Of a DNA stretch of 64,000 bases, positions 1-64,000 are shown piece after piece; the stretch's first letter is position 1; every line of letters begins with the position of its first letter. This DNA comes from Pseudomonas sp. (GTDB lineage: Bacteria; Pseudomonadota; Gammaproteobacteria; Pseudomonadales; Pseudomonadaceae), in the NCBI RefSeq assembly GCF_030698175.1, contig NZ_JAUYNT010000039.1:29647-93646 (forward strand), read 5' to 3'. A program made the position numbers and the translations under genes. Under the pieces are notes generated by a model. The model was not told the origin of the DNA, ran no database searches, and saw only the letters and a list, made by a program, of their open reading frames with translations.

Positions 1-1374
<1,374 letters not shown>

Positions 1375-1392
1375 ATTCATGCTCTCAAAATG

Positions 1393-1421
1393 CACAAAGC
1401 CCCGAAGGACGAGGCTTTGTG
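1393..1421 (-). terminator. Hairpin between gcvH and gcvP (terminator or attenuator)
   Basis: A perfect 9 bp stem (CACAAAGCC pairing with GGCTTTGTG) with an 11-base loop lies between the gcvH stop and the gcvP start. On the minus strand it is followed by a short T-rich run (CATTTTG). It could terminate gcvT-gcvH transcripts partially and so tune the amount of P-protein. The T run is weak, so attenuation is an inference. Confidence 0.5.
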
Positions 1422-1435
1422 GAATTAACCGGTAA

Positions 1436-1825
1436 TCAGGCTTCGGTGTTGCAGGCTGCGGTGTAAGCAGCAGCGTCGAGCAGCTTGTTCAGCTCGGCGG
1501 CGTTGCTTGGTTGCAGCTTGAAGAACCAGCTGGCGTAAGGGTCGCTATTCACTTGCTCAGGGCTGTCGGTCAGCACTTGGTTGACGGCGAGCACTTCACC
1601 TGAAATCGGCGCGTAGATGTCCGAGGCGGCTTTTACCGACTCCACCACCCCGGCTTCCTGGCCCGCGTTCAAGCTGGCGCCGACTTCTGGCAGCTCAACG
1701 TAGACCACGTCGCCCAAGGCTTCTTGCGCGTGATCGGAGATGCCCACGGTCACAGTGCCGTCGGCTTCCAGGCGAACCCATTCGTGGCTGGCGGCGTAAC
1801 GCAGATCGGCGGGGATATTGCTCAT
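1436..1825 (-). CDS. gcvH: Glycine cleavage system H protein (lipoyl carrier)
   Basis: GcvH carries the aminomethyl intermediate between P- and T-proteins on a lipoyl arm. The 129-residue length is normal. The lipoylation motif ESVKAASD places the modified lysine at residue 65, and the N-terminal SHEWV and GDVVYVELP segments are family hallmarks. The start is supported by GAGGA eight bases upstream. It lies between gcvT and gcvP in a three-gene minus-strand cluster, which matches its role as the shuttle between the other two enzymes. Confidence 0.97.
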
Positions 1826-1892
1826 TTCAGAGTCCTCAAAGTTTGACTGGGCAGCTGAGTGCCCGCATAAAGTTAGCAGCTAGCCGCCATCG

Positions 1893-1906
1893 GTCGCGTT
1901 CGCGAC
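1893..1906. repeat. Small GC-rich palindrome between gcvT and gcvH
   Basis: Six-base arms GTCGCG and CGCGAC are separated by two bases, and flanking ATC/GAT bases extend the stem with a bulge. There is no T run on either side, so it does not look like an intrinsic terminator. It could be a processing or stabilising hairpin in the gcvT-gcvH transcript, or a degenerate repeat. Confidence 0.3.
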
Positions 1907-1922
1907 GATAGCCGGCAGTTTG

Positions 1923-3005
1923 TTAGATTAGGGCCTTGCCGTTACGCACAAAATTTGGCTGCACCACGCGCACCGGGTACCACTTGCCGCGGATCTCCAC
2001 CTCGGCGCGCTCGCCGGTGGCTACCGGTACGCGGGCCAGCGCGATCGACTTACCCAGACTAGGCGAGAAACTGCCGCTGGTGATTTCGCCTTCGCCCACG
2101 CCGTTGATCCGCACCACTTGGTGGGCGCGCAGCACACCGCGCTCTTCCAGCACCAGGCCGACCAATTTGTCGGCAACCCCGGCGTCCTGCTGGGCTTGCA
2201 GCGCCGCACGGCCGACGAAGTTACGCGCTTGCGGCTCCCAGGCGATGGTCCAGGCCATGTTGGCGGCCAGCGGCGAAATCTCTTCGTTCATGTCCTGACC
2301 GTAGAGGTTCATGCCAGCTTCCAGACGCAAGGTATCGCGGGCACCCAGACCAATCGGGGCGATCCCGGCACCCACCAGCTCAGTGAGAAAGCCTGCGGCT
2401 TCGGCGGCTGGCAGCATGATTTCCAGGCCGTCTTCGCCGGTATAGCCGGTGCGGGCGATAAACCACTCGCCGTCGGCCAGACCCTGGAAGGGCTTGAGGC
2501 CGCTGATCAGCGCGGCGCGGGCCGGGCTCACCAGTTCGGCGGTTTTCAGCCGGGCCTGCGGGCCTTGAATGGCCAGCATCGCCAGTTCGGCGCGCTCATT
2601 GAGGGTCACGTCAAAGCCGGCGGTCTGTTTTTCCATCCAGGCGATGTCTTTGTCGCGAGTCGAGGCATTCACCACCACCCGGTAACCCTCGACGGCCAGG
2701 TAGACGATCAGGTCGTCGATCACCCCGCCCTGCTCATTCAGCATGCCGCTGTACAGCGCCTTGCCGAGCACTTGCAGGCGTTCAACGTCGTTGGCCAGCA
2801 GGTGTTGCAGGTAAGCCTTGGCCTGACTGCCGGTGACATCCACCACGGTCATGTGCGACACGTCGAACACCCCACAGTCACGCCGCACCTGATGGTGCTC
2901 CTCGACTTGCGAGCCGTAATGCAAGGGCATGTCCCAGCCGCCGAAATCGACCATCTTGGCGCCCAAGGCTAGGTGCTGTTCGAAGAGTGGTGTGCGCTGT
3001 CCCAT
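1923..3005 (-). CDS. gcvT: Aminomethyltransferase (glycine cleavage T protein)
   Basis: GcvT releases ammonia from the aminomethyl group on GcvH and transfers the one-carbon unit to tetrahydrofolate. The 360-residue protein is full length (E. coli 364). It opens with TPLFEQH and has [13 protein letters not shown] and VFDVSHM, the folate-binding N-domain hallmarks, and [19 protein letters not shown] in the second half. AAGGA lies upstream of the ATG. It is the first gene of the gcvT-gcvH-gcvP cluster. I looked for a glycine riboswitch in the 180 bases upstream and did not find the conserved core. Confidence 0.97.
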
Positions 3006-3184
3006 GGGATTTCCTTATGAAGCTACTGTGGGCGGGCAGAGGTTCGTCGGGGCAAGCTGCCAATGAGCCTGATGTACTGTGGCGCGGCGGCTCACCGTCG
3101 GAAACCCTGCTGAATACTGTGGGCATCAATAAAACGCGCGCATTGTAGCCCCTCAGTCGGCGGCTGGACACCCGCACTGGCGAG

Positions 3185-4801
3185 TTAGCCGAGCGGACGC
3201 GCCGAACGGCGAATCAGCACTATCACCGGCAGCAACCCCACCAGCACCAGGCTCAAGGCCGGCAAGGCGGCGCGCGCCCACTCGCCTTCACTGGTCATTT
3301 CAAACACCCGCACCGCCAGCGTGTCCCAGCCAAAAGGACGCATCAGTAAGGTAGCGGGCATCTCCTTGAGCACATCGACAAACACCAGCAAGGCGGCCGA
3401 CAGCACGCCGGGCAGCAGCAGTGGCAAATACACCCGGGTGAACAGCGCCACGCCGCTGACCCCGAGACTGCGCGAGGCCTGCGGCAGGGACGGCCGAATC
3501 CGCGCCAGGCTGCTCTCCAGCGGGCCATAGGCGACGGCGATAAAACGCACCAGATAGGCCAGTAACAAGGCCAGCAAGCTGCCCAGCAATAAGGGTTTAC
3601 CGGCGCCGCCCAACAGCGTCGAGAGCGGCATCACCAGCCAACGGTCGAAATAACTGAAGGCCAGCATCAGCGCCACCGCCAGCACCGAGCCGGGCAAGGC
3701 GTAGCCGAGATTGGCCACCGCCACCGCCAGGTGAATCGGCCGGGTCGGCGCCATGCGTCGGGCGAACACCAACAACAAGGCAACGCTGACCGTGAGCAAG
3801 GCGGCCATCCCGGCCAGCGTCAGGCTGTGCAGAATCAAGCCGCTGTAGCGCTCGTCCAGGTCGAAACGGCCGCGCTGCCAGACCCACAGCAGCAACTGCA
3901 GTACGGGGATGACAAAGGCGCAGGCAAACACCAGACCGCACCAGGCACTGGCCGCCCAGGCCGCTAAACCGCGCAGCTGAAACAAGGCCTTACTGCGCTG
4001 CCGCTCATTGGCCGGACGTACCGCTCCGCGGGCGCCGCGCTCGGCCCAGACCAGCAGCGCCACCACCAACAGCAGCAAGCTGGCCAACTGGGTGGCGCTG
4101 CTCAGGCTGTAAAAGCCGTACCAGGTCTTGTAGATGGCCGTGGTGAAGGTATCGAAGTTAAACACCGAGACCGCACCAAAGTCGGCCAGGGTCTCCATCA
4201 AGGCCAGGGCCAAGCCGGCGCCAATCGCCGGCCGTGCCATCGGCAGCGCGACCCGCCAAAACGCCTGCCACGGCGATTGCCCAAGCATCCGCGCCGCTTC
4301 CATCAGGCCCTTACCCTGGGCCAAAAAAGCGCTGCGGGCGAGCAGGTACACATAGGGATAAAACACCAGCACCAGCACCAGTATTACCCCGCCCGTGGAG
4401 CGCACCCGCGGCAGTTTCAAGCCACTGCCAAAGTAGTCGCGCAACAGGCTTTGCAAAGGCCCGGCAAAGTCCAATAAGCCGACAAACACAAAGGCCAGCA
4501 CATAGGCCGGAATGGCAAAAGGCAGCATCAACGCCCAGTCCAACCAGCGCCGACCGGGAAACTCACAGAGGCTGGTGAGCCAGGCCAGGCTGACGCCCAG
4601 CAGCGTCACGCCAACACCCACTCCGAGCAGCAACTTGGCGGTATTGCCCAGCAGGCGCGGCATCTGGGTTTGCCACAGATGCGCCCAAATCTCACCATCG
4701 ACTTGCTGCCAACTGAGCAGCAATACGCTCAAGGGCAATAGCACCAGGGCGGCAATGGCAAAGCTGATGGGGTACCAGCGCCGCTGGACAGAATGACTCA
4801 C
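3185..4801 (-). CDS. fbpB: Iron(III) ABC transporter permease (FbpB/SfuB type)
   Basis: This inner-membrane permease carries ferric iron delivered by a periplasmic binding protein. The 538-residue protein is a tandem of two permease halves with about 12 hydrophobic segments. Each half has an EAA loop that contacts an ATPase: EAARMLGQSPWQ near residues 168-190 and QASRSLGVSG near 440-465. The start is GTG with GAGG seven bases upstream. The cognate binding protein fbpA is about 5 kb away, and norR, hmp and two membrane-protein genes lie between them. No ATPase (fbpC) gene is in the window, so one encoded elsewhere is expected. Substrate is inferred from family and context. Confidence 0.88.
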   Translation of the reverse strand: MSHSVQRRWYPISFAIAALVLLPLSVLLLSWQQVDGEIWAHLWQTQMPRLLGNTAKLLLGVGVGVTLLGVSLAWLTSLCEFPGRRWLDWALMLPFAIPAYVLAFVFVGLLDFAGPLQSLLRDYFGSGLKLPRVRSTGGVILVLVLVFYPYVYLLARSAFLAQGKGLMEAARMLGQSPWQAFWRVALPMARPAIGAGLALALMETLADFGAVSVFNFDTFTTAIYKTWYGFYSLSSATQLASLLLLVVALLVWAERGARGAVRPANERQRSKALFQLRGLAAWAASAWCGLVFACAFVIPVLQLLLWVWQRGRFDLDERYSGLILHSLTLAGMAALLTVSVALLLVFARRMAPTRPIHLAVAVANLGYALPGSVLAVALMLAFSYFDRWLVMPLSTLLGGAGKPLLLGSLLALLLAYLVRFIAVAYGPLESSLARIRPSLPQASRSLGVSGVALFTRVYLPLLLPGVLSAALLVFVDVLKEMPATLLMRPFGWDTLAVRVFEMTSEGEWARAALPALSLVLVGLLPVIVLIRRSARPLG

Positions 4802-4935
4802 GCAATGACCTCAAGACGGAAACAACCCACACCCGCAAGCCGGGCGGCGCAGTATAAGCGCCGCAAGGCAGACTCAGCAGCGTAACGCGCAGACCGCCAG
4901 CCAGCGCTGCAGGCAATTGCGACTAGAACACAACC

Positions 4936-6492
4936 TTACTTAAGCCCCAAGCGCACGGCCAGCCGATTAAGATTGGCGCGGTCCAGCCCCAGCTCGCGGG
5001 CGGCGGCCGCCCAGTTGCCCTGCTGGCGCTCAAGACAGGCACCGATGAACTGGCGCTGATACACATCCAGCGCGGCCCGCAGTTCGCCGCCGCCAAGCAT
5101 GGCCGCCGGCTCTGCATTAGTTTCGGCCACTGCATTGGGCGGCTGGCTGCCGGGCAAATCCAGATCGTGCGCCTGCAGAGTAAGAATTCGTGGCCGCTCA
5201 CGGCACGCGGCCAGCGCCTTGAGTGAGGCACGGCCGATCAAGTGCTCCAACTCACGGACATTGCCCGGCCAGTCGTAACCGAGCAGCGCGGCCTGGGCAT
5301 CGGCGCCCAAGCGCAGGCTACGCAACCCCAGGCGCGGGCGATTCTCTTCGAGAAAACAGCCGGTCAGTAAAATCACGTCGCGACCGCGTTCGCGCAGCGG
5401 CGGCACGCGCAACGGATACACGCTAAGACGGTGATAGAGGTCGGCACGCAAGCGCCCGGCGCGCACCTCCTCGGCCAGATCGCGGTTGCTGGCGGCCAAC
5501 ACCCGGACATTGACTCGATGCTCGCGGTCCGAGCCGACCCGTTGCAGCTGGCCGCTCTGCAACACTCGCAAGAGCTTGGCCTGCGCCGCCAAGGGCAACT
5601 CACCGACCTCATCGAGAAACAAGGTGCCGCCGTCGGCCAGCTCGAACTTGCCTTGGCGGTCAGCGTGGGCGCCGGAAAATGCACCGCGCACATGGCCAAA
5701 CAACTCGCTTTCGACCAGGGTTTCCGGCAGTGCGGCGCAATTCAGGCTAACCAACGCCGCCTGGGCCCGCGCCGACTGGGCGTGGATGGCGTGCGCGACC
5801 AGCTCCTTGCCGACACCGGTTTCACCACTGATCAACACGTTAAGTTCAGTGCCGGCGACCAATCCGATCTCGGCCAGCAGGGCTTTATGCGCCGGGCTCT
5901 GGCCAATCATCTCGCGGGGGCGCAACTGCGCGGCGGCCTGCTTGTAGAGCTGCGCCAACTCATGCTCGGTTTCGACCCGGCGGGCCAGGCTTTGCATCCG
6001 CTCGCCGGCTTTAACCGTGGCGGCGGCGAGGCTGGCAAAGGCCTCCAAGGTGCCCAGATCGGCGCCACTGAAGCGCTGTGGATTGAGTGCATCGAGGGTC
6101 AATACACCCCACGGCTGCTGATCCAGATACAGGCCGCAACCGAGACAATCATGTACCTCCAGCTGTCCCAGATGGCCCTCGACGAGGCCGTCGTAGGGGT
6201 CGGGCAACTCACAATCGGCGGCAAAATGGGTGGCCTGCGCACTGCCCAGCAACGTCTGCAAGCGCGGGTGTTCGACCACTTTAAAACGCCGTCCGAGGGT
6301 GTCGGCGCTCAAGCCATCGACCGCCACCGGCACCAATTGCTCGCCATCCAGGCGCAACAAGGCCGTGGCATCGCAGGGCAACAAGACGCGCAAGGCACCG
6401 AGCAAACGCCGATACCGCTCGGCCTCGGGCAACTCACAGGCCAGATCAGCCACCAGTGGCAGTAAGGTGGCGAGCAGGGGATTAGTAGTCAT
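4936..6492 (-). CDS. norR: NorR, nitric-oxide-sensing sigma-54 activator
   Basis: NorR senses NO through a non-haem iron in its GAF domain and activates sigma-54 promoters. Order: GAF (about 1-170), AAA+ (about 190-425), Fis-type helix-turn-helix (about 475-518). Walker A GETGVGKE is at 223-230. GAFSGA at 270-275 is the sigma-54 contact loop (GAFTGA with S for T). Iron ligands known in E. coli NorR (R75, D96, D99, C113, D131) align with R77, D98, D101, C116 and D134 at consistent offsets, supporting true NorR over a generic enhancer-binding protein. It is divergent from hmp, with two GT-N7-AC sites between them. Confidence 0.93.
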   Translation of the reverse strand: MTTNPLLATLLPLVADLACELPEAERYRRLLGALRVLLPCDATALLRLDGEQLVPVAVDGLSADTLGRRFKVVEHPRLQTLLGSAQATHFAADCELPDPYDGLVEGHLGQLEVHDCLGCGLYLDQQPWGVLTLDALNPQRFSGADLGTLEAFASLAAATVKAGERMQSLARRVETEHELAQLYKQAAAQLRPREMIGQSPAHKALLAEIGLVAGTELNVLISGETGVGKELVAHAIHAQSARAQAALVSLNCAALPETLVESELFGHVRGAFSGAHADRQGKFELADGGTLFLDEVGELPLAAQAKLLRVLQSGQLQRVGSDREHRVNVRVLAASNRDLAEEVRAGRLRADLYHRLSVYPLRVPPLRERGRDVILLTGCFLEENRPRLGLRSLRLGADAQAALLGYDWPGNVRELEHLIGRASLKALAACRERPRILTLQAHDLDLPGSQPPNAVAETNAEPAAMLGGGELRAALDVYQRQFIGACLERQQGNWAAAARELGLDRANLNRLAVRLGLK

Positions 6493-6507
6493 TTACACCC
6501 TTTAGCA

Positions 6508-6518
6508 GTCATATTGAC
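6508..6518. promoter_or_regulatory. NorR enhancer site 1 (GT-N7-AC)
   Basis: GTCATATTGAC is a perfect inverted repeat (GTCA / TGAC) and fits the GT-N7-AC NorR consensus. It lies in the norR-hmp intergenic region, about 70 bases upstream of the predicted sigma-54 promoter. This is the position expected for an enhancer. Confidence 0.75.
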
Positions 6519-6532
6519 TCGATTTAGCCATA

Positions 6533-6543
6533 GTCTTAATGAC
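6533..6543. promoter_or_regulatory. NorR enhancer site 2 (GT-N7-AC)
   Basis: GTCTTAATGAC fits GT-N7-AC and is spaced 25 bases from site 1. E. coli norVW has three such sites; I found only two clear ones here. A TTGAT half-site resembling an Anr/Dnr box follows at 6563-6567, but its partner half is poor. Confidence 0.7.
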
Positions 6544-6585
6544 TCATTAAAAAACTAACCAATTGATATTTAACGACTTATTTTA

Positions 6586-6602
6586 TGGCACGAATCCTGA
6601 TA
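6586..6602 (+). promoter_or_regulatory. Sigma-54 promoter of hmp
   Basis: TGGCACG matches the -24 element exactly. The -12 element at the correct spacing reads CTGAT instead of TTGCA, so the GC doublet is GA. A sigma-54 promoter is expected because NorR is a sigma-54 activator. Its position means transcription begins near 6612, which rules out the ORF-track start of hmp at 6585. Confidence 0.7.
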
Positions 6603-6644
6603 TGTCCCAGTGTAGATGCTCAATTACTCTTCAGGAAAACCGCC

Positions 6645-7826
6645 ATGCTCAGCCCCGCACAAACCGCCTTGATTAAAGCCACTGTCCCACTGCTGGAGTC
6701 GGGTGGTGAAACCCTTACCGCGCACTTCTACACCATCATGCTCAGCGAGTACCCCGAAGTCCGTCCGCTGTTTAACCAAGCGCACCAAGCCAGCGGCGCC
6801 CAATCGCGGGCCTTGGCCAATGCGGTGCTGATGTATGCCAAACACATTGATCGCCTGGAGGCGCTCGGCCCGCTGGTTGGGCAGATCGTCAGCAAGCATG
6901 TGTCGCTGCAAATCTTGCCCGAGCACTATCCGATTGTCGGCGCCTGCCTGTTGCGGGCGATTCGCGAGGTACTGGGCGCCGAGATTGCCACCGATTCGGT
7001 GATTGCCGCCTGGGCGGCGGCCTATCAGCAACTGGCCGAGATTCTTATCGGTGCCGAAGAACAGGTCTACGCCGAGAATGCCGCAGGCGCTGGCGGCTGG
7101 CGCGGCGCGCGAGCGTTTCGAGTGGCGCGCAAGCAGGTCGAAAGCGAAGAAATCACCTCCTTCTACCTGGTACCCGAAGACGGCGGCGCATTACTGAGTT
7201 TCAGCCCCGGCCAATACATTGGCTTAACCCTGCAACTGGACGGCGAAGAAGTGCGCCGCAACTACTCGCTGTCGGCCGCCGCCAACCAGCACGAGTACCG
7301 CATCAGCGTTAAGCGCGAAGCCGGCGGGCGAGTGTCGAACTACCTGCACGATCAGGTGGCCGTCGGCGCTACCCTGCAGCTGTTTCCGCCGGCCGGCGAT
7401 TTTGTCCTGCGCCCATCCAGTAAACCTTTGGCGCTAATTACCGCCGGGGTCGGCATCACCCCGGCGCTGGCAATGTTGGAGCAGGCGCTGAGCAGCGGCC
7501 GCGAGGTTCACTTTATCCACTGCGCGCGCCATGGCGGTGTGCATGCCTTTCGCGACTGGCTGGAGACTATGGTGGCCAAGCATCCGCAGTTGCAGCGTTT
7601 CTACTGCTACAGCGAGCCGCGCGCCCATGACGGCCACTGCGCCAGCGGTTTGCTGACCGAGCCATTGCTGGCGCAATGGTTGCCGGTGCAGCGGGATTTG
7701 GACGCCTACTACCTCGGCCCCAAGCCGTTTATGGCACAGATCAAGCGTCACCTGCAGCGCCTCGGTGTACCGGGCGACCAATGCCACCATGAGTTCTTTG
7801 GTCCGGCGACGGAACTTGAAGCGTAA
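6645..7826 (+). CDS. hmp: Flavohaemoprotein, nitric oxide dioxygenase
   Basis: Hmp oxidises NO to nitrate using O2 and NAD(P)H. The 393-residue protein has a globin domain (about 1-140) with Tyr29, Gln53 and proximal His85 at the positions known in E. coli Hmp. An FAD-binding domain (RNYSLS) and an NAD-binding domain (ITAGVGITPA) follow. The chosen ATG has AGGAAAA upstream. The longer ORF-track start overlaps the sigma-54 promoter and would be upstream of the transcript. Divergence from norR and the shared NorR sites indicate induction by NO. Confidence 0.95.
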   Translation: MLSPAQTALIKATVPLLESGGETLTAHFYTIMLSEYPEVRPLFNQAHQASGAQSRALANAVLMYAKHIDRLEALGPLVGQIVSKHVSLQILPEHYPIVGACLLRAIREVLGAEIATDSVIAAWAAAYQQLAEILIGAEEQVYAENAAGAGGWRGARAFRVARKQVESEEITSFYLVPEDGGALLSFSPGQYIGLTLQLDGEEVRRNYSLSAAANQHEYRISVKREAGGRVSNYLHDQVAVGATLQLFPPAGDFVLRPSSKPLALITAGVGITPALAMLEQALSSGREVHFIHCARHGGVHAFRDWLETMVAKHPQLQRFYCYSEPRAHDGHCASGLLTEPLLAQWLPVQRDLDAYYLGPKPFMAQIKRHLQRLGVPGDQCHHEFFGPATELEA

Positions 7827-7838
7827 ACCAACACCTCC

Positions 7839-7856
7839 GGCCGGCACTCGCCGGCC
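7839..7856 (+). terminator. GC-rich hairpin downstream of hmp
   Basis: A perfect 7 bp stem (GGCCGGC / GCCGGCC) with a 4-base loop begins 13 bases after the hmp stop. It has no following T run, so termination would be weak or Rho-assisted. Confidence 0.4.
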
Positions 7857-8017
7857 GCTCTACCTCAAGCCACATAGCCAAAGCCCGCAGCCTACCTGTG
7901 CGCCGACGTTGGCCGGGCGCATAAAGCCCTCCACCAGCTGCCGCAAACATGCGCTTTACGCTACCATCGGTCGCCGGCAGCCCCACCGCCGTGCCCACGA
8001 CCGCTAGGAGCGACCCC

Positions 8018-9121
8018 ATGCTACCCACCCAAATAACTGAGAAGGTGCTGTCGCGCGGCCTGCTTGATGTACTGATTCGGGCCGGCTTGATTGCCGCCCT
8101 GGTGATCTCCTGCTTCCAGATCTTCCGTCCCTTTCTCAATCTGATGCTGTGGTCGGTTATTTTGGCCATCACCCTCTATCCCTTGCACGGCATGCTTAAA
8201 CGCAAGCTGGGCAACAGTGACGCGCGGGCCGCGTCGCTGATTATATTTTTCACCGTGGGCATTCTGCTGGTGCCGGTGTACCTGCTTGGCAACTCAATGG
8301 CCGAATCGATCCAGCAAACTATTGCAGTGGTCAAAAGCGGTGGTTTGCATATCCCGGCGCCGGCTGATTCCGTGGCCAGTTGGCCGCTGGTGGGCAAAAG
8401 CCTGCATGGATTCTGGCTGCAAGCGTCGACCGACCTCACCGGTTTGCTGCAAACCGTGGCCCCGCATCTCAAGGGCCCGAGCCTGAGCCTGCTGGGCAAA
8501 CTGGCCGGGGCCAGCGTCGGCCTGCTGATGTTTATCTTCGCGCTGTTTATCGCCGGCATTGTCATGGCCTACGGCGACAAAGGTAGCCACAGCGCGCAGC
8601 TGATCGCGGCACGCATTTCCGGCCCGGAGAAAGGTCCGCAGATCGCCGAGCTGTGCACCGCCACCGTGCGCGCCGTCGCCCAGGGCGTGGTCGGTATCGC
8701 CTTTATCCAGATGTTGCTGGTGGGCGCCGGTTTTGTGGTGATGGGCATTCCCGGCGCCGGTTTGCTGGCCCTCGGCGTGTTGCTGCTGGGCATCATGCAG
8801 TTGCCGGCCAGCCTGATCATCATCCCGGTGCTTGGCTTCGTGTTCGCCACTGAAGGCGCCACTGCCGCGACCATTGGGTTTGCCATCTACAGCGTCCTCG
8901 CCGGCATGGTCGATAACGTGCTCAAGCCCTTGCTGCTGGGTCGTGGGGTGGCGGTGCCGATGCCGGTGATTCTGATCGGCGCCTTGGGCGGGATGATTGC
9001 CAGCGGCATCATCGGCCTGTTTATTGGCCCAGTGATGCTGGCGGTGGCTTATCAGTTGTTTTGGCAGTGGATCAACGACCAGCCCGCGCCCGACGCGACC
9101 AGCGACACCAGCCAAAGCTGA
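8018..9121 (+). CDS. AI-2E family (PerM/YdiK-like) inner-membrane protein
   Basis: The 367-residue protein has about eight hydrophobic segments in the pattern of the AI-2 exporter-like (PerM/TqsA/YdiK) superfamily: a paired N-terminal hairpin, a soluble loop near residues 90-160, then clustered C-terminal helices with LLLGRGVAVPMPVILIGALGG, typical of the family. The ATG at 8018 has AGGAG eight bases upstream; the ORF-track start adds 23 residues without a ribosome site. Members export AI-2, peptides or other solutes, and the substrate cannot be read from sequence. The gene follows hmp after 190 bases and may be transcribed separately. Confidence 0.82.
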   Translation: MLPTQITEKVLSRGLLDVLIRAGLIAALVISCFQIFRPFLNLMLWSVILAITLYPLHGMLKRKLGNSDARAASLIIFFTVGILLVPVYLLGNSMAESIQQTIAVVKSGGLHIPAPADSVASWPLVGKSLHGFWLQASTDLTGLLQTVAPHLKGPSLSLLGKLAGASVGLLMFIFALFIAGIVMAYGDKGSHSAQLIAARISGPEKGPQIAELCTATVRAVAQGVVGIAFIQMLLVGAGFVVMGIPGAGLLALGVLLLGIMQLPASLIIIPVLGFVFATEGATAATIGFAIYSVLAGMVDNVLKPLLLGRGVAVPMPVILIGALGGMIASGIIGLFIGPVMLAVAYQLFWQWINDQPAPDATSDTSQS

Positions 9122-9271
9122 TTGGCACTTGGCACACCGGCGGTAATCGGCCGCGGACGACCGTTATGCTGAGCGGCCTGACGATGATGCGCCAGTGCTG
9201 TTGGCCTCGTCCGGCTAGTCATCCGAAGGCCTGCTGCTGAGCGTGCCGGTGCTCAACCTCAGGCTATTTAA

Positions 9272-9661
9272 TTAAGCGCTGCGCCGCACGCCGATCAAGT
9301 AGCTGACAAACAGCGTAATCATCAGCGCATCCACCAAGATATCCAGCCCGGCTTGATGGCCAAGAAAGTCGCGGCCGTAGGTCAGGATCAGACCGATAAA
9401 GCTCAGCTTGCTAACGCAGGCCGCCACTAACACCAAAGATCGGGTCGGCGGATTGAAGGCGGCGTAAATCAACATGCCGCCCACCAGCGCAATCAGCACG
9501 CCCCAGCTGCGCACGATAATTTCTGCCAACGGACCTTCCAGGGTCACGCCAAAGGTGCTGAGCAACGCCGCCTGCGGGGCGATGGCGGCAAACAGCATGC
9601 TGCAAGTCAGCACCCCGGCGACCAGCATGATCCATTTGATGTTCGCAACAATCCAGCTCAT
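9272..9661 (-). CDS. Small four-helix membrane protein, function unknown
   Basis: The 129-residue protein has four predicted membrane helices (about 10-33, 47-69, 78-98 and 105-124) and ends in GVRRSA. The start is chosen at the ATG with AAAGGAG upstream; the ORF track adds nine residues. I do not recognise the family beyond a general resemblance to small DUF membrane proteins. It stands alone on the minus strand between an AI-2E gene and the terminator of fbpA. The 150 bases between it and the AI-2E gene hold nothing I can identify. Confidence 0.7.
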   Translation of the reverse strand: MSWIVANIKWIMLVAGVLTCSMLFAAIAPQAALLSTFGVTLEGPLAEIIVRSWGVLIALVGGMLIYAAFNPPTRSLVLVAACVSKLSFIGLILTYGRDFLGHQAGLDILVDALMITLFVSYLIGVRRSA

Positions 9662-9780
9662 GAAATGCTCCTTTTGGGGTTTATGCATGCTTGCAATAAG
9701 CGTCGTGACGCGGCGCGGCCTGAACCTATCGCCAGCCTCTGCGGATCAAAGGCCCCGCTGCTGGGCCTGGCGCTGAAACA

Positions 9781-9810
9781 ACAACGCCCCGCACTATGGC
9801 GGGGCGTTGT
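9781..9810 (-). terminator. Terminator downstream of fbpA
   Basis: A 12 bp perfect stem (ACAACGCCCCGC and its complement) with a 6-base loop lies 39 bases beyond the fbpA stop. On the minus strand it is followed by TGTTTC. The T run is modest but the stem is strong. Confidence 0.7.
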
Positions 9811-9848
9811 TGGCAACTCAAGGGCTCAGTCTTTTAACCGCGCCAGGC

Positions 9849-10859
9849 TCAATTCCAGCCGGCGCGATCCATCAACTTCAAGGCTTCGACCTGGCGCTTG
9901 CCGGCCACTTCCAGCGGAATGCTGTCGGCTTTAAACGGCCCCCAAGCACTGACTTCCGCCGAAGGTTTAACCGCAGGGTTAGCCGGGAACTCCTGGTTGA
10001 TGTCGGCAAACAGGTTTTGCGCCTCGGCGGTGGTCATCCACTCCAGCAGTTTTTGCGCCTCAACCCCATGGGGTGCGTATTTGGTCACGCCGGCGCCCGA
10101 GAGGTTGACGTGCACACCACGATCGGCCTGATTGGGCCAGAACAGCTTAACCTTGAGGTCCGGGTCTTGCTTATGCAGGCGGGCAAAGTAGTAGGTATTG
10201 ACCAGGCCAACATCGCACTGGCCGGCATCGATGGCCTGCAGCAAGGCGGTGTCGTCGGCAAACACGTCGGTGGCCAGGTTATTGACCCAACCCTTGACGA
10301 TGGCTTCGGTCTTAGCCGCGCCGTGGGTTTCGATCAGGGTGGCGGTCAACGACTGGTTGTAGACCTTCTTGCTGGTGCGCAAGCACAGACGGCCAGCCCA
10401 GTCCTTGTCGGCCAAGGCTTCGTAGGTCGACAACTCAGAAGCTTTAACCCGCTCGGTGGAATAGACGATGGTCCGCGCCCGCAGCGACAGGCCAGTCCAA
10501 CTACCGGTGCTGGAGCGATATTGCGCGGGGATATTGGCGTCGATAACCGCCGATTTTAACGGTTTGAGCACGCCTTCCTGCTCGGCCTGCCAGAGGTTGC
10601 CGGCATCCACGGTAATCAGCAGGTCAGCCGGCGTATTGGCGCCCTCGGCCTTGAGACGCGCCATCAAGGGCGCCTCTTTGTCGGTGATGAATTTGACTTT
10701 GACCCCGGTTTTGGCGGTGTAGGCATCGAACACCGGCTTGATCAGCTCGTCGATGCGCGCGGTGTAAACCATCAATTCTTCGGCCGCCAGCAGCGGGGCA
10801 GACACCGTAGAGAGGGCAAGAACGGGAAGCGTGGCAAGCAACGTCTGGCGCAGGCGCAT
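9849..10859 (-). CDS. fbpA: Periplasmic iron(III)-binding protein (FbpA)
   Basis: FbpA captures ferric iron in the periplasm and hands it to the FbpB permease. The 336-residue protein starts with a signal peptide ending [25 protein letters not shown] opens the mature domain, and NTYYFAR supplies the adjacent tyrosines that coordinate iron in this class. Length is normal. A Fur-box-like site lies about 40 bases upstream of the start, and a strong hairpin follows the stop. In P. aeruginosa the equivalent gene is adjacent to fbpB; here about 5 kb separates them. Confidence 0.92.
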
Positions 10860-10896
10860 GGCGATAATCTCGGCAGAGTGATAATTCTAAACAAAT

Positions 10897-10915
10897 ACTA
10901 ATGAATAGCATTTAG
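10897..10915. promoter_or_regulatory. Fur-box-like site upstream of fbpA
   Basis: This 19-base stretch matches 11 positions of the GATAATGATAATCATTATC Fur consensus and contains the inverted core AATG / CATT. It lies 38 bases upstream of the fbpA ATG in an AT-rich segment, as expected for an iron-repressed gene. Assignment is by eye only. Confidence 0.5.
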
Positions 10916-11006
10916 GTTAGCAATTACTCTCACACAAACGCCACCGCCGGCACTTGTCGCCGATCAATTTATCTGGGCTTTAGCCCGCCAATACGCCGGC
11001 CTCTGG

Positions 11007-12239
11007 CTACGCCCGCGCCAGCTCCGGTAAATCACCGGACAAACCCAAGGCCTGACGCACCAGCAAGGCCTTGCCTTCATTCAGGCCATCAACCAGATTC
11101 AGCCCCGAATTACGCAACCAGCGCAGCGGCAGCGGATCGGCCTGGAACAACCGCTCGAAGCCCTCCATCGCCGCCATCATCGCCAGGTTATGCGGCATAC
11201 GGCGGCGCTCGTAACGGCTGAGCACGCGAATATCGGCAGGGTTTTCGCCGCGCTCCAGCGCATGCAGCAGCACTTCGGCGAGCACCGCAGCATCCAGAAA
11301 ACCCAGATTGACCCCCTGGCCGGCTAACGGGTGAATGGTGTGGGCGGCGTCGCCGATCAAGGCCAGGCCGGGCTCCACATAGCGCTTGGCATGCCGTTGG
11401 CGCAGCGGGATGCAATGCCGTGGGTCGGCCTCCAACACCTCACCCAGACGCCACTCGAAGGCCTTGCCGAGGGCGTAGCGAAACGCTGCGTCATCCAGTG
11501 CCATCAAGCGTTCGGCCTCGCTCGGCGTCACCGACCAGACAATCGAGCACCATTGCTCGGCATCCTCGCCCGTGCGCCCGGCCAAAGGCAAAAACGCCAG
11601 CGGGCCATCGTCGGTAAAGCGCTGCCAGGCGGTTTGTTGGTGTGGCTTGGCGCAGCGCACGCTGGTGACTAGGGCGTGGTGCAGGTAATCCCATTCGCGG
11701 GTGGCGCAGCCAGCCAGGCGCCGTACCGCCGAGTTGGCGCCATCGGCGGCGATCAGCAGCGGCGCGCGTAACTCGCGGCCATCGCTGAGGGTCAGCAACC
11801 AGTCGTCGCCGGAGCGGCGCAGTTGCTCCAGGCGCGCGCTGGGCAAAATACCCAGGTCGGCGTCATACAGGGCATCCAGCAGCGCATCCTGAACCACGCG
11901 GTTTTCGACTATATGGCCGAGCACCTCGGCATGCACGCTGGCAGCGGAAAAATGCACCTGGCCGGTGCCGGAGCCGTCCCACACCTGCATCTCGCCGTAG
12001 GGGCTGGCGCGCCGGGCGACGATCCCCGGCCAGACCTGCAGGCGCTCAAGGATGCGCTGGCTGGCGGCCGACAGGGCGCTGACCCGTGGCTCAAAGGCCG
12101 CAGCCTGATCGAACGGCTTAACGCTCAGCGGGCCGCCATCCAGCAACATGATTTGCAGACCACTGTTTTGCAGCGCCAAGGCCAAGGCACTACCAACCAT
12201 ACCGGCGCCAACAATGATCACATCCGCTTGTAGTTGCAT
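11007..12239 (-). CDS. ubiI: 2-octaprenylphenol hydroxylase-type FAD monooxygenase (UbiI/VisC)
   Basis: UbiI-type enzymes hydroxylate the aromatic ring during ubiquinone synthesis, bound to the inner-membrane Ubi complex. The 410-residue protein has the Rossmann FAD motif VGAGMVGSALA near residue 11, the GD motif GDAAHTIHPLAGQGVN and the Ubi-family stretch ENRVVQDAL. It begins two bases after the DUF4442 stop, in the order pepP-ubiH-DUF4442-ubiI. Assignment as UbiI rather than UbiF rests on this conserved gene order. Confidence 0.9.
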   Translation of the reverse strand: MQLQADVIIVGAGMVGSALALALQNSGLQIMLLDGGPLSVKPFDQAAAFEPRVSALSAASQRILERLQVWPGIVARRASPYGEMQVWDGSGTGQVHFSAASVHAEVLGHIVENRVVQDALLDALYDADLGILPSARLEQLRRSGDDWLLTLSDGRELRAPLLIAADGANSAVRRLAGCATREWDYLHHALVTSVRCAKPHQQTAWQRFTDDGPLAFLPLAGRTGEDAEQWCSIVWSVTPSEAERLMALDDAAFRYALGKAFEWRLGEVLEADPRHCIPLRQRHAKRYVEPGLALIGDAAHTIHPLAGQGVNLGFLDAAVLAEVLLHALERGENPADIRVLSRYERRRMPHNLAMMAAMEGFERLFQADPLPLRWLRNSGLNLVDGLNEGKALLVRQALGLSGDLPELARA

Positions 12240-12241
12240 GC

Positions 12242-12724
12242 TTAGGCTGCCTGCCGCGCGCGCGGCTTGAGTCGTACATAAAGGGTTTTGTGCACCCGCG
12301 CCACCAGGGTGCCTTCGCCGTCGCGCACGTCAACGTGCAACTGCGGCAGGTATTTTTCGCCGGCGGCGGTGTGCGCGCGAATGTCCGCCAGCAGCTTATC
12401 GTCGATGACAAAGTCGGCGTACACCGGGCCTTTGCCGGGGGCGATAAAATCGATGCTGGCGGCCTTGTCCCAGACCAGATAATCGTCGCCCAACAAGGGC
12501 ATCAACAACAGCATGTAGAAGGGATCGACCATGCTGTACAGCGAGCCGCCGAACTGGGTGCCAACCGCATTGCGGTTGTACCAGCGCAACGCCATCTTCA
12601 CCCGCGCCTGCCGGCAATCCGGACTGATCTGCTGCACCGAGATGCCGGCACCGAGGTAAGGCGGATAGAGGTTCAGGCCAATGCGCAACAAACGCGCGCG
12701 ACGGGCCAATTTGGCATCACTCAT
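12242..12724 (-). CDS. DUF4442 hotdog-fold protein (thioesterase-like)
   Basis: The 160-residue protein fits DUF4442: NLYPPYLGAGI, then NRNAVGTQFGGSLYSMVDPF, which resembles the hotdog-fold core of acyl-CoA thioesterases. No substrate is known. The start at 12724 has GAGAG upstream and lies 11 bases after the ubiH stop; the ORF-track start overlaps ubiH by 40 codons. Its placement between ubiH and ubiI is conserved in P. aeruginosa as far as I recall, suggesting a link to quinone or lipid metabolism, but that is inference. Confidence 0.82.
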   Translation of the reverse strand: MSDAKLARRARLLRIGLNLYPPYLGAGISVQQISPDCRQARVKMALRWYNRNAVGTQFGGSLYSMVDPFYMLLLMPLLGDDYLVWDKAASIDFIAPGKGPVYADFVIDDKLLADIRAHTAAGEKYLPQLHVDVRDGEGTLVARVHKTLYVRLKPRARQAA

Positions 12725-12734
12725 AACAGTTCTC

Positions 12735-13919
12735 TCACGACGGGCGCGGGCCCAGGCCCATGGCCTGGCGGGCAAACCAGCGCTTGGCCGGCGGTAATAA
12801 ATCCAGCCCCAGGAGGCCGAGATTGCGCCCGGCGGCCAGCAGCGGCTGGTCACTGGTAAAGAGTTTGGTGACCTGATCGGAAAAACCCACGGTCAGTTGC
12901 TGGTCGAGGCGCTGGCGCTCCAGATAACCCTGCAAGCAGGCCAGCTCGCCCAAGGGCGCAGTGCTGGCCAACAGGGTTTCAGCCAGCTCCAGAGTATCGC
13001 GCAGCGACAGATTGTAACCCTGGCCAGCAATCGGGTGCAGGCTGTGGGCGGCGTTGCCGAGCACCACCAGATGGGGCCGCACTTGCTCCTGGGCCTCGGT
13101 CAGCGCCAGCGGATACAGATGGCGAGCGCCAACCTTGTGCAAGGCGCCGAGACGATAACCAAAGGCCTCCTGCAGTTCGGCCAGAAAGTGCCGATCATCC
13201 AGTTGCAGCAAGCGTTCGGCATCCGCGCTCGGCCGGGTCCAAACCAACGCGCAGCGGTTATCCGCCAACGGCAGCATGGCCATCGGCCCGGCCTCGGTGA
13301 AGCGTTCGAAGGCCTGCCCCTGGTGCGCCTGACTGGCGCTGATATTGGCGATCAGCGCACTCTGCTGATAGGCCTGCTGGCTGACGGCGATGCCCAGTTG
13401 CTCGCGCAAGCCGGAGCGGCCGCCATCGGCCAGCACGGCCAGGTCGCACTCCAGGGTCGAGTCATCATTCAAAGTTAAGCGATAGCCATCACCGAGACTG
13501 TGCATGGCCAGCACTTCGGCCGGGCAGCGCCAACTGATCACATTCTTATCCAAGGCTTGCCACAGGCAATGGCCGAGCCAGGCGTTCTCGACTACATAAC
13601 CGAGCGCAGGCACCCCTTCATCGGCGGCACTTAGCCGTGCGGCGCCAAAGCGACCACGGTCGGAGACATGAATTTGCGCAATCGGTTCGGCCCGCTCGGC
13701 GATGCTCGGCCACAGGCCCAGGCGCTGGTAAATCTGCCGGGTGCCGAACGACAAGGCGGTGGAGCGCGCGTCGTAGCTGGGCTGGTAGCTGCTGCCGGGG
13801 GCAAATGGCTCGATCAGCACTATCTGCCAGCCGCGGGCTTTGGCACCGGTTTGCAACGCCAAGGCCAAGCTGGCGCCGACTAGGCCGCCGCCAATAATCG
13901 CCAGTTGCACCCGTGCCAT
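12735..13919 (-). CDS. ubiH: 2-octaprenyl-6-methoxyphenol hydroxylase
   Basis: UbiH hydroxylates a late ubiquinone precursor using FAD and O2. The protein from the ATG at 13919 is 394 residues, with IIGGGLVGASLALAL at the N-terminus, ARSTALS, and GNAAHSLHPIAGQGYNLSLRD near residue 300. That GNAAH/GQGYN form is characteristic of UbiH (UbiI has GDAAH/GQGVN). The start codon overlaps the pepP stop in a TAATG junction, so the two are translationally coupled. The 475-residue ORF-track version includes 81 non-homologous residues read out of frame with pepP. Confidence 0.94.
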   Translation of the reverse strand: MARVQLAIIGGGLVGASLALALQTGAKARGWQIVLIEPFAPGSSYQPSYDARSTALSFGTRQIYQRLGLWPSIAERAEPIAQIHVSDRGRFGAARLSAADEGVPALGYVVENAWLGHCLWQALDKNVISWRCPAEVLAMHSLGDGYRLTLNDDSTLECDLAVLADGGRSGLREQLGIAVSQQAYQQSALIANISASQAHQGQAFERFTEAGPMAMLPLADNRCALVWTRPSADAERLLQLDDRHFLAELQEAFGYRLGALHKVGARHLYPLALTEAQEQVRPHLVVLGNAAHSLHPIAGQGYNLSLRDTLELAETLLASTAPLGELACLQGYLERQRLDQQLTVGFSDQVTKLFTSDQPLLAAGRNLGLLGLDLLPPAKRWFARQAMGLGPRPS

Positions 13920-15274
13920 TAGCCGGCCACCGCCGCCGCTACAGGTGCGACCACACGGGCCGGCGCCATCAGCGCCTCGATGGCGGCCACGGTCTTGGGC
14001 ACCCCATCGGTGAGGATCTCGCAGCCGGTTTTGGTCACCACCACGTCGTCTTCGATGCGCACGCCAATGCCGCGCCACTTCTTGGCGACGTTCTGGTTGT
14101 CGACGGCAATGTAGATACCCGGCTCCACCGTCATGGCCATGCCGACCTCCAGCTCGCGCCATTCGCCGCCGACCTTGTAGTCGCCGACATCATGCACATC
14201 CATGCCCAGCCAGTGGCCGGCACGGTGCATATAGAACGCTTTGTAGGCCTCGCTGGCGATCAGCTCATCGACCGCGCCTTCGAGCAGGCCGAGTTCGACT
14301 AAGCCTGCGGTGATCACCCGCACCGTCGCCTCATGGGCGGCGTTCCAATGTTTGCCGGGAGCGATTTCCTTGAAGGCGGCTTCCTGGGAGGCCAGCACTA
14401 ACTCGTAGATGGCTTTTTGCTCGGACGAGAATTTGCCACTGACCGGGAAGGTGCGAGTGATGTCGCTGGCGTAGCAATCGATCTCGCAGGCGGCGTCGAT
14501 CAGCACCAGATCGCCGTCTTTGAGCAACGCATCGTTCTCACGGTAATGCAGGATGCAGGCGTTTTTGCCGGCCGCGACGATGGAGCCGTAGGCCGGCATT
14601 TTCGCCCCGCCCTTGCGGAATTCGTAATCCAGTTCGGCTTCCAAGTGGTACTCGTACAAGCCGGCGCGGCAGGCTTGCATGGCGCGCACATGGGCGCGGG
14701 CGGAAATCGCCGCGGCTTCCTTCATCACCTTCACTTCGGCCGCCGACTTGTACAGACGCATGTCGTGCAGCAGGTGATCGAGGGCAACAAACTCATTGGG
14801 CGGCTGCGCGCCTTGGCGGGCCTTGGAGCGGATCACGTTGATCCACTCCATCAGATGGCGGTCAAACTCTTGATGAATGCCCAGGGCGTAATAGACCCGC
14901 TCGCGGCCCTCGATCAGGCCCGGCAGAATCTCGTCGATGTCGCTGATCGGGAAGGCATCGTCGGCACCGTACTGGCTGATGGCGCCGTCCTGGCCGGCAC
15001 GCAGACCGTCCCAGAGTTCACGCTCGGGATTACGCTCGCGGCAGAACAGCACGTACTCACCATGGACGCGGCCGGGGATCAGCGCCAGCACCGCTTCCTG
15101 CTCGGGGAAGCCGGTGAGGTACTGGAAATCACTGTCCTGGCGGTAGATATGCTCAACGTCGCGGTTGCGGATATACACCGGCGCCGCCGGCAGTATGGCG
15201 ATGCTGTTGGGTTCCATCTGCGCCATCAGCGCCTTGCGCCGGCGCGCGAATTCGGCTTTCGGGATGCTGATCAT
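13919..15274 (-). CDS. pepP: Xaa-Pro aminopeptidase P
   Basis: PepP removes N-terminal residues preceding proline. The 451-residue length is typical. The dimetal site is visible as LIDAACEIDCYASDITRTF (two Asp), HRAGHWLGMDVHDVG (His), VEPGIY (Glu) and RIEDDV (Glu). The ATG at 15274 follows GGAGG by five bases; the ORF track starts four codons earlier at a TTG that overlaps this ribosome site. It heads the pepP-ubiH-DUF4442-ubiI cluster. Confidence 0.95.
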   Translation of the reverse strand: MISIPKAEFARRRKALMAQMEPNSIAILPAAPVYIRNRDVEHIYRQDSDFQYLTGFPEQEAVLALIPGRVHGEYVLFCRERNPERELWDGLRAGQDGAISQYGADDAFPISDIDEILPGLIEGRERVYYALGIHQEFDRHLMEWINVIRSKARQGAQPPNEFVALDHLLHDMRLYKSAAEVKVMKEAAAISARAHVRAMQACRAGLYEYHLEAELDYEFRKGGAKMPAYGSIVAAGKNACILHYRENDALLKDGDLVLIDAACEIDCYASDITRTFPVSGKFSSEQKAIYELVLASQEAAFKEIAPGKHWNAAHEATVRVITAGLVELGLLEGAVDELIASEAYKAFYMHRAGHWLGMDVHDVGDYKVGGEWRELEVGMAMTVEPGIYIAVDNQNVAKKWRGIGVRIEDDVVVTKTGCEILTDGVPKTVAAIEALMAPARVVAPVAAAVAG

Positions 15275-15346
15275 GGGGACCTCCAACGATTTGATTAACC
15301 CCGCCGAATCAGGCTGTGTGAAATGCCGGCGGATATAGACTAGGAA

Positions 15347-15901
15347 TCAGTGCAACGCCGGTTTTGGCACGGCAGCCAGCGGCTTGGCACACTCGGTAAA
15401 CAGCAGCAACGGCGCCACGCGCAGGTACTCCATAACCTCCATGTAATCGTTCTCGCCGTCTTCGGACTCTTCCAGCGCGTCCTGCACCTGGGCGATCCCG
15501 GCCAGGTCCTGCAGCACTTCAATGGCCTCGGCCGACAAGGCCGCATCGCGGGCAGTCAAACCAAAACCACCGAGGAAACCCTGGCACCATTGGCCCAAGG
15601 CCTGGGCCCGCTCGGCCAGCGGCGCATCGTCGTTGGGCAGCAGCAAGATGATGGTCACCTCACTGCCAGACAGCTCGCCTTTGACCATTTCTTGCAGGCC
15701 AATCAGGGCCTGACGGACTTGCTCGGACGGCTCACTGTCGAGCAAGTCAGTCGCGTCGAGCAGCCAGGCTTCACTGTCAAAGCCGGCGCCGGCACAACTG
15801 CGACCGAGCAACAGACCATGCAACTCGGCAGGTGAAACAGGATGACCATTGCTGGCAAGCAAGGCGGCGAAGGCGGCATAGGGCGAATTTTGAATGGGCA
15901 T
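15347..15901 (-). CDS. UPF0149 family protein (YgfB-like)
   Basis: The 184-residue protein belongs to UPF0149: [12 protein letters not shown] near the N-terminus, [13 protein letters not shown] in the middle and [13 protein letters not shown] near the C-terminus. In P. aeruginosa the YgfB homologue has been linked to AlpA-dependent regulation of ampDh3; that role is not visible in sequence. I prefer the ATG at 15901 (MPIQNSPY) because relatives start there; the ORF-track ATG is four codons earlier and neither has a clear ribosome site. It lies just upstream of pepP on the same strand. Confidence 0.88.
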
Positions 15902-16104
15902 AATGGCGGGCATCGAAGTAGGTTTCTGAGCTAGGCGTCAGACGACGCAATGACTAGAATGAAGGTGGCTATCCTAGCACCGGCAGCCGCGCCAAGACCA
16001 TTGATGGTGCGCAACGGGTTTGACCGATACGCCTAACGACCTTATATATTTCACCGCTTTTTTTGCTTATTCATCGCCAAGTAGAGAGCCCAAGTAGAGA
16101 ACCT

Positions 16105-16314
16105 ATGCACGACGCCGACCTGCGCGCACTGACGGCCAAGCTGGAGCTACTGATCCAGCGCACCGAGCATCTCAAGGCTCACAACCGGCAGTTACTGGCG
16201 AGCGCGAAAGCGTGGCGCGAGGAACGCAGCCAACTGATTGAAAAGAACGAATTGGCCCGCAGCAAGGTCGAATCGATGATTATGCGCCTCAAGGCCCTAG
16301 AGCAAGACTCATGA
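16105..16314 (+). CDS. TIGR02449-type small coiled-coil protein (ZapB-like)
   Basis: The 69-residue protein is almost entirely charged and helical, starting MHDADLRALTAKLELL and ending MRLKALEQDS, the pattern of the TIGR02449 family, which resembles the division factor ZapB. The start at 16105 has GAGAA upstream; the ORF-track start adds 14 residues not seen in relatives. Its stop overlaps the zapA start by four bases (ATGA), which supports a joint role at the division ring. Confidence 0.85.
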   Translation: MHDADLRALTAKLELLIQRTEHLKAHNRQLLASAKAWREERSQLIEKNELARSKVESMIMRLKALEQDS

Positions 16315-16625
16315 CCCAAGCCAAAAGCGTTACCGTGCAAATCCTCGACAAGGAGTATTGCATCGCCTGCCCGGCCGACGAGCGCGCCAACCTCGAAGGT
16401 GCCGCCCGCTACCTCGACGGCAAGATGCGCGAGATCCGCGCCAGCGGCAAAGTCATCGGCGCCGACCGCATTGCGGTGATGGCCGCACTGAATATCAGCC
16501 ACGACCTGCTGCACAAAAAACAGCGCCTCGACCAAGCCGCCGAAGAAACCCGCGAGTCGGTGCGCGACTTAATCGAGCGCGTCGACCAGGCCCTGATCAC
16601 CCATCCCGATGAAGCACAAGGCTGA
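16311..16625 (+). CDS. zapA: Cell division protein ZapA
   Basis: ZapA crosslinks FtsZ filaments in the cytoplasm. The 104-residue protein has the N-terminal strand VTVQILDKEY, ARYLDGKMREIR, DRIAVMAALNISHDLL and a C-terminal coiled coil. It overlaps the preceding TIGR02449 gene by four bases and is followed by 6S RNA and ygfA, the standard gammaproteobacterial order. Confidence 0.95.
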   Translation: MTQAKSVTVQILDKEYCIACPADERANLEGAARYLDGKMREIRASGKVIGADRIAVMAALNISHDLLHKKQRLDQAAEETRESVRDLIERVDQALITHPDEAQG

Positions 16626-16661
16626 TAGCCGAGCGGCATACCCATATGCCAGACGCGGGGG

Positions 16662-16667
16662 TATACT
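16662..16667 (+). promoter_or_regulatory. -10 box of the 6S RNA promoter
   Basis: TATACT lies four bases before the inferred 5' end of 6S RNA at 16671. The region 17 bases upstream has no good TTGACA match, so only the -10 element is called. Confidence 0.5.
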
Positions 16668-16670
16668 GCC

Positions 16671-16852
16671 AACTCCTCCCTGGTGTGTGCGCCAGTTGGC
16701 GATGTCCCTGAGCCGATTCGCACAACCCCGGGGGTTGCACGTTGAGGTCGGTGTGCATGTCCGCTTGACGGAAAGCCTTAACGCCTCCTGCAACCTCCAC
16801 CTTGAACTTTCGGGTTCAAGGGCCAAGCCGGCAGCGGCACTCCGGGGAGTCA
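16671..16852 (+). ncRNA. ssrS: 6S RNA
   Basis: 6S RNA binds sigma-70 RNA polymerase and lowers its activity in stationary phase. Conserved elements are CCCTGAGCCGAT near 16706, AAGCCTTAACG near 16773 and CCTTGAAC / GGGTTCAAGGG near 16800-16821. The terminal stem is formed by the 5' segment starting AACTCC and the 3' segment ending GGGGAGT. Length is about 182 bases. The position between zapA and ygfA is conserved. Ends are estimated from pairing and may be off by a few bases. Confidence 0.92.
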
Positions 16853-16961
16853 TATTTTTACAGACATTGCCGCTCAGCCTGAGCCGCAGTTCAGCCCTAG
16901 CGCAGCGCCACTCGCGCGCTGCGCATACAGCACAGCTCAACCAATCCAGCAGTCCGCAAGC

Positions 16962-17558
16962 ATGAGCTCTCAGCCAGCGCTCAGTCGTGCCCAACTGCGC
17001 CGCCAATTACGCGCCGCCCGCCGCGCCCTGAGCCGCAGCCAACAACAACGGGCCGCCCGCGATCTGTACCGACAGCTGGCACAACATCCAATGTTTCGCC
17101 GGGCTCGGCAGATTGCCTTGTACCTATCCAGCGACGGCGAGATTGACCCGCAGCACTTAATGCGCGCCGCCCAACGTCGCGGCAAGGCCACTTATTTACC
17201 GGTCCTTAGCGCCTGGCCGAAAACCAAGATGGTCTTTCAGCGGGTGCGCGCCGACGAGCCGTTGCGGCTTAATCGCTTTAAAATTGCCGAGCCGCGGGCC
17301 AACCGCAATAGGCAACGCAAAGTCTGGGCGCTGGATTTAATCCTGCTGCCGCTGGTGGGTTTTGATCTGGACGGCGGTCGTCTGGGCATGGGCGGTGGCT
17401 TTTATGACCGAAGTTTGGCGTATCGCAAACTGCGCGCACAGCCGCAAAAGCCGCAGCTACTGGGCTTGGCCCATGAGTGTCAAAAAGTCGGGAAATTGCC
17501 GCTGGCCAGCTGGGATGTGGCGCTGACGGCGACGGTGACCGATCGGGCCTGGTATTAG
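16962..17558 (+). CDS. ygfA: 5-formyltetrahydrofolate cyclo-ligase family protein
   Basis: The enzyme converts 5-formyl-THF to 5,10-methenyl-THF with ATP. The 198-residue protein has the basic N-terminal segment RRQLRAARRALS, ALYLSSDGEIDP and the ATP/folate motif LPLVGFDLDGGRLGMGGGFYDR. It lies directly downstream of 6S RNA and is probably co-transcribed with it; in other bacteria the 6S-ygfA transcript is processed. The start is the first ATG after the RNA; its ribosome site is weak. Confidence 0.93.
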   Translation: MSSQPALSRAQLRRQLRAARRALSRSQQQRAARDLYRQLAQHPMFRRARQIALYLSSDGEIDPQHLMRAAQRRGKATYLPVLSAWPKTKMVFQRVRADEPLRLNRFKIAEPRANRNRQRKVWALDLILLPLVGFDLDGGRLGMGGGFYDRSLAYRKLRAQPQKPQLLGLAHECQKVGKLPLASWDVALTATVTDRAWY

Positions 17559-17632
17559 CAGGCCACCATCGGACTGAAGATCATGCCGGACGGTTTAGCT
17601 GAGCAGTAAACCGCGAGGGTGCCGCTGACTCA

Positions 17633-17776
17633 TCAGCGCTTGGCTTCAACTTGGAGCGCCACACTGCTCGGCGCATCACTCTGGCTCGCCCAGTAGCTTT
17701 GCGCATAGGCGCTGGTGACCACGCCCAGACCGAACACAACCACTAAAATCCACAATATATCTGGCTTACGTTTCAT
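17633..17776 (-). CDS. Small single-pass membrane protein, unknown
   Basis: The 47-residue protein starts MKRKPDILWILVVVFGLGVV, one membrane helix after a basic N-terminus, then a short polar tail beginning TSAYAQS. An AYA site means it could instead be a cleaved signal peptide. GGGGG seven bases before the ATG supports this start over the ORF-track start 13 codons earlier. It is divergent from the EVE-domain gene across an AT-rich 190-base region and convergent with ygfA. No family recognised. Confidence 0.6.
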   Translation of the reverse strand: MKRKPDILWILVVVFGLGVVTSAYAQSYWASQSDAPSSVALQVEAKR

Positions 17777-17965
17777 CAATGCCCCCGTGATAGACAGCTT
17801 CGCGCAGTTTTCCACGCTGATTATTGTTATAAGCCGTCCGGTGGCATTTTTTAATCGGCGCTATTGTCCAATAACCGGCACGTCCGTGCAATTTTTTTGC
17901 CAGCACTCAGTGTCAATAAGTGCACATTTTTTAACCGCAATGCGGGTACTTACAGAGTTCAGTCC

Positions 17966-18418
17966 ATGGCCTATTGGTTAATGAAATCGGAACCCGAGGA
18001 ACTGTCGATCCTCGACTTGCAACGCCTGCGCAGCGCCCAGTGGGATGGCGTACGCAATTATCAGGCGCGCAATTTTTTGCGCAGCATGGCGGTCGGCGAT
18101 CTGTTCTTCTTCTACCACTCCAGCTGCCCGCAACCGGGCATCGCTGGGATTGGCTGCATCAGCGCCAGCGCCTATCCGGACCCAACGGCGCTGGACCCAC
18201 ACAGCGCCTATTTTGACCCCAAGGCCAGCAGCGAGAAGAACCCCTGGAGCGCCGTCACAGTTGCGTACCACGAGGCCTTTAGCCGCGTACTGAGCCTGGG
18301 CGAACTGCGCGGCCAAAGCGCACTCGGTGAGATGCCGCTGCTGCAAAAAGGCAGCCGCTTGTCGGTGATGCCGGTGACCGCCGAGCAATGGCAAGCCGTG
18401 CTGGCCTTACGCGGCTAG
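17966..18418 (+). CDS. EVE domain-containing protein
   Basis: EVE domains resemble PUA/YTH folds and bind modified nucleic-acid bases. The 150-residue protein is a complete stand-alone EVE domain: YWLMKSEPEE at the start, WDGVRNYQARNFLRSM, GDLFFFYHSS and IGCISASAYPD. The start is set at MAYWLMK because relatives begin there; the ORF-track version adds 34 residues read through the AT-rich promoter region. Function in the cell is not established. Confidence 0.93.
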   Translation: MAYWLMKSEPEELSILDLQRLRSAQWDGVRNYQARNFLRSMAVGDLFFFYHSSCPQPGIAGIGCISASAYPDPTALDPHSAYFDPKASSEKNPWSAVTVAYHEAFSRVLSLGELRGQSALGEMPLLQKGSRLSVMPVTAEQWQAVLALRG

Positions 18419-18531
18419 CCCGCCACGAGCCTGTGCAACGCGGCTGATTCAGACGGCCTGGATTGACAGGTATCAACACAAACTCCGGCCAAAACCGGCA
18501 GACTGCAGCATCAACCTCAGGAGGAGGAAGC

Positions 18532-19497
18532 ATGTCTAGCTCGCACCGCCCATCGAGTTTACTGGTCATCCCACTGATTTTGATTTTGTTGGCGGTGGCC
18601 GGCTTCGGTTACTGGCAATCCCTCAGTTCGCGCCTGCCAGAAGGCCTCAGCATGGCCAACGGCCGGCTGGAAGCCACCGAAGTGCAGATCGCCAGCAAAA
18701 CCCCGGGCCGCTTGGCCGAGGTACTGGTCAATGAAGGCGACCGGGTGAGCAAAAATCAGCTGCTCGCCCGCCTCGACACCCGCACTCTCGAGGCCCAGCG
18801 CAGTCAGGCCGAAGCCGAGGTGCTGCGGGCCAAGGAAACCCTGGCGGCCGCCGAGGCCACGGTGCAATTTCGCTTGAGCGAGCAACGTCTGGCCAGCCTG
18901 GAGCTCAAGCGCACCAGCGAACTGTTCCAGCGCAATTACGCCAGCCGGCAATTGCTTGAACAGCAACAGTCGCGCCTGGAGACCAGCAACGCCGCCGTCA
19001 ATGCCGCCCAGGCGCAAGTCGGCGCGCTGCGGGCGGCCATCGGCGCGGCCGAGGCACAAGTCGCCCAGCTGGCCAGCGAAATCGACGACAGCAGCCTGCT
19101 CGCCCCCATCGACGGTATCGTCCAGCTACGGCTGGCCGAGCCCGGCGAAGTGCTCGGCGCCGGTGGCCGGGTGTTGCTGATGATCGACACCAATGACCAG
19201 TACATGAACCTTTATCTACCGGCCGCCCAGGCCGGCGCCCTGACCGTTGGCGACGAGGCGCGGATTTTGCTGGACGCCCTGCCAGACCACGCACTGCCGG
19301 CGAAAATCAGCTTTGTCGCGGCCAAATCGCAGTTCACCCCCAAAGAAGTGGAAACCCGCGACGAGCGCCAGAAGCTGGTGTTCCGCGTCAAACTGCACCT
19401 GACCGATCCGGCGGCCGCGCCACAAGCCAAGCCCGGCATGCCCGGCGCCGGTTATGTGCGCAGTAATGGCGCGGCCTGGCCGGCCAATCTGCAATGA
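18532..19497 (+). CDS. HlyD-family membrane fusion protein of an ABC exporter
   Basis: This periplasmic adaptor links an inner-membrane ABC pump to an outer-membrane channel. The 321-residue protein has one N-terminal membrane helix (about 9-28), a first lipoyl half (LAEVLVNEGDRVSKNQLLARLD), a long coiled coil (about 85-190), a second lipoyl half (LAPIDGIVQLRLAEPGEVL) and a beta-barrel. GGAGGAGGAAG precedes the ATG at 18532. It overlaps the next gene by four bases, forming the YhiI-RbbA-YhhJ arrangement. Confidence 0.93.
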   Translation: MSSSHRPSSLLVIPLILILLAVAGFGYWQSLSSRLPEGLSMANGRLEATEVQIASKTPGRLAEVLVNEGDRVSKNQLLARLDTRTLEAQRSQAEAEVLRAKETLAAAEATVQFRLSEQRLASLELKRTSELFQRNYASRQLLEQQQSRLETSNAAVNAAQAQVGALRAAIGAAEAQVAQLASEIDDSSLLAPIDGIVQLRLAEPGEVLGAGGRVLLMIDTNDQYMNLYLPAAQAGALTVGDEARILLDALPDHALPAKISFVAAKSQFTPKEVETRDERQKLVFRVKLHLTDPAAAPQAKPGMPGAGYVRSNGAAWPANLQ

Positions 19498-22223
19498 GCG
19501 AACTGGCGCTTAAGGCCAACGGTCTGCGCCACAGCTATGGCAAGCAACCGGCCCTGCAGGAAGTCAGCTTCAGCCTCGCCGTCGGCACCCACTGCGGCCT
19601 GATTGGCCCGGATGGCGCCGGCAAATCCAGCCTGCTGGGACTGATCGCTGGGGTGAAAATCCTCCAGCAGGGCGAGCTGGAGGTACTCGGCGGCGCCATC
19701 ACCGATCACAAACACCGCGCCAGCCTCTATCCGCGCATCGCTTTTATGCCCCAAGGCTTGGGGCAAAACCTCTACCCCGAGTTGTCGATTGCCGAGAACA
19801 TCCAGTTCTTCGCCACCCTGTTCGGTCTCAGCCGCGCGCAATGCCAGGCGCGCATGACCGAGCTGCTGGCCGCCACCGACCTCAGCGCCTTCGCCGAACG
19901 GCCGGCGGGCAAGCTGTCGGGCGGCATGAAACAAAAGCTCGGGCTGTGCTGCGCGCTGATCCACGACCCGGATTTATTGATCCTCGATGAGCCCACCACC
20001 GGCGTCGATCCGCTGTCACGCCGGCATTTCTGGGAGCTGGTCGAGCAAGTCCGCCGCCAGCGCCCGCAGCTGACCTTGCTGGTGGCCACCGCCTATATGG
20101 AAGAGGCCGCGCAGTTCGAGCAATGCCTGATGCTCGACCGTGGCCAGTTGATTGCCCAAGGCACCAGCGCCGAACTGGCGGCTGCCACCCCGAGCGGCAA
20201 ACTCGATGATGCCTTTACCCATTTTCAGGGCGATCAGGCGGGTAAGCATGAGCCGCTAGTAATTCCGCCGCAATCAGAAGGCGAGGCGGAAATCGCCATC
20301 GAAGCCAACGAGCTGTGCCTGCGTTTTGGCGACTTTACCGCCGTCGACAAGGTTAGTTTCGCCATTCGCCAGGGCGAGATTTTCGGTTTTCTCGGCTCCA
20401 ATGGTTGCGGCAAGACCACCACCATGAAGGTGCTCACCGGCCTGCTGGCGGCCAGCGCAGGCAGCGCCAAGCTGTTCGGCAAACAGGTGGACGCCAAAGA
20501 CCTGGCCACCCGCAAGCGCGTCGGTTTTATGTCGCAGAGCTTCTCGCTGTACGGCGAGCTAAGTGTGCGGCAGAACCTTGAGCTGCACGCGCGCCTGTTC
20601 GACCTACCAGCAGCGGAAGGCGTGGCGCGCAGCCAGGCCTTGATGGAACGCTTTGGCCTCACCGAGGTGGCCCAGCAGCAATCCGGCGAGTTACCCCTGG
20701 GGGTGCGTCAGCGCCTGTCCCTGGCGGTCGCCGTGCTGCACAAACCGGAAGTGCTGATCCTCGATGAACCCACCTCCGGGGTCGATCCGGCGGCGCGGGA
20801 TGACTTCTGGCGCCTGCTGATTGAATTGTCGCGCGAACAGGGCGTGACCATCTTTCTGTCCACTCACTTTATGAACGAAGCCGAGCGCTGCGACCGCATC
20901 TCGCTGATGCATGCCGGCAAGGTGCTGGCCTGCGACACCCCGGCCGCGCTGCAGCAGCAGTATGCCGGCGAGAACCTGGAGGCGGCGTTCGTCAGCTGCC
21001 TGCAGCAAGCCCAAGGCGAACCCGCCACTGGTGCAGCAGCCAGCTTGGGCGGCGACAGCGCACCCGAGGCCAGCACCCCGATTCAAACCCGCCGGGGCTT
21101 TAGCCTGAACCGCCTGCGGGCGGTGGCCGTGCGCGAGGGCAAGGAGCTGCGCCGCGACCCGGTGCGCCTGGCGTTCGCCCTGCTCGGCTCGGTGTTTATG
21201 ATGGTGATCTTCGGCTACGGCATCTCCCTGGACGTGGAGAACCTGCGCTTTGCCGCCTTCGACCAGGACAACTCGCCACAGAGCCGCAGTTATCTGGAAG
21301 CTTTTCGCGGCTCGCGCTACTTCGAGGAACACCCGCCGATCAGCTCGCCACAAGAGCTGCACCAGCGCCTGCAACGCTCGGAAGTCAAAATAGTCCTGGA
21401 AGTGCCGCCCGGCTTTGGCCGCGACCTGTATGCCGGGCGCCAGCCACAGGTGGCCGTATGGCTGGACGGCAGCATGCCGTTTCGCGCCGAGACCAGTCGC
21501 AACTATATCGAGGCGGTGCACCTGGCCAATCTGCAGGAATTCGCCAGCAACAGCAGCCAAACCAGCCGACCACCGGCCGGCGCCAGCCTGGCCACCCGTT
21601 TTCGCTACAACCAGGACGTGATCAGCGTGAATGCCATAGGCCCTGGCGTGATGGCGCTGATTCTGGTGTTTATCCCGGCCATGCTCACCGCCCTCGGTGT
21701 GGTGCGTGAAAAAGAACTCGGCTCGATCAGTAATTTTTACGCCACGCCGCTGAGTCGCCTGGAGTTTCTGTTCGGCAAGCAGCTGCCCTATATCGCCGTC
21801 AGCCTGCTCAATCTGGCGTTGCTGGTGGCGGTCAACCGCTGGCTGTTTGCTGTGCCGCTGAAGGGCAGCGTGCTCACCCTGGCCTTCGGCGGCCTGCTCT
21901 ATGTGCTGGCCACCACCAGCCTCGGCCTGCTGATCTCGGCCTTCACCAAGACGCAGATTGCGGCGATCCTCGGCACCATGATTCTCACCAGCCTGCCGAC
22001 CATTCAGTTTTCCGGGCTGATCGTGCCGCGCTCGTCCCTGGCCGGTGGCGCCGCGCTGATGGGCAATCTGTTCCCGGCCGGCTACTTTCTCGACATTGCC
22101 GTCGGCACCTTCACCAAGGCCCTGGATTTGCGCCAGCTCTGGCCGCAATGCCTGGCCTTGTTTGGCTTCTTCGCGGTGTTTACCGCGCTGAGCGTGGCGC
22201 TACTGAAAAAGCAGGAGGCCTGA
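19494..22223 (+). CDS. RbbA-type fusion: two ABC ATPases plus ABC-2 permease
   Basis: The 909-residue protein joins two nucleotide-binding domains and a permease. NBD1 (about 1-235) has GPDGAGKSS, LSGGMKQK and LLILDEPTTGVD. NBD2 (about 265-490) has GSNGCGKTT and VLILDEPTSGVD, but its signature is LPLGVRQR instead of LSGGxxQ, as I recall for YbhF/YhiH relatives. The C-terminal part (about 530-905) is an ABC-2 permease with a large periplasmic loop and five to six helices. RbbA was described as ribosome-associated in E. coli, but in this operon an export role with HlyD and YhhJ partners is the simpler reading. Confidence 0.92.
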   Translation: MSELALKANGLRHSYGKQPALQEVSFSLAVGTHCGLIGPDGAGKSSLLGLIAGVKILQQGELEVLGGAITDHKHRASLYPRIAFMPQGLGQNLYPELSIAENIQFFATLFGLSRAQCQARMTELLAATDLSAFAERPAGKLSGGMKQKLGLCCALIHDPDLLILDEPTTGVDPLSRRHFWELVEQVRRQRPQLTLLVATAYMEEAAQFEQCLMLDRGQLIAQGTSAELAAATPSGKLDDAFTHFQGDQAGKHEPLVIPPQSEGEAEIAIEANELCLRFGDFTAVDKVSFAIRQGEIFGFLGSNGCGKTTTMKVLTGLLAASAGSAKLFGKQVDAKDLATRKRVGFMSQSFSLYGELSVRQNLELHARLFDLPAAEGVARSQALMERFGLTEVAQQQSGELPLGVRQRLSLAVAVLHKPEVLILDEPTSGVDPAARDDFWRLLIELSREQGVTIFLSTHFMNEAERCDRISLMHAGKVLACDTPAALQQQYAGENLEAAFVSCLQQAQGEPATGAAASLGGDSAPEASTPIQTRRGFSLNRLRAVAVREGKELRRDPVRLAFALLGSVFMMVIFGYGISLDVENLRFAAFDQDNSPQSRSYLEAFRGSRYFEEHPPISSPQELHQRLQRSEVKIVLEVPPGFGRDLYAGRQPQVAVWLDGSMPFRAETSRNYIEAVHLANLQEFASNSSQTSRPPAGASLATRFRYNQDVISVNAIGPGVMALILVFIPAMLTALGVVREKELGSISNFYATPLSRLEFLFGKQLPYIAVSLLNLALLVAVNRWLFAVPLKGSVLTLAFGGLLYVLATTSLGLLISAFTKTQIAAILGTMILTSLPTIQFSGLIVPRSSLAGGAALMGNLFPAGYFLDIAVGTFTKALDLRQLWPQCLALFGFFAVFTALSVALLKKQEA

Positions 22224-22224
22224 G

Positions 22225-23334
22225 ATGCAGCGTCTGGCGCATATTTTCCGCCTCGGCCTGAAAGAACTCACCAGCCTGCGCCACGACAGCGTGCTGCTGC
22301 TGTTTCTGCTGTATGCCTTCAGCGTCGCCATCTATATGCCGGCCAAGGGCTCGATCATGGGCGTGCACAACGCCAGCGTGGCGATAGTCGATGAAGACCG
22401 CAGCGCGCTGTCGCGCAAACTGACCGACGCCCTGCTGCCACCGGAGTTCCAGGCGCCGCAGCCGCTCAGCTACGCGCAAATGGACAACGCCCTGGACAGC
22501 GCCCAGTACACCTTCGTACTCAACGTGCCGCCGAACTTCCAGAGCGACCTGTTGGCCGGGCGCCAGCCCCAGGTGCAATTGAATGTCGACGCCACCGCCA
22601 TGAGCCAGGCCTTTATGGGCGCCGGCTATCTGGCACGGATCTTCCAGCGCGAACTCAGCGACTACAGCGGGCAAACGCCGCAAAGCCCAATCGGCATGAC
22701 CACCCGCGCGCTGTTCAATCCCAATCTGGAGGGCGGCTGGTTCCTGGCGGTGATCCAGATCGTCAACAACATCACCATCCTCGCCATCATCCTCACCGGC
22801 ACAGCTCTGCTGCGCGAACGCGAGCACGGCACCCTCGACCACCTGCTGGTGCTGCCGCTGACGGCGCTGGAGATCATGCTGGCGAAGATCTGGAGCAACG
22901 CCCTGGTGGTGGTGCTGTGCACTTGGGTGTCGCTGGAGCTGGTGGTGAAATGGCTGATCGGCGTGCCGCTGTCCGGGCCACAGCCGATGTTTCTCGCGGT
23001 GACTGCGCTGTACCTGTTCGCCAGCACGGCGCTGGGGATCTTTCTCGCCACCCTGGCGCGCTCGATCCCGCAGTTCGGCCTGCTGAGCATCCCGGTGATC
23101 ATCCCGATGCTGCTGCTGTCGGGCGGCACCACGCCGCTGGACAGCATGCCGGTCTGGTTGCAATGGGTGATGCAGATCTCGCCCTCGACCCACTTTGTCA
23201 GCCTGTCCCAGGCGATCCTGTTCCGCGATGCCGGCCTGGCGCTGATCTGGCCCGAGCTGCTGGCGCTGACGACCATCGGCTTAGTGTTTTTTGCCGTCGC
23301 ACTGGCGCGCTTTCGCAAAAGCCTGGCGGCCTGA
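22225..23334 (+). CDS. ABC-2 type permease (YhhJ-like)
   Basis: The 369-residue protein has an N-terminal helix followed by a periplasmic domain (about 45-170) and five C-terminal membrane helices, with the ABC-2 signature RERGTLDHLL in the form REREHGTLDHLLVLPLT. It starts one base after the upstream gene stops and completes the HlyD / ATPase-permease / permease exporter. Substrate unknown. The 121 bases after it are filled by a structured repeat. Confidence 0.92.
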   Translation: MQRLAHIFRLGLKELTSLRHDSVLLLFLLYAFSVAIYMPAKGSIMGVHNASVAIVDEDRSALSRKLTDALLPPEFQAPQPLSYAQMDNALDSAQYTFVLNVPPNFQSDLLAGRQPQVQLNVDATAMSQAFMGAGYLARIFQRELSDYSGQTPQSPIGMTTRALFNPNLEGGWFLAVIQIVNNITILAIILTGTALLREREHGTLDHLLVLPLTALEIMLAKIWSNALVVVLCTWVSLELVVKWLIGVPLSGPQPMFLAVTALYLFASTALGIFLATLARSIPQFGLLSIPVIIPMLLLSGGTTPLDSMPVWLQWVMQISPSTHFVSLSQAILFRDAGLALIWPELLALTTIGLVFFAVALARFRKSLAA

Positions 23335-23355
23335 TCGGGGCACGCCTAAGAATCT

Positions 23356-23476
23356 GAAAGCGTAGCGAGCGAAGGTTAGGCTAGGCGGCGGAGCTGGGAA
23401 AAAGCGGAGTTGGCTGGTGCCAATGAGCATTTTTCCCAGCTCCGCCAACGCCGCATAAACGAGCGCAGCAGCTTTC
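23356..23476 (+). repeat. Structured interspersed repeat, copy 1
   Basis: Ends are GAAAGC and GCTTTC. Inside is a 17 bp perfect stem (23387-23403 with 23430-23446) capped by a second perfect hairpin TTGGC-TGGT-GCCAA. It abuts the stop codon of the FliL-like gene with no spacer. It aligns end to end with copy 2 at 51798-51917 in reverse orientation. Shared blocks include GAGCGAAGGTTAGGC and AACGCCGCATAA, while all stems differ but remain paired. Confidence 0.88.
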
Positions 23477-23893
23477 CTATTGCAGGATCAGATTGTTGAA
23501 CAGCAGGTCTTCCACATAGGGCTTGCCCTCTTCCTGCTCCAACACCTGCTTAACCTGCTTAAGCGCTTCTTGGCGGAGTTTTTCCTTGGCATCCATGCTG
23601 CCGAGGGTTTCGTCGGTCTGCTGGGAAAACAGCATCACCAGCTGATTACGAATCAGCGGTTCATGGTATTTGACCTTCTCCTCGGCCTCGCTGCCAGTCA
23701 CTTTGAGCGAGATGTCGGCCTTGTAAAACTTCATCTTCATGCCCGAGCTGTAGTTGCCCACCAGCGCCGGCACTATGCCGACATAGATGATTTTCGGCGC
23801 GGCGTTTTCGCCCTCGGCTTCTTCTTTTTTCTCTTGAGCCAGTGCCGACAATGGCAGAGACAGGGCCAGCAACAGCGTGAGCAAAACTTTCAC
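23477..23893 (-). CDS. FliL-like exported protein
   Basis: The protein has a signal peptide (KVLLTLLLALSLPLSALAQ) followed by a FliL-type domain: GNYSSGMKMKFYKADISLKV and EPLIRNQLVMLFSQQTDETL. FliL proteins support flagellar stator function, but this gene is not in a flagellar cluster. I set the start at GTG 23893 because AAGGA lies nine bases before it; AAGGA touches the ORF-track ATG at 23902 directly, too close to serve it. The result is 138 residues. It is a stand-alone minus-strand gene. Confidence 0.82.
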   Translation of the reverse strand: MKVLLTLLLALSLPLSALAQEKKEEAEGENAAPKIIYVGIVPALVGNYSSGMKMKFYKADISLKVTGSEAEEKVKYHEPLIRNQLVMLFSQQTDETLGSMDAKEKLRQEALKQVKQVLEQEEGKPYVEDLLFNNLILQ

Positions 23894-24052
23894 AGAGGTC
23901 ATTCCTTAGAGGGGCATGGCCTAGCATAGCCATTGCCGAGCCCCGACCCAAGCCCAATGCTTATAGACCACCATCAGAGTCGGCCATGCTCGTTGACCCG
24001 CGCCCCTCAGCTGCGGCACTGTCTGGGGATAACCACCCGAGGATTACTGTCG

Positions 24053-25030
24053 ATGAAAGCCGTGCTATGCAAAGCCTTTGGCCCCGCCGAAACCCTGGTG
24101 TTGGAAGAGATCGCCAGCCCCGAGCTGAAAAAAACCGAAGTGCTGATTGAGGTGCATGCGGCCGGGGTCAACTTCCCCGACACCCTGATCATCGAGGGTA
24201 AGTATCAGTTCAAGCCGCCCTTCCCGTTCTCACCGGGTGGCGAAGCGGCCGGCGTGGTCCGCGCAGTAGGCGAGAAAGTCAGCCACTTAAAAGTCGGCGA
24301 CCGGGTCATGGCGCTGACCGGCTGGGGCAGTTTTGCCGAGCAAGTAGCGGTGCCGGCCTATAACGTCATGCCGATTCCGGCCAGCATGGACTTCAACAGT
24401 GCCGCCGCCTTCGGCATGACCTACGGCACCTCGATGCATGCCCTCAAGCAGCGCGCCAATCTGCAACCCGGCGAAACCCTGTTGGTGCTCGGCGCCTCCG
24501 GCGGAGTCGGCCTGGCCGCCGTGGAAATCGGTAAAGCCTTGGGCGCACGGGTAATCGCCGCCGCCAGCAGCGCCGATAAGCTCGCGGTGGCCAAAGCGGC
24601 CGGCGCCGATGAGCTGATCAACTACAGCGAGAGCAATCTCAAAGAAGAAATCAAACGTCTTACTAACGGCCAGGGCGCCGACGTGATTTACGATCCGGTG
24701 GGCGGCGATTTATTTGATCAGGCGATCCGCTCCATCGCCTGGAACGGCCGCTTGCTGGTGGTCGGCTTCGCCAGCGGGCGCATCCCGGAACTGCCGGTCA
24801 ACCTCTGCCTGCTCAAGGGCGCGGCGGTGCTCGGGGTGTTCTGGGGCGCCTTCGCCCAACGTCAGCCGCAAGACAACGCCACCAACTTTGCCCAGCTATT
24901 TGCTTGGCACGCCGAGGGCAAAATCAAACCGCTGGTCTCGCAGGTGTTCCCGCTGGCGCAGGCTGCCGAGGCGATCAACACTCTCGGCCAACGTAAGGCA
25001 GTGGGGAAATTGGTGGTGCAGGTCAGGTAA
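24053..25030 (+). CDS. NADPH:quinone oxidoreductase, zinc-free MDR family
   Basis: This cytoplasmic enzyme of the medium-chain dehydrogenase family reduces quinones or enoyl substrates with NADPH. The 325-residue protein has VHAAGVNFPDTLIIEGKYQ near residue 35, GGEAAGVVRAVGEKV, and the Rossmann motif GASGGVGLAAVEIGKALGA near residue 150. It lacks the catalytic and structural zinc ligands of alcohol dehydrogenases. The ATG at 24053 follows GAGG; the ORF track adds 40 residues. True substrate unknown. Confidence 0.88.
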   Translation: MKAVLCKAFGPAETLVLEEIASPELKKTEVLIEVHAAGVNFPDTLIIEGKYQFKPPFPFSPGGEAAGVVRAVGEKVSHLKVGDRVMALTGWGSFAEQVAVPAYNVMPIPASMDFNSAAAFGMTYGTSMHALKQRANLQPGETLLVLGASGGVGLAAVEIGKALGARVIAAASSADKLAVAKAAGADELINYSESNLKEEIKRLTNGQGADVIYDPVGGDLFDQAIRSIAWNGRLLVVGFASGRIPELPVNLCLLKGAAVLGVFWGAFAQRQPQDNATNFAQLFAWHAEGKIKPLVSQVFPLAQAAEAINTLGQRKAVGKLVVQVR

Positions 25031-25082
25031 ACACCGAGATGTAGTGGCGCTTTTGCCATCCGCCGACTGTTGGTGGACGGCC

Positions 25083-25110
25083 GGTGGAAAACGCTTCGCG
25101 GTTTTCCACC
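25083..25110. terminator. Palindromic repeat/bidirectional terminator between convergent genes
   Basis: GGTGGAAAACGC pairs with GCGGTTTTCCACC with a single bulge and a 3-base loop. It lies between the convergent quinone oxidoreductase and ferredoxin-reductase genes. Palindromes of this composition recur in many Pseudomonas genomes, so it may be both a repeat and a terminator. Confidence 0.6.
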
Positions 25111-25147
25111 CTACGAACCACCACGCATCGTGCCTTAGACTCTCAAA

Positions 25148-26116
25148 TTAATCCCGTGGCGCGTAGGCAAACACGTCGGCGCGCAGCTGGTGCGGGTCCA
25201 TGCCCGCCTCGACCAAGGCATCGAGGGTGGCGTAGACCATCCCCGGCGAGCCGCTGGCGTAGATATGCAGCGGTTTGAGGTCGGCGAAGTCCTCGCGCAC
25301 CGCCTGGTGCAATTGACCGAGCCGGCCATGCCAATCGCGCGGATCGCTGACCACCTGGTGCAAAAACAGGTTGGGCAGCTGCTGCCACTCTTGCCAGTGC
25401 GGCAGTTGGTAAAAATCCTTGGCCCGTCGCGCGCCCCAATACAGATGCACCGGATGCTTGAAACCGGCCGAGCGGCAATGCTCGATCAGGCTGTGCATCT
25501 GCGCCATGCCGGTACCGGCGGCGATCAGCACCAGGGGGCCATCCGGCAACTCGGCCAAATGGGTGTCGCCAAACGGCAACTGCACCCGCGCCATCCGGTC
25601 ACGCTGCAATTGCGTCAGCAGCTCTTGGCTGCTCGCTTCACGGGCGAGGATATGCAACTCGAGGTCGCGCCCGCAGTGCGGTGCCGAGGCCAAGGAGAAA
25701 GCCGCTGGCTCGCCACCCTCGCGCTCGATCAGCAGGTACTGCCCGGCGTGGTAGCGCGGCGCTTTGCCCGCCGGCGTGCGCAGGCGTACCCGCCACACAT
25801 CGCCGCCCACCTCGACGCATTCGAGCAACTGGCAGCTGAGTTGGCGCGTCGGCAGCTCATGGGGCGCCAAGACCCCGTCCCAGTGCAGCAGGCAATCTCC
25901 CAGCGGCTCGGCGATGCAGGTGAACAACTCGCCGTGATCACGCTCCTCGCCGGCCTGGCGAATCCGCCCGTCGAGCAACAGCGCCGCGCAAATATGGCAA
26001 TTACCGTTGCGACAGCTTTGCGGGCAGTCGTAGCCGAGCCGTCGAGCGCCGTCGAGGATGCGCTCGCCGGGCTCTAATTTAAGCACCGCACCCGAGGGTT
26101 GCAGGGTGACGTTCAT
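25148..26116 (-). CDS. 2Fe-2S ferredoxin-NAD(P)H reductase (Fre/AscD-like)
   Basis: The 322-residue protein joins an N-terminal plant-type ferredoxin (about 1-90; Cys35-x4-Cys40-x2-Cys43 and Cys67) to an FAD domain (YHAGQYLLIE) and an NAD(P)H domain (IAAGTGMAQMHSL). This is the architecture of CDP-6-deoxyglucoseen reductase and phenol-hydroxylase reductases; deoxysugar reductase names for such proteins are often wrong. It lies 40 bases downstream of ubiD on the same strand, like fre beside ubiD in enterobacteria, so flavin or quinone-related electron supply is plausible. Confidence 0.85.
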   Translation of the reverse strand: MNVTLQPSGAVLKLEPGERILDGARRLGYDCPQSCRNGNCHICAALLLDGRIRQAGEERDHGELFTCIAEPLGDCLLHWDGVLAPHELPTRQLSCQLLECVEVGGDVWRVRLRTPAGKAPRYHAGQYLLIEREGGEPAAFSLASAPHCGRDLELHILAREASSQELLTQLQRDRMARVQLPFGDTHLAELPDGPLVLIAAGTGMAQMHSLIEHCRSAGFKHPVHLYWGARRAKDFYQLPHWQEWQQLPNLFLHQVVSDPRDWHGRLGQLHQAVREDFADLKPLHIYASGSPGMVYATLDALVEAGMDPHQLRADVFAYAPRD

Positions 26117-26156
26117 AAGCCTTGGCTCCGAGCCATCCAGACCAATAGGGCTGCCA

Positions 26157-27623
26157 TCAATCTATTCCTAATTCTGACCAGAGTGCATCGACGCGCTGCT
26201 TGACCGCCTCGTCCTGAACTATCACCCGGCCCCATTCGCGCGGGGTTTCGCCCGGCCATTTGTGGGTGGCGTCCAGGCCCATCTTGCTGCCCAGGCCCGA
26301 CACCGGCGAGGCAAAGTCCAGATAGTCGATTGGCGTGTTGTCGATCAACACGGTGTCGCGCTTGGGGTCCATGCGGGTGGTAATAGCCCAGATCACGTCG
26401 TTCCAGTCCCGCGCGTTGATGTCGTCGTCGGTGACTATGACGAACTTGGTGTACATGAACTGTCGCAAAAACGACCAGACACCGAGCATTACGCGCTTGG
26501 CGTGGCCGGGATACTGCTTCTTGATGGTTACCACCGCCATGCGGTACGAGCACCCTTCCGGCGGCAGGTAGAAGTCGGTGATTTCCGGGAACTGCTTTTG
26601 CAGAATCGGCACAAACACCTCGTTCAGGGCCACGCCGAGAATCGCCGGCTCGTCCGGTGGCCGGCCGGTGTAGGTGCTGTGGTAGATAGGTTTTTGCCGA
26701 CGAGTGATGCGCTCGACGGTAAACACCGGAAAGCTATCCACCTCGTTGTAGTAACCGGTGTGGTCGCCATACGGGCCTTCATTGGCCATCTCACCGGGAT
26801 GAATCACCCCTTCCAGCACGATTTCGGCGCTGGCTGGCACCTGCAAGTCGCTGCCACGGGCCTTGATCAGCTCGGTGCGATGGCCGCGGAGCAAGCCGGC
26901 GAAAGCGTATTCGGACAGGGTGTCGGGCACCGGCGTGACTGCACCGAGAATGGTCGCAGGATCTGCACCGAGGGCGACGCACACCGGATAGGGACGGTCC
27001 GGGTATTTCTGGCACCACTCGCGATAATCCAGGGCGCCGCCGCGATGGCTGAGCCAGCGCATGATCAGCTTGTTGCGGCCGATCACCTGCTGGCGATAGA
27101 TGCCCAGATTCTGCCGCTCTTTGTTCGGGCCTTTGGTGATGGTCAGGCCCCAGGTAATCAACGGGCCGACATCGCCGGGCCAGCAGGTTTGCACCGGCAG
27201 TTTGCTCAGGTCGACGTCTTCGCCTTCTTCGATCACTTCTTGGCAAGGCGCGTCTTTGACCACCTTGGGCGCCATGGCCAGCACTTTGCGAAAGATCGGC
27301 AGCTTGGACCAGGCGTCTTTAAAGCCCTTGGGCGGCTCCGGCTCTTTCAAAAAGGCCAACAGCTTGCCGATCTCGCGCAACTCGCTGACTTCTTCGGCGC
27401 CCATGCCCAAGGCCACCCGTTTCGGCGTGCCGAACAGATTGCCAAGTACCGGCGTATCGAAGCCAGTGGGGTTTTCGAACAACAGTGCCGGGCCCTGCTT
27501 GCGCAGGGTGCGGTCGCAGATTTCGGTCATTTCTAACACCGGCGAAACCGGTGTCTGGATGCGCTTGAGTTCGCCGCGCTGTTCCAGCCCACGGATAAAG
27601 TCGCGAAGGTCGCGATACTGCAT
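26157..27623 (-). CDS. ubiD: 4-hydroxy-3-polyprenylbenzoate decarboxylase
   Basis: UbiD decarboxylates the polyprenylated hydroxybenzoate intermediate of ubiquinone synthesis using prenylated FMN made by UbiX. The 488-residue protein is full length: [56 protein letters not shown] and [23 protein letters not shown] precedes the ATG. The reductase gene follows on the same strand. Confidence 0.96.
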
Positions 27624-27716
27624 GCTTGAGCCTCATCTGCGGCAAAACTGTCGGAGCTAAAGTTTAGCGCCGAACTCAGTTATTCAGAAATTTCAATCAA
27701 TCGCAGACAAACAAAA

Positions 27717-27732
27717 GCCGGGTTTCCCCGGC
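27717..27732 (-). terminator. Intrinsic terminator downstream of rho
   Basis: A 6 bp stem (GCCGGG / CCCGGC) with a 4-base loop is followed on the minus strand by TTTTGTTTG. It lies between rho and ubiD and would end the rho transcript after the repeat at 27760-27870. Confidence 0.72.
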
Positions 27733-27759
27733 CTTAGTTTGTGTCATACGGCAATTCAA

Positions 27760-27870
27760 GATCGTAGCGAGCGACGGTCAAGGCCGCACCCGCTCCCTGC
27801 GGTTAACGGCATTTCCCACATCCATGTGGGTCACTAGGCGCAACGCAGCCTCACCTAAGCGCAGTAGATC
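27760..27870 (+). repeat. Structured interspersed repeat, degenerate copy 3
   Basis: The element starts GATCGTAGCGAGCGA and ends GCGCAGTAGATC, matching the two ends of copies 1 and 2 with GATC/GATC in place of GAAAGC/GCTTTC. It contains a perfect CCCACAT-CC-ATGTGGG hairpin. The middle is more diverged. It starts three bases after the rho stop. Confidence 0.6.
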
Positions 27871-27873
27871 CAG

Positions 27874-29133
27874 TTACTTGCGCTTCATCAGCTGGAAGAA
27901 CTCTTCATTAGTCTTGGTCGAACGCAACTTGTCCAAGAGGAACTCGATGGCGGCAATTTCGTCCATCGGGTGCAGCAGTTTGCGCAGAATCCACATACGC
28001 GACAGCTCTTCCTCGCCGGTCAGCAACTCTTCGCGGCGGGTGCCGGACTTGTTGATGTTGATGGCGGGAAACACGCGCTTCTCGGAAACCCGGCGATCAA
28101 GGATCAGCTCCATGTTGCCGGTACCCTTGAACTCTTCGTAGATCACTTCGTCCATCTTCGAGCCGGTTTCTACCAGCGCGGTGGCGATGATGGTCAGCGA
28201 GCCGCCTTCTTCGATGTTGCGCGCAGCGCCGAAGAAACGTTTCGGTTTCTCCAGGGCATGGGCATCGATACCACCGGTGAGCACCTTGCCGGAGCTTGGG
28301 ATCACGGTGTTATAGGCACGGGCCAAACGGGTGATGGAGTCGAGCAGGATGACCACGTCTTTCTTGTGCTCGACCAGGCGCTTGGCCTTCTCGATGACCA
28401 TTTCGGCCACTTGCACGTGACGGCTTGGCGGCTCGTCGAAAGTCGAAGCCACCACTTCGCCGCGCACGGTGCGCTGCATTTCGGTCACTTCTTCCGGACG
28501 TTCATCGATCAGCAACACGATCAGATGCACTTCCGGGTTGTTACGGGTGATGTTGGCCGCAATGTTCTGCAGCATGATGGTTTTACCGGCTTTCGGCGGC
28601 GCGACGATCAGGCCGCGCTGGCCTTTACCGATCGGCGCGCAGAGGTCAATCACCCGGCCGGTCAAGTCTTCGGTAGAGCCGTTGCCGGCTTCCATCTTCA
28701 TCCGCACCGTGGGGAACAACGGTGTCAGGTTTTCGAACAGAATCTTGTTTTTGGCGTTTTCCGGGCGATCGTAGTTGATCGTGTCGACCTTGAGCAGAGC
28801 GAAATAACGCTCACCTTCTTTTGGTGGACGGATTTTGCCGACTATGGTGTCGCCGGTACGCAGGTTGAAGCGGCGGATCTGGCTCGGCGAGACGTAAATG
28901 TCGTCTGGGCCGGCGAGATAGGAAGAGTCCGCGGAGCGCAGAAAACCGAAACCGTCCTGGAGAATTTCCAACACGCCATCACCGGAGATTTCATCGCCGC
29001 CGCGTGCGTGCTTCTTCAACAGGGAGAAAATAATGTCCTGCTTGCGCGAGCGGGCCATATTTTCGATGCCCATCTGTTCGGCCATGTCGAGCAGATCGGT
29101 AATGGGTTTTTGCTTGAGTTCAGTCAGATTCAT
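27874..29133 (-). CDS. rho: Transcription termination factor Rho
   Basis: Rho is the hexameric RNA helicase that ends transcription at unstructured C-rich RNA. From the ATG at 29133 the protein is 419 residues, the same as E. coli Rho. It has the N-terminal [10 protein letters not shown], the RNA-binding [10 protein letters not shown] region, Walker [13 protein letters not shown], Walker [17 protein letters not shown] and the Q-loop. The ORF track extends it 26 residues into the leader. No strong ribosome site precedes the ATG; rho is autogenously controlled in other bacteria. Confidence 0.97.
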
Positions 29134-29339
29134 AGGAATGACGTATTCATGAAAGAGGGAGGTAAGCACTTGGCTTAAGAGGCCGCGTCGCGAGAAAGGC
29201 GACAGGATCACTGCACTTATTCGGTGAACTTGGATGAATAAGAATGGAGTGGCGACGGCTGGTAGAGGGCAACGGAGAAACCGTTGCGAGCCGAATGTAA
29301 CACCGGCTTTTCGAGGCGTCTAGCCTCAAGCGTAAAAAA

Positions 29340-29356
29340 CCCCGCAGTGTGCGGGG
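29340..29356 (-). terminator. Intrinsic terminator of trxA
   Basis: CCCCGCA pairs with TGCGGGG around a 3-base loop and is followed on the minus strand by TTTTTT. This textbook terminator lies 54 bases past the trxA stop, so rho is expected to use its own promoter in the 200 bases that follow. Confidence 0.9.
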
Positions 29357-29409
29357 CTTTAGAGCAAGCAACTGAAGTGCTATTGGCGTCGCTCAGCAAC
29401 GCCGCACGA

Positions 29410-29736
29410 TCAGATGTTGCTGTCGAGGAACGCGGCCAATTGCGACTTGGACAGCGCGCCAACCTTGGTCGCTTCGACGTTGCCATCTTTGAACAACATC
29501 AGGGTCGGAATACCACGCACGCCGTATTTAGGCGGGGTGTCCTGGTTTTCGTCGATGTTCAGTTTGCACACTTTCAACTTACCTTGGTAAGTCTGGGCGA
29601 TCTCTTCGAGTACCGGTGCAATCATCTTGCACGGGCCACACCATTCGGCCCAATAGTCGACCAGCACCGCGCCCTCGGCTTTGAGCACGTCTTGCTCAAA
29701 ACTGGCGTCGGTGACATTGGTGATGAATTCGCTCAT
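29410..29736 (-). CDS. trxA: Thioredoxin 1
   Basis: Thioredoxin reduces protein disulfides in the cytoplasm. The 108-residue protein has the redox site WCGPC (Cys33, Cys36), the preceding VDYWAEW and the cis-Pro loop RGIPTL. The start at 29736 gives the family length; the ORF-track version adds 79 residues from the intergenic repeat region. Confidence 0.98.
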
Positions 29737-29825
29737 GGAAAATCTCCGCGTTCGCAAGCAAAAGTGCTCATAAAGTGGCGCTAATGATAGCCCGCCTTGG
29801 CGCCGGCCGAAAGGCGCAGGCGATA

Positions 29826-30090
29826 GGTTCTGTTGACGCAAGCGCGCATGCCGCGACGGAGGCTGTCTTGTCGCAGGGCAAGACGCGAGGAGCGTGGTTT
29901 GGTCATTCCAAACGAGCGACGAGTAACGCCGCCCTGCGACAAGACAGCACCGTCCCTTCGGGTTGCGCGTCAAAGCCCGCCATGCGGTGTTGCAGGACTT
30001 GACAAGGGAATGACCATTGCCAGCGTCCTGCGCCTAGCCTGGCGGGCTTTGACGCGGCAACGCGGCGCGCTCGCTTGCGGCAACAGAACC
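29826..30090. repeat. 265 bp nested inverted-repeat element between trxA and ppx
   Basis: Outer arms 29826-29855 and 30061-30090 are inverted copies with 26 of 30 positions identical. Inside are two further hairpins: A at 29862-29948 with 18 bp perfect arms and an apex GTTTGG-TCATT-CCAAAC, and B at 29967-30055 with 16 bp perfect arms, a one-base-bulged extension and an inner GCAGGAC/GTCCTGC stem. It sits centrally in the 500-base gap between divergent trxA and ppx, leaving room for a promoter on each side. No coding potential seen. Confidence 0.82.
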
Positions 30091-30238
30091 CACGCTTCGC
30101 TATCGCGATAACGGGTAGAATCGATCAATCGACCACGCAGTGGCGGCGCGACATGGCGCCGCGCTTAGCCTAATCCGCGTTGGCCTCGCCCGCCGATCAT
30201 GGCAGGATGTCGCCGTTCTGCACCGAGACCCGCCCATC

Positions 30239-31741
30239 ATGTTGCCAACCGCTGCCAAGCATTTCCCGATGATCGCCGCCATTGACCTTGGCTCGAATAG
30301 CTTTCACATGGTCCTGGCCAAGGCCGATCATGGTGAAATTCGTATCCTCGAACGGCTTGGCGAAAAAGTTCAGCTGGCCGCCGGACTCGACGATCAGCGC
30401 CTGCTCAGTGAAGAAGCGATCCAGCGCGGGCTCGACTGCCTGCGCCGCTTTGCTCAGCTGATTACCGGTTTGCCGGAAGGCGCGGTGCGGATTGTCGGTA
30501 CCAACGCCCTGCGGGAAGCGCGCAACTGTGCCGAGTTTATCCGCCGCGCGGAAGAAATCCTCGGCCATCCGGTGGAGGTAATTTCCGGCCGTGAAGAGGC
30601 CCGCCTGATTTACCTCGGCGTCTCCCACAGCAGCGCCGACACCCCGGGCAAACGCCTGGTGGTGGACATCGGCGGTGGCAGCACCGAATTTATCATTGGC
30701 CAGCGCTTCGAGCCCTTGCTGCGGGAAAGCCTGCAAATGGGCTGCGTAAGTTTTACCCAGCGCTATTTTCGCGACGGCAAAATCACCGCCGCCCGCTATG
30801 CCCAGGCCTATACCGCAGCGCGCCTAGAGCTGATGGGTATCGAATACGCCCTGCACCGTCTGGGCTGGCAAGAAGCCCTCGGCGCCTCGGGCACCATTCG
30901 CTCGATTGGCCTGGTGATCAAGGCCGCCGGGCATGGCAATGGTGAGGTCAACGCCGAAGGCTTGGCCTGGCTCAAGCGCAAAGTGCTCAAGCTCGGCGAC
31001 GTCGACAAGCTCGAACTGGATGGTATCAAACCGGATCGGCGCGGCGTGTTCCCGGCCGGCTTGGCGATTATGGAAGCCATCTTCGATGCCATGAAGCTCG
31101 CCAGCATGAACCACTCCGAAGGCGCCCTGCGTGAAGGCGTGCTCTACGACCTGCTGGGCCGGCATGTGCATGAAGATGTGCGCGAGCGCACCCTGGGCGC
31201 GTTGATGGAGCGCTACCACGTCGACCTCGAGCAGGCCGCACGGGTTGAAGCCAAGGCCCTCGGCGCCCTGGAAAAAGTCGCGCCGATCTGGCAGCTAACC
31301 GACGACTGGCAGCGCGAGCTGCTCAGCTGGGCCGCGCGAGTGCATGAGCTGGGCCTGGATATTGCGCACTACCAGTACCACAAGCACGGCGCCTACCTGA
31401 TCGAGCACTCCGATCTGGCTGGCTTTTCGCGGCTCGACCAGCAAATGCTGGCGCTGCTGGTGCGCGGCCACCGACGCAATATCCCCCGCGACAAACTCAG
31501 CGACTTTGGCGATCACAGCCAAACACTGCTGCGCCTCTGCGTGCTGCTGCGTTTTGCGATTTTGTTCCACCATATCCGCGGTGGCCAGGAGATGCCCCAG
31601 GTCGAGTTGATTGCCGGGCCGCAGAGCCTGGATGTGCAATTCCCCGACGGCTGGCTGCAGGCCAACCCGTTGACCCAAGCCGACTTCGCCCAAGAAGCCG
31701 AGTGGCTGAGCCGCACCGGCTTCAACCTGCGGGTACGCTAG
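30239..31741 (+). CDS. ppx: Exopolyphosphatase
   Basis: Ppx releases phosphate from the ends of long polyphosphate chains. The 500-residue protein has the actin-fold phosphate motifs [26 protein letters not shown] and [12 protein letters not shown], plus the C-terminal HD-like helical domain typical of Ppx/GppA. I chose ATG 30239 by family length; the ORF track starts 33 codons earlier and an ATG at 30269 is also possible. It converges on ppk, which makes the polymer, with a REPIN and a bidirectional terminator between them. Confidence 0.93.
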
Positions 31742-31899
31742 CCGCAGGCCGGCATGGCGCAATCTGCGAGCCGATAAAAAGGCGCTGCCCCAATTATGCG
31801 TTGCAAAGCGCAAGTCCTGTAGCCTCTGTTTTTTGATCCAGATGGATATGGGAAAAAGAATGGCTGCCCTGCAGGATTGTCAGCGTACTCACGCTTGCT

Positions 31900-31986
31900 T
31901 CGCGGATAAATCCGCTCCTACACAAACCCGGCTCCGGCAACAGCTCCATCGGCTGACCAGCCCTGTAGGAGCGGATTTATCCGCGA
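31900..31986. repeat. REPIN (two inverted REP sequences)
   Basis: Two perfect 23 bp arms, built on GGAGCGGATTTATCCGCGA, face each other across a 41-base spacer (31900-31922 and 31964-31986). This is the classical Pseudomonas REP doublet, mobilised by RAYT transposases encoded elsewhere. It lies in the roughly 400-base region between convergent ppx and ppk. The 150 bases before it hold nothing recognisable. Confidence 0.93.
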
Positions 31987-32070
31987 TTGGCCGGTGCAGA
32001 CAGCACAAGCATCGAGACTGATTCCCTCTCTCGAAAGGTTACGTTCTTTACAACACGTAACTGGTACAGG

Positions 32071-32122
32071 GCTAATAAAAAACGCCCCGTCAGCTGAGCT
32101 GTACGGGGCGTTTTTTATTAGC
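32071..32122. terminator. Bidirectional terminator between ppx and ppk
   Basis: A perfect 20 bp stem (GCTAATAAAAAACGCCCCGT and its complement) with a 12-base loop, itself containing CAGC-TGA-GCTG, has A/T runs on both sides of the GC core. It serves ppx on the plus strand and ppk on the minus strand. Confidence 0.93.
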
Positions 32123-32139
32123 CGCTAAAACCGCGCCTG

Positions 32140-34338
32140 CTAGCGCACGGGCGGCGGACTGGTGAGTTTTTCCAACAGCATGGTCTGGGCATTACGCGCG
32201 TGCTGATTGCCGCTCGGGCTGCTGCGTACATAACGGCCATCGGACTGCAGCAGCCAGCTCTGGGTGTTATCGCTTAGGTAGGCCTCAAGTTCCTTTTTCA
32301 CCCGCAACAGCAAGCGTTTGCCCTCAATCGGGAAGCAGGTCTCGACGCGCTTGTCGAGGTTGCGTTCCATCAGGTCGGCACTGGACAGGTACAACTGCTC
32401 ATCGCCACCGTTGTAGAAGTAGTAGATGCGGCTGTGCTCCAGGAAGCGACCGATAATCGAACGCACATGGATGTTATGCGACACCCCCGGCACACCCGGC
32501 CGCAGGCAGCACATGCCGCGCACCACCATGTCGATCTTCACGCCGCACTGACTGGCCTTGTACAGGGCGCGGATGATCTTCGGGTCGGTCACCGAGTTGA
32601 CCTTGAACATGATGTGCGCAGGCTTGCCTTCGCTGGCCTGCAGGGTTTCGCGGGCAATCATGTCGAGAATGCCCTTCTTCAGGGTGAAGGGTGCGTGCAG
32701 CAACTTCTTCATGCGCAGGGTTTTACCCATGCCGATCAGCTGGCTGAACAGCTTGGAAACGTCTTCGCAAAGCGCTTCATCGGAGGTCAGCAGGCTGTAG
32801 TCGGTGTACAGCTTGGCGTTGCCGGCGTGGTAGTTGCCGGTGCCCATATGCGCGTAACGAACGATCTCGCCATTTTCGCGGCGTAAAATCAGCATCATCT
32901 TGGCGTGGGTTTTAAACCCCACCACGCCGTAAATCACCACCGCGCCGGCCGCCTGTAAACGGCTGGCCAGCAGCAGGTTGGACTCTTCATCGAAGCGCGC
33001 GCGCAGCTCGATAACCGCCGTCACTTCCTTGCCGTTACGCGCGGCGTCCACCAGCGCATCGACGATCTCGGAGTTGGCCCCGGAGCGATACAAGGTCTGG
33101 CGCACCGCCAATACTTGCGGGTCTTTGGCGGCCTGGCGCAGCAAGTCGACCACCGGGGTGAAGGACTCAAAAGGGTGCAGCAGCAAGATGTCCTGCTTGC
33201 TGACCACGCTGAAGATGTTCTCGCTGTTTTGCAGCAGCTTGGGGATCACCGGGGTAAACGGCTTGCACTGCAATTCCGGGTGGCTGGCCAGCCCGGTGAT
33301 GCTAAACAGCCGCGTCAGATTGACCGGACCATTGACCCGGTACAGCTCGCTCTCGCTCAGGCTGAACTGCTTGAGCAGGTAATCGGCCAAGTGTTGCGGG
33401 CAGGTGTCGGCCACTTCCAAACGCACGGCGTCGCCATAACGGCGCGAGAACAACTCGCCGCGCAGGGCCCGCGCCAAGTCTTCGACGTCTTCGGTATCCA
33501 CCGCCAAATCGGCGTTGCGGGTCAGGCGGAACTGGTAGCAGCCCTTGACCTTCATGCCCTGAAACAAGTCATCGGCATGGGCGTGGATCATCGACGACAA
33601 GAACACGTAGTTGGCGCCAGGGCCGCCGATATCTTCCGGCACCTTGATGACCCGCGGCAATAACCGCGGCGCCGGGATGATGGCCAAGCCCGAGTCGCGA
33701 CCAAAGGCATCGACGCCTTCCAGTTCGACGATAAAGTTCAGGCTCTTGTTCACCAACAAGGGGAATGGATGGGTTGGATCCAGGCCAATCGGGGTGATGA
33801 TCGGCGCGATCTCATCGCGGAAATAACGCCGCACCCAGGCTTTGAGCTTCGGTGTCCAGTGCCGGCGGCGGATAAAACGCACATGGTGTTTTTCCAGCGC
33901 CGGCAACAACGCGTCGTTGAGGATCGCGTATTGACGTTCGACCTGCTCGTGCACCAGCTCGGCAATCCGCGCCAACACTTGATGCGGCTGCAGGCCATCG
34001 GCACCGGCGGTCTCGCGGGCGAAGGTGATTTGCTTCTTCAGCCCGGCGACGCGAATCTCGAAGAACTCATCGAGGTTGCTGGAGAAGATCAGCAGAAACT
34101 TCAGTCGCTCCAGCAGCGGATAGGACTCATCCAGCGCCTGCTCAAGCACGCGAATATTAAACTTCAGCTGCGACAGCTCGCGGTGAATATACAAGCTGCT
34201 GTCATCCAGCCCCGGCACCACATACACCGCCGGCGTAGGCGCGGCGACCGGCTCAACTGCCACCAGTGTCTCCAGCACTTCAGCCACCACGGGCGGCTCT
34301 GCGGGCACGGGGTTGTCGCTGAGTCCTTCGGTATTCAT
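32140..34338 (-). CDS. ppk: Polyphosphate kinase 1
   Basis: PPK1 makes polyphosphate from ATP. The 732-residue protein has a low-complexity N-terminal extension of about 45 residues, then the N and head domains ([12 protein letters not shown]) and two phospholipase-D-like catalytic domains. GFKTHAKMM places the autophosphorylated histidine at 478, and EHSRIYYF holds the second catalytic histidine. AGGACGAG precedes the ATG. It is 18 bases from the hemB stop and may share a transcript with it. Confidence 0.96.
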
Positions 34339-34356
34339 TTGCTCGTCCTAGGGGGC

Positions 34357-35379
<1,023 letters not shown>

Positions 35380-35589
35380 CTAAGCCCGCGCAGGCGAGCG
35401 AGTGTGACAGTTATAAGCGGACATTATGACTAAAGCATGACGACTGCTGCAAAGCTGCGGCGACGCGTCGCATTTAGCCCAGGCTAAGCACTAAAGACAT
35501 TGTCCGCAGCGGCGTCCACGGCTACCAGCGCTTTCCCACAACGACTGGAAGGGTTAGGCTGCCGACTCTTTTCCGTACGCGTCGCCATT

Positions 35590-36147
35590 ATGCTCGAACA
35601 ATTTTTACAGGATTTCGGCTATTTCGCCCTGTTTCTCGGAACTTTCTTCGAGGGCGAAACTATTTTGGTGCTGGCCGGATTTCTTGCCGCGCGCGAGTAC
35701 ATGAACATCTATACGGTGATTATCACGGCGTTTTTCGGCAGCTATGCCGGCGATCAGCTCTGGTATTACCTGGGCCGGCATAAAGGCCGCCAACTGCTGG
35801 CACGCAAACCTAACTGGCAAGCCATGGGCGACCGCGCGTTGCGGCTGATTAGCCGTCACCCAGATTTATGGGTGCTGAGTTTTCGCTTCTTCTACGGTTT
35901 GCGCACCGTGATGCCGGTGGCCATCGGCTTGTCCGGCTACCCGCCGCTACGCTACCTGATCTTGAATGGCATAGGCGCGATCGTCTGGGCGGTGGCCTTG
36001 GGCAGCGCCGCCTTCCATTTCGGCGCAGCCATGGAAAGCCTGCTCGGCGACATCAAGCGCTATGAGTTCTGGGTGCTCGGCGGACTGATTTTAGTCGGCT
36101 TCATCCTCTGGCTACGACGCCGCCTCAAGAAAGCCCAAGCCGTCTAA
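35590..36147 (+). CDS. DedA family membrane protein
   Basis: DedA proteins act in polyprenyl-phosphate or lipid flipping and membrane homeostasis. The 185-residue protein has FFEGETILVLAGFLAA near the N-terminus, the GD-x-x-W-Y motif in GSYAGDQLWYYLGR, the conserved FRFFYGLRTVMPVAIG and a basic C-terminus. The start at 35590 follows family alignment; no clear ribosome site is seen. Its last 36 bases overlap the end of the convergent hydroxylase gene. Confidence 0.9.
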   Translation: MLEQFLQDFGYFALFLGTFFEGETILVLAGFLAAREYMNIYTVIITAFFGSYAGDQLWYYLGRHKGRQLLARKPNWQAMGDRALRLISRHPDLWVLSFRFFYGLRTVMPVAIGLSGYPPLRYLILNGIGAIVWAVALGSAAFHFGAAMESLLGDIKRYEFWVLGGLILVGFILWLRRRLKKAQAV

Positions 36148-37374
36148 GCGGCGTTTAAACAGCCCCCGCAGGCGCCACAACCACAGCGCACTGCCCAGGC
36201 TGTAAACGCCGACCAGCGCCCAGCTGGCAGCAGCCAAGGGCAAGAGTTCGGCCTGCTGCAGCCAGTACAGCAACGGCACATTCAGCAGCAAGCGCAACGC
36301 CTCCAGCCACAACGCCGCCGGGCGACTCTCCAGCCACTGGCCAAAGCCATACAAACTAAACGCCACCCAGCACCAAGCGGCTAACAGCAGCGCGGGCGTG
36401 AGGCTGGCACTGATCGCCAGCAAATAGCTGCCGGCCAGCAGGCACAACGCAAATTGCAGCCCGACATAGCATTTTTGCCCAGTGGCCAACGGCACTTCGT
36501 ATTTCACAAACTGGCTGAGTTCGGGCTTGCTCAAGGGGTACTTGGCGGCCACATCCGCCGGCCGCCAACCAGTGGGCATAAACCAGATGCGCAGCTTGTC
36601 CGAGATCGCCTCAGCGCGCGCCGCGTCGTGCCACAGCTGGGCATAAAACTGCAGATTGGCCCACAGCGGATTCCAGCTGGCCAGCGGCGTGGTCACCCCG
36701 AAAACCACCGGCTGCTCGTCCAACTCCTCTTGAAAGGTGCCAAACAACCGATCCCACAGAATAAACACGCCGCCGTAATTGCGGTCCATATACACCGCGT
36801 TTTGCGCATGGTGGGCACGGTGGTTGGAGGGGGTCACAAACACCCATTCAAACCAGCCAAGCTTGGGGATATGCCGGGTGTGCACCCAAAACTGATAGAG
36901 CAAATTCAACGCCGCCACGCTCAAAAACACCAGCGGCGGCACGCCCAACAGAGCCATCGGCAGGTAGAAGATCCAGCCGAAGATAAACCCGCTGCTGCTC
37001 TGGCGCAGGGCCGTCGACAGGTTGTAATCCTCACTCTGGTGATGCACCGAGTGTGCGGCCCAGAGCACATTGCGCTCATGCCCTAAGCGGTGGTTCCAGT
37101 AGTAGCAAAAGTCATACAGCACAAAGGCCAGCAGCCAGACCCACAGCGGCTCAGCCGACATTTCAAACAGCGCCAGATGCTCCCAGGCCAAGGCATAGGT
37201 CAGCAGCCCGAGGCCCTTGGTCAGCAGCCCGCTGATCTGCGACAGCACACCGGCGCTGAGGCTGTTGATCGCATCCGCCAGCCGATAAGTGCTGAGCCCA
37301 CGCCAGCGATCAACCAGTAGTTCCAGGCCGATCAGCAGAAAGAAAAACGGAATCGCGTATAACACGTAGTTCAT
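36112..37374 (-). CDS. Fatty acid hydroxylase / sterol desaturase superfamily membrane protein
   Basis: Members are di-iron membrane oxygenases. The 420-residue protein carries the histidine clusters HRLGHE, HSVHHQSE and HRAHH on the cytoplasmic side of several N-terminal helices, then a C-terminal region (about 280-410) with four more hydrophobic segments. This layout resembles alkylglycerol monooxygenase (TMEM195) more than a simple C5 desaturase. Substrate unknown. The coding end overlaps dedA tail to tail by 36 bases. Confidence 0.88.
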   Translation of the reverse strand: MNYVLYAIPFFFLLIGLELLVDRWRGLSTYRLADAINSLSAGVLSQISGLLTKGLGLLTYALAWEHLALFEMSAEPLWVWLLAFVLYDFCYYWNHRLGHERNVLWAAHSVHHQSEDYNLSTALRQSSSGFIFGWIFYLPMALLGVPPLVFLSVAALNLLYQFWVHTRHIPKLGWFEWVFVTPSNHRAHHAQNAVYMDRNYGGVFILWDRLFGTFQEELDEQPVVFGVTTPLASWNPLWANLQFYAQLWHDAARAEAISDKLRIWFMPTGWRPADVAAKYPLSKPELSQFVKYEVPLATGQKCYVGLQFALCLLAGSYLLAISASLTPALLLAAWCWVAFSLYGFGQWLESRPAALWLEALRLLLNVPLLYWLQQAELLPLAAASWALVGVYSLGSALWLWRLRGLFKRRLDGLGFLEAAS

Positions 37375-37641
37375 GAGTCACCCATGGCATGGCCGCAACT
37401 ACCCGGCTAGGTTGGCCAGTTGAGTTGGCCGGCTTAAGCCTAGCCCAGCAGCGCAGCGCAACCGCGACGGCAAGTGACAAAGCAAGCGGCATTTGGCGAC
37501 AGCCGCCGGCAACCAACAGCGACCGGCGCCAGCAAAGTGCGGGCTATTGCGCCAACGGTCCCGCCAGTTACGCCGCCGCACTGGCTAAATCGCTGTTACT
37601 GCGCCAGCCTAGCGCTTCTGACTCTCTCGCCTAGGTTCGCC

Positions 37642-38112
37642 ATGACTACCGCTCCGTTCGAACTCACCGCCGACCTGCACGACGCACTGCAGGGTTTCCT
37701 CAAGCGGATTCCGTTCAATCAGGTGCTGGGCATTGAGCTGGGCGAAATGAGCACGCAAAAGGTGCTGATGTACCTGCCGATGAAGCCCGAGTTAATCGGC
37801 AACTTCCTGCACGGCATCTTGCACGGCGGGGTGATTTCATCGCTGCTGGATGTGGCGGGCGGCGCCATGGCGCTGATCGGCGCCTTCGAGCGGCATCAGC
37901 ATTTGTCCGGCGCCGAGCGCCTGAGCAAACTGTCGAAGCTCGGCACCATCGACCTGCGCGTCGACTACCTGCGCCCCGGCCGCGGCCAACGCTTTACCGC
38001 CCAGGCGGTGCTGCTGCGCTCGGGCAACAAGGTGGCGGTGGTACGCACCGAGCTGCACTCGGACGATGGCACCTTGGTGGCGGTTGGTACCGGCACTTAT
38101 CTGTGCGGTTAA
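37642..38112 (+). CDS. Thioesterase family protein (PaaI-like hotdog fold)
   Basis: The 156-residue protein has the hotdog signature LHGILHGGVISSLLDVAGG with the catalytic-type Asp/Gly pattern, then RVDYLRPGRGQRF and AVVRTELHSDDGTLVAVGTGTY. It likely hydrolyses acyl-CoA or aryl-CoA thioesters. The start follows family alignment; the ORF track adds 56 residues from upstream. The 267 bases between it and the hydroxylase gene show no further feature. Confidence 0.88.
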   Translation: MTTAPFELTADLHDALQGFLKRIPFNQVLGIELGEMSTQKVLMYLPMKPELIGNFLHGILHGGVISSLLDVAGGAMALIGAFERHQHLSGAERLSKLSKLGTIDLRVDYLRPGRGQRFTAQAVLLRSGNKVAVVRTELHSDDGTLVAVGTGTYLCG

Positions 38113-38122
38113 GGATGGAAAA

Positions 38123-38140
38123 GTGGGGAGTGGGGAGTGG
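38123..38140 (+). repeat. G-rich tandem repeat
   Basis: GTGGGGAGTGGGGAGTGG is about two and a half copies of a 7-base unit, just after the thioesterase stop. It resembles the longer G-rich array at 42144-42174. It has only two full G4 runs, so quadruplex formation by this copy alone is unlikely. Confidence 0.5.
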
Positions 38141-38156
38141 AAAATCGCCCGTGACC

Positions 38157-38181
38157 GTAGCCCGGATGTAATCTGGGCTAC
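38157..38181. terminator. Palindromic terminator between thioesterase and yaiI genes
   Basis: GTAGCCCGGAT and ATCTGGGCTAC pair with one G-T type mismatch around a 3-base loop. It is placed between convergent genes and touches the yaiI stop. There is no clear T run. Such GTAGCCCGGAT palindromes recur in Pseudomonas genomes. Confidence 0.55.
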
Positions 38182-38630
38182 GCGCGCATCAAGCGGGTAA
38201 GAATACGGTCTAGGGCATTGGCGAAGGCTTGCTTGTCGCGCTCGCCATAGGCGCCCTGACCGCCGCTCATCTGCCCCTGCTCGCGCAGTTCGGTGAACAG
38301 ATTACGCACCGCCAGGCGCTCGCCCATATTGCCTGAGTCGAACTCCTTGCCACGCGGATCGAGGGCCGCCACGCCTTTTTTGATCAGGCGGTCGGCCAGC
38401 GGAATATCGCTGCAAATCACCAGCTCACCGGGCACCGCATGCTCGACCAGATAATCATCGGCGGCATCCGGGCCGCTGGGCACCACGATCAATTTAACGC
38501 AGGCAAAGGCCGGCTTGATCTGCGCCTGACCCGCCACCAGCACCACCTCAAACTGGCGCTTGAGGGCGAACTTGACCAGCTGATCCTTGGCCGCCTTAGG
38601 GCAGGCGTCGGCATCAATCCAGACCCGCAT
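38178..38630 (-). CDS. YaiI/YqxD (DUF188) family protein
   Basis: The 150-residue protein starts MRVWIDADACPK and contains SDIPLADRLIKKG and LDPRGKEFDSGN, hallmarks of DUF188, a PIN-like fold with conserved acidic residues; no activity is established. GGGGAGG lies upstream of the chosen ATG. The ORF track adds 36 residues that overlap the FTR1 gene end. Confidence 0.92.
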   Translation of the reverse strand: MRVWIDADACPKAAKDQLVKFALKRQFEVVLVAGQAQIKPAFACVKLIVVPSGPDAADDYLVEHAVPGELVICSDIPLADRLIKKGVAALDPRGKEFDSGNMGERLAVRNLFTELREQGQMSGGQGAYGERDKQAFANALDRILTRLMRA

Positions 38631-38656
38631 AGACCTCCCCTCACTCAGGTCCATCA

Positions 38657-40531
38657 TCAGGCTTTCTGCCGCAGCCAACTGCGCCCATAGAGCATGGCCA
38701 CACAGAGTAGCGCCAGTGACTGGGCGGCCAGCGACCAACCATCCGGATGAATCCCCAGCCAGTCGAACTCAAAAAACGCCACCGGATAGGCGCCGAAGAT
38801 CCCGACTTCCTGCAGGGCTTTCACCCCGTGCCCGGCATACACCACCGAGAGCACGCAGAGCAGCACCGCATTGACGCTGAAGAAGGTCGCCAAAGGCAAC
38901 TTGGCACTGCCACGCAAAATCACCCAGGCCAATAGCACCAACAACACCAGGGCCGTGCCGGCACCCGCCAGCACCATCGAATGACCGCTCGGCCCGGCTT
39001 GCAGCCAGAGGGTTTCATAAAACAGGATGACTTCGAACAGCTCGCGATAGACCGCAAAGAACGCCAGCGCGGCAAAACCGAAACGCCCACCGCCACTTTG
39101 TAGATGGCCGCGAATGCTCGTCTGCCAAGCCGCGGCGTGGCGGCGATCATGCATCCACACGCCGACCCAGAGCAGCACCACGCTGGCAAACAACGCCGTG
39201 CCACCTTCCAGCAGTTCCCGCTGGGCGCCGCTGACGCCAATCACATAGGCGGCCAGCGCCCAGGTCGCCAGCCCCGCCAGCAAGGCCAGACCCCAGCCAA
39301 CATGGACGCTGCGCAATGCGGTTTTCTGCCCGGTATTGCGTAAGAAAGCCAAAATAGCCGCCAGCACCAGAATCGCCTCGAGTCCCTCGCGCAGCAAGAT
39401 CATCAGGCTGGAGACGTAGCTCAAGGAACCACTCATGCTGTCGCCTTTGAGCAGCGCCGCACACTCGTCGAGTTTGCCCTTGGCGAGGTTCAGTTGCTGC
39501 TCCAATTGCGCCTGCGGCAAGCCGTCCCGCAGCCCTTGGCGATAGGCCATCAGGGCGACTTCGGTGGTTTTACGCAGCTCTGGATCGAGGTTATTCAGGC
39601 CGCTTTCAACCAGCTCAAAACCTTCCAGATAGGCGCCCACCGACAGGTCGTAAGCTTGCTCATGCTCGCCGCTGGCGTAAGCCGCCAGACTCTTGTCGAG
39701 GGTGAGTGCGGTGAACTCGATCAACTGCTGTGGGCCGCGCTGGGTCGGCGCTGGCTTGGCCCGCTGGGCGCGAAACGCGGCGGCCGCAGGCTCACCTTGA
39801 GCCGCCTGAATTTGCCCGGGAGTCTGCTCGACCAATTCGCCCAAGGTGAAACTGCTGCTGCCGGTCTGCGTCGGCTCCGCACTGAAACCGGCAATATAGC
39901 TGGCCAGATCCCAGCGCTGGCGCTCATCGAGCTGATCGCTATAGGAGGCCATGTCGGTGCCATCAATCCCCAGACTGAGGGTATTGAACAGGTCATAGAG
40001 ACTCAGGCTGTCGAGCCGCGCGACCACCTGCAGATTCGCCGGCGGCGGCTGCAAGCCAACGCCGGCCGGGCCATCACCGGCGCCGCTAACACCGTGACAG
40101 ACACTACAATTCTCGGCATACAACGATTGACCACGTTGCGGATCCGGGGTGATCGACGGCAACAGGCTAAGTTGGTAAATCGTGCGCAAGCGCTCGGCCA
40201 GCTGCCGGGCCTGCACAGAAACCAGCGCACCGTCGGCGCGCTGCTCAACCGCTTGGCGCAACTGCGCGACCCCGGTTTCCAGCTCGGCGCGCTGCGCGTG
40301 CGCCGGCAAGTCCAGCAGCAACCCCTGCAACACCCCGAGAAACTCCAGCTGCTCGCGGTACTCGCCGGCATCGATCACCTCGCCAGCGGCCACAGTCGCC
40401 GGGTAATCGGCACTGAGATAACCGAGCAAGTGCAAAGCCCGCGCCGATGGATCAGCGCTGCTGGCGTAAAGATTGAGGCAAAGCAGACTTAACAGCGGCA
40501 CAAGCAGCCAGGCAGCGAAACGAGGAGGCAT
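38657..40531 (-). CDS. FTR1 iron permease fused to cytochrome c domain
   Basis: The 624-residue protein begins with a signal/membrane segment, then a periplasmic region with one haem site CSVCH (Cys142, Cys145, His146) and an ~80-residue cytochrome c fold. A helical linker follows, then the FTR1 permease with seven helices and the two ferric-binding REXXE motifs REGLE (381-385) and RELFE (496-500). In yeast Ftr1 and EfeU these motifs pass iron after oxidation. A fused cytochrome suggests the protein handles iron oxidation itself. The start at 40531 has GAGG upstream; the ORF track is 52 residues longer. Confidence 0.92.
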   Translation of the reverse strand: MPPRFAAWLLVPLLSLLCLNLYASSADPSARALHLLGYLSADYPATVAAGEVIDAGEYREQLEFLGVLQGLLLDLPAHAQRAELETGVAQLRQAVEQRADGALVSVQARQLAERLRTIYQLSLLPSITPDPQRGQSLYAENCSVCHGVSGAGDGPAGVGLQPPPANLQVVARLDSLSLYDLFNTLSLGIDGTDMASYSDQLDERQRWDLASYIAGFSAEPTQTGSSSFTLGELVEQTPGQIQAAQGEPAAAAFRAQRAKPAPTQRGPQQLIEFTALTLDKSLAAYASGEHEQAYDLSVGAYLEGFELVESGLNNLDPELRKTTEVALMAYRQGLRDGLPQAQLEQQLNLAKGKLDECAALLKGDSMSGSLSYVSSLMILLREGLEAILVLAAILAFLRNTGQKTALRSVHVGWGLALLAGLATWALAAYVIGVSGAQRELLEGGTALFASVVLLWVGVWMHDRRHAAAWQTSIRGHLQSGGGRFGFAALAFFAVYRELFEVILFYETLWLQAGPSGHSMVLAGAGTALVLLVLLAWVILRGSAKLPLATFFSVNAVLLCVLSVVYAGHGVKALQEVGIFGAYPVAFFEFDWLGIHPDGWSLAAQSLALLCVAMLYGRSWLRQKA

Positions 40532-40637
40532 GGGTAAAACCAAATGAGAATCGGATTGATTAATTGTCCGCTTCTCACCCCCACGACTCAAGGCAAACAC
40601 TTGTGACCAGATGTCACAGCAGCCGAATGCCCGCCAG

Positions 40638-41270
40638 CTAGCTCGTACCATGGTGAATAGTCGCCAACAGACCGGCAGCGACAACAAACATCAGAGCAAA
40701 GCTGCGGTTGAGCAGCTGCTGCTGCCGGGGTGAGCGCAAGACGTGCAAGACCTTAGCGGCCAGCCCGGTATAGCCGGCCATGACTATTAGGTCGACGCCG
40801 ATCATGGTCGCCGCCATGCTCAAGTACTGAGGCAACAACGGCGCCTGCGGCTGCAGAAACTGCGGCAGCACGGCGAGGATAAACACCACCGCCTTGGGGT
40901 TACTGGCATTCACCAGAAAGCCGCGCAGTATCAGGGTGAGCGGCCGACCCAATGGTCGCGGCGCCGACTGGTCGGCCAGATTACTGGGCAAGGCCCGCCA
41001 CTGCGCCAGCGCCAGCCAGAGCAAATAGATCACCCCAAACCACTTGATCAAACTGAAAGCCAGTGCCGAGGTCGCCAGCAGCGCGCCAACGCCGGCGGCG
41101 ACAATAGCAATCTGCAGCGCCAGGGCCAGCTGCAGACCGATGACATTCCAGTAGCCGCGATAGAAGCCGTACTGCAGCCCGCAGGACATCGAGGCAATAG
41201 CCCCCGCGCCCGGTGACAGGCTGATCACCCAACAGGCAACAAAGAAGGCAAGCCAGGTCTCGAAGGCCAT
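40638..41270 (-). CDS. LysE/RhtB family amino-acid exporter
   Basis: The 210-residue protein has six hydrophobic segments and the LysE motif ISLSPGAGAIASMSCGLQYG near residue 25, plus GFLVNASNPKAVVFILAVLPQF in the middle. Family members export homoserine, threonine or other amino acids; substrate unknown. The ATG at 41270 gives the usual length; the ORF track begins at a TTG eight codons earlier. Confidence 0.9.
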   Translation of the reverse strand: MAFETWLAFFVACWVISLSPGAGAIASMSCGLQYGFYRGYWNVIGLQLALALQIAIVAAGVGALLATSALAFSLIKWFGVIYLLWLALAQWRALPSNLADQSAPRPLGRPLTLILRGFLVNASNPKAVVFILAVLPQFLQPQAPLLPQYLSMAATMIGVDLIVMAGYTGLAAKVLHVLRSPRQQQLLNRSFALMFVVAAGLLATIHHGTS

Positions 41271-41357
41271 AAATGCACTCGCTGAAAAAACCAAGGGCAG
41301 GCTTGGCAGCCTACCCTATGGAATGAAACTGACCCAGTCGCCCGGACAGTTACAGCC

Positions 41358-42110
41358 TCAGTCCGGCATGTCTTTACGCAGGTGCACCGGCTCGTGCTTC
41401 TTGGCCATGGCGCCGCGCAGGCGGATGTTCAAGGCTTCGACCGCCAGCGAGAAGGCCATGGCGAAATACACGTAGCCCTTAGGCATGTGCACGCCAAAAG
41501 CTTCGGCAATCAGCACGGTACCGACCACGATCAGGAACGACAGCGCCAGCATCTTCAGCGATGGGTGCTTCTCGATAAAGTCGCTGATGGTGCCGGCAGC
41601 CAGCATCATCACCAACACCGAGATAACGATGGCAGCAACCATCACCGGCACATGCTGCACCAGGCCGACGGCGGTGATCACCGAGTCGAGGGAGAAGATG
41701 ATGTCGATGATGGCGATCTGCACGATGATCCCCATAAAGCCATAGACCTTACCGCCACCCTGAGCCGTTGCCTCTTCGCCTTCGAGGCTGGTGTAGATTT
41801 CCATGGTGCTTTTAAACAGCAAGAACAGGCCACCAAAGAACAGGATCAAATCACGCCCGGAAATGCCCTGGCCGAACACTTCGAACAGGTCGGCCGTCAG
41901 GCGCATCACCCAGGTGATCGACAACAGCAGCAAGATCCGCGTGCCCATCGCCAACGCCAAACCGAAGAAACGGCCTTTAGCTTGCTGCTCTTTCGGCAAG
42001 CGGGCGACCAGGATCGAAATGAAGATGATGTTGTCGATACCGAGAACAATCTCCAGGGCGGTCAGGGTCAAAAAAGCCACCCAGATCTGCGGGTCCATCA
42101 GCCATTCCAT
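41358..42110 (-). CDS. TerC family integral membrane protein
   Basis: TerC proteins act in manganese export at membranes, and some are linked to tellurite resistance. The 250-residue protein has seven hydrophobic segments with the two acidic motifs EIVLGIDNIIFI (about 20-31) and IIDIIFSLDSVITAVG (about 138-153) that line the metal path. GAGG precedes the ATG. A G-rich tandem repeat lies in its upstream region. Confidence 0.92.
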   Translation of the reverse strand: MEWLMDPQIWVAFLTLTALEIVLGIDNIIFISILVARLPKEQQAKGRFFGLALAMGTRILLLLSITWVMRLTADLFEVFGQGISGRDLILFFGGLFLLFKSTMEIYTSLEGEEATAQGGGKVYGFMGIIVQIAIIDIIFSLDSVITAVGLVQHVPVMVAAIVISVLVMMLAAGTISDFIEKHPSLKMLALSFLIVVGTVLIAEAFGVHMPKGYVYFAMAFSLAVEALNIRLRGAMAKKHEPVHLRKDMPD

Positions 42111-42143
42111 GTGTACGTGCCTCTTTAGTGGGAAGTAGGTTTA

Positions 42144-42174
42144 GTGGGGAGTAGGGAGTAGGGAGTAGGGAGTG
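42144..42174 (+). repeat. G-rich tandem array with G-quadruplex pattern
   Basis: The plus strand reads GTGGGGAGTAGGGAGTAGGG and continues with further AGTAGGG units, giving four or more runs of at least three G separated by 4-base AGTA or AGTG loops. It lies between the ABC-F stop and the terC start. Transcripts from the minus strand would carry the C-rich complement, so any quadruplex would form on the DNA template strand. Confidence 0.72.
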
Positions 42175-42188
42175 GCATGCCGCAGAGC

Positions 42189-44102
42189 TTAATCGACTTG
42201 GGCCAGTTGCTGCTCCAACTGCTCAAGCAACTCCAGGGCGCCCATCCAGCTGTCTTCCAGCTCGCCTTCGCGAACTTTCAAGCGCGCCTGCTCGGCCAGC
42301 AAGTCGCGCAGCTCGTCCTTGCGCGCCGCCTCATAGACGGCGGCGTCACCGAGCTTGCTCTCGGTGGCCGCCAGCTGCTCATGCAGCTGGCCAAGGGCTT
42401 TCTCCAGTTTCTCCGCTTCACGCTTGTGCGGCGCCAGCTGCTGGCGCAACACCGCCGCCGCCTGGCGCTGGGCGCGCTTGTCGGTCTTGTCGGCGGCCGG
42501 CTCGTTGCTGCTGCCTGCCGGCATTTGCCGAGCTCGGAAGTCCACCAGCCAACGGGCGTAGTCTTCCAGGTCGCCGTCGAACTCTTGAATCTGCCCATCA
42601 GCCACCAGGAGAAACTCATCGGTGGTGCTTTTTAGCAGATGACGATCGTGGGAAACCACCAGTACCGCGCCGGCAAAATCTTGCAGGGCCATGGTCAGCG
42701 CCAGGCGCATGTCCAGATCCAGGTGGTTGGTCGGCTCATCGAGCAGCAGCAAGTTGGGCTTGCCCCAGGCGATCAGCGCCAGCGCCAGGCGGGCTTTCTC
42801 GCCACCGGAGAAGTTCACCACCGGCTCGTCGGCGCGCGGCCCGCGAAAGTCAAAGCCACCGAGAAAATCGCGCAACACCTGCTCACGCTCGGTCGGGGCC
42901 AGGCGCTGCACGTGCAGCAACGGGCTGGCGCGGTCATCCAAGGAATCCAGCTGGTGCTGGGCAAAGTAGCCCACCACCAGGTTCTCGCCACGCTGCAGAT
43001 GGCCGGCGATGGGCGCAAGCTCTGCCGCCAGGGTCTTGATCAGGGTCGATTTGCCGGCGCCATTGGGGCCGAGCAGACCGATCCGCGCGCCGGGCACCAG
43101 TTGCAACTTGACCTTCGACAGCACCACCTTGTCGCCATAGCCGAGCTGCGCATCGCTCAGATCCAGCAACGGGCTGGAGATCTTATCGGCTTCGCGAAAG
43201 CAAAAATCGAAAGGCGAATCGACATGCGCCGGCGCCAATTCTTCCAAGCGCTCCAGCGCTTTGATCCGGCTCTGGGCCTGGCGGGCCTTGGTGGCCTGGG
43301 CCTTGAAGCGGGCAATGAATTTTTCCATATGCGCGCGCTGGGCTTGCTGCTTGTCGAAGGCTTGTTGTTGCTGGGCCAGGCGCTCGGCACGGGCGCGCTC
43401 GAAAGCCGAGTAACCGCCGCGATAGAGGCACAGCTTTTGCTGTTCGAGATGGGCGATGTTGTCGACCACCGCATCGAGAAAATCCCGGTCGTGGGAAATC
43501 AGCAGCAAGGTGCCGGGATAGCTTTTCAGCCAGCCTTCCAGCCAGATGATCGCGTCCAGATCCAAGTGGTTGGTCGGTTCATCGAGCAGCAGCAAATCCG
43601 ACGGGCACATCAGCGCCTGGGCGAGGTTCAAGCGCATGCGCCAACCACCGGAAAAGTCGCCGACCGGCTGGGTCATCTGCGGATTGCTAAAGCCCAAGCC
43701 GGCCAGCAGCTTACGGGCGCGGGCATCGGCACTGTAGCCGTCGGCCGAGTCCAGTTCGGCATGCAGCCGTGCTTGCGCCGTGCCATCGTGGGCGGCTTCG
43801 GCCGCGGCCAAATCGCGCTGCACCTGGCGCAGGCGCAAATCGCCATCCAGCACGTAGTCCACGGCCAGGCGCTCGAGGGTTTCGACTTCTTGGCGCATAT
43901 GGGCGATACGCCAATCGGCGGGCACCAGGCAGTTGCCGGCATCGGGCGTTAATTCGCCACGCAGCAAGGCAAACAGGCTGGATTTACCGGCGCCATTGGC
44001 ACCAATCAGGCCGACTTTATGGCCTGGGTGCAGGGTCAGCTCGGCGTCTTCTAGCAGACGCAGCGGGCCACGCTGTAGAGTGAGGTTTTCTAGTCGTATC
44101 AT
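42189..44102 (-). CDS. ABC-F family ATPase (YheS-type)
   Basis: ABC-F proteins bind the ribosomal E site and help stalled translation. The 637-residue protein has two ATPase domains: GANGAGKSS and LLLLDEPTNHLD, then GPNGAGKST, NFSGGEKARLALA and a second LLLLDEPTNHLD. Between them is the charged linker (FERARAERLAQQQQAFDKQQ) that contacts the P-site tRNA, and a C-terminal coiled coil from about residue 530. Length matches YheS. The chosen ATG removes 67 residues that overlap the divergent TIGR02444 gene. Confidence 0.94.
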   Translation of the reverse strand: MIRLENLTLQRGPLRLLEDAELTLHPGHKVGLIGANGAGKSSLFALLRGELTPDAGNCLVPADWRIAHMRQEVETLERLAVDYVLDGDLRLRQVQRDLAAAEAAHDGTAQARLHAELDSADGYSADARARKLLAGLGFSNPQMTQPVGDFSGGWRMRLNLAQALMCPSDLLLLDEPTNHLDLDAIIWLEGWLKSYPGTLLLISHDRDFLDAVVDNIAHLEQQKLCLYRGGYSAFERARAERLAQQQQAFDKQQAQRAHMEKFIARFKAQATKARQAQSRIKALERLEELAPAHVDSPFDFCFREADKISSPLLDLSDAQLGYGDKVVLSKVKLQLVPGARIGLLGPNGAGKSTLIKTLAAELAPIAGHLQRGENLVVGYFAQHQLDSLDDRASPLLHVQRLAPTEREQVLRDFLGGFDFRGPRADEPVVNFSGGEKARLALALIAWGKPNLLLLDEPTNHLDLDMRLALTMALQDFAGAVLVVSHDRHLLKSTTDEFLLVADGQIQEFDGDLEDYARWLVDFRARQMPAGSSNEPAADKTDKRAQRQAAAVLRQQLAPHKREAEKLEKALGQLHEQLAATESKLGDAAVYEAARKDELRDLLAEQARLKVREGELEDSWMGALELLEQLEQQLAQVD

Positions 44103-44152
44103 AATGGCGGCGGAGTCTATCAGCTTCGCCCCAGCATTGCCCGGGAAGCACC

Positions 44153-44611
44153 ATGCCTTCTGACCTGTGGAATTTTGCCCAACGCCTGTATGGGCGCCCA
44201 GGCGTCGAATCGGCCTGCTTGCAGCTGCAAGCAGCCGGGGCCGATGTTTGCCTGCTGCTGTGCGCCTGCTGGCTCGAACAATCGGCCCAGGCCTATTGCC
44301 CACAGCGTTGCCAGCAGCTGCAAGCGATTGCTCAGCCTTGGCAGCAACAAGTGATCACGCCGCTCAGACAACTGCGACAAAGCTGGCGCACGGCGGCGCA
44401 GCAACAGCCAGAGCTGGCTATTTTGCGCGAACAATTAAAGGATTTAGAGCAACAGGGCGAACGCCAACTGTTGATGCAACTACAAACCTGCGCCCTGAGC
44501 TGGCCGGCTTTGGACAGCGCCGCTAGCAGCGACTGGCTTGCACCATTGGCCGCTGGAGCCACGTCACTCGACGCGCTGCAAGTGCTGCGCGCCGAGGCTC
44601 AGCAGGCTTAA
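44153..44611 (+). CDS. TIGR02444 family protein, unknown function
   Basis: The 152-residue protein starts MPSDLWNFAQRLYGRPGVE, the TIGR02444 opening, followed by LQAAGADVCLLLCACWL and a glutamine-rich helical remainder. Function unknown. It is divergent from the ABC-F gene, 50 bases apart, and its stop codon overlaps the algP stop on the other strand. Confidence 0.88.
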   Translation: MPSDLWNFAQRLYGRPGVESACLQLQAAGADVCLLLCACWLEQSAQAYCPQRCQQLQAIAQPWQQQVITPLRQLRQSWRTAAQQQPELAILREQLKDLEQQGERQLLMQLQTCALSWPALDSAASSDWLAPLAAGATSLDALQVLRAEAQQA

Positions 44612-45432
44612 GAAGCGCTGGTGACTGGCGCAGTCGCGCCATTGCCACTCGTTGGGGCAACAGTCGCAGTGGTGGCAACAGCCGCAGGCTTAACCACAGC
44701 TTTAGCCGCGGGCTTAGGAGCCGCTTTAGCGACAGCTTTGGCCGGAGCCTTGACCGCTGGCTTGACCGCTGGCTTGGCCACCGCCTTGACTGCCGGCTTA
44801 GCCGCCGCTTTGCTGACCGGGGCTTTAGCGACCGGTTTAGCCACTACAGGTTTGGCGGCAACCGGTTTGGCTACTGCAGCGGCCTTGGCAGCTGGCTTGG
44901 CCGGTGCTTTACGGGCCACTGGCTTGGCAGCTACAGGCTTAGCTGCAGCAGCCGTTTTGCTGGCCACTTTAACGGCTGGCTTAGCGGCTGATTTGGCCAC
45001 TGACTTAACGGCAACAGCCGTGGCTTTTGCCGAGCGTGCGCTCAACACCTTGCTGACGGCCTCTTTTACTTTGCCGATACCCTGGGCCAATTTCAGGCTT
45101 TCTTGGGCATCACGCTTGAGCTCGGCGATATAGGCACGAGTCTCGGCTTGGCGCTCTTGCAGGCCATCCAGCAAAGCTTCCAGATCGGCAATCAGCAGCT
45201 TGCTTTTAGCTTGCGACTTGGCCTTGCCAGCGACGGCCGCGTCTTGCAGTTTTACCCGAGCGGTGTGCAGTAAATCCTGGCCTTTGCCACGCTGCTTCTC
45301 CAGCTTAGCCAACAGCTTTTCCGCATCAACCAAGGCGCCGGCGCAGGCGTTCTCGAGATGCTCAAGCAGGCTATGGGAAAGGTTTTGCAGCAAATGCAAA
45401 GGGGTAGTAACGGCGTTCTTCTTGGCCGACAT
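44608..45432 (-). CDS. algP: Alginate regulatory protein AlgP, histone-H1-like
   Basis: AlgP (AlgR3) is a DNA-binding regulator with a lysine/alanine/proline-rich tail similar to histone H1. The 274-residue protein has an N-terminal helical domain (about 1-125, opening MSAKKNAVTTPLHLLQNLSHS) and a C-terminal tail of about 130 residues built from degenerate KPAAK, KPVAK and KPAVK units. In P. aeruginosa this repeat tract is unstable. AGGAGG precedes the start. The stop overlaps the TIGR02444 stop (TTAA). Confidence 0.92.
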   Translation of the reverse strand: MSAKKNAVTTPLHLLQNLSHSLLEHLENACAGALVDAEKLLAKLEKQRGKGQDLLHTARVKLQDAAVAGKAKSQAKSKLLIADLEALLDGLQERQAETRAYIAELKRDAQESLKLAQGIGKVKEAVSKVLSARSAKATAVAVKSVAKSAAKPAVKVASKTAAAAKPVAAKPVARKAPAKPAAKAAAVAKPVAAKPVVAKPVAKAPVSKAAAKPAVKAVAKPAVKPAVKAPAKAVAKAAPKPAAKAVVKPAAVATTATVAPTSGNGATAPVTSAS

Positions 45433-45559
45433 AGCGGGCCTCCTAGCGGGCGGGTGTGCGCCCATACTAGACGCCTGTGCGGTCAAGCGCCAAGCACAGC
45501 GTTGAGGCGCCGCCGACTACTGGCATAATCAGCGGCACAGTCACCCGGAGAACTCGTTC

Positions 45560-46210
45560 ATGCTGCGTCGCCTGCCGTTATTGTTTTGCCTGTTGTCTGC
45601 GCAGCTAATGGCCGCCAACCCCGAGACCGATCACGACCTTGCCTACAGCCTGGGCGTGCGCCTGGGTGAACGCTTGCGCGCCGAGGTGCCCGACTTACAA
45701 CTGCAAGCCTTGCTCGACGGCCTGGGTCAGGCGTATCGCGGCGAACCGCTGGCACTGAAAAGTGCGCGCATCGAACAACTACTCGCCGAGCACGAAGAAC
45801 GCTTGGCCGCCGCCCCTGACAACGCAGAACCGGCCATCCGCGCGGAAAGACTGTTTCTGGTCAACGAGAAAGCTAAGGCCGGCATCCGCGAATTAGCCGG
45901 CGGGATATTACTGACCGAATTACGCCCAGGCACTGGCGCCAAACCGAAAGCCAGCGGTCGAGTGCAGGTGCGTTATGTCGGGCGTTTGGCCGATGGTAGT
46001 GTGTTTGATCAGAACGAGCAGCCGCAGTGGTTTCGCTTGGACAGCGTAATCAGCGGCTGGCGACTGGCGTTGCAGGAGATGCCCAGCGGGGCAAAGTGGC
46101 GCCTGGCGATACCTTCAGCCCAAGCTTATGGGGCCGAAGGCGCTGGCGATCTGATCCCGCCTTACGCGCCACTGGTGTTTGAAGTAGAGCTGCTGGGGAC
46201 CGCCGACTGA
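45560..46210 (+). CDS. FKBP-type peptidyl-prolyl isomerase
   Basis: The 216-residue protein has a short signal peptide (LPLLFCLLSAQLMAA), an FkpA-type dimerisation domain (about 25-110: DLAYSLGVRLGERL) and a C-terminal FKBP domain (VQVRYVGRLADGSVFD to PYAPLVFEVELL). It should assist folding in the periplasm. GGAG precedes the start. The same gene lies between algP and algQ in P. aeruginosa. Confidence 0.93.
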   Translation: MLRRLPLLFCLLSAQLMAANPETDHDLAYSLGVRLGERLRAEVPDLQLQALLDGLGQAYRGEPLALKSARIEQLLAEHEERLAAAPDNAEPAIRAERLFLVNEKAKAGIRELAGGILLTELRPGTGAKPKASGRVQVRYVGRLADGSVFDQNEQPQWFRLDSVISGWRLALQEMPSGAKWRLAIPSAQAYGAEGAGDLIPPYAPLVFEVELLGTAD

Positions 46211-46238
46211 AGCGCCGGCCCACGTCTATCTGCAGCGC

Positions 46239-46270
46239 TTAATTGGCCGCTACGGCCTGTTCTTGATGAG
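46239..46270 (-). pseudogene. Duplicated 3' tail of algQ
   Basis: These 32 bases match algQ codons at 46309-46340 in 29 positions, exactly 70 bases away, and would also encode HQEQAVAAN followed by TAA on the minus strand. It is a partial tandem duplication of the algQ end, lying downstream of the real stop. Confidence 0.8.
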
Positions 46271-46308
46271 CCTGCTGAGGCAGCCTACGCACGAGTTCTC
46301 GGGTGCGT

Positions 46309-46782
46309 TTAATTAGCCGCTACCGCCTGTTCTTGATGGGAGTTGTGCAGCACTTCGATCAGGCAATCTTCCAACTCAAAACGTTCGTGCAACATCTGCC
46401 CCAAACGCTTTAGCTCGGCATTTAACGAGACGCTGTCACGGTTGTCGCCGTTGTCACAGTGGTCGTTAAACACCAGGGCGGCTTCGGTGATGGCTTCAAT
46501 GCGCGGGTAGATTTGCTTGGCCAACTCCAGCCCACGTACGTCGCCAAAGGCTTTGGCTTCGCTGGTGAGCTGCTCGTAGACTTCGAAGTGCCCAGCCGAA
46601 ACGTAATCGACCAAAATCTCACAGAATTTTTGCACCGCTGCCGCATTCGCAACTGCCGGCTGCGGCGCTTCATCGAGCACACTATAAGCCGAGACCAATT
46701 CATGCCGCTCTTGCAGCCAGCGGTCGATCAGCAGGTGAACCCCACCCCAGCGTTCTTGGGCGTTTTGACAGTTATCAAGCAT
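46309..46782 (-). CDS. algQ: Rsd/AlgQ anti-sigma-70 factor
   Basis: AlgQ binds sigma-70 region 4 and modulates alginate and other regulons. The 157-residue protein opens [23 protein letters not shown] and has [18 protein letters not shown] and [24 protein letters not shown], the Rsd fold. GGGAAGTGAG precedes the start. The order algP-FKBP-algQ-dsbB matches P. aeruginosa. Confidence 0.95.
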
Positions 46783-46972
46783 GGCAATCTCACTTCCCTT
46801 ATTAGGTACTGCTGTTTTACGTCTGCGCCCAACAAAATTTTGTCGTTTAGCGCTTGAGCGTGGGAAGGCACCGCCAAACTGGCAATTTCCCGGCGGGACT
46901 TGGAGCCAGATTATGCTCGGGTCGCAGTGGCATCAAGCCGCTGGTCTGAGAAAGTTTCATACAAGCGTTTAA

Positions 46973-47464
46973 TTAGCGGCGGCGCAGCAGTTGATACAGA
47001 CTGAACAGGATCATGGCGGCAAACGCCAGCAAGCTCCATTCCGGAATGCTCATGCCCAACAGCGTCCAGTTGACCTCGGCGCAATCTGCCGAGCCATGCA
47101 ACACCAGCCGAATAATGTCTTGGAGTGGCAACGCTTGCATCATGTAGTCCAGGCTTGGCAGGCAGGCGGGCAATTCGTCCGCTGGCACATTTTGTAGCCA
47201 CACCTGGCGCCCGGCGGTGCCGGCGCCGGCCGCCGCACTCAGCAGAGCTAAAGCCGCATAACCACGCTGACCGCCACGACCCGGTGCATGCACGGCCGCC
47301 AACAGGCAAATCAAGCCAAACACAATCACGCACACGCGCTGCACTATGCACAGCGGACAGGGTTGCTGACCGAGTACGTGCTCCAGATACAGGGCGCCAC
47401 CCATGATCGCGAGGCAAAAGATAAAGGCGGCGAAAAATAACGAACGCGGGCTGGCCAGAGACAT
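46973..47464 (-). CDS. dsbB: Disulfide bond formation protein B (DsbB/DsbH)
   Basis: DsbB reoxidises DsbA and passes electrons to quinones. The 163-residue protein has four helices, the first redox pair CPLC (Cys36, Cys39) at the end of helix 1 and a second pair in the periplasmic loop (PACLPS and SADCAE). The overlapping 217-residue ORF at 46911-47564 is a frame shadow. The stop sequence resembles that of algQ. Confidence 0.94.
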   Translation of the reverse strand: MSLASPRSLFFAAFIFCLAIMGGALYLEHVLGQQPCPLCIVQRVCVIVFGLICLLAAVHAPGRGGQRGYAALALLSAAAGAGTAGRQVWLQNVPADELPACLPSLDYMMQALPLQDIIRLVLHGSADCAEVNWTLLGMSIPEWSLLAFAAMILFSLYQLLRRR

Positions 47465-47591
47465 GGCAGTTCCGTAGATAGCTGAAAGGGCGCTTACGGT
47501 AGAGCAAAGCCGGCGCGCCTTTCAAGCCATATAACGGCTTAGGCCGCGGTACCCATCCGCACAATCACACCTTGCGTCTGATTTAACCGCG

Positions 47592-47623
47592 CCACTGGGC
47601 GGGCGTATCTACGCCCCCAGTGG
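47592..47623 (-). terminator. Hairpin downstream of hemY
   Basis: CCACTGG...GGGCGTA pairs with TACGCCC...CCAGTGG as two 7 bp stems with a 2-base bulge and a 2-base loop, 13 bases beyond the hemY stop. The following minus-strand sequence lacks a proper T run, so this is a likely but not ideal end of the hemCDXY transcript. Confidence 0.6.
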
Positions 47624-47635
47624 CCGATTTGCGGC

Positions 47636-48877
47636 TTAGCTCAGCTCGGGTAAAGGCAGCTTCGGCAGGTGCTGTTCAAGCAACCCCAGGCCTTCTTGGA
47701 ACAGCTGATTGCTGCGGGCAATTTCCCCCTGATGGGCCAGCAGACGCGCCAACTCGGCGCAGCTTTGCGCGCTACGAGACTGGGCCAAACTGGACTCCAG
47801 ATAATCGCGAGCCTTGCTCCACAAGCGGTTTTGCAAGCACAAACGTCCCAGCGCCAGCAGTAATTGCGGATCATTCGGCTGCTGCTTGAGCCAGCCCTCG
47901 GCTGCGTGTAATTGCCGCGCTGGATCGCTGCTACAGAGGGTGCCGTACAACGCCACCAGGCTGGCGTCATAGTGTCGTTTGAGGGCCGTACGCAGCAGCT
48001 CTTCGGCCTCTTGCTCGGCGCCCAGCACGCGCAGTTGCTCGGCATAGGCCAGCAATAGTTGCGGTTCCTGGCGTTGTGCGCTCGACAATTGTTGCCAGGC
48101 CTGGGTCAGCGGTTGCAGGCTCCCCGCACCGGCGTCCAAACCACTCTGCCCGGCCAGCGCCAGGCGCGCACGCCAAGCCCGACGCTCCAACTCCAACAAC
48201 TCGGGTTCGGCCAAGGCTTTATTTTTGCGCAGTTCTGGCAACAAACCGAGCAGCGCCGACCAGTCGCCCTGCTGCTCATACAATGCCTGCAACTGACGCA
48301 ACACCTGACGGTGACGCGGATGACGCTCGCGCATCGCCTGCAAAGTTTCCAAGGCGGCGGCAGGTTCTGCGCGGGCCATCTGCAGCTCGGCATGGGCCAA
48401 GGCAATCGCCAATTCGGCCTGCGGTTGGCGCGTTAACGCCCGCTCAAGCAAACTATCGCTCTCTGCATAGCGACCCAGTTCCTGCGCCGCACGGGCGGCG
48501 CCGAGGTAATGCATCAACGGTTGCGGTTCAGCTTCGGCGGCGCGGCGCAAATGCCGCAACGCCCGCTCCCAACGGCCCTCGGACAAATCCAGCAAGCCTT
48601 GCTCGGCCGACATCTGCGCGCGGCGGCTGCGATTGCGCCGTGACCATGGATTAGCTACCCGACCCGAAGCGGTCAATAGGCGCCACGACAACCGCACGAC
48701 AAATACCACGGCCCACAGGGTGGCCAACAGCGCCAGCGTGCCCCACAGGCTCGATTCATAGCGAAAGCCCTTGTAGGCCACCAGCACGTATCCCGGTTGC
48801 TCGATGTACGTCACGCCATAGGCCGCAGCCGCCAGCACCACCAGCAATAACAGCAGCAGCAAAAGAATCCGCTTCAT
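47636..48877 (-). CDS. hemY: HemY, haem-operon membrane TPR protein
   Basis: The 413-residue protein has two N-terminal membrane helices (about 3-22 and 42-65) and a cytoplasmic TPR array from about residue 90 onward. It carries the HemY motif EQPGYVLVAYKGFRYESSLW. It is not the protoporphyrinogen oxidase of the same name in Gram-positives; its exact role in haem synthesis is unsettled. The start overlaps the hemX stop by four bases. Confidence 0.94.
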   Translation of the reverse strand: MKRILLLLLLLLVVLAAAAYGVTYIEQPGYVLVAYKGFRYESSLWGTLALLATLWAVVFVVRLSWRLLTASGRVANPWSRRNRSRRAQMSAEQGLLDLSEGRWERALRHLRRAAEAEPQPLMHYLGAARAAQELGRYAESDSLLERALTRQPQAELAIALAHAELQMARAEPAAALETLQAMRERHPRHRQVLRQLQALYEQQGDWSALLGLLPELRKNKALAEPELLELERRAWRARLALAGQSGLDAGAGSLQPLTQAWQQLSSAQRQEPQLLLAYAEQLRVLGAEQEAEELLRTALKRHYDASLVALYGTLCSSDPARQLHAAEGWLKQQPNDPQLLLALGRLCLQNRLWSKARDYLESSLAQSRSAQSCAELARLLAHQGEIARSNQLFQEGLGLLEQHLPKLPLPELS

Positions 48878-49995
48878 GGGCTGGACTCCTCCAGGGCACC
48901 GTCAAGGGTGGTCTCGCTGGCCGGCGCCGGACCCGACTCACGCAGTTGCACATAAGCCTGCAACGCCACCATGGACTGGGTTAAATCCGGCATGGCGACG
49001 CTGACCGGCTGGGTGAGCAGCTCGGCGAGGCGATTGCGCAGCCCCTGCACTTCGGGATTGTCTTGATTGAACTGGTCATCCAACACGTCGCGCGCCTGTT
49101 GCAGCGACTGCTGATAAACCCCGCTGTCGCCATTCAACGCGCCCCACTGGGCCTGCTCCAAGGCCAGGGTCAAGGCTAGACGAACTTGCGCCAGACTTTG
49201 TCCGGCCAATAGCGGGCGAATATCCTGAGCGGCACTGAAGTCGATGCGAAAGTAATGCGAGAGTTGTTCCAGCCACTGCGCCCAGCGGCTACTGCCATCG
49301 CCCTCGGCCGCGAGGCTAGCGAGCACGCCGCCGGTGTCGGCGAAGGCCGGGGTTTGCGGATTAAGCTGGCCGACCTGGGCGCGCAAGGCACCCAGCTGCA
49401 AGAACAATCCGGTGCGATCCGGCTGTTGCAGGCTGCGCAGCGCCTCCAGACTCTTGGCCAGCTCGCCACGGGCGGCAAAGGCGGCCGGATCGTCTTGCTC
49501 GCGCAAGATGTCGTCGGCAGTCTGCACCAACGCTTTGGCGCCGTTTATTTCCTGCAAGGCCGACAGCCGCAAGCTGGCCAGTCGCAGCAAATGCTCGGCC
49601 TCGGCCAGGCGCCAATCTTGCCGACTGGCATTCAGCACATTATCCAGCCGCACGCTTAAGCGCTGCTGATCGCCCTGCACGCTGGCCAGTAAACGCTGGC
49701 GCTCGGCCAACTCATCGGCCGAGGGCAATTGCGCAAGCCGGGCCGTCAGGCTTTGCTCGCGCTGGCTTAGCCGTTGCGCCTCGGCCTGCGCCTCGGCGAG
49801 CTGGGTTTGCTGCTGCTGCGTCTGCACCTGCAAGCTACGCAGTTGCCACAGCCCCCAACCGGATGCACCGACGCCAGCCAGCGCCAGCAATAACGCCAAG
49901 GGCGCTAAACCACGCCCGCGCGGCGTAATGGCGGGAGCGACACTAGACATACTCGGCACGGGTTGCAGATCGTCTTGCGGGGTTGTTTGGCTCAC
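48874..49995 (-). CDS. hemX: HemX, uroporphyrinogen-III C-methyltransferase-like membrane protein
   Basis: The 373-residue protein has one membrane helix (about 33-52) followed by a periplasmic glutamine-rich coiled coil and a helical domain. Despite the common name it lacks methyltransferase motifs. I set the start at GTG 49995 because AGGA lies eight bases upstream and the ORF-track extension of 78 residues overlaps hemD. It sits between hemD and hemY with a four-base overlap to hemY. Confidence 0.9.
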   Translation of the reverse strand: MSQTTPQDDLQPVPSMSSVAPAITPRGRGLAPLALLLALAGVGASGWGLWQLRSLQVQTQQQQTQLAEAQAEAQRLSQREQSLTARLAQLPSADELAERQRLLASVQGDQQRLSVRLDNVLNASRQDWRLAEAEHLLRLASLRLSALQEINGAKALVQTADDILREQDDPAAFAARGELAKSLEALRSLQQPDRTGLFLQLGALRAQVGQLNPQTPAFADTGGVLASLAAEGDGSSRWAQWLEQLSHYFRIDFSAAQDIRPLLAGQSLAQVRLALTLALEQAQWGALNGDSGVYQQSLQQARDVLDDQFNQDNPEVQGLRNRLAELLTQPVSVAMPDLTQSMVALQAYVQLRESGPAPASETTLDGALEESSP

Positions 49996-50011
49996 GTATC
50001 CATCCTTTGTA

Positions 50012-50782
50012 TTAGGGCGCGGGCGCGGGTTGTGCCCGCAACGCCGCCAACAACGCCGTGGCACTCGCGCCACGGCAATCCAGCACAATCTCGGCGCCCG
50101 CCGCACGGGCTTGTTCGGCCACCCGCGCACTGGGCACAAACAACGGCAACCGGGCCACCTGCGACCAAGCCGCGCCGGCCAGTTGCAACAGGTGGGCAAA
50201 GCCTTCACCGCTGCTGACAGAGATACCATTCAGGCGCTGCGCAGTTAACTGCTCAATCAGTAGCGTCGGCGGATAAGCCGGCAGGCTACGGCGATAGAGT
50301 TGCAGATAGTCGACCGTCACGCCTTGGCCGCGCAAGCGTTCGGCGATGAATTCGCGGCCACCCTCGCCGCGCATAATCAACACCCGCGGACTGTGGACTG
50401 TCAGCGCCACGCTCAGTTCCGGCATGGCCAGCAACGCCTCACTGGCATCGCCCTGGGCGGGATACTTTGCGCTGAGGCCGTGCTCTTGAAGAATTTGTGC
50501 GCTGGCCGCGCCGACCGCGAACCAGCTGGGGGTCAGCGGTGGCTGTGACCAATAGCGATCCAGCAAGGCCAGACCCAGGCGCGCGGCCGGTTTGCTGACC
50601 ACTATCACCGCGCAATAACGATCCAGATCCAGGATCAGCGCGCGTTGTTCGGCGCTGTCAGCCAGCGCTTCAATCTGTAGCAGCGGCAGGCTGTAACTGA
50701 ACACACCCTGCGCGGCCAAAGTAGCGGCTAGCTGCGCCGACTCAGCAGCCGGGCGGGTCAGCAGCAGCCGCCAGGCTGTCAC
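50012..50782 (-). CDS. hemD: Uroporphyrinogen-III synthase
   Basis: HemD cyclises and inverts ring D of hydroxymethylbilane. The 256-residue protein has [12 protein letters not shown] at the start, [32 protein letters not shown] and [13 protein letters not shown]; HemD is poorly conserved, so context helps. The start is GTG and overlaps the hemC stop (GTGA), coupling the two consecutive enzymes. Confidence 0.93.
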
Positions 50783-51720
50783 TCTTGACCGGCCTCGCCA
50801 TACACGGCGGCCAGGATATCGGCCGCACCCTGCGCCAGTAGCGCTTCGGCGACCTGCACACCCAGCGCCTCGGCATCCGTGCTAGCCGCCCGTGCCTCGG
50901 CGCGCAGCAACTGACTGCCATTCGGCTGACCGACCAGGCCGCGAAGCCACAACTGTTCACCTTCCAGCAACGCATAACAGGCAATCGGCACTTGGCAGCC
51001 GCCGTTCAGATGCTTATTCAACGCCCGCTCGGCCGTGACCCGCAACGCGGTTTCGCGGTGGTGCAGTGGCGCCAACAGGGCATGAATCTCCAAGTCCGCG
51101 CTGCGGCATTCGATGCCGACCGCGCCTTGGCCACCGGCGGGCAGACTGGCTTCGACACTGATCGAGGCGCGAATCCGCGCGGCAAAACCGAGGCGAATCA
51201 AGCCGGCGGCAGCGAGGATAATGGCGTCGTACTCACCGGCATCCAGCTTGGCCAGGCGGGTGTTGACGTTACCGCGCAGGAAGTGGATTTTCAGGTCCGG
51301 CCGCAGCGCCAATAGCTGCGCCTGACGACGCAAGCTGGAGGTGCCGACCACGCTGCCGGCAGGCAACTCAGCAAGGCTGGCGAAGGTATTGGAGACGAAG
51401 GCATCGCGCGGATCTTCCCGCTCGCAGATGCAATACAGGCCCAGTCCTGCGGGGAAATCCATCGGCACATCCTTCATCGAATGCACGGCGATGTCGGCCT
51501 CATTCTCCAGCAGGGCGGTTTCCAGCTCTTTGACGAACAGCCCCTTACCGCCGATTTTCGACAAGGGCGCGTCGAGCAGTTTGTCGCCGCGACTGACCAT
51601 CGGCACCAGGCTGACGCTCAGCCCCGGGTGCGCCTGCTCGAGACTGGCCTTAACGAATTCTGCCTGCCAGAGGGCGAGGGCACTTTTGCGGGTGGCGATG
51701 CGGATTTCGCGGATGGACAT
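50779..51720 (-). CDS. hemC: Porphobilinogen deaminase (hydroxymethylbilane synthase)
   Basis: HemC polymerises four porphobilinogen molecules. The 313-residue protein has catalytic Asp84 (HSMKDVP) and the dipyrromethane-cofactor Cys242 ([10 protein letters not shown]), the E. coli positions. [11 protein letters not shown] is the substrate-binding segment. GAGAG precedes the ATG at 51720; the ORF track begins four codons earlier at TTG. It heads hemCDXY. Confidence 0.97.
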
Positions 51721-51797
51721 GACGGCTCTCAAAACGAATGAACGCCAGCATGATAAGGCAGCCCGGCGGGTGGTGCACCCACCGCGACCGGCTGGGT

Positions 51798-51917
51798 GAA
51801 AACTACTGCGCTCGGTTATGCGGCGTTAAAAACAGGCTCAAAATGCTCATTTACAACTCGTAAACTGCGCTTTTTCGCCTGTTTTTGCCTTGCCTAACCT
51901 TCGCTCGTTACGTTTTC
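51798..51917 (-). repeat. Structured interspersed repeat, copy 2
   Basis: In minus orientation it begins GAAAACGTAACGAGCGAAGG and ends GCGCAGTAGTTTTC. The outer stem is AAAAACAGGC/GCCTGTTTTT and the inner hairpin TTTAC-GAGTT-GTAAA. Copy 1 has different bases in all three stems but identical single-stranded blocks (GAAAAAGCG, AATGAGCATTTT, AACGCCGCATAA). It lies between algR and hemC. Confidence 0.88.
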
Positions 51918-51960
51918 AGGCCGCCTACTTAAAGGACGCTGAAAAAACCGCAGGCTTGGA

Positions 51961-52707
51961 TCAGAGGTGATTCATCAACTTGCGCACGCCCGCCACATGC
52001 CGGCGGCTGACGATCAGCGGGTCGCCATTCAGGCCGCGTAAAAACAGCTGAAAGTGCCCCAGCGGCGTACGTTGCAGGCGCTCGATGCGCTCGCGGGCGA
52101 CCAAGGCATTGCGATGGATACGCACGAAGCGGTCACCAAATTCGTCTTCCAGGGATTTTAGCGGCTCATCCAGCAACACCTCGCCCCCTTCATGGCGCAG
52201 GGTCACGTACTTGTGATCGGCGATGAAGAAGATCACATGCTCCAGCGGAATCAACTCGATGCCCTTGCGGGTGCGCGCACTGATATGGCTGCGCGGGGCG
52301 CCGCTGTGATCGAGCGCCGGCCGGGTTAGCGCCGCCAGCTGCACGCGATTGGGCCGTTCGGCTTTTTTCAATGCCTCGCTCAACGCCTCTGGGCGCACTG
52401 GTTTAACCAAATAACCCACTGCACTGACCTGAAACGCCTCGAGGGCAAATTCATCGTGGGCCGTGCAAAAAATTACCGCCGGTGGCGCCTCGCGCTCACA
52501 CAGCTTGGCCGCTACCTGCAAACCATCCAGGCCCGGCATGCGGATATCCAACAACACCACATCGGGTTTCAGGCTATCAATCAGCGCCAGGGCTTCCAGG
52601 CCATTGCTGGCACACGGTTGCAGCACACGGCAGCCATCCAGCTCGGCCACCATGCGGCTTAGTCGCTCGCGGGCCAGGGGCTCGTCATCAACGATCAGGA
52701 CATTCAT
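51961..52707 (-). CDS. algR: AlgR, LytTR-family response regulator
   Basis: AlgR controls alginate, type IV pilus twitching and other genes. The 248-residue length equals P. aeruginosa AlgR. The receiver domain has phospho-acceptor Asp54 in VVLLDIRMPGLDG, and the C-terminal LytTR DNA-binding domain includes VRIHRNALVARERIERLQ. The start overlaps the algZ stop by four bases (ATGA); the ORF track adds 16 residues. Confidence 0.96.
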   Translation of the reverse strand: MNVLIVDDEPLARERLSRMVAELDGCRVLQPCASNGLEALALIDSLKPDVVLLDIRMPGLDGLQVAAKLCEREAPPAVIFCTAHDEFALEAFQVSAVGYLVKPVRPEALSEALKKAERPNRVQLAALTRPALDHSGAPRSHISARTRKGIELIPLEHVIFFIADHKYVTLRHEGGEVLLDEPLKSLEDEFGDRFVRIHRNALVARERIERLQRTPLGHFQLFLRGLNGDPLIVSRRHVAGVRKLMNHL

Positions 52708-53789
52708 ATAGCTCGGGCTTCCTGCGTGGGTCTCGCACAAGCATAGCGTAGACAAGTAAAGTGCCGTCCGTCACGCCGTTCCACACTAAGACTGGCACTT
52801 GGGCCAAAAAGTGCAGCCAGGCGTGCATCAATATTGGCTAATGCCTGATGAGTACCGCGCGAAGGCGGTGCCTCAACGGCAGCGTCATAGGGGCTACTGA
52901 CGCAGAGCCGGAACAGGCCATCGGTATATTCGGCCTCGATGGTCACCAAGCCGCCTTCGATGCGCGGCTGTATGCCATAGATCAAGGCGTTTTCCAGCAG
53001 CGGCTGCAAGGTCAACTGCGGGATCGGCAAATCTGCCGGCACGCTGTCCACCTGCCAATCCAACTGGAGCCGCTCGCCGAGGCGGTATTGCTCAATCGAC
53101 AGGTAGCGTTTGGACAGCTCCATCTCATCACTCCAGCTCACCAGATTGCCCGGCTTAGCCAAACTGGCGCGAAACAAATCGGACAAATCCAGCACCGCCT
53201 GCTCGGCTTTAAACGGGTCGATAGTCACCAGGCTGGCGATGCTATTGAGGCTATTAAACAAAAAATGCGGGCGAATCCGCGCCTGCAACGACTCCAACCG
53301 CGCGCGCAATTCGGCCTGTTGCTGACGCCGCCACTGACTCTGCAAATAAAAATAGCGCAGCAGCAAGGTCGACATAATCAAGCCAATCAAGCCATGGCGC
53401 AGGTACAGATTAACCTCGCCATCGCGCTGCAGCGGCCCGCCCAGCTGGTAGTAATCGGCCACCGCCGTGCAAGCCACGGTCAAACCCACCACCACTGCGC
53501 TGCAGTAAATACCCGCCAACCAGGCCGGCAAGCCGGCCAGCCAGGGGCGCAAGCGGCACAACAAGGCGGCGCTGAGCAGAACTATCCATTGCGCGAACAG
53601 CGAGGTCAGAGCCAGCCTGACCCAGTTAAAACCGGCCTGCATAGGTTCGGCCAGGACCAGCACCAGCACCAGCAGTTCGGCGAGCAACACCAAGACCAGC
53701 AACGCCTCCGGCAAGCACAGTTCCGGGAGGAAGAAGTCATCGTCGTTCGGCGCCGCCACGCGCCCTTTATTCAGCCAGTTAGTTTGCAT
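52704..53789 (-). CDS. algZ: AlgZ/FimS, LytS-type sensor kinase
   Basis: AlgZ pairs with AlgR. The 361-residue protein has four to six N-terminal membrane helices (about 25-150), then the His_kinase segment RIRPHFLFNSLNSIASL with His175, the residue known in P. aeruginosa, and an atypical ATPase domain (QPLLENALIYGIQP, the N-box). It lacks the classical orthodox kinase motifs. It overlaps algR by four bases. Confidence 0.95.
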   Translation of the reverse strand: MQTNWLNKGRVAAPNDDDFFLPELCLPEALLVLVLLAELLVLVLVLAEPMQAGFNWVRLALTSLFAQWIVLLSAALLCRLRPWLAGLPAWLAGIYCSAVVVGLTVACTAVADYYQLGGPLQRDGEVNLYLRHGLIGLIMSTLLLRYFYLQSQWRRQQQAELRARLESLQARIRPHFLFNSLNSIASLVTIDPFKAEQAVLDLSDLFRASLAKPGNLVSWSDEMELSKRYLSIEQYRLGERLQLDWQVDSVPADLPIPQLTLQPLLENALIYGIQPRIEGGLVTIEAEYTDGLFRLCVSSPYDAAVEAPPSRGTHQALANIDARLAALFGPSASLSVERRDGRHFTCLRYACARPTQEARAI

Positions 53790-53917
53790 CCGCCGAGTGT
53801 CCCTGTGGTTGCCTGCGCCAGCAAGTTAGCCAGCCGCGACTGGTTAAAATAAATCACCGAAATGCCGCTTATTCGCTTAAAGCGTGATTCAAGCGACTTA
53901 TCCACGCGTTGCGCCTA

Positions 53918-54080
53918 GCAGCCTGTCGGACTTAGGCGTCCGTAGCGAGGGAAAGACCGGTTTGAGGCAGTTTTTGCGCTCTTTCGAGGCGAATAGTCAT
54001 TCTATTCAACGAGAAAGAGCGCAGAAAATGACCAAATCCGGCTTTTCCGCAGTAGGACAGACCTAAGTCCGACAGGCTGC
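53918..54080. mobile_element. MITE-like element with 19 bp terminal inverted repeats
   Basis: Perfect 19 bp ends built on CAGCCTGTCGGACTTAGG bound a 163 bp non-coding element. Inside, TGCGCTCTTTC / GAAAGAGCGCA form an 11 bp stem around GAATAG-TCATT-CTATTC. It occupies the 408-base gap between divergent algZ and argH. Flanks share an imperfect TTGCG inversion; no clean target-site duplication was identified. No transposase is present. Confidence 0.78.
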
Positions 54081-54197
54081 GACGCAAAGCCCAGCCACGA
54101 TTGTGCGGCTGAGCCTGTTATTATTGCGCAACTTTTTTGCCGTGCAGGCCACCCGCAGTGGCACTGCGCTTATTTCTCTATTCGCCGAGAGCATGCC

Positions 54198-55592
54198 ATG
54201 AGCGTTGAGCAAACCAACCAGTCCTGGGGCGGTCGTTTCAGTGAGCCCGTCGACGCCTTTGTCGCCCGTTTTACCGCCTCGGTCGGCTTCGACAAACGCC
54301 TGTACAAGCACGACATCATGGGCTCCATCGCCCACGCCACGATGCTGGCCAAGGTCGGCGTACTGACCGTTGACGAGCGTGACGCCATCGAAGCTGGCCT
54401 GAAACAAATCCAGACGGAAATCGAAGCCGGCCAATTTGACTGGCGCGTCGATCTGGAAGACGTGCACATGAATATCGAAGCGCGGCTGACCGATCGCATC
54501 GGCATCACCGGCAAAAAATTGCACACCGGTCGTAGCCGCAACGACCAGGTGGCCACCGACATTCGCCTGTGGTTGCGCGATGAGATCGACCTGATCCTGG
54601 CGGAAATCACTCGCCTGCAACAAGGCTTGCTGGGGCTGGCTGCGGCGGAATCCGAGACCATCATGCCCGGTTTCACCCACCTGCAGACCGCCCAGCCGGT
54701 GATCTTCGGTCACCATTTGCTGGCCTGGTTCGAGATGCTGTCGCGCGACCATGAGCGCCTAGTCGATTGCCGCAAGCGTGCCAACCGCATGCCACTGGGC
54801 TCGGCCGCGCTGGCCGGCACCACCTACCCGATTGACCGCGAGCTGACCGCGCAACTGCTGGGTTTTGACGCCGTTGGCGGCAACTCGCTGGATGGCGTGT
54901 CCGACCGGGATTTCGCCATCGAATTCTGCGCCGCCGCCAGCATCGCCATGATGCACCTGTCGCGTTTCTCCGAAGAGCTGGTGCTGTGGACCTCGGCGCA
55001 GTTTCGCTTTATCGACCTGCCGGATCGTTTTTGCACCGGCTCCTCGATCATGCCGCAGAAGAAAAACCCCGACGTTCCAGAACTGGTGCGCGGCAAAAGC
55101 GGCCGGGTGTTCGGCGCCCTGATGGGCCTCTTGACCCTGATGAAAGGCCAACCACTGGCCTACAACAAGGACAACCAGGAAGACAAAGAACCGCTGTTCG
55201 ACGCCGCCGACACCCTGCGCGACTCGCTACGCGCCTTCGCCGACATGGTGCCGGCGATCAAGCCCAAGCGCGAGGTGATGCGCGAAGCGGCCCTGCGCGG
55301 TTTCTCCACCGCCACCGATCTGGCCGATTATCTGGTGCGCAAAGGTCTGCCGTTTCGTGATTGCCACGAGATCGTCGGCCACGCGGTGAAATACGGCGTG
55401 CAAACCGGCAAAGACCTGGCCGAAATGAGCCTGGCAGAGCTGCGCGGCTTCAGTGAGCAGATCGATGACGACGTGTTCGCCGTGCTGACCCTGGAAGGCT
55501 CGGTGAATGCCCGCGACCATATCGGTGGCACCGCGCCCAATCAGGTACGCGCCGCCATCGTCCGCGGTCAGGCCTTACTGGCCAGTCGCTAA
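54198..55592 (+). CDS. argH: Argininosuccinate lyase
   Basis: ArgH splits argininosuccinate to arginine and fumarate. The 464-residue protein has [33 protein letters not shown] and the fumarase-superfamily signature [12 protein letters not shown] near residue 282. GAGAGC precedes the ATG. The algR-algZ-argH order is conserved in Pseudomonas. Confidence 0.97.
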
Positions 55593-55599
55593 GCCTGTG

Positions 55600-55631
55600 G
55601 CTCAGGCCCGGCCGCGCGGCCGGGCTTGAGC
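55600..55631. terminator. GC-rich bidirectional hairpin after argH
   Basis: GCTCAGGCCCGGCCGC pairs with its inverted copy with a single mismatch and almost no loop, eight bases after argH and 26 bases beyond the receptor stop on the other strand. It lacks T runs. Confidence 0.6.
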
Positions 55632-55656
55632 AATAGCGCGCAACCGTTAAACCCGT

Positions 55657-57762
55657 TTACCAATCCAGCGAATAACTGACCGCCAAGGTACGCCCCTCGG
55701 CATTCGGGAAAGGCTCGCGGGCATTGGCCTGGGTAAACAGATTCTCATAGGTCAGATTGCCCAGGTTGTAGATGCCGCCGTCCAGGCGACCGGTCGGTAA
55801 CTCCAGCGAGCCGAGCAGATCGACCAGGGTATAGCCGTCGATGTCGCGGCCCGTGCCGTCTTTGGCGGCGCCGCTGTAGTCGGCCAACTGCATGGCCTGC
55901 AGGCGCAGGTTGTAGCTGTCCTGGCTGTAACCGACGAAGGCCGTGGTTTTCACCGGCGACACCCGGGTCGCCGGCAGGTCCAGCCATTGGCCGTCTTGCT
56001 TGGTTTCGCCCTTGGTCCAGGCGTAGGTACCCCCCACCGACCAATGCTCGACCGGGTAGTAGGTCAGGCTGCTCTCCACCCCGCGCACCCGTTCTTGTTG
56101 ATTGACCAGGCGCAGCACCCGGTCGGTCGCATCGTAATACTGGGTCACATCCGAGGTGTTTTCGTAGACCGTCACCGCCGCCTGCCATTGTTGCCAGTCG
56201 CCACGCCAGCCGGCCTCATAGCTGTTCACCTTGATCGCCTGGGCATTCAGGGTCTGGATATCGAAGCGGCTGTCCACGTCGCGCAAGAAGCGCTGAATAT
56301 CCGGCAGCGAGAAGCCTTGGCTGAAGTTGACGAACAGATCCTGCTGCGTGCTCAGGTGATACACCGCGCCGAGGTTATACAGCGTGTCGTCATACTTGAG
56401 GCTGCCGCCCGGTAAGGTCGCCCGGTTACCGGTCTGCCAGATTTCACCGTAGGCGATGCTGTCCGCCACATCCGCCTCGATCCATTCACGCCGCACGCCG
56501 CCGCGCAGGGTCCAGTCGGCGATATCCCAGGACATTTGCCCGAACAGCGCCTTGGTGGCGGTCTCCACATCCGGGCCCAGCTCATAGGTGGTGCCGGTTT
56601 TGTGGTACTCCAGGCCATTGATTGCATAGCGGTCGCCGCGCTGGCGGCTGCGCTCGTTCTGATAATCCGCGCCCCACACCAGGTTGCCGCTGGCTGCGCC
56701 AATCGGCGGCAAAGGGCTGTCGACTGCGGCGCGCAAGCCAAAAATATCTTGCACGCTGTTGTTATCCGAAACCCCGGCCTTGCCACGCGGACGATCCGGG
56801 AAGAACAAGGCATCGGCGCGGCGCCAGTAGCTTTCCACCAGCAGGCTCTGGCCGTAGAGGTCCTGATCGCTGTAATTGAGGTTGATCGCCTGGTTATGGG
56901 TGTAGGGCTGATCCGCCAGTTTCAGGCCCTTGGCCGCCACCGCCTCGCCGTCGATTGAACGCTGGGTGTAGTCGCTGTCTTGCTGGTCCTTATAGTCCTG
57001 CAACGACAGGCTGAGCTTTTTATCCGGGTCGATGGCGTAACCGAAGCGTCCCTGCAGGTCATAGGTTTCGGTGTCCATGGCGCTGCCCTGGGAAGTGTCC
57101 TGGGGAATGCGCTGGCCATCGCCGTCGAACTGGTCGTTGCGCTGGGTGAGGTCGGCCGACAGGTACCAATCGAGGTCCTGATTGCGCCCCGTGGCGCTCT
57201 GAAACGCCTCATAGGCCAAGCCCTTGGCATTGAGGTTGTTGGCACTGGTCAAACCAAAGCGACTGCTGAGGGCCAGGTCCTGACCCTGATTGCGCTTGGT
57301 GATGATATTGATCACCCCGCCCGAGGCGCCGGCGCCATAAATACTGCTGGCCCCGGAGATCACCTCGATCCGCTCGATGCTGGCCGGGGCGATACTGTTG
57401 AGCTGGCGAAAGTTATCCCGACTGGCGTTTTGCGAGACACCATCGATCAACACCAGCATGTTGCGACCGCGCAGGGTTTGCCCGAAGTTGCTCATGCCGC
57501 CGCTGGAGGGGGCCAGGCCCGGCACCAGCTGCCCGAGAATGTCGGCGACCTTGCGCCCGGCGCCGCTTTGCTGGCGTAACTGCTGCTCGTCGATGACCTG
57601 CACCGAGCCTGGAATCGAGGCAATGCTGGTTTCGCTGCGGGTGGCCGAGACCACACTTTCCGACAGGCTCAAGGCCTCGGCTGGCGGCGGAGTTTCGGCC
57701 GCCAGCAAAGGACTCAGCGGGCTAAGCAGGGGCAGCAGAATGGCAAATTGAGTGGTTTTCAT
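55657..57762 (-). CDS. TonB-dependent outer-membrane siderophore receptor
   Basis: The 701-residue protein has a signal peptide ending LLAAE, a TonB-box-like ESVVSATR, a plug domain (IPGSVQVIDEQQL; GVSQNASRDNF; IEVISGASSIYGAGASGGVINIIT) and a 22-strand barrel ending YSLDW. It is the last gene of an operon with an NIS synthetase and an MFS exporter, overlapping the latter by four bases, so its ligand is probably the ferric form of the siderophore made by that synthetase. IutA-like features are present, but ligand identity is inference. Confidence 0.92.
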   Translation of the reverse strand: MKTTQFAILLPLLSPLSPLLAAETPPPAEALSLSESVVSATRSETSIASIPGSVQVIDEQQLRQQSGAGRKVADILGQLVPGLAPSSGGMSNFGQTLRGRNMLVLIDGVSQNASRDNFRQLNSIAPASIERIEVISGASSIYGAGASGGVINIITKRNQGQDLALSSRFGLTSANNLNAKGLAYEAFQSATGRNQDLDWYLSADLTQRNDQFDGDGQRIPQDTSQGSAMDTETYDLQGRFGYAIDPDKKLSLSLQDYKDQQDSDYTQRSIDGEAVAAKGLKLADQPYTHNQAINLNYSDQDLYGQSLLVESYWRRADALFFPDRPRGKAGVSDNNSVQDIFGLRAAVDSPLPPIGAASGNLVWGADYQNERSRQRGDRYAINGLEYHKTGTTYELGPDVETATKALFGQMSWDIADWTLRGGVRREWIEADVADSIAYGEIWQTGNRATLPGGSLKYDDTLYNLGAVYHLSTQQDLFVNFSQGFSLPDIQRFLRDVDSRFDIQTLNAQAIKVNSYEAGWRGDWQQWQAAVTVYENTSDVTQYYDATDRVLRLVNQQERVRGVESSLTYYPVEHWSVGGTYAWTKGETKQDGQWLDLPATRVSPVKTTAFVGYSQDSYNLRLQAMQLADYSGAAKDGTGRDIDGYTLVDLLGSLELPTGRLDGGIYNLGNLTYENLFTQANAREPFPNAEGRTLAVSYSLDW

Positions 57763-58976
57763 AATTCTTTCTGTTCAGGTGTTAAAGGGCAAACCAGAAC
57801 CTCTGGCGCCAAGGCACGCGAACGGATCAGGCGGATGCCCAGAGCCGCAAGCGCGTAAGTCAGAGCCACCAGCCAGAAGCTGTAAGCCAGCCCCGCCAGT
57901 TGCATGCCGAGGGCGCCCAGCAGGGTGCCGAGCAAGGCGCCGGCCTTGGCCGCGCTGTTGCCCAAGCCGAGGGCGAAACCTTGCTGATTGGTGGCCACCC
58001 GGTTGGCGATCAGCGCATAGGCGACCGGCAGTAACGCGCCCTGCCACAGCCCCCAGAGCAGGCGACTGGCAATAAAGCCGAGCCAGCCACTGGCCAGCGC
58101 GGTGAGTGCCAGGGTCAGGGCGCAGAGCCAGGCCACCCCTTCCACCACCCGCAGGGTTTGCGCCGGTTTCCAGCGATCAAACAAGCGCCCCCACAGCGGC
58201 GCCGACAGCGCCAGGGTGACGGCACTGGCGGCGTAGCTGGCGCCGATCAGCCAGCCTGGGGCGTGCAAAACCTCGGCGACATACAGGGCGTAGAACGACT
58301 GCGGCATCATCTTCGCCGCCTGCACCAGCACGATGATCGCCAAAATACCGGCCAGCCAACCGCTGGGCAGCTTGCTCGGCGTTTGCGGGCGGCTCGGTCG
58401 TGACTCTGGTCTGTCGGCCGGCAAGCCGAGGCTGAGCAGCCCACAGAGCAGGCAAATCAGTGCCGCGCCAACACAGAGAGCGGCAAAACCCGACACATCC
58501 ATCAGCCAGCCGCCCAACACCGGGCCGACCAGGGAACCGACGGCGGTGGCCGATTGCAGCCGGGCCAACACCAGACCACGACCGCCGCTGGCACAGCAAG
58601 CCAAGGCATAGGCCTGGGCGGCGGCAATAAAACCGGCCAGCGCGCCTTGCAGGGTACGAATGGCCACCAGCAACCAAGGGTCCAGCGTGATCGCCGCCAA
58701 GCCCTGACACAGCGCCAACGCCAGCAGTGCCCGCAGGATCATTGGCTTGTGTCCGGTACTGTCGCCCAAACGCCCCCACAGCGGGGTCAGCAACATCGCC
58801 GCGAGCATCGGCCCGGCATACACCAGCGCCGACAGCAGTGCGGTGTACTGGGCCTGCGCCGGCCCGAGCAACGCCTGGATCTGTAACGGCCAAAACGGTC
58901 CGCTCATCTCCATGGCCGCCATCGAAACCAGCTGGATCAGCACCAGCAGTCGCAATGACGAACCCCTAACCGCCAT
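57759..58976 (-). CDS. MFS transporter, probable siderophore exporter
   Basis: The 405-residue protein has 12 hydrophobic segments with the MFS loop-2 motif as GRLGDSTGHKP near residue 68 and its half-repeat GRLFDRWKPAQ near 270. Its start overlaps the NIS synthetase stop by 11 bases and its stop overlaps the receptor start by four, so it is translated with both. Similar MFS genes beside NIS synthetases (FslB, LbtB) export the product; the role here is inferred from that. Confidence 0.88.
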   Translation of the reverse strand: MAVRGSSLRLLVLIQLVSMAAMEMSGPFWPLQIQALLGPAQAQYTALLSALVYAGPMLAAMLLTPLWGRLGDSTGHKPMILRALLALALCQGLAAITLDPWLLVAIRTLQGALAGFIAAAQAYALACCASGGRGLVLARLQSATAVGSLVGPVLGGWLMDVSGFAALCVGAALICLLCGLLSLGLPADRPESRPSRPQTPSKLPSGWLAGILAIIVLVQAAKMMPQSFYALYVAEVLHAPGWLIGASYAASAVTLALSAPLWGRLFDRWKPAQTLRVVEGVAWLCALTLALTALASGWLGFIASRLLWGLWQGALLPVAYALIANRVATNQQGFALGLGNSAAKAGALLGTLLGALGMQLAGLAYSFWLVALTYALAALGIRLIRSRALAPEVLVCPLTPEQKEL

Positions 58977-60891
58977 GGGTGGCGTGGCGCAGCGGATTGC
59001 TCAGGCGGCCAACCATGTCGACCTGACTGTCGGCCAGGCGCATGCGGATAAAAGCCTTGGCCGGCCAGTCGTGTTCGAGCAAGGCTGCGCGCTCGGCCTG
59101 CCAGCGCTCAGCCTCCACCCGCCCGCGCAGCGCCTCGAAGCAGTCACCGACGTGACCGGCCAACAGCGCCCACAAAGGCTGTTCACTGACGCCCCAGTGC
59201 CGGGCGCAGAGCAACACCAACTCGCCCAGGTGGCACATAAAACTGGTGTGCAGCAGCTTGTCGCGCACCGCCTCGGCGTCGTCCAGCAGGGTCATGGCCG
59301 GGTCGTGCAGCTCAAGATCCAGGCCATGGGCCTGCAGGGTCGGGCGATGGATGCGGATGTCGCCAAAGTCGCGCAGCAACAGCCGGTTGGGCTGCCCCTG
59401 AGCGTCCATGACCATAAAACTGTTCTGCTGATGGGCTTCGAACGCCACGCCGTAGAGCAAATACATGCCCAGTAAACCGTGCACGGCGATTGCCGCGTAA
59501 GCGTCAAAAAAATCCAGCAATGCCTGAGCATCATCGCCGCCCCGGGCCAGCGTTACCCACTGGCGCAGCAGGGGTTGGCCCTGAGCATCATGGGCGAACA
59601 GGCTGCCGACCGGGACGGCCAGCTCACCGGGCTGCAACAGGCTCTGCGGATTGTCCCGATAGAGCACCGCCAAATGCCGGGAACGTTCGTCATCGGCAGG
59701 CTTGGGGCTGAAGTGCAGACCCAGCCGTTCGGGCAGCACGCAGAGCAGCCGCGCCAGCTCCGGCTCTTGCGCCAAGATGCCAAGCAACAGCCGACTGACC
59801 CGTGGCCCCATACGCGCCGAACGCGGCGAGACGGTGCGCTGGACACTGGTCAAGCGCAGCGCCACCGGCAGTTTGACCATCGGCGTGAGCAGGCTGCCCT
59901 CCGGCAGCACGGTACGAAAGGACATAGTCGGATGGCCCTGGAAGGCGACTATGTCGGTCAGCAGCAGGCGCTGCTCGGCGATTTCAGCGGCAAACAAGCG
60001 CGGCAGCGCCTCACTGACCTGCCAGGGATGTACCGGCAGCGGCAGATAGTCCTGCGCCGCCAAACCGCGACGCTGCAACTCGGCCCGCAGTTGCTCGGCG
60101 GCTTGGGGGAAATGCCCTTGCCACCACGACCAGTAATCCTCGCCCGCCAGCGCCTCGACATGCCCGCACAGCCGGTGCAGCGCACAGAGGCTGACCGGGA
60201 AACGCGCCTCGAATTCGGGCGACAAATCCACCACCTGTGCGGTGCTCAGGCCCAGCTTGGTCTTGTAACTCGGGTGCCAGGGGTGCCCCAACGTGCCCCA
60301 CTGCTCCAGCAACAAGCTCGGGTTGCTCTGGGCGAAACCGGCCTTTAGCCAGGCCAGCAGATTAGGCTCGGACTGCTTGGCAGTCTGCTGCTGCAACTGC
60401 TGGTTCCAGCAGTGGTGATAGGCCAGGCAGAGAGTGTCGTTGGCAAAACTGTCATTCAGTTCGGCGGCCAGTCGGGTAAAGGCGGCGGCCACTGGCGGCG
60501 GCGCAAGCTGATCGCGCAGCAATTGCAGCAATTCGGACGGGTATTGCAGCTCATAGGGCGCGCGCTGGGCGCGGTACAAGGTGACACTGCCGCGCAGCTG
60601 CCAACTGTTCATGCCGCCCGCCTGCAAGTGCTCGAAACGCAACAAGGCGCCGGCCTCACCCAGGCTCAACCAACAATGCTGCTGCTCATCGTAAGCACAA
60701 CTCTGGGCATCCAGCAGGCCCTCGCGAAACAACGCCTGCAGCAGCCGCTGAAAGCTGCGTTCACGGGCCGGTGCCAGTGCCTGAGCGAGATGATCGAGGG
60801 TGACTTGACGGACCTTGAAGCTCGGCGTGCCAAGCGCCTCGCCCCAGCGGGAAAGCAACTGTTGCAGTTGCGTCGGTACAGCGATAGTCAT
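58966..60891 (-). CDS. IucA/IucC-family NIS siderophore synthetase
   Basis: NIS synthetases join citrate or related acids to amines or alcohols via acyl-adenylates. The 641-residue protein is full length: LPLPVHPWQ near 290, HPTMSFRTVLPEGSLLTPMVKLPVALRLTSVQRTV around 320-350 (ATP/citrate region), GVAFEAHQQNSF and RDFGDIRIHR in the C-terminal ferritin-reductase-like half. AAGGAAATC precedes the ATG. It is the only synthetase in the operon, as in rhizoferrin systems (FslA, LbtA), so a symmetric citrate-diamine product is plausible but unproven. A Fur-like site lies upstream. Confidence 0.93.
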   Translation of the reverse strand: MTIAVPTQLQQLLSRWGEALGTPSFKVRQVTLDHLAQALAPARERSFQRLLQALFREGLLDAQSCAYDEQQHCWLSLGEAGALLRFEHLQAGGMNSWQLRGSVTLYRAQRAPYELQYPSELLQLLRDQLAPPPVAAAFTRLAAELNDSFANDTLCLAYHHCWNQQLQQQTAKQSEPNLLAWLKAGFAQSNPSLLLEQWGTLGHPWHPSYKTKLGLSTAQVVDLSPEFEARFPVSLCALHRLCGHVEALAGEDYWSWWQGHFPQAAEQLRAELQRRGLAAQDYLPLPVHPWQVSEALPRLFAAEIAEQRLLLTDIVAFQGHPTMSFRTVLPEGSLLTPMVKLPVALRLTSVQRTVSPRSARMGPRVSRLLLGILAQEPELARLLCVLPERLGLHFSPKPADDERSRHLAVLYRDNPQSLLQPGELAVPVGSLFAHDAQGQPLLRQWVTLARGGDDAQALLDFFDAYAAIAVHGLLGMYLLYGVAFEAHQQNSFMVMDAQGQPNRLLLRDFGDIRIHRPTLQAHGLDLELHDPAMTLLDDAEAVRDKLLHTSFMCHLGELVLLCARHWGVSEQPLWALLAGHVGDCFEALRGRVEAERWQAERAALLEHDWPAKAFIRMRLADSQVDMVGRLSNPLRHATHGG

Positions 60892-60955
60892 AGCGATTTC
60901 CTTGAGTAGCAGTAATCAAGGCCCCCCACGCTAACGTCAATAAGATTCAATTACA

Positions 60956-60974
60956 AATAAGAATTATTATTAAT
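60956..60974. promoter_or_regulatory. Fur-box-like site of the siderophore operon
   Basis: AATAAGAATTATTATTAAT matches 12 of 19 Fur-consensus positions, within an AT-rich tract 65 bases upstream of the NIS synthetase start. It lies also upstream of the divergent small gene at 61085. Iron repression is inferred. Confidence 0.58.
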
Positions 60975-61084
60975 TGGTTTTTGAGGCCGACCAACTACCC
61001 CTATTGCGGCCTGCGGCAAAATTGCCCACCCAGCCCGCAAACCAGCCGTGGCACACTGTGTGTTCATTCCAGCAGAGCCCCGCC

Positions 61085-61369
61085 ATGAGCGAAATCGACG
61101 ACCACGAAGACACTGACGAAGCCTTCACCGCAGCCACCCTCACCCAGGCCATCGAGAATCAGCTCGAAGCCGATAGCCCAGCAGCCGCCAAGGCCACCTA
61201 CAACAAGCTGACGCTGGTCGGTTACCCGCGCGAGGAGATCCTCGAACTGATGGCCCAGGTGCTGGCCTATGAAGTGCGCGCCATGCTCGACGGCGACCGC
61301 CCGTTTAATCTGGTCTGGTACGAACAAGCCCTGCGCGCGCTGCCGGAATTGCCCAAAGAGCCAAGCTAG
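61085..61369 (+). CDS. Conserved hypothetical acidic protein
   Basis: The 94-residue cytoplasmic protein is acidic at the N-terminus (SEIDDHEDTDEAF) and helical, with LTLVGYPREEILELMAQVLAYEV in the middle. I recall similar Pseudomonas proteins of unknown function but cannot name a domain. The start at 61085 excludes 37 ORF-track residues that run through the AT-rich promoter. It is divergent from the siderophore operon. Confidence 0.75.
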   Translation: MSEIDDHEDTDEAFTAATLTQAIENQLEADSPAAAKATYNKLTLVGYPREEILELMAQVLAYEVRAMLDGDRPFNLVWYEQALRALPELPKEPS

Positions 61370-61584
61370 TTGCGGCCCGGGCGCGCCCGCTAAAACCAGG
61401 TGCGCGGAGCATGCAATTGATCCAGGACAAGGATCGCTTTCACAGATTATTTACCAATGGCAACAGAACCCAGCGCACTGCAGCGCAGCTTCGCTACACT
61501 GCTAAAACCCGCAGCCAACTCGGTGCGGATCACTACCGCCGGGCCAGTTGCCCCGGTGCCTTTCTCGAAGAGTCTGGAGCGCCT

Positions 61585-61830
61585 ATGTCGTATACCCCTG
61601 AGCTGATTGCCGAACTGGAAATCCTTACATTGTTCAACCTGGCTAATACCCAGGAAGGCCTCAAGGTTCATCACGTCGCCGCGCCCAAAGCGATTGCCGC
61701 AGCGCTTCGCCTGCATGACAAAGGCCTGATCACCCAAGTCGATGGCGGTTATCTGACCAGCCTTGGCCACGAAGCGGCCACCCACGCCCAAGGCCTGCTG
61801 ACCATCCTCAACGTCGCTGAAACCGCTTAG
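61585..61830 (+). CDS. TIGR02647 family protein
   Basis: The 81-residue protein starts MSYTPELIAELEILTLFNL and has GLKVHHVAAPKAIAAALRLHDKGL and YLTSLGHEAATHAQ. This matches TIGR02647, with a winged-helix-like pattern; function unknown. GGAG precedes the ATG. The 215 bases before it contain no gene I can support. Confidence 0.85.
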   Translation: MSYTPELIAELEILTLFNLANTQEGLKVHHVAAPKAIAAALRLHDKGLITQVDGGYLTSLGHEAATHAQGLLTILNVAETA

Positions 61831-61885
61831 CCTGAAACCGGCGGACTGTGCGCTACGCGCCTGAGTCCGCCGCCAACCCCGCGTT

Positions 61886-62719
61886 TTATGGCCGCTCGCC
61901 GTTACTCAGGCGCAGCTCGATGGCGTCGAGCACCGCCGGTAATTCGGCAATGCTGGCGATCACATAATGGGCGCCGGCCTGATACAACTTGGCCGCCGCC
62001 GGGCGCGCGCACTCGGCTTGCTCAGCAGGCGCGAGGGCCGACCACTGGGCATGGCTCAAACCCACCTCGTTACCGGAGGCCGACAGCCCGACTGTCCACA
62101 TGCCCGCCGCCAGCCCCTCGTCGATGCCGGGCACGGTGTCGTCGACCTTGACGCAGGCGGCCACGTCGCTGGCGCCGAGGCGGATCAGGTTTTCCAACGC
62201 CATCCACGGCCCCGGTCGGCCACCCGCCGGCAAGTCATCGGTGGCCACCACCCAGTCCGGGGCGTAGCCGGCGGCGGCGGCAATCGGCAGCAGCGCATCC
62301 ATCACCACCCGTGGGTAGCCCGAGCAGGAACCGATTTTTAAGCCCCGCTGACGCAGCGTGGCGATGCACTGCAGCGCACCGGGAATCAGCGCCGAGTAAT
62401 CGCCCACCCGCTCGATTTGCAGCGGAATAAAGGCCGCGTACAACGCATCCACATCGGCATCCTGCATGGCCCGGCCAAAGCGTGCCCGCCAGCGTGCGGC
62501 CACGGATGGCAAACGCCCCAGCGCCTGGATGTGATCCCACTTGGCCAGGCCCATGGGGATGCGCGCCTCGGCCAAGCTGACCTCGATATCGAAGCCGGCG
62601 AACGCCTCGATCAGCACCTGAGTCGGGGCGAAGGAGCCGAAATCCACCACTGTGCCGGCCCAGTCAAAGATCACCGCCTGTAACTGGCCGGTGTAACGGC
62701 GTTGATAGCGGTAAGTCAT
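61886..62719 (-). CDS. phnX: Phosphonoacetaldehyde hydrolase
   Basis: PhnX cleaves the C-P bond of phosphonoacetaldehyde to acetaldehyde and phosphate. The 277-residue HAD enzyme has nucleophile Asp19 in [13 protein letters not shown] and the Schiff-base Lys60 in [11 protein letters not shown], the combination unique to PhnX. Later HAD motifs ([21 protein letters not shown]) are intact. Its start overlaps the phnW stop by four bases; the ORF track starts eight codons earlier. Confidence 0.96.
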
Positions 62720-63831
62720 GGTTTTACTCCTGTAGAACACCAACCGAGGTCGTCGAGGGCGGCGCCCAACGCGGCCAGCGCCTGATCGATTTCAGCGTGA
62801 TCGATAGCGCCGATACAGCCGACGCGGAAAGTCTCCAACTGGGTCAATTTGCCCGGATAGAGGATAAAACCGCGCGCCCGCACGGCCTGGTACAGGGCCA
62901 TAAACTGGTAGCTCGGATGCGTTGGCGCATGGGCGGTATAGATGATTGGCGCCTGCACAGCGGCCGGTAGATAAGGCTGCAAACCCAGCGCGGCGAGACC
63001 GGCGCGCAAACGCTCGGCATTCGCCTGATAGCGCGCCAGCCGCGCCGGCTGGCCACCTTCGGCGTGAAATTGATCGAGGGCAGAGCGCAGCGCCGCCAGC
63101 ACATGGGTCGGCGGCGTATAACGCCACTGGCCGGTGCGGGCCAAATAGGCGTGCTGGTCATACAGGTCCAGCGACAAGGAATGGCTGTTGCCCCGGCTGG
63201 CCGCCAGAGCCTGTTTCGCCACCAACACAAAGGCTATGCCCGGCACGCCTTCCAGGCACTTGTTGGCCGACGACACCAGCGCCGCAAACGGCAACTCATG
63301 GGCATCCACCGGCAAGGCGCCGAAGCCACTCATGCTGTCGATAATCAGCTGGCGACCGGCCGCCGCCACCACAGTGGCAATCGCGGCCAGCGGATTGAGC
63401 AGGCCGGTACTGGTTTCACAGTGAATGGCGCCGACATGGCTGATCTGCGGATGGGCGGCCAGATACTCGGCCAGTTGCTGCGGGCACACCGGCTGGTCAT
63501 CGGCAAAATTCAGGGTCGCCACTTGTCGGCCCATGACCTCGGCCAGTTGCGCCATGCGCAGCCCGTAAGCGCCATTGACCAGCACCAGCAAGGCGCCGTC
63601 GCGCGGCACCAGGGTGCCGATAGCCGCCTCCACGGCGAAGGTGCCGGAGCCCTGCAAGGGCACACAGACATGGCTGTCCTGGGCCTGGGCAATCGCCAGC
63701 AAATCGGCGCACACACCCGCCGTCAGGGCATTGAAACGGCTGTCCCAGGAGCCCCAATCATTCAGCATCGCGGTCTTGGTGGCCAGGCTGGTGGTCAGCG
63801 GGCCGGGGGTGAGGAGAATGGCGTCACGCAT
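62716..63831 (-). CDS. phnW: 2-aminoethylphosphonate-pyruvate transaminase
   Basis: PhnW transfers the amino group of 2-aminoethylphosphonate to pyruvate, giving phosphonoacetaldehyde for PhnX. The 371-residue protein opens [11 protein letters not shown] and has the PLP lysine 191 in [12 protein letters not shown] and [16 protein letters not shown] precedes the ATG. phnW-phnX is a complete two-step pathway. No regulator gene is visible before the window edge. Confidence 0.96.
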
Positions 63832-63883
63832 TACAAATGACCTCTTGGCTAGTGGTGAAAGTTTGTAGATACTCTGTTGGAGG

Positions 63884-64000
63884 TCAAGCTTTCACTTGGT
63901 GAATGCTGCTGAACAGTTTGCTGGAATCAAAGCGCTCGCCCTGCTGGATGCAGGCCCAAACGCCGGTCAGATACTTGCGCATCACTGCGCACAAGGCTTG
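63884..64000 (-). CDS. C-terminal end of an IS110-type transposase (cut by window edge)
   Basis: The minus-strand frame is open from base 64000 to a TGA at 63884, 38 residues reading ALCAVMRKYLTGVWACIQQG and ending HQVKA. This resembles the extreme C-terminus of IS110-family transposases, which share an xAVMRKLL-type helix. Whether a whole element or a fragment continues beyond the window cannot be seen. It ends 52 bases upstream of phnW and could affect phnWX expression. Confidence 0.6.
   Translation of the reverse strand, partial: QALCAVMRKYLTGVWACIQQGERFDSSKLFSSIHQVKA

Follow-up and report, generated by a model that had tools for sequence, protein, structure and literature searches.

The Ralstonia pickettii synthetase, supplied with citrate and putrescine, made rhizoferrin on its own in vitro, and together with its MFS partner (WP_012761004/WP_012761003) it made rhizoferrin in E. 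coli (PMC7857480). The Francisella fsl/fig system (FslA/FigA, FslB/FigB, FslC/FigC) relies on ornithine plus the N-citrylornithine decarboxylase FigC (PMC7857480), while the lbtA/lbtB locus of Legionella (rhizoferrin/legiobactin) comprises a single NIS enzyme and an MFS exporter. One NIS enzyme and one MFS protein are likewise found in SbnA/SbnB/SbnH-like clusters, which include 'Putative siderophore 1' of PMC8719888, locus L051 and rhizobial loci. The amine incorporated by these clusters is probably made within the cluster itself, as they also carry genes for a PLP synthase and for octopine-dehydrogenase-like and diaminopimelate-decarboxylase-like proteins.

In the window, the whole 64,000-nucleotide stretch of Pseudomonas sp. 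DNA that was analysed, three genes on the minus strand (55657-60891) form one operon. These encode, in order, an NIS (IucA/IucC-type) siderophore synthetase (58966-60891; 641 aa, ATG start), an MFS exporter (57759-58976; 405 aa) and a TonB-dependent outer-membrane receptor (55657-57762; 701 aa), with predicted roles in rhizoferrin-type siderophore synthesis, siderophore export and ferric-siderophore reception, respectively. A Shine-Dalgarno-like AAGGA can be read right before the synthetase start (60892-60904; minus strand ...CAAGGAAATCGCT-ATG), the synthetase and MFS genes overlap by 11 bases (58966-58976) and the MFS and receptor genes by 4 bases (57759-57762), and argH (TIGR00838, 638 bits) lies directly downstream. 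The open reading frames, Pfam and NCBIfam matches and coordinates confirm the operon and both overlaps as given in a preliminary description of this DNA, and its statement that the operon has no additional biosynthetic gene also stands, with none found adjoining it in the window. The three-gene arrangement is not due to chance, given that the same genes occur in the same order in most carrier genomes. As the three genes match argH and the window in GC and GC3, a recent foreign origin of the operon was rejected as unsupported.

The synthetase incorporates IucA_IucC (4e-57) and FhuF (6e-29) domains, both well over the Pfam gathering cut-off, with conserved ATP/carboxylate motifs, which places it among the NIS synthetases; the motifs GHPxHP (GHPWHP), FRT (SFRTV), HQQN and RDFGD are common to Francisella, Legionella and other homologs. 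The exporter matches MFS_1 (5e-42), and the receptor incorporates both a TonB barrel (2e-30) and a Plug domain (6e-21). The best NCBIfam matches of the three proteins were FslA (rhizoferrin synthetase, NF041038; 384 bits, against a curated 'exception' cut-off of 1000), FslB (rhizoferrin export MFS transporter; 189 bits, cut-off 600) and RhtA (siderophore receptor; 330 bits, cut-off 1100), respectively, which, lying well below the equivalog or exception cut-offs, indicate relationship at the family level. Since the synthetase does not reach the 1000-bit FslA equivalog cut-off, while a Francisella-type protein scores 1282 bits against the same model, it is best described as a relative of FslA rather than FslA proper. 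Solved structures are those of distant relatives only, for both the synthetase and the receptor.

In a maximum-likelihood tree of 55 synthetase sequences, the Pseudomonas enzymes constitute a single clade (100/100), which is joined (97/95) to the single-synthetase systems of the Oxalobacteraceae (Duganella, Massilia/Telluria, Undibacterium) and Ralstonia, including the ortholog of Ralstonia sp. NFACC01 (L118). The sister group (100/99) consists of the single-NIS clusters that carry SbnA/SbnB/SbnH-like genes; its members come from rhizobia, Burkholderiales, Proteus and a further Pseudomonas lineage (L051). Legionella, Francisella and others fall outside both groups. In this tree the Pseudomonas clade is bracketed by rhizoferrin producers (Ralstonia, Legionella and Francisella), and the synthetase does not group with enzymes requiring a second NIS partner.

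The nearest characterised system, that of R. pickettii, resembles the window in that a single NIS enzyme is followed directly by an MFS exporter and a decarboxylase gene is absent. Both belong to the same clade, with R. pickettii represented by the Ralstonia sp. NFACC01 ortholog (655 aa, read from a GTG start, with an adjacent 414-aa MFS), which was equated with the R. pickettii enzyme by genus and equal gene lengths and not by the accession sequence. However, the window proteins share only ~42% identity with the NFACC01 synthetase and 43% over 368 aa with its MFS, the Ralstonia locus yielded no receptor homologous to that of the window, and rhizoferrin, which is proven for R. pickettii, is only predicted for the Pseudomonas enzyme. 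The Francisella system is linked to the window through the FslA and FslB models, but FslA lies outside the window's clade, and the FigC-like decarboxylase of the Francisella-type ornithine route is absent from the window operon and from the other Pseudomonas three-gene loci. The Pseudomonas, Oxalobacteraceae and Ralstonia loci gave no homolog of FigC/SbnH-type decarboxylases; such homologs are present in the sister clade, where the three amine-related genes set the clusters apart from the window. The Legionella locus shares the single NIS enzyme and MFS exporter, but shows only ~30% identity and belongs to a separate clade, and no Legionella locus showed a TonB receptor homologous to that of the window. 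The iron-acquisition cluster of Pseudomonas mendocina ymp was also considered as a match, and was rejected as it is NRPS-type (PMC10165715).

These comparisons make it likely that the operon represents a make-export-import unit for a rhizoferrin-type dicitrate-diamine siderophore, Fur-repressed and accessory to pyoverdine. The synthetase would adenylate citrate, couple it to one amine of putrescine and repeat the reaction at the other amine, with N1,N4-dicitrylputrescine (rhizoferrin) or a very close diamine analogue as the expected product. The diamine would be drawn from primary metabolism, so that neither a dedicated decarboxylase nor a second NIS enzyme would be needed. The MFS protein would then export the siderophore, the TonB receptor would return the ferric complex across the outer membrane, and Fur would repress the operon at high iron. 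We infer these substrates, the product, the direction of transport, the regulation and the passage of iron across the inner membrane from sequence; the operon encodes no inner-membrane importer. Rhizoferrin is most likely the product: only one NIS gene is present, no decarboxylase is linked to it, and the synthetase falls between lineages that make rhizoferrin.

The host genome encodes a biosynthetic arginine decarboxylase (SpeA; 885 bits, above the cut-off) and an ornithine-decarboxylase-like gene, the protein of which is closest to lysine/ornithine decarboxylases, which together suggest a supply of putrescine. An AguB-type putrescine route was rejected, as N-carbamoylputrescine amidase (AguB) gave no match above the cut-off in the host genome and SpeA and the ornithine-decarboxylase-like protein were found instead; the route from agmatine to putrescine is thus traced in part from the gene content. 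The host genome further contains an NRPS cluster, in which nine condensation domains were counted; its flanking genes encode a diaminobutyrate transaminase, an ABC transporter for cyclic-peptide export and a receptor of the FhuE/FauA type. We take this cluster to be pyoverdine-type, and the NIS product would therefore be a second siderophore beside pyoverdine.

A Fur-box-like site is located on the minus strand 64 bases 5' of the synthetase start (60956-60974; ATTAATAATAATTCTTATT), where 13/19 positions agree with GATAATGATAATCATTATC. A match of this quality is attained by 1.5% of shuffles (P 0.015), and on its own the predicted site is of moderate strength. Among the orthologous upstream regions, 14/23 (61%) have a best Fur match of at least 13/19, against 1.1% of AT-matched control windows, and most orthologs have a similar site at a similar distance. 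The upstream Fur-like site proposed in the preliminary description is thus retained as a moderate match, which appears well supported by its orthologs.

Matches to the synthetase, at 50-68% identity, occur in 37/300 sampled same-genus genomes (~1 in 8), although in one of these (G226) the synthetase is reduced to a fragment. Named carriers include P. aestuarii, P. baetica, P. gingeri, P. orientalis, P. palleroniana, P. lactis, P. paracarnis, P. brassicacearum, P. frederiksbergensis, P. kielensis and P. baltica. Exceptions to the common gene order are found in P. brassicacearum 48H11, P. fluorescens FW300-N2E3 and G109, where the synthetase stands alone and the receptor (77-78% identity) is encoded elsewhere, accompanied in G109 by an MFS gene. 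With a single exception, the sampled genomes carrying the synthetase also have the receptor, and an intact synthetase without a detectable receptor was observed once among the genomes examined (the draft genome G670, locus L102). The position after argH, highlighted at the outset, holds only for the window's lineage and two near-identical MAG lineages (L085 and L086), in which all three proteins are 94-97% identical to those of the window. Elsewhere the operon occupies other neighbourhoods, for example beside oligopeptidase B (L032) or an SbcC-like gene (L046 and L050). Plasmid-borne relatives above 60% identity were not found, the best being rhizobial at ~35%, and a scan of viral contigs with the receptor found nothing.

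A search of the same 300 genomes with the receptor returned strong matches in 45. Four of these genomes lack an intact synthetase and encode an intact receptor directly after a synthetase stub, which spans approximately codons 1-73 in G060 (L166), 1-99 in G238 (L167), 1-52 in G279 (L168) and 1-122 in G069 (L172); two of the four also keep a piece of the exporter gene, different in each. Compared with their nearest intact relatives, these loci are missing 2.5-2.8 kb in place, comprising most of the synthetase and exporter genes, while the flanks are collinear on both sides at ~84-96% nucleotide identity. The promoter region has been kept, with Fur-like sites upstream that match at 12-15 of 19 positions. 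The four stub lineages occupy four different places in the receptor tree, each next to intact operons, and the starred branches alone force four changes; the tree requires four independent losses of production. Four further genomes contain only a diverged receptor (67%), which forms one separate clade, with no operon remnant found. Siderophore cheating has been described for pyoverdine (PMC5583256), and the deletions fit such a 'cheater'-like pattern, from which we infer that the stub strains may use the product of their neighbours. No report of cheating for this locus was found in the literature.

Retention of the receptor alone in these four relatives, together with the presence of pyoverdine-type genes in the host genome, could suggest that the window locus itself is decayed or serves a role other than production, such as the uptake of a foreign siderophore only. 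We consider this improbable, as the three frames are intact, the catalytic motifs are conserved and highly similar copies of all three proteins persist in the two close MAG lineages. Most NIS pathways, such as those of aerobactin and achromobactin, employ two or more synthetases, and the operon might on that account form part of a scattered pathway in which the synthetase needs a second NIS enzyme encoded elsewhere. The host genome, which is 99.8% complete, however contains a single IucA_IucC gene, 33/37 carriers have no second match, and in the synthetase tree aerobactin-type (IucA/IucC) and further multi-NIS enzymes branch outside every group described above (99/94). A multi-NIS pathway of the aerobactin or achromobactin kind is therefore close to refuted and is the least probable of the explanations considered. 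The earlier characterisation of the operon as a single-synthetase, rhizoferrin-type system agrees with this gene count, with the grouping with Ralstonia and Oxalobacteraceae, and with FslA and FslB as the best models.

Weighing against the rhizoferrin reading are the scores of the three NCBIfam matches, well under their cut-offs, the incompletely traced agmatine-to-putrescine route, the moderate Fur-like site of the window and the distance to the Ralstonia enzyme. At 42% identity to the Ralstonia protein specificity can shift, considering that the sister clade with SbnA/SbnB/SbnH-like genes probably uses another amine. The product may thus be a rhizoferrin analogue built on another free diamine (1,3-diaminopropane, cadaverine, spermidine or homospermidine), or a mono-amide, and hence a new dicitrate siderophore. 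The long branch preceding the Pseudomonas crown (0.49 changes per column) and the sister clade's combination of one NIS enzyme with genes for a different amine point in this direction, as does the distance to the nearest proven type. Against it, rhizoferrin is made by the closest characterised relative and by the lineages on both sides of the clade, and amine-biosynthesis genes are linked to the operon in no Pseudomonas locus examined, so that an analogue is a possible but rather unlikely outcome. Slightly more doubtful still is the joint proposition of an undescribed, Pseudomonas-specific dicitrate siderophore on a non-putrescine diamine with its own TonB receptor, combined with a recurrent switch from producer to cheater by a single deletion that joins promoter and receptor. 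A rhizoferrin-type product remains the preferred reading of the operon.

Related genes have been encountered in Pseudomonas before. A 2021 pan-genome paper recorded lone IucA/IucC genes that were left unannotated as siderophore clusters (PMC8719888), and IucA/IucC clusters without the expected partners, for which hydroxamates were proposed, were reported from mine-drainage Pseudomonas (PMC6906695); orthology to this operon was established in neither. The suggestion in the preliminary description that the product may be new for the genus is thus not supported at the gene level, given these lone genes and the 37 carriers. A description of the operon with a known product in Pseudomonas was not found in the searchable literature, which covered few subscription papers. 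The novelty lies instead in the wide presence of the operon in Pseudomonas without an assigned product and in the repeated loss of production with uptake kept, and not in uniqueness to this genome.

A synthetase carried by approximately one in eight of the sampled Pseudomonas genomes was apparently left without annotation in the pan-genome study because no other biosynthetic genes adjoin it. If the rhizoferrin assignment is true, a cheap, citrate-based compound would serve many pseudomonads as a second siderophore, one that pyoverdine-based models of iron competition leave out. The four independent deletions that spare the receptor alone furthermore provide a natural experiment on siderophore cheating outside of pyoverdine, with near-identical producer relatives available for comparison.

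The nearest pairs of an NIS synthetase and an MFS exporter outside Pseudomonas occur in Duganella, Massilia/Telluria and Undibacterium (loci L112 and L114-L119; 40-51 %). Receptor swapping is suggested by loci L114-L116, since the receptor adjoining the pair in these is not a close homolog of that encoded in the window. Beside the siderophore operon, the window carries phnX (phosphonoacetaldehyde hydrolase) and phnW (2-aminoethylphosphonate transaminase) on the reverse strand (61886-63831), which form a 2-aminoethylphosphonate degradation pair. Another type of single-NIS cluster is found in Pseudomonas, rhizobia and Burkholderiales (L051 of genome G220, 183-13472; also L122-L139 and L154). It encodes a PLP synthase, an octopine-dehydrogenase-like protein and a decarboxylase, agrees in gene content with 'Putative siderophore 1' (PMC8719888), and its product is possibly rhizobactin-like.

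Loci L100, L102, L110 and L047/L165 depart from the linked arrangement. The receptor is sited away from the synthetase in three genomes (P. brassicacearum 48H11, P. fluorescens FW300-N2E3 and G109), and in G109 the distant receptor gene is paired with the MFS gene. No receptor was found in the draft genome of L102, and the orphan synthetase of FW300-N2E3 has no Fur-like site. That of G109 adjoins a gene for a 1411-aa protein (L047, 10261-14496) with a ToxA_N domain, the dermonecrotic toxin N-terminal family.

Four independent in-place deletions, at L166, L167, L168 and L172 (genomes G060, G238, G279 and G069, respectively), have spared the receptor, which is intact, along with the promoter region and a stub of the synthetase; the resulting genotype is cheater-like.
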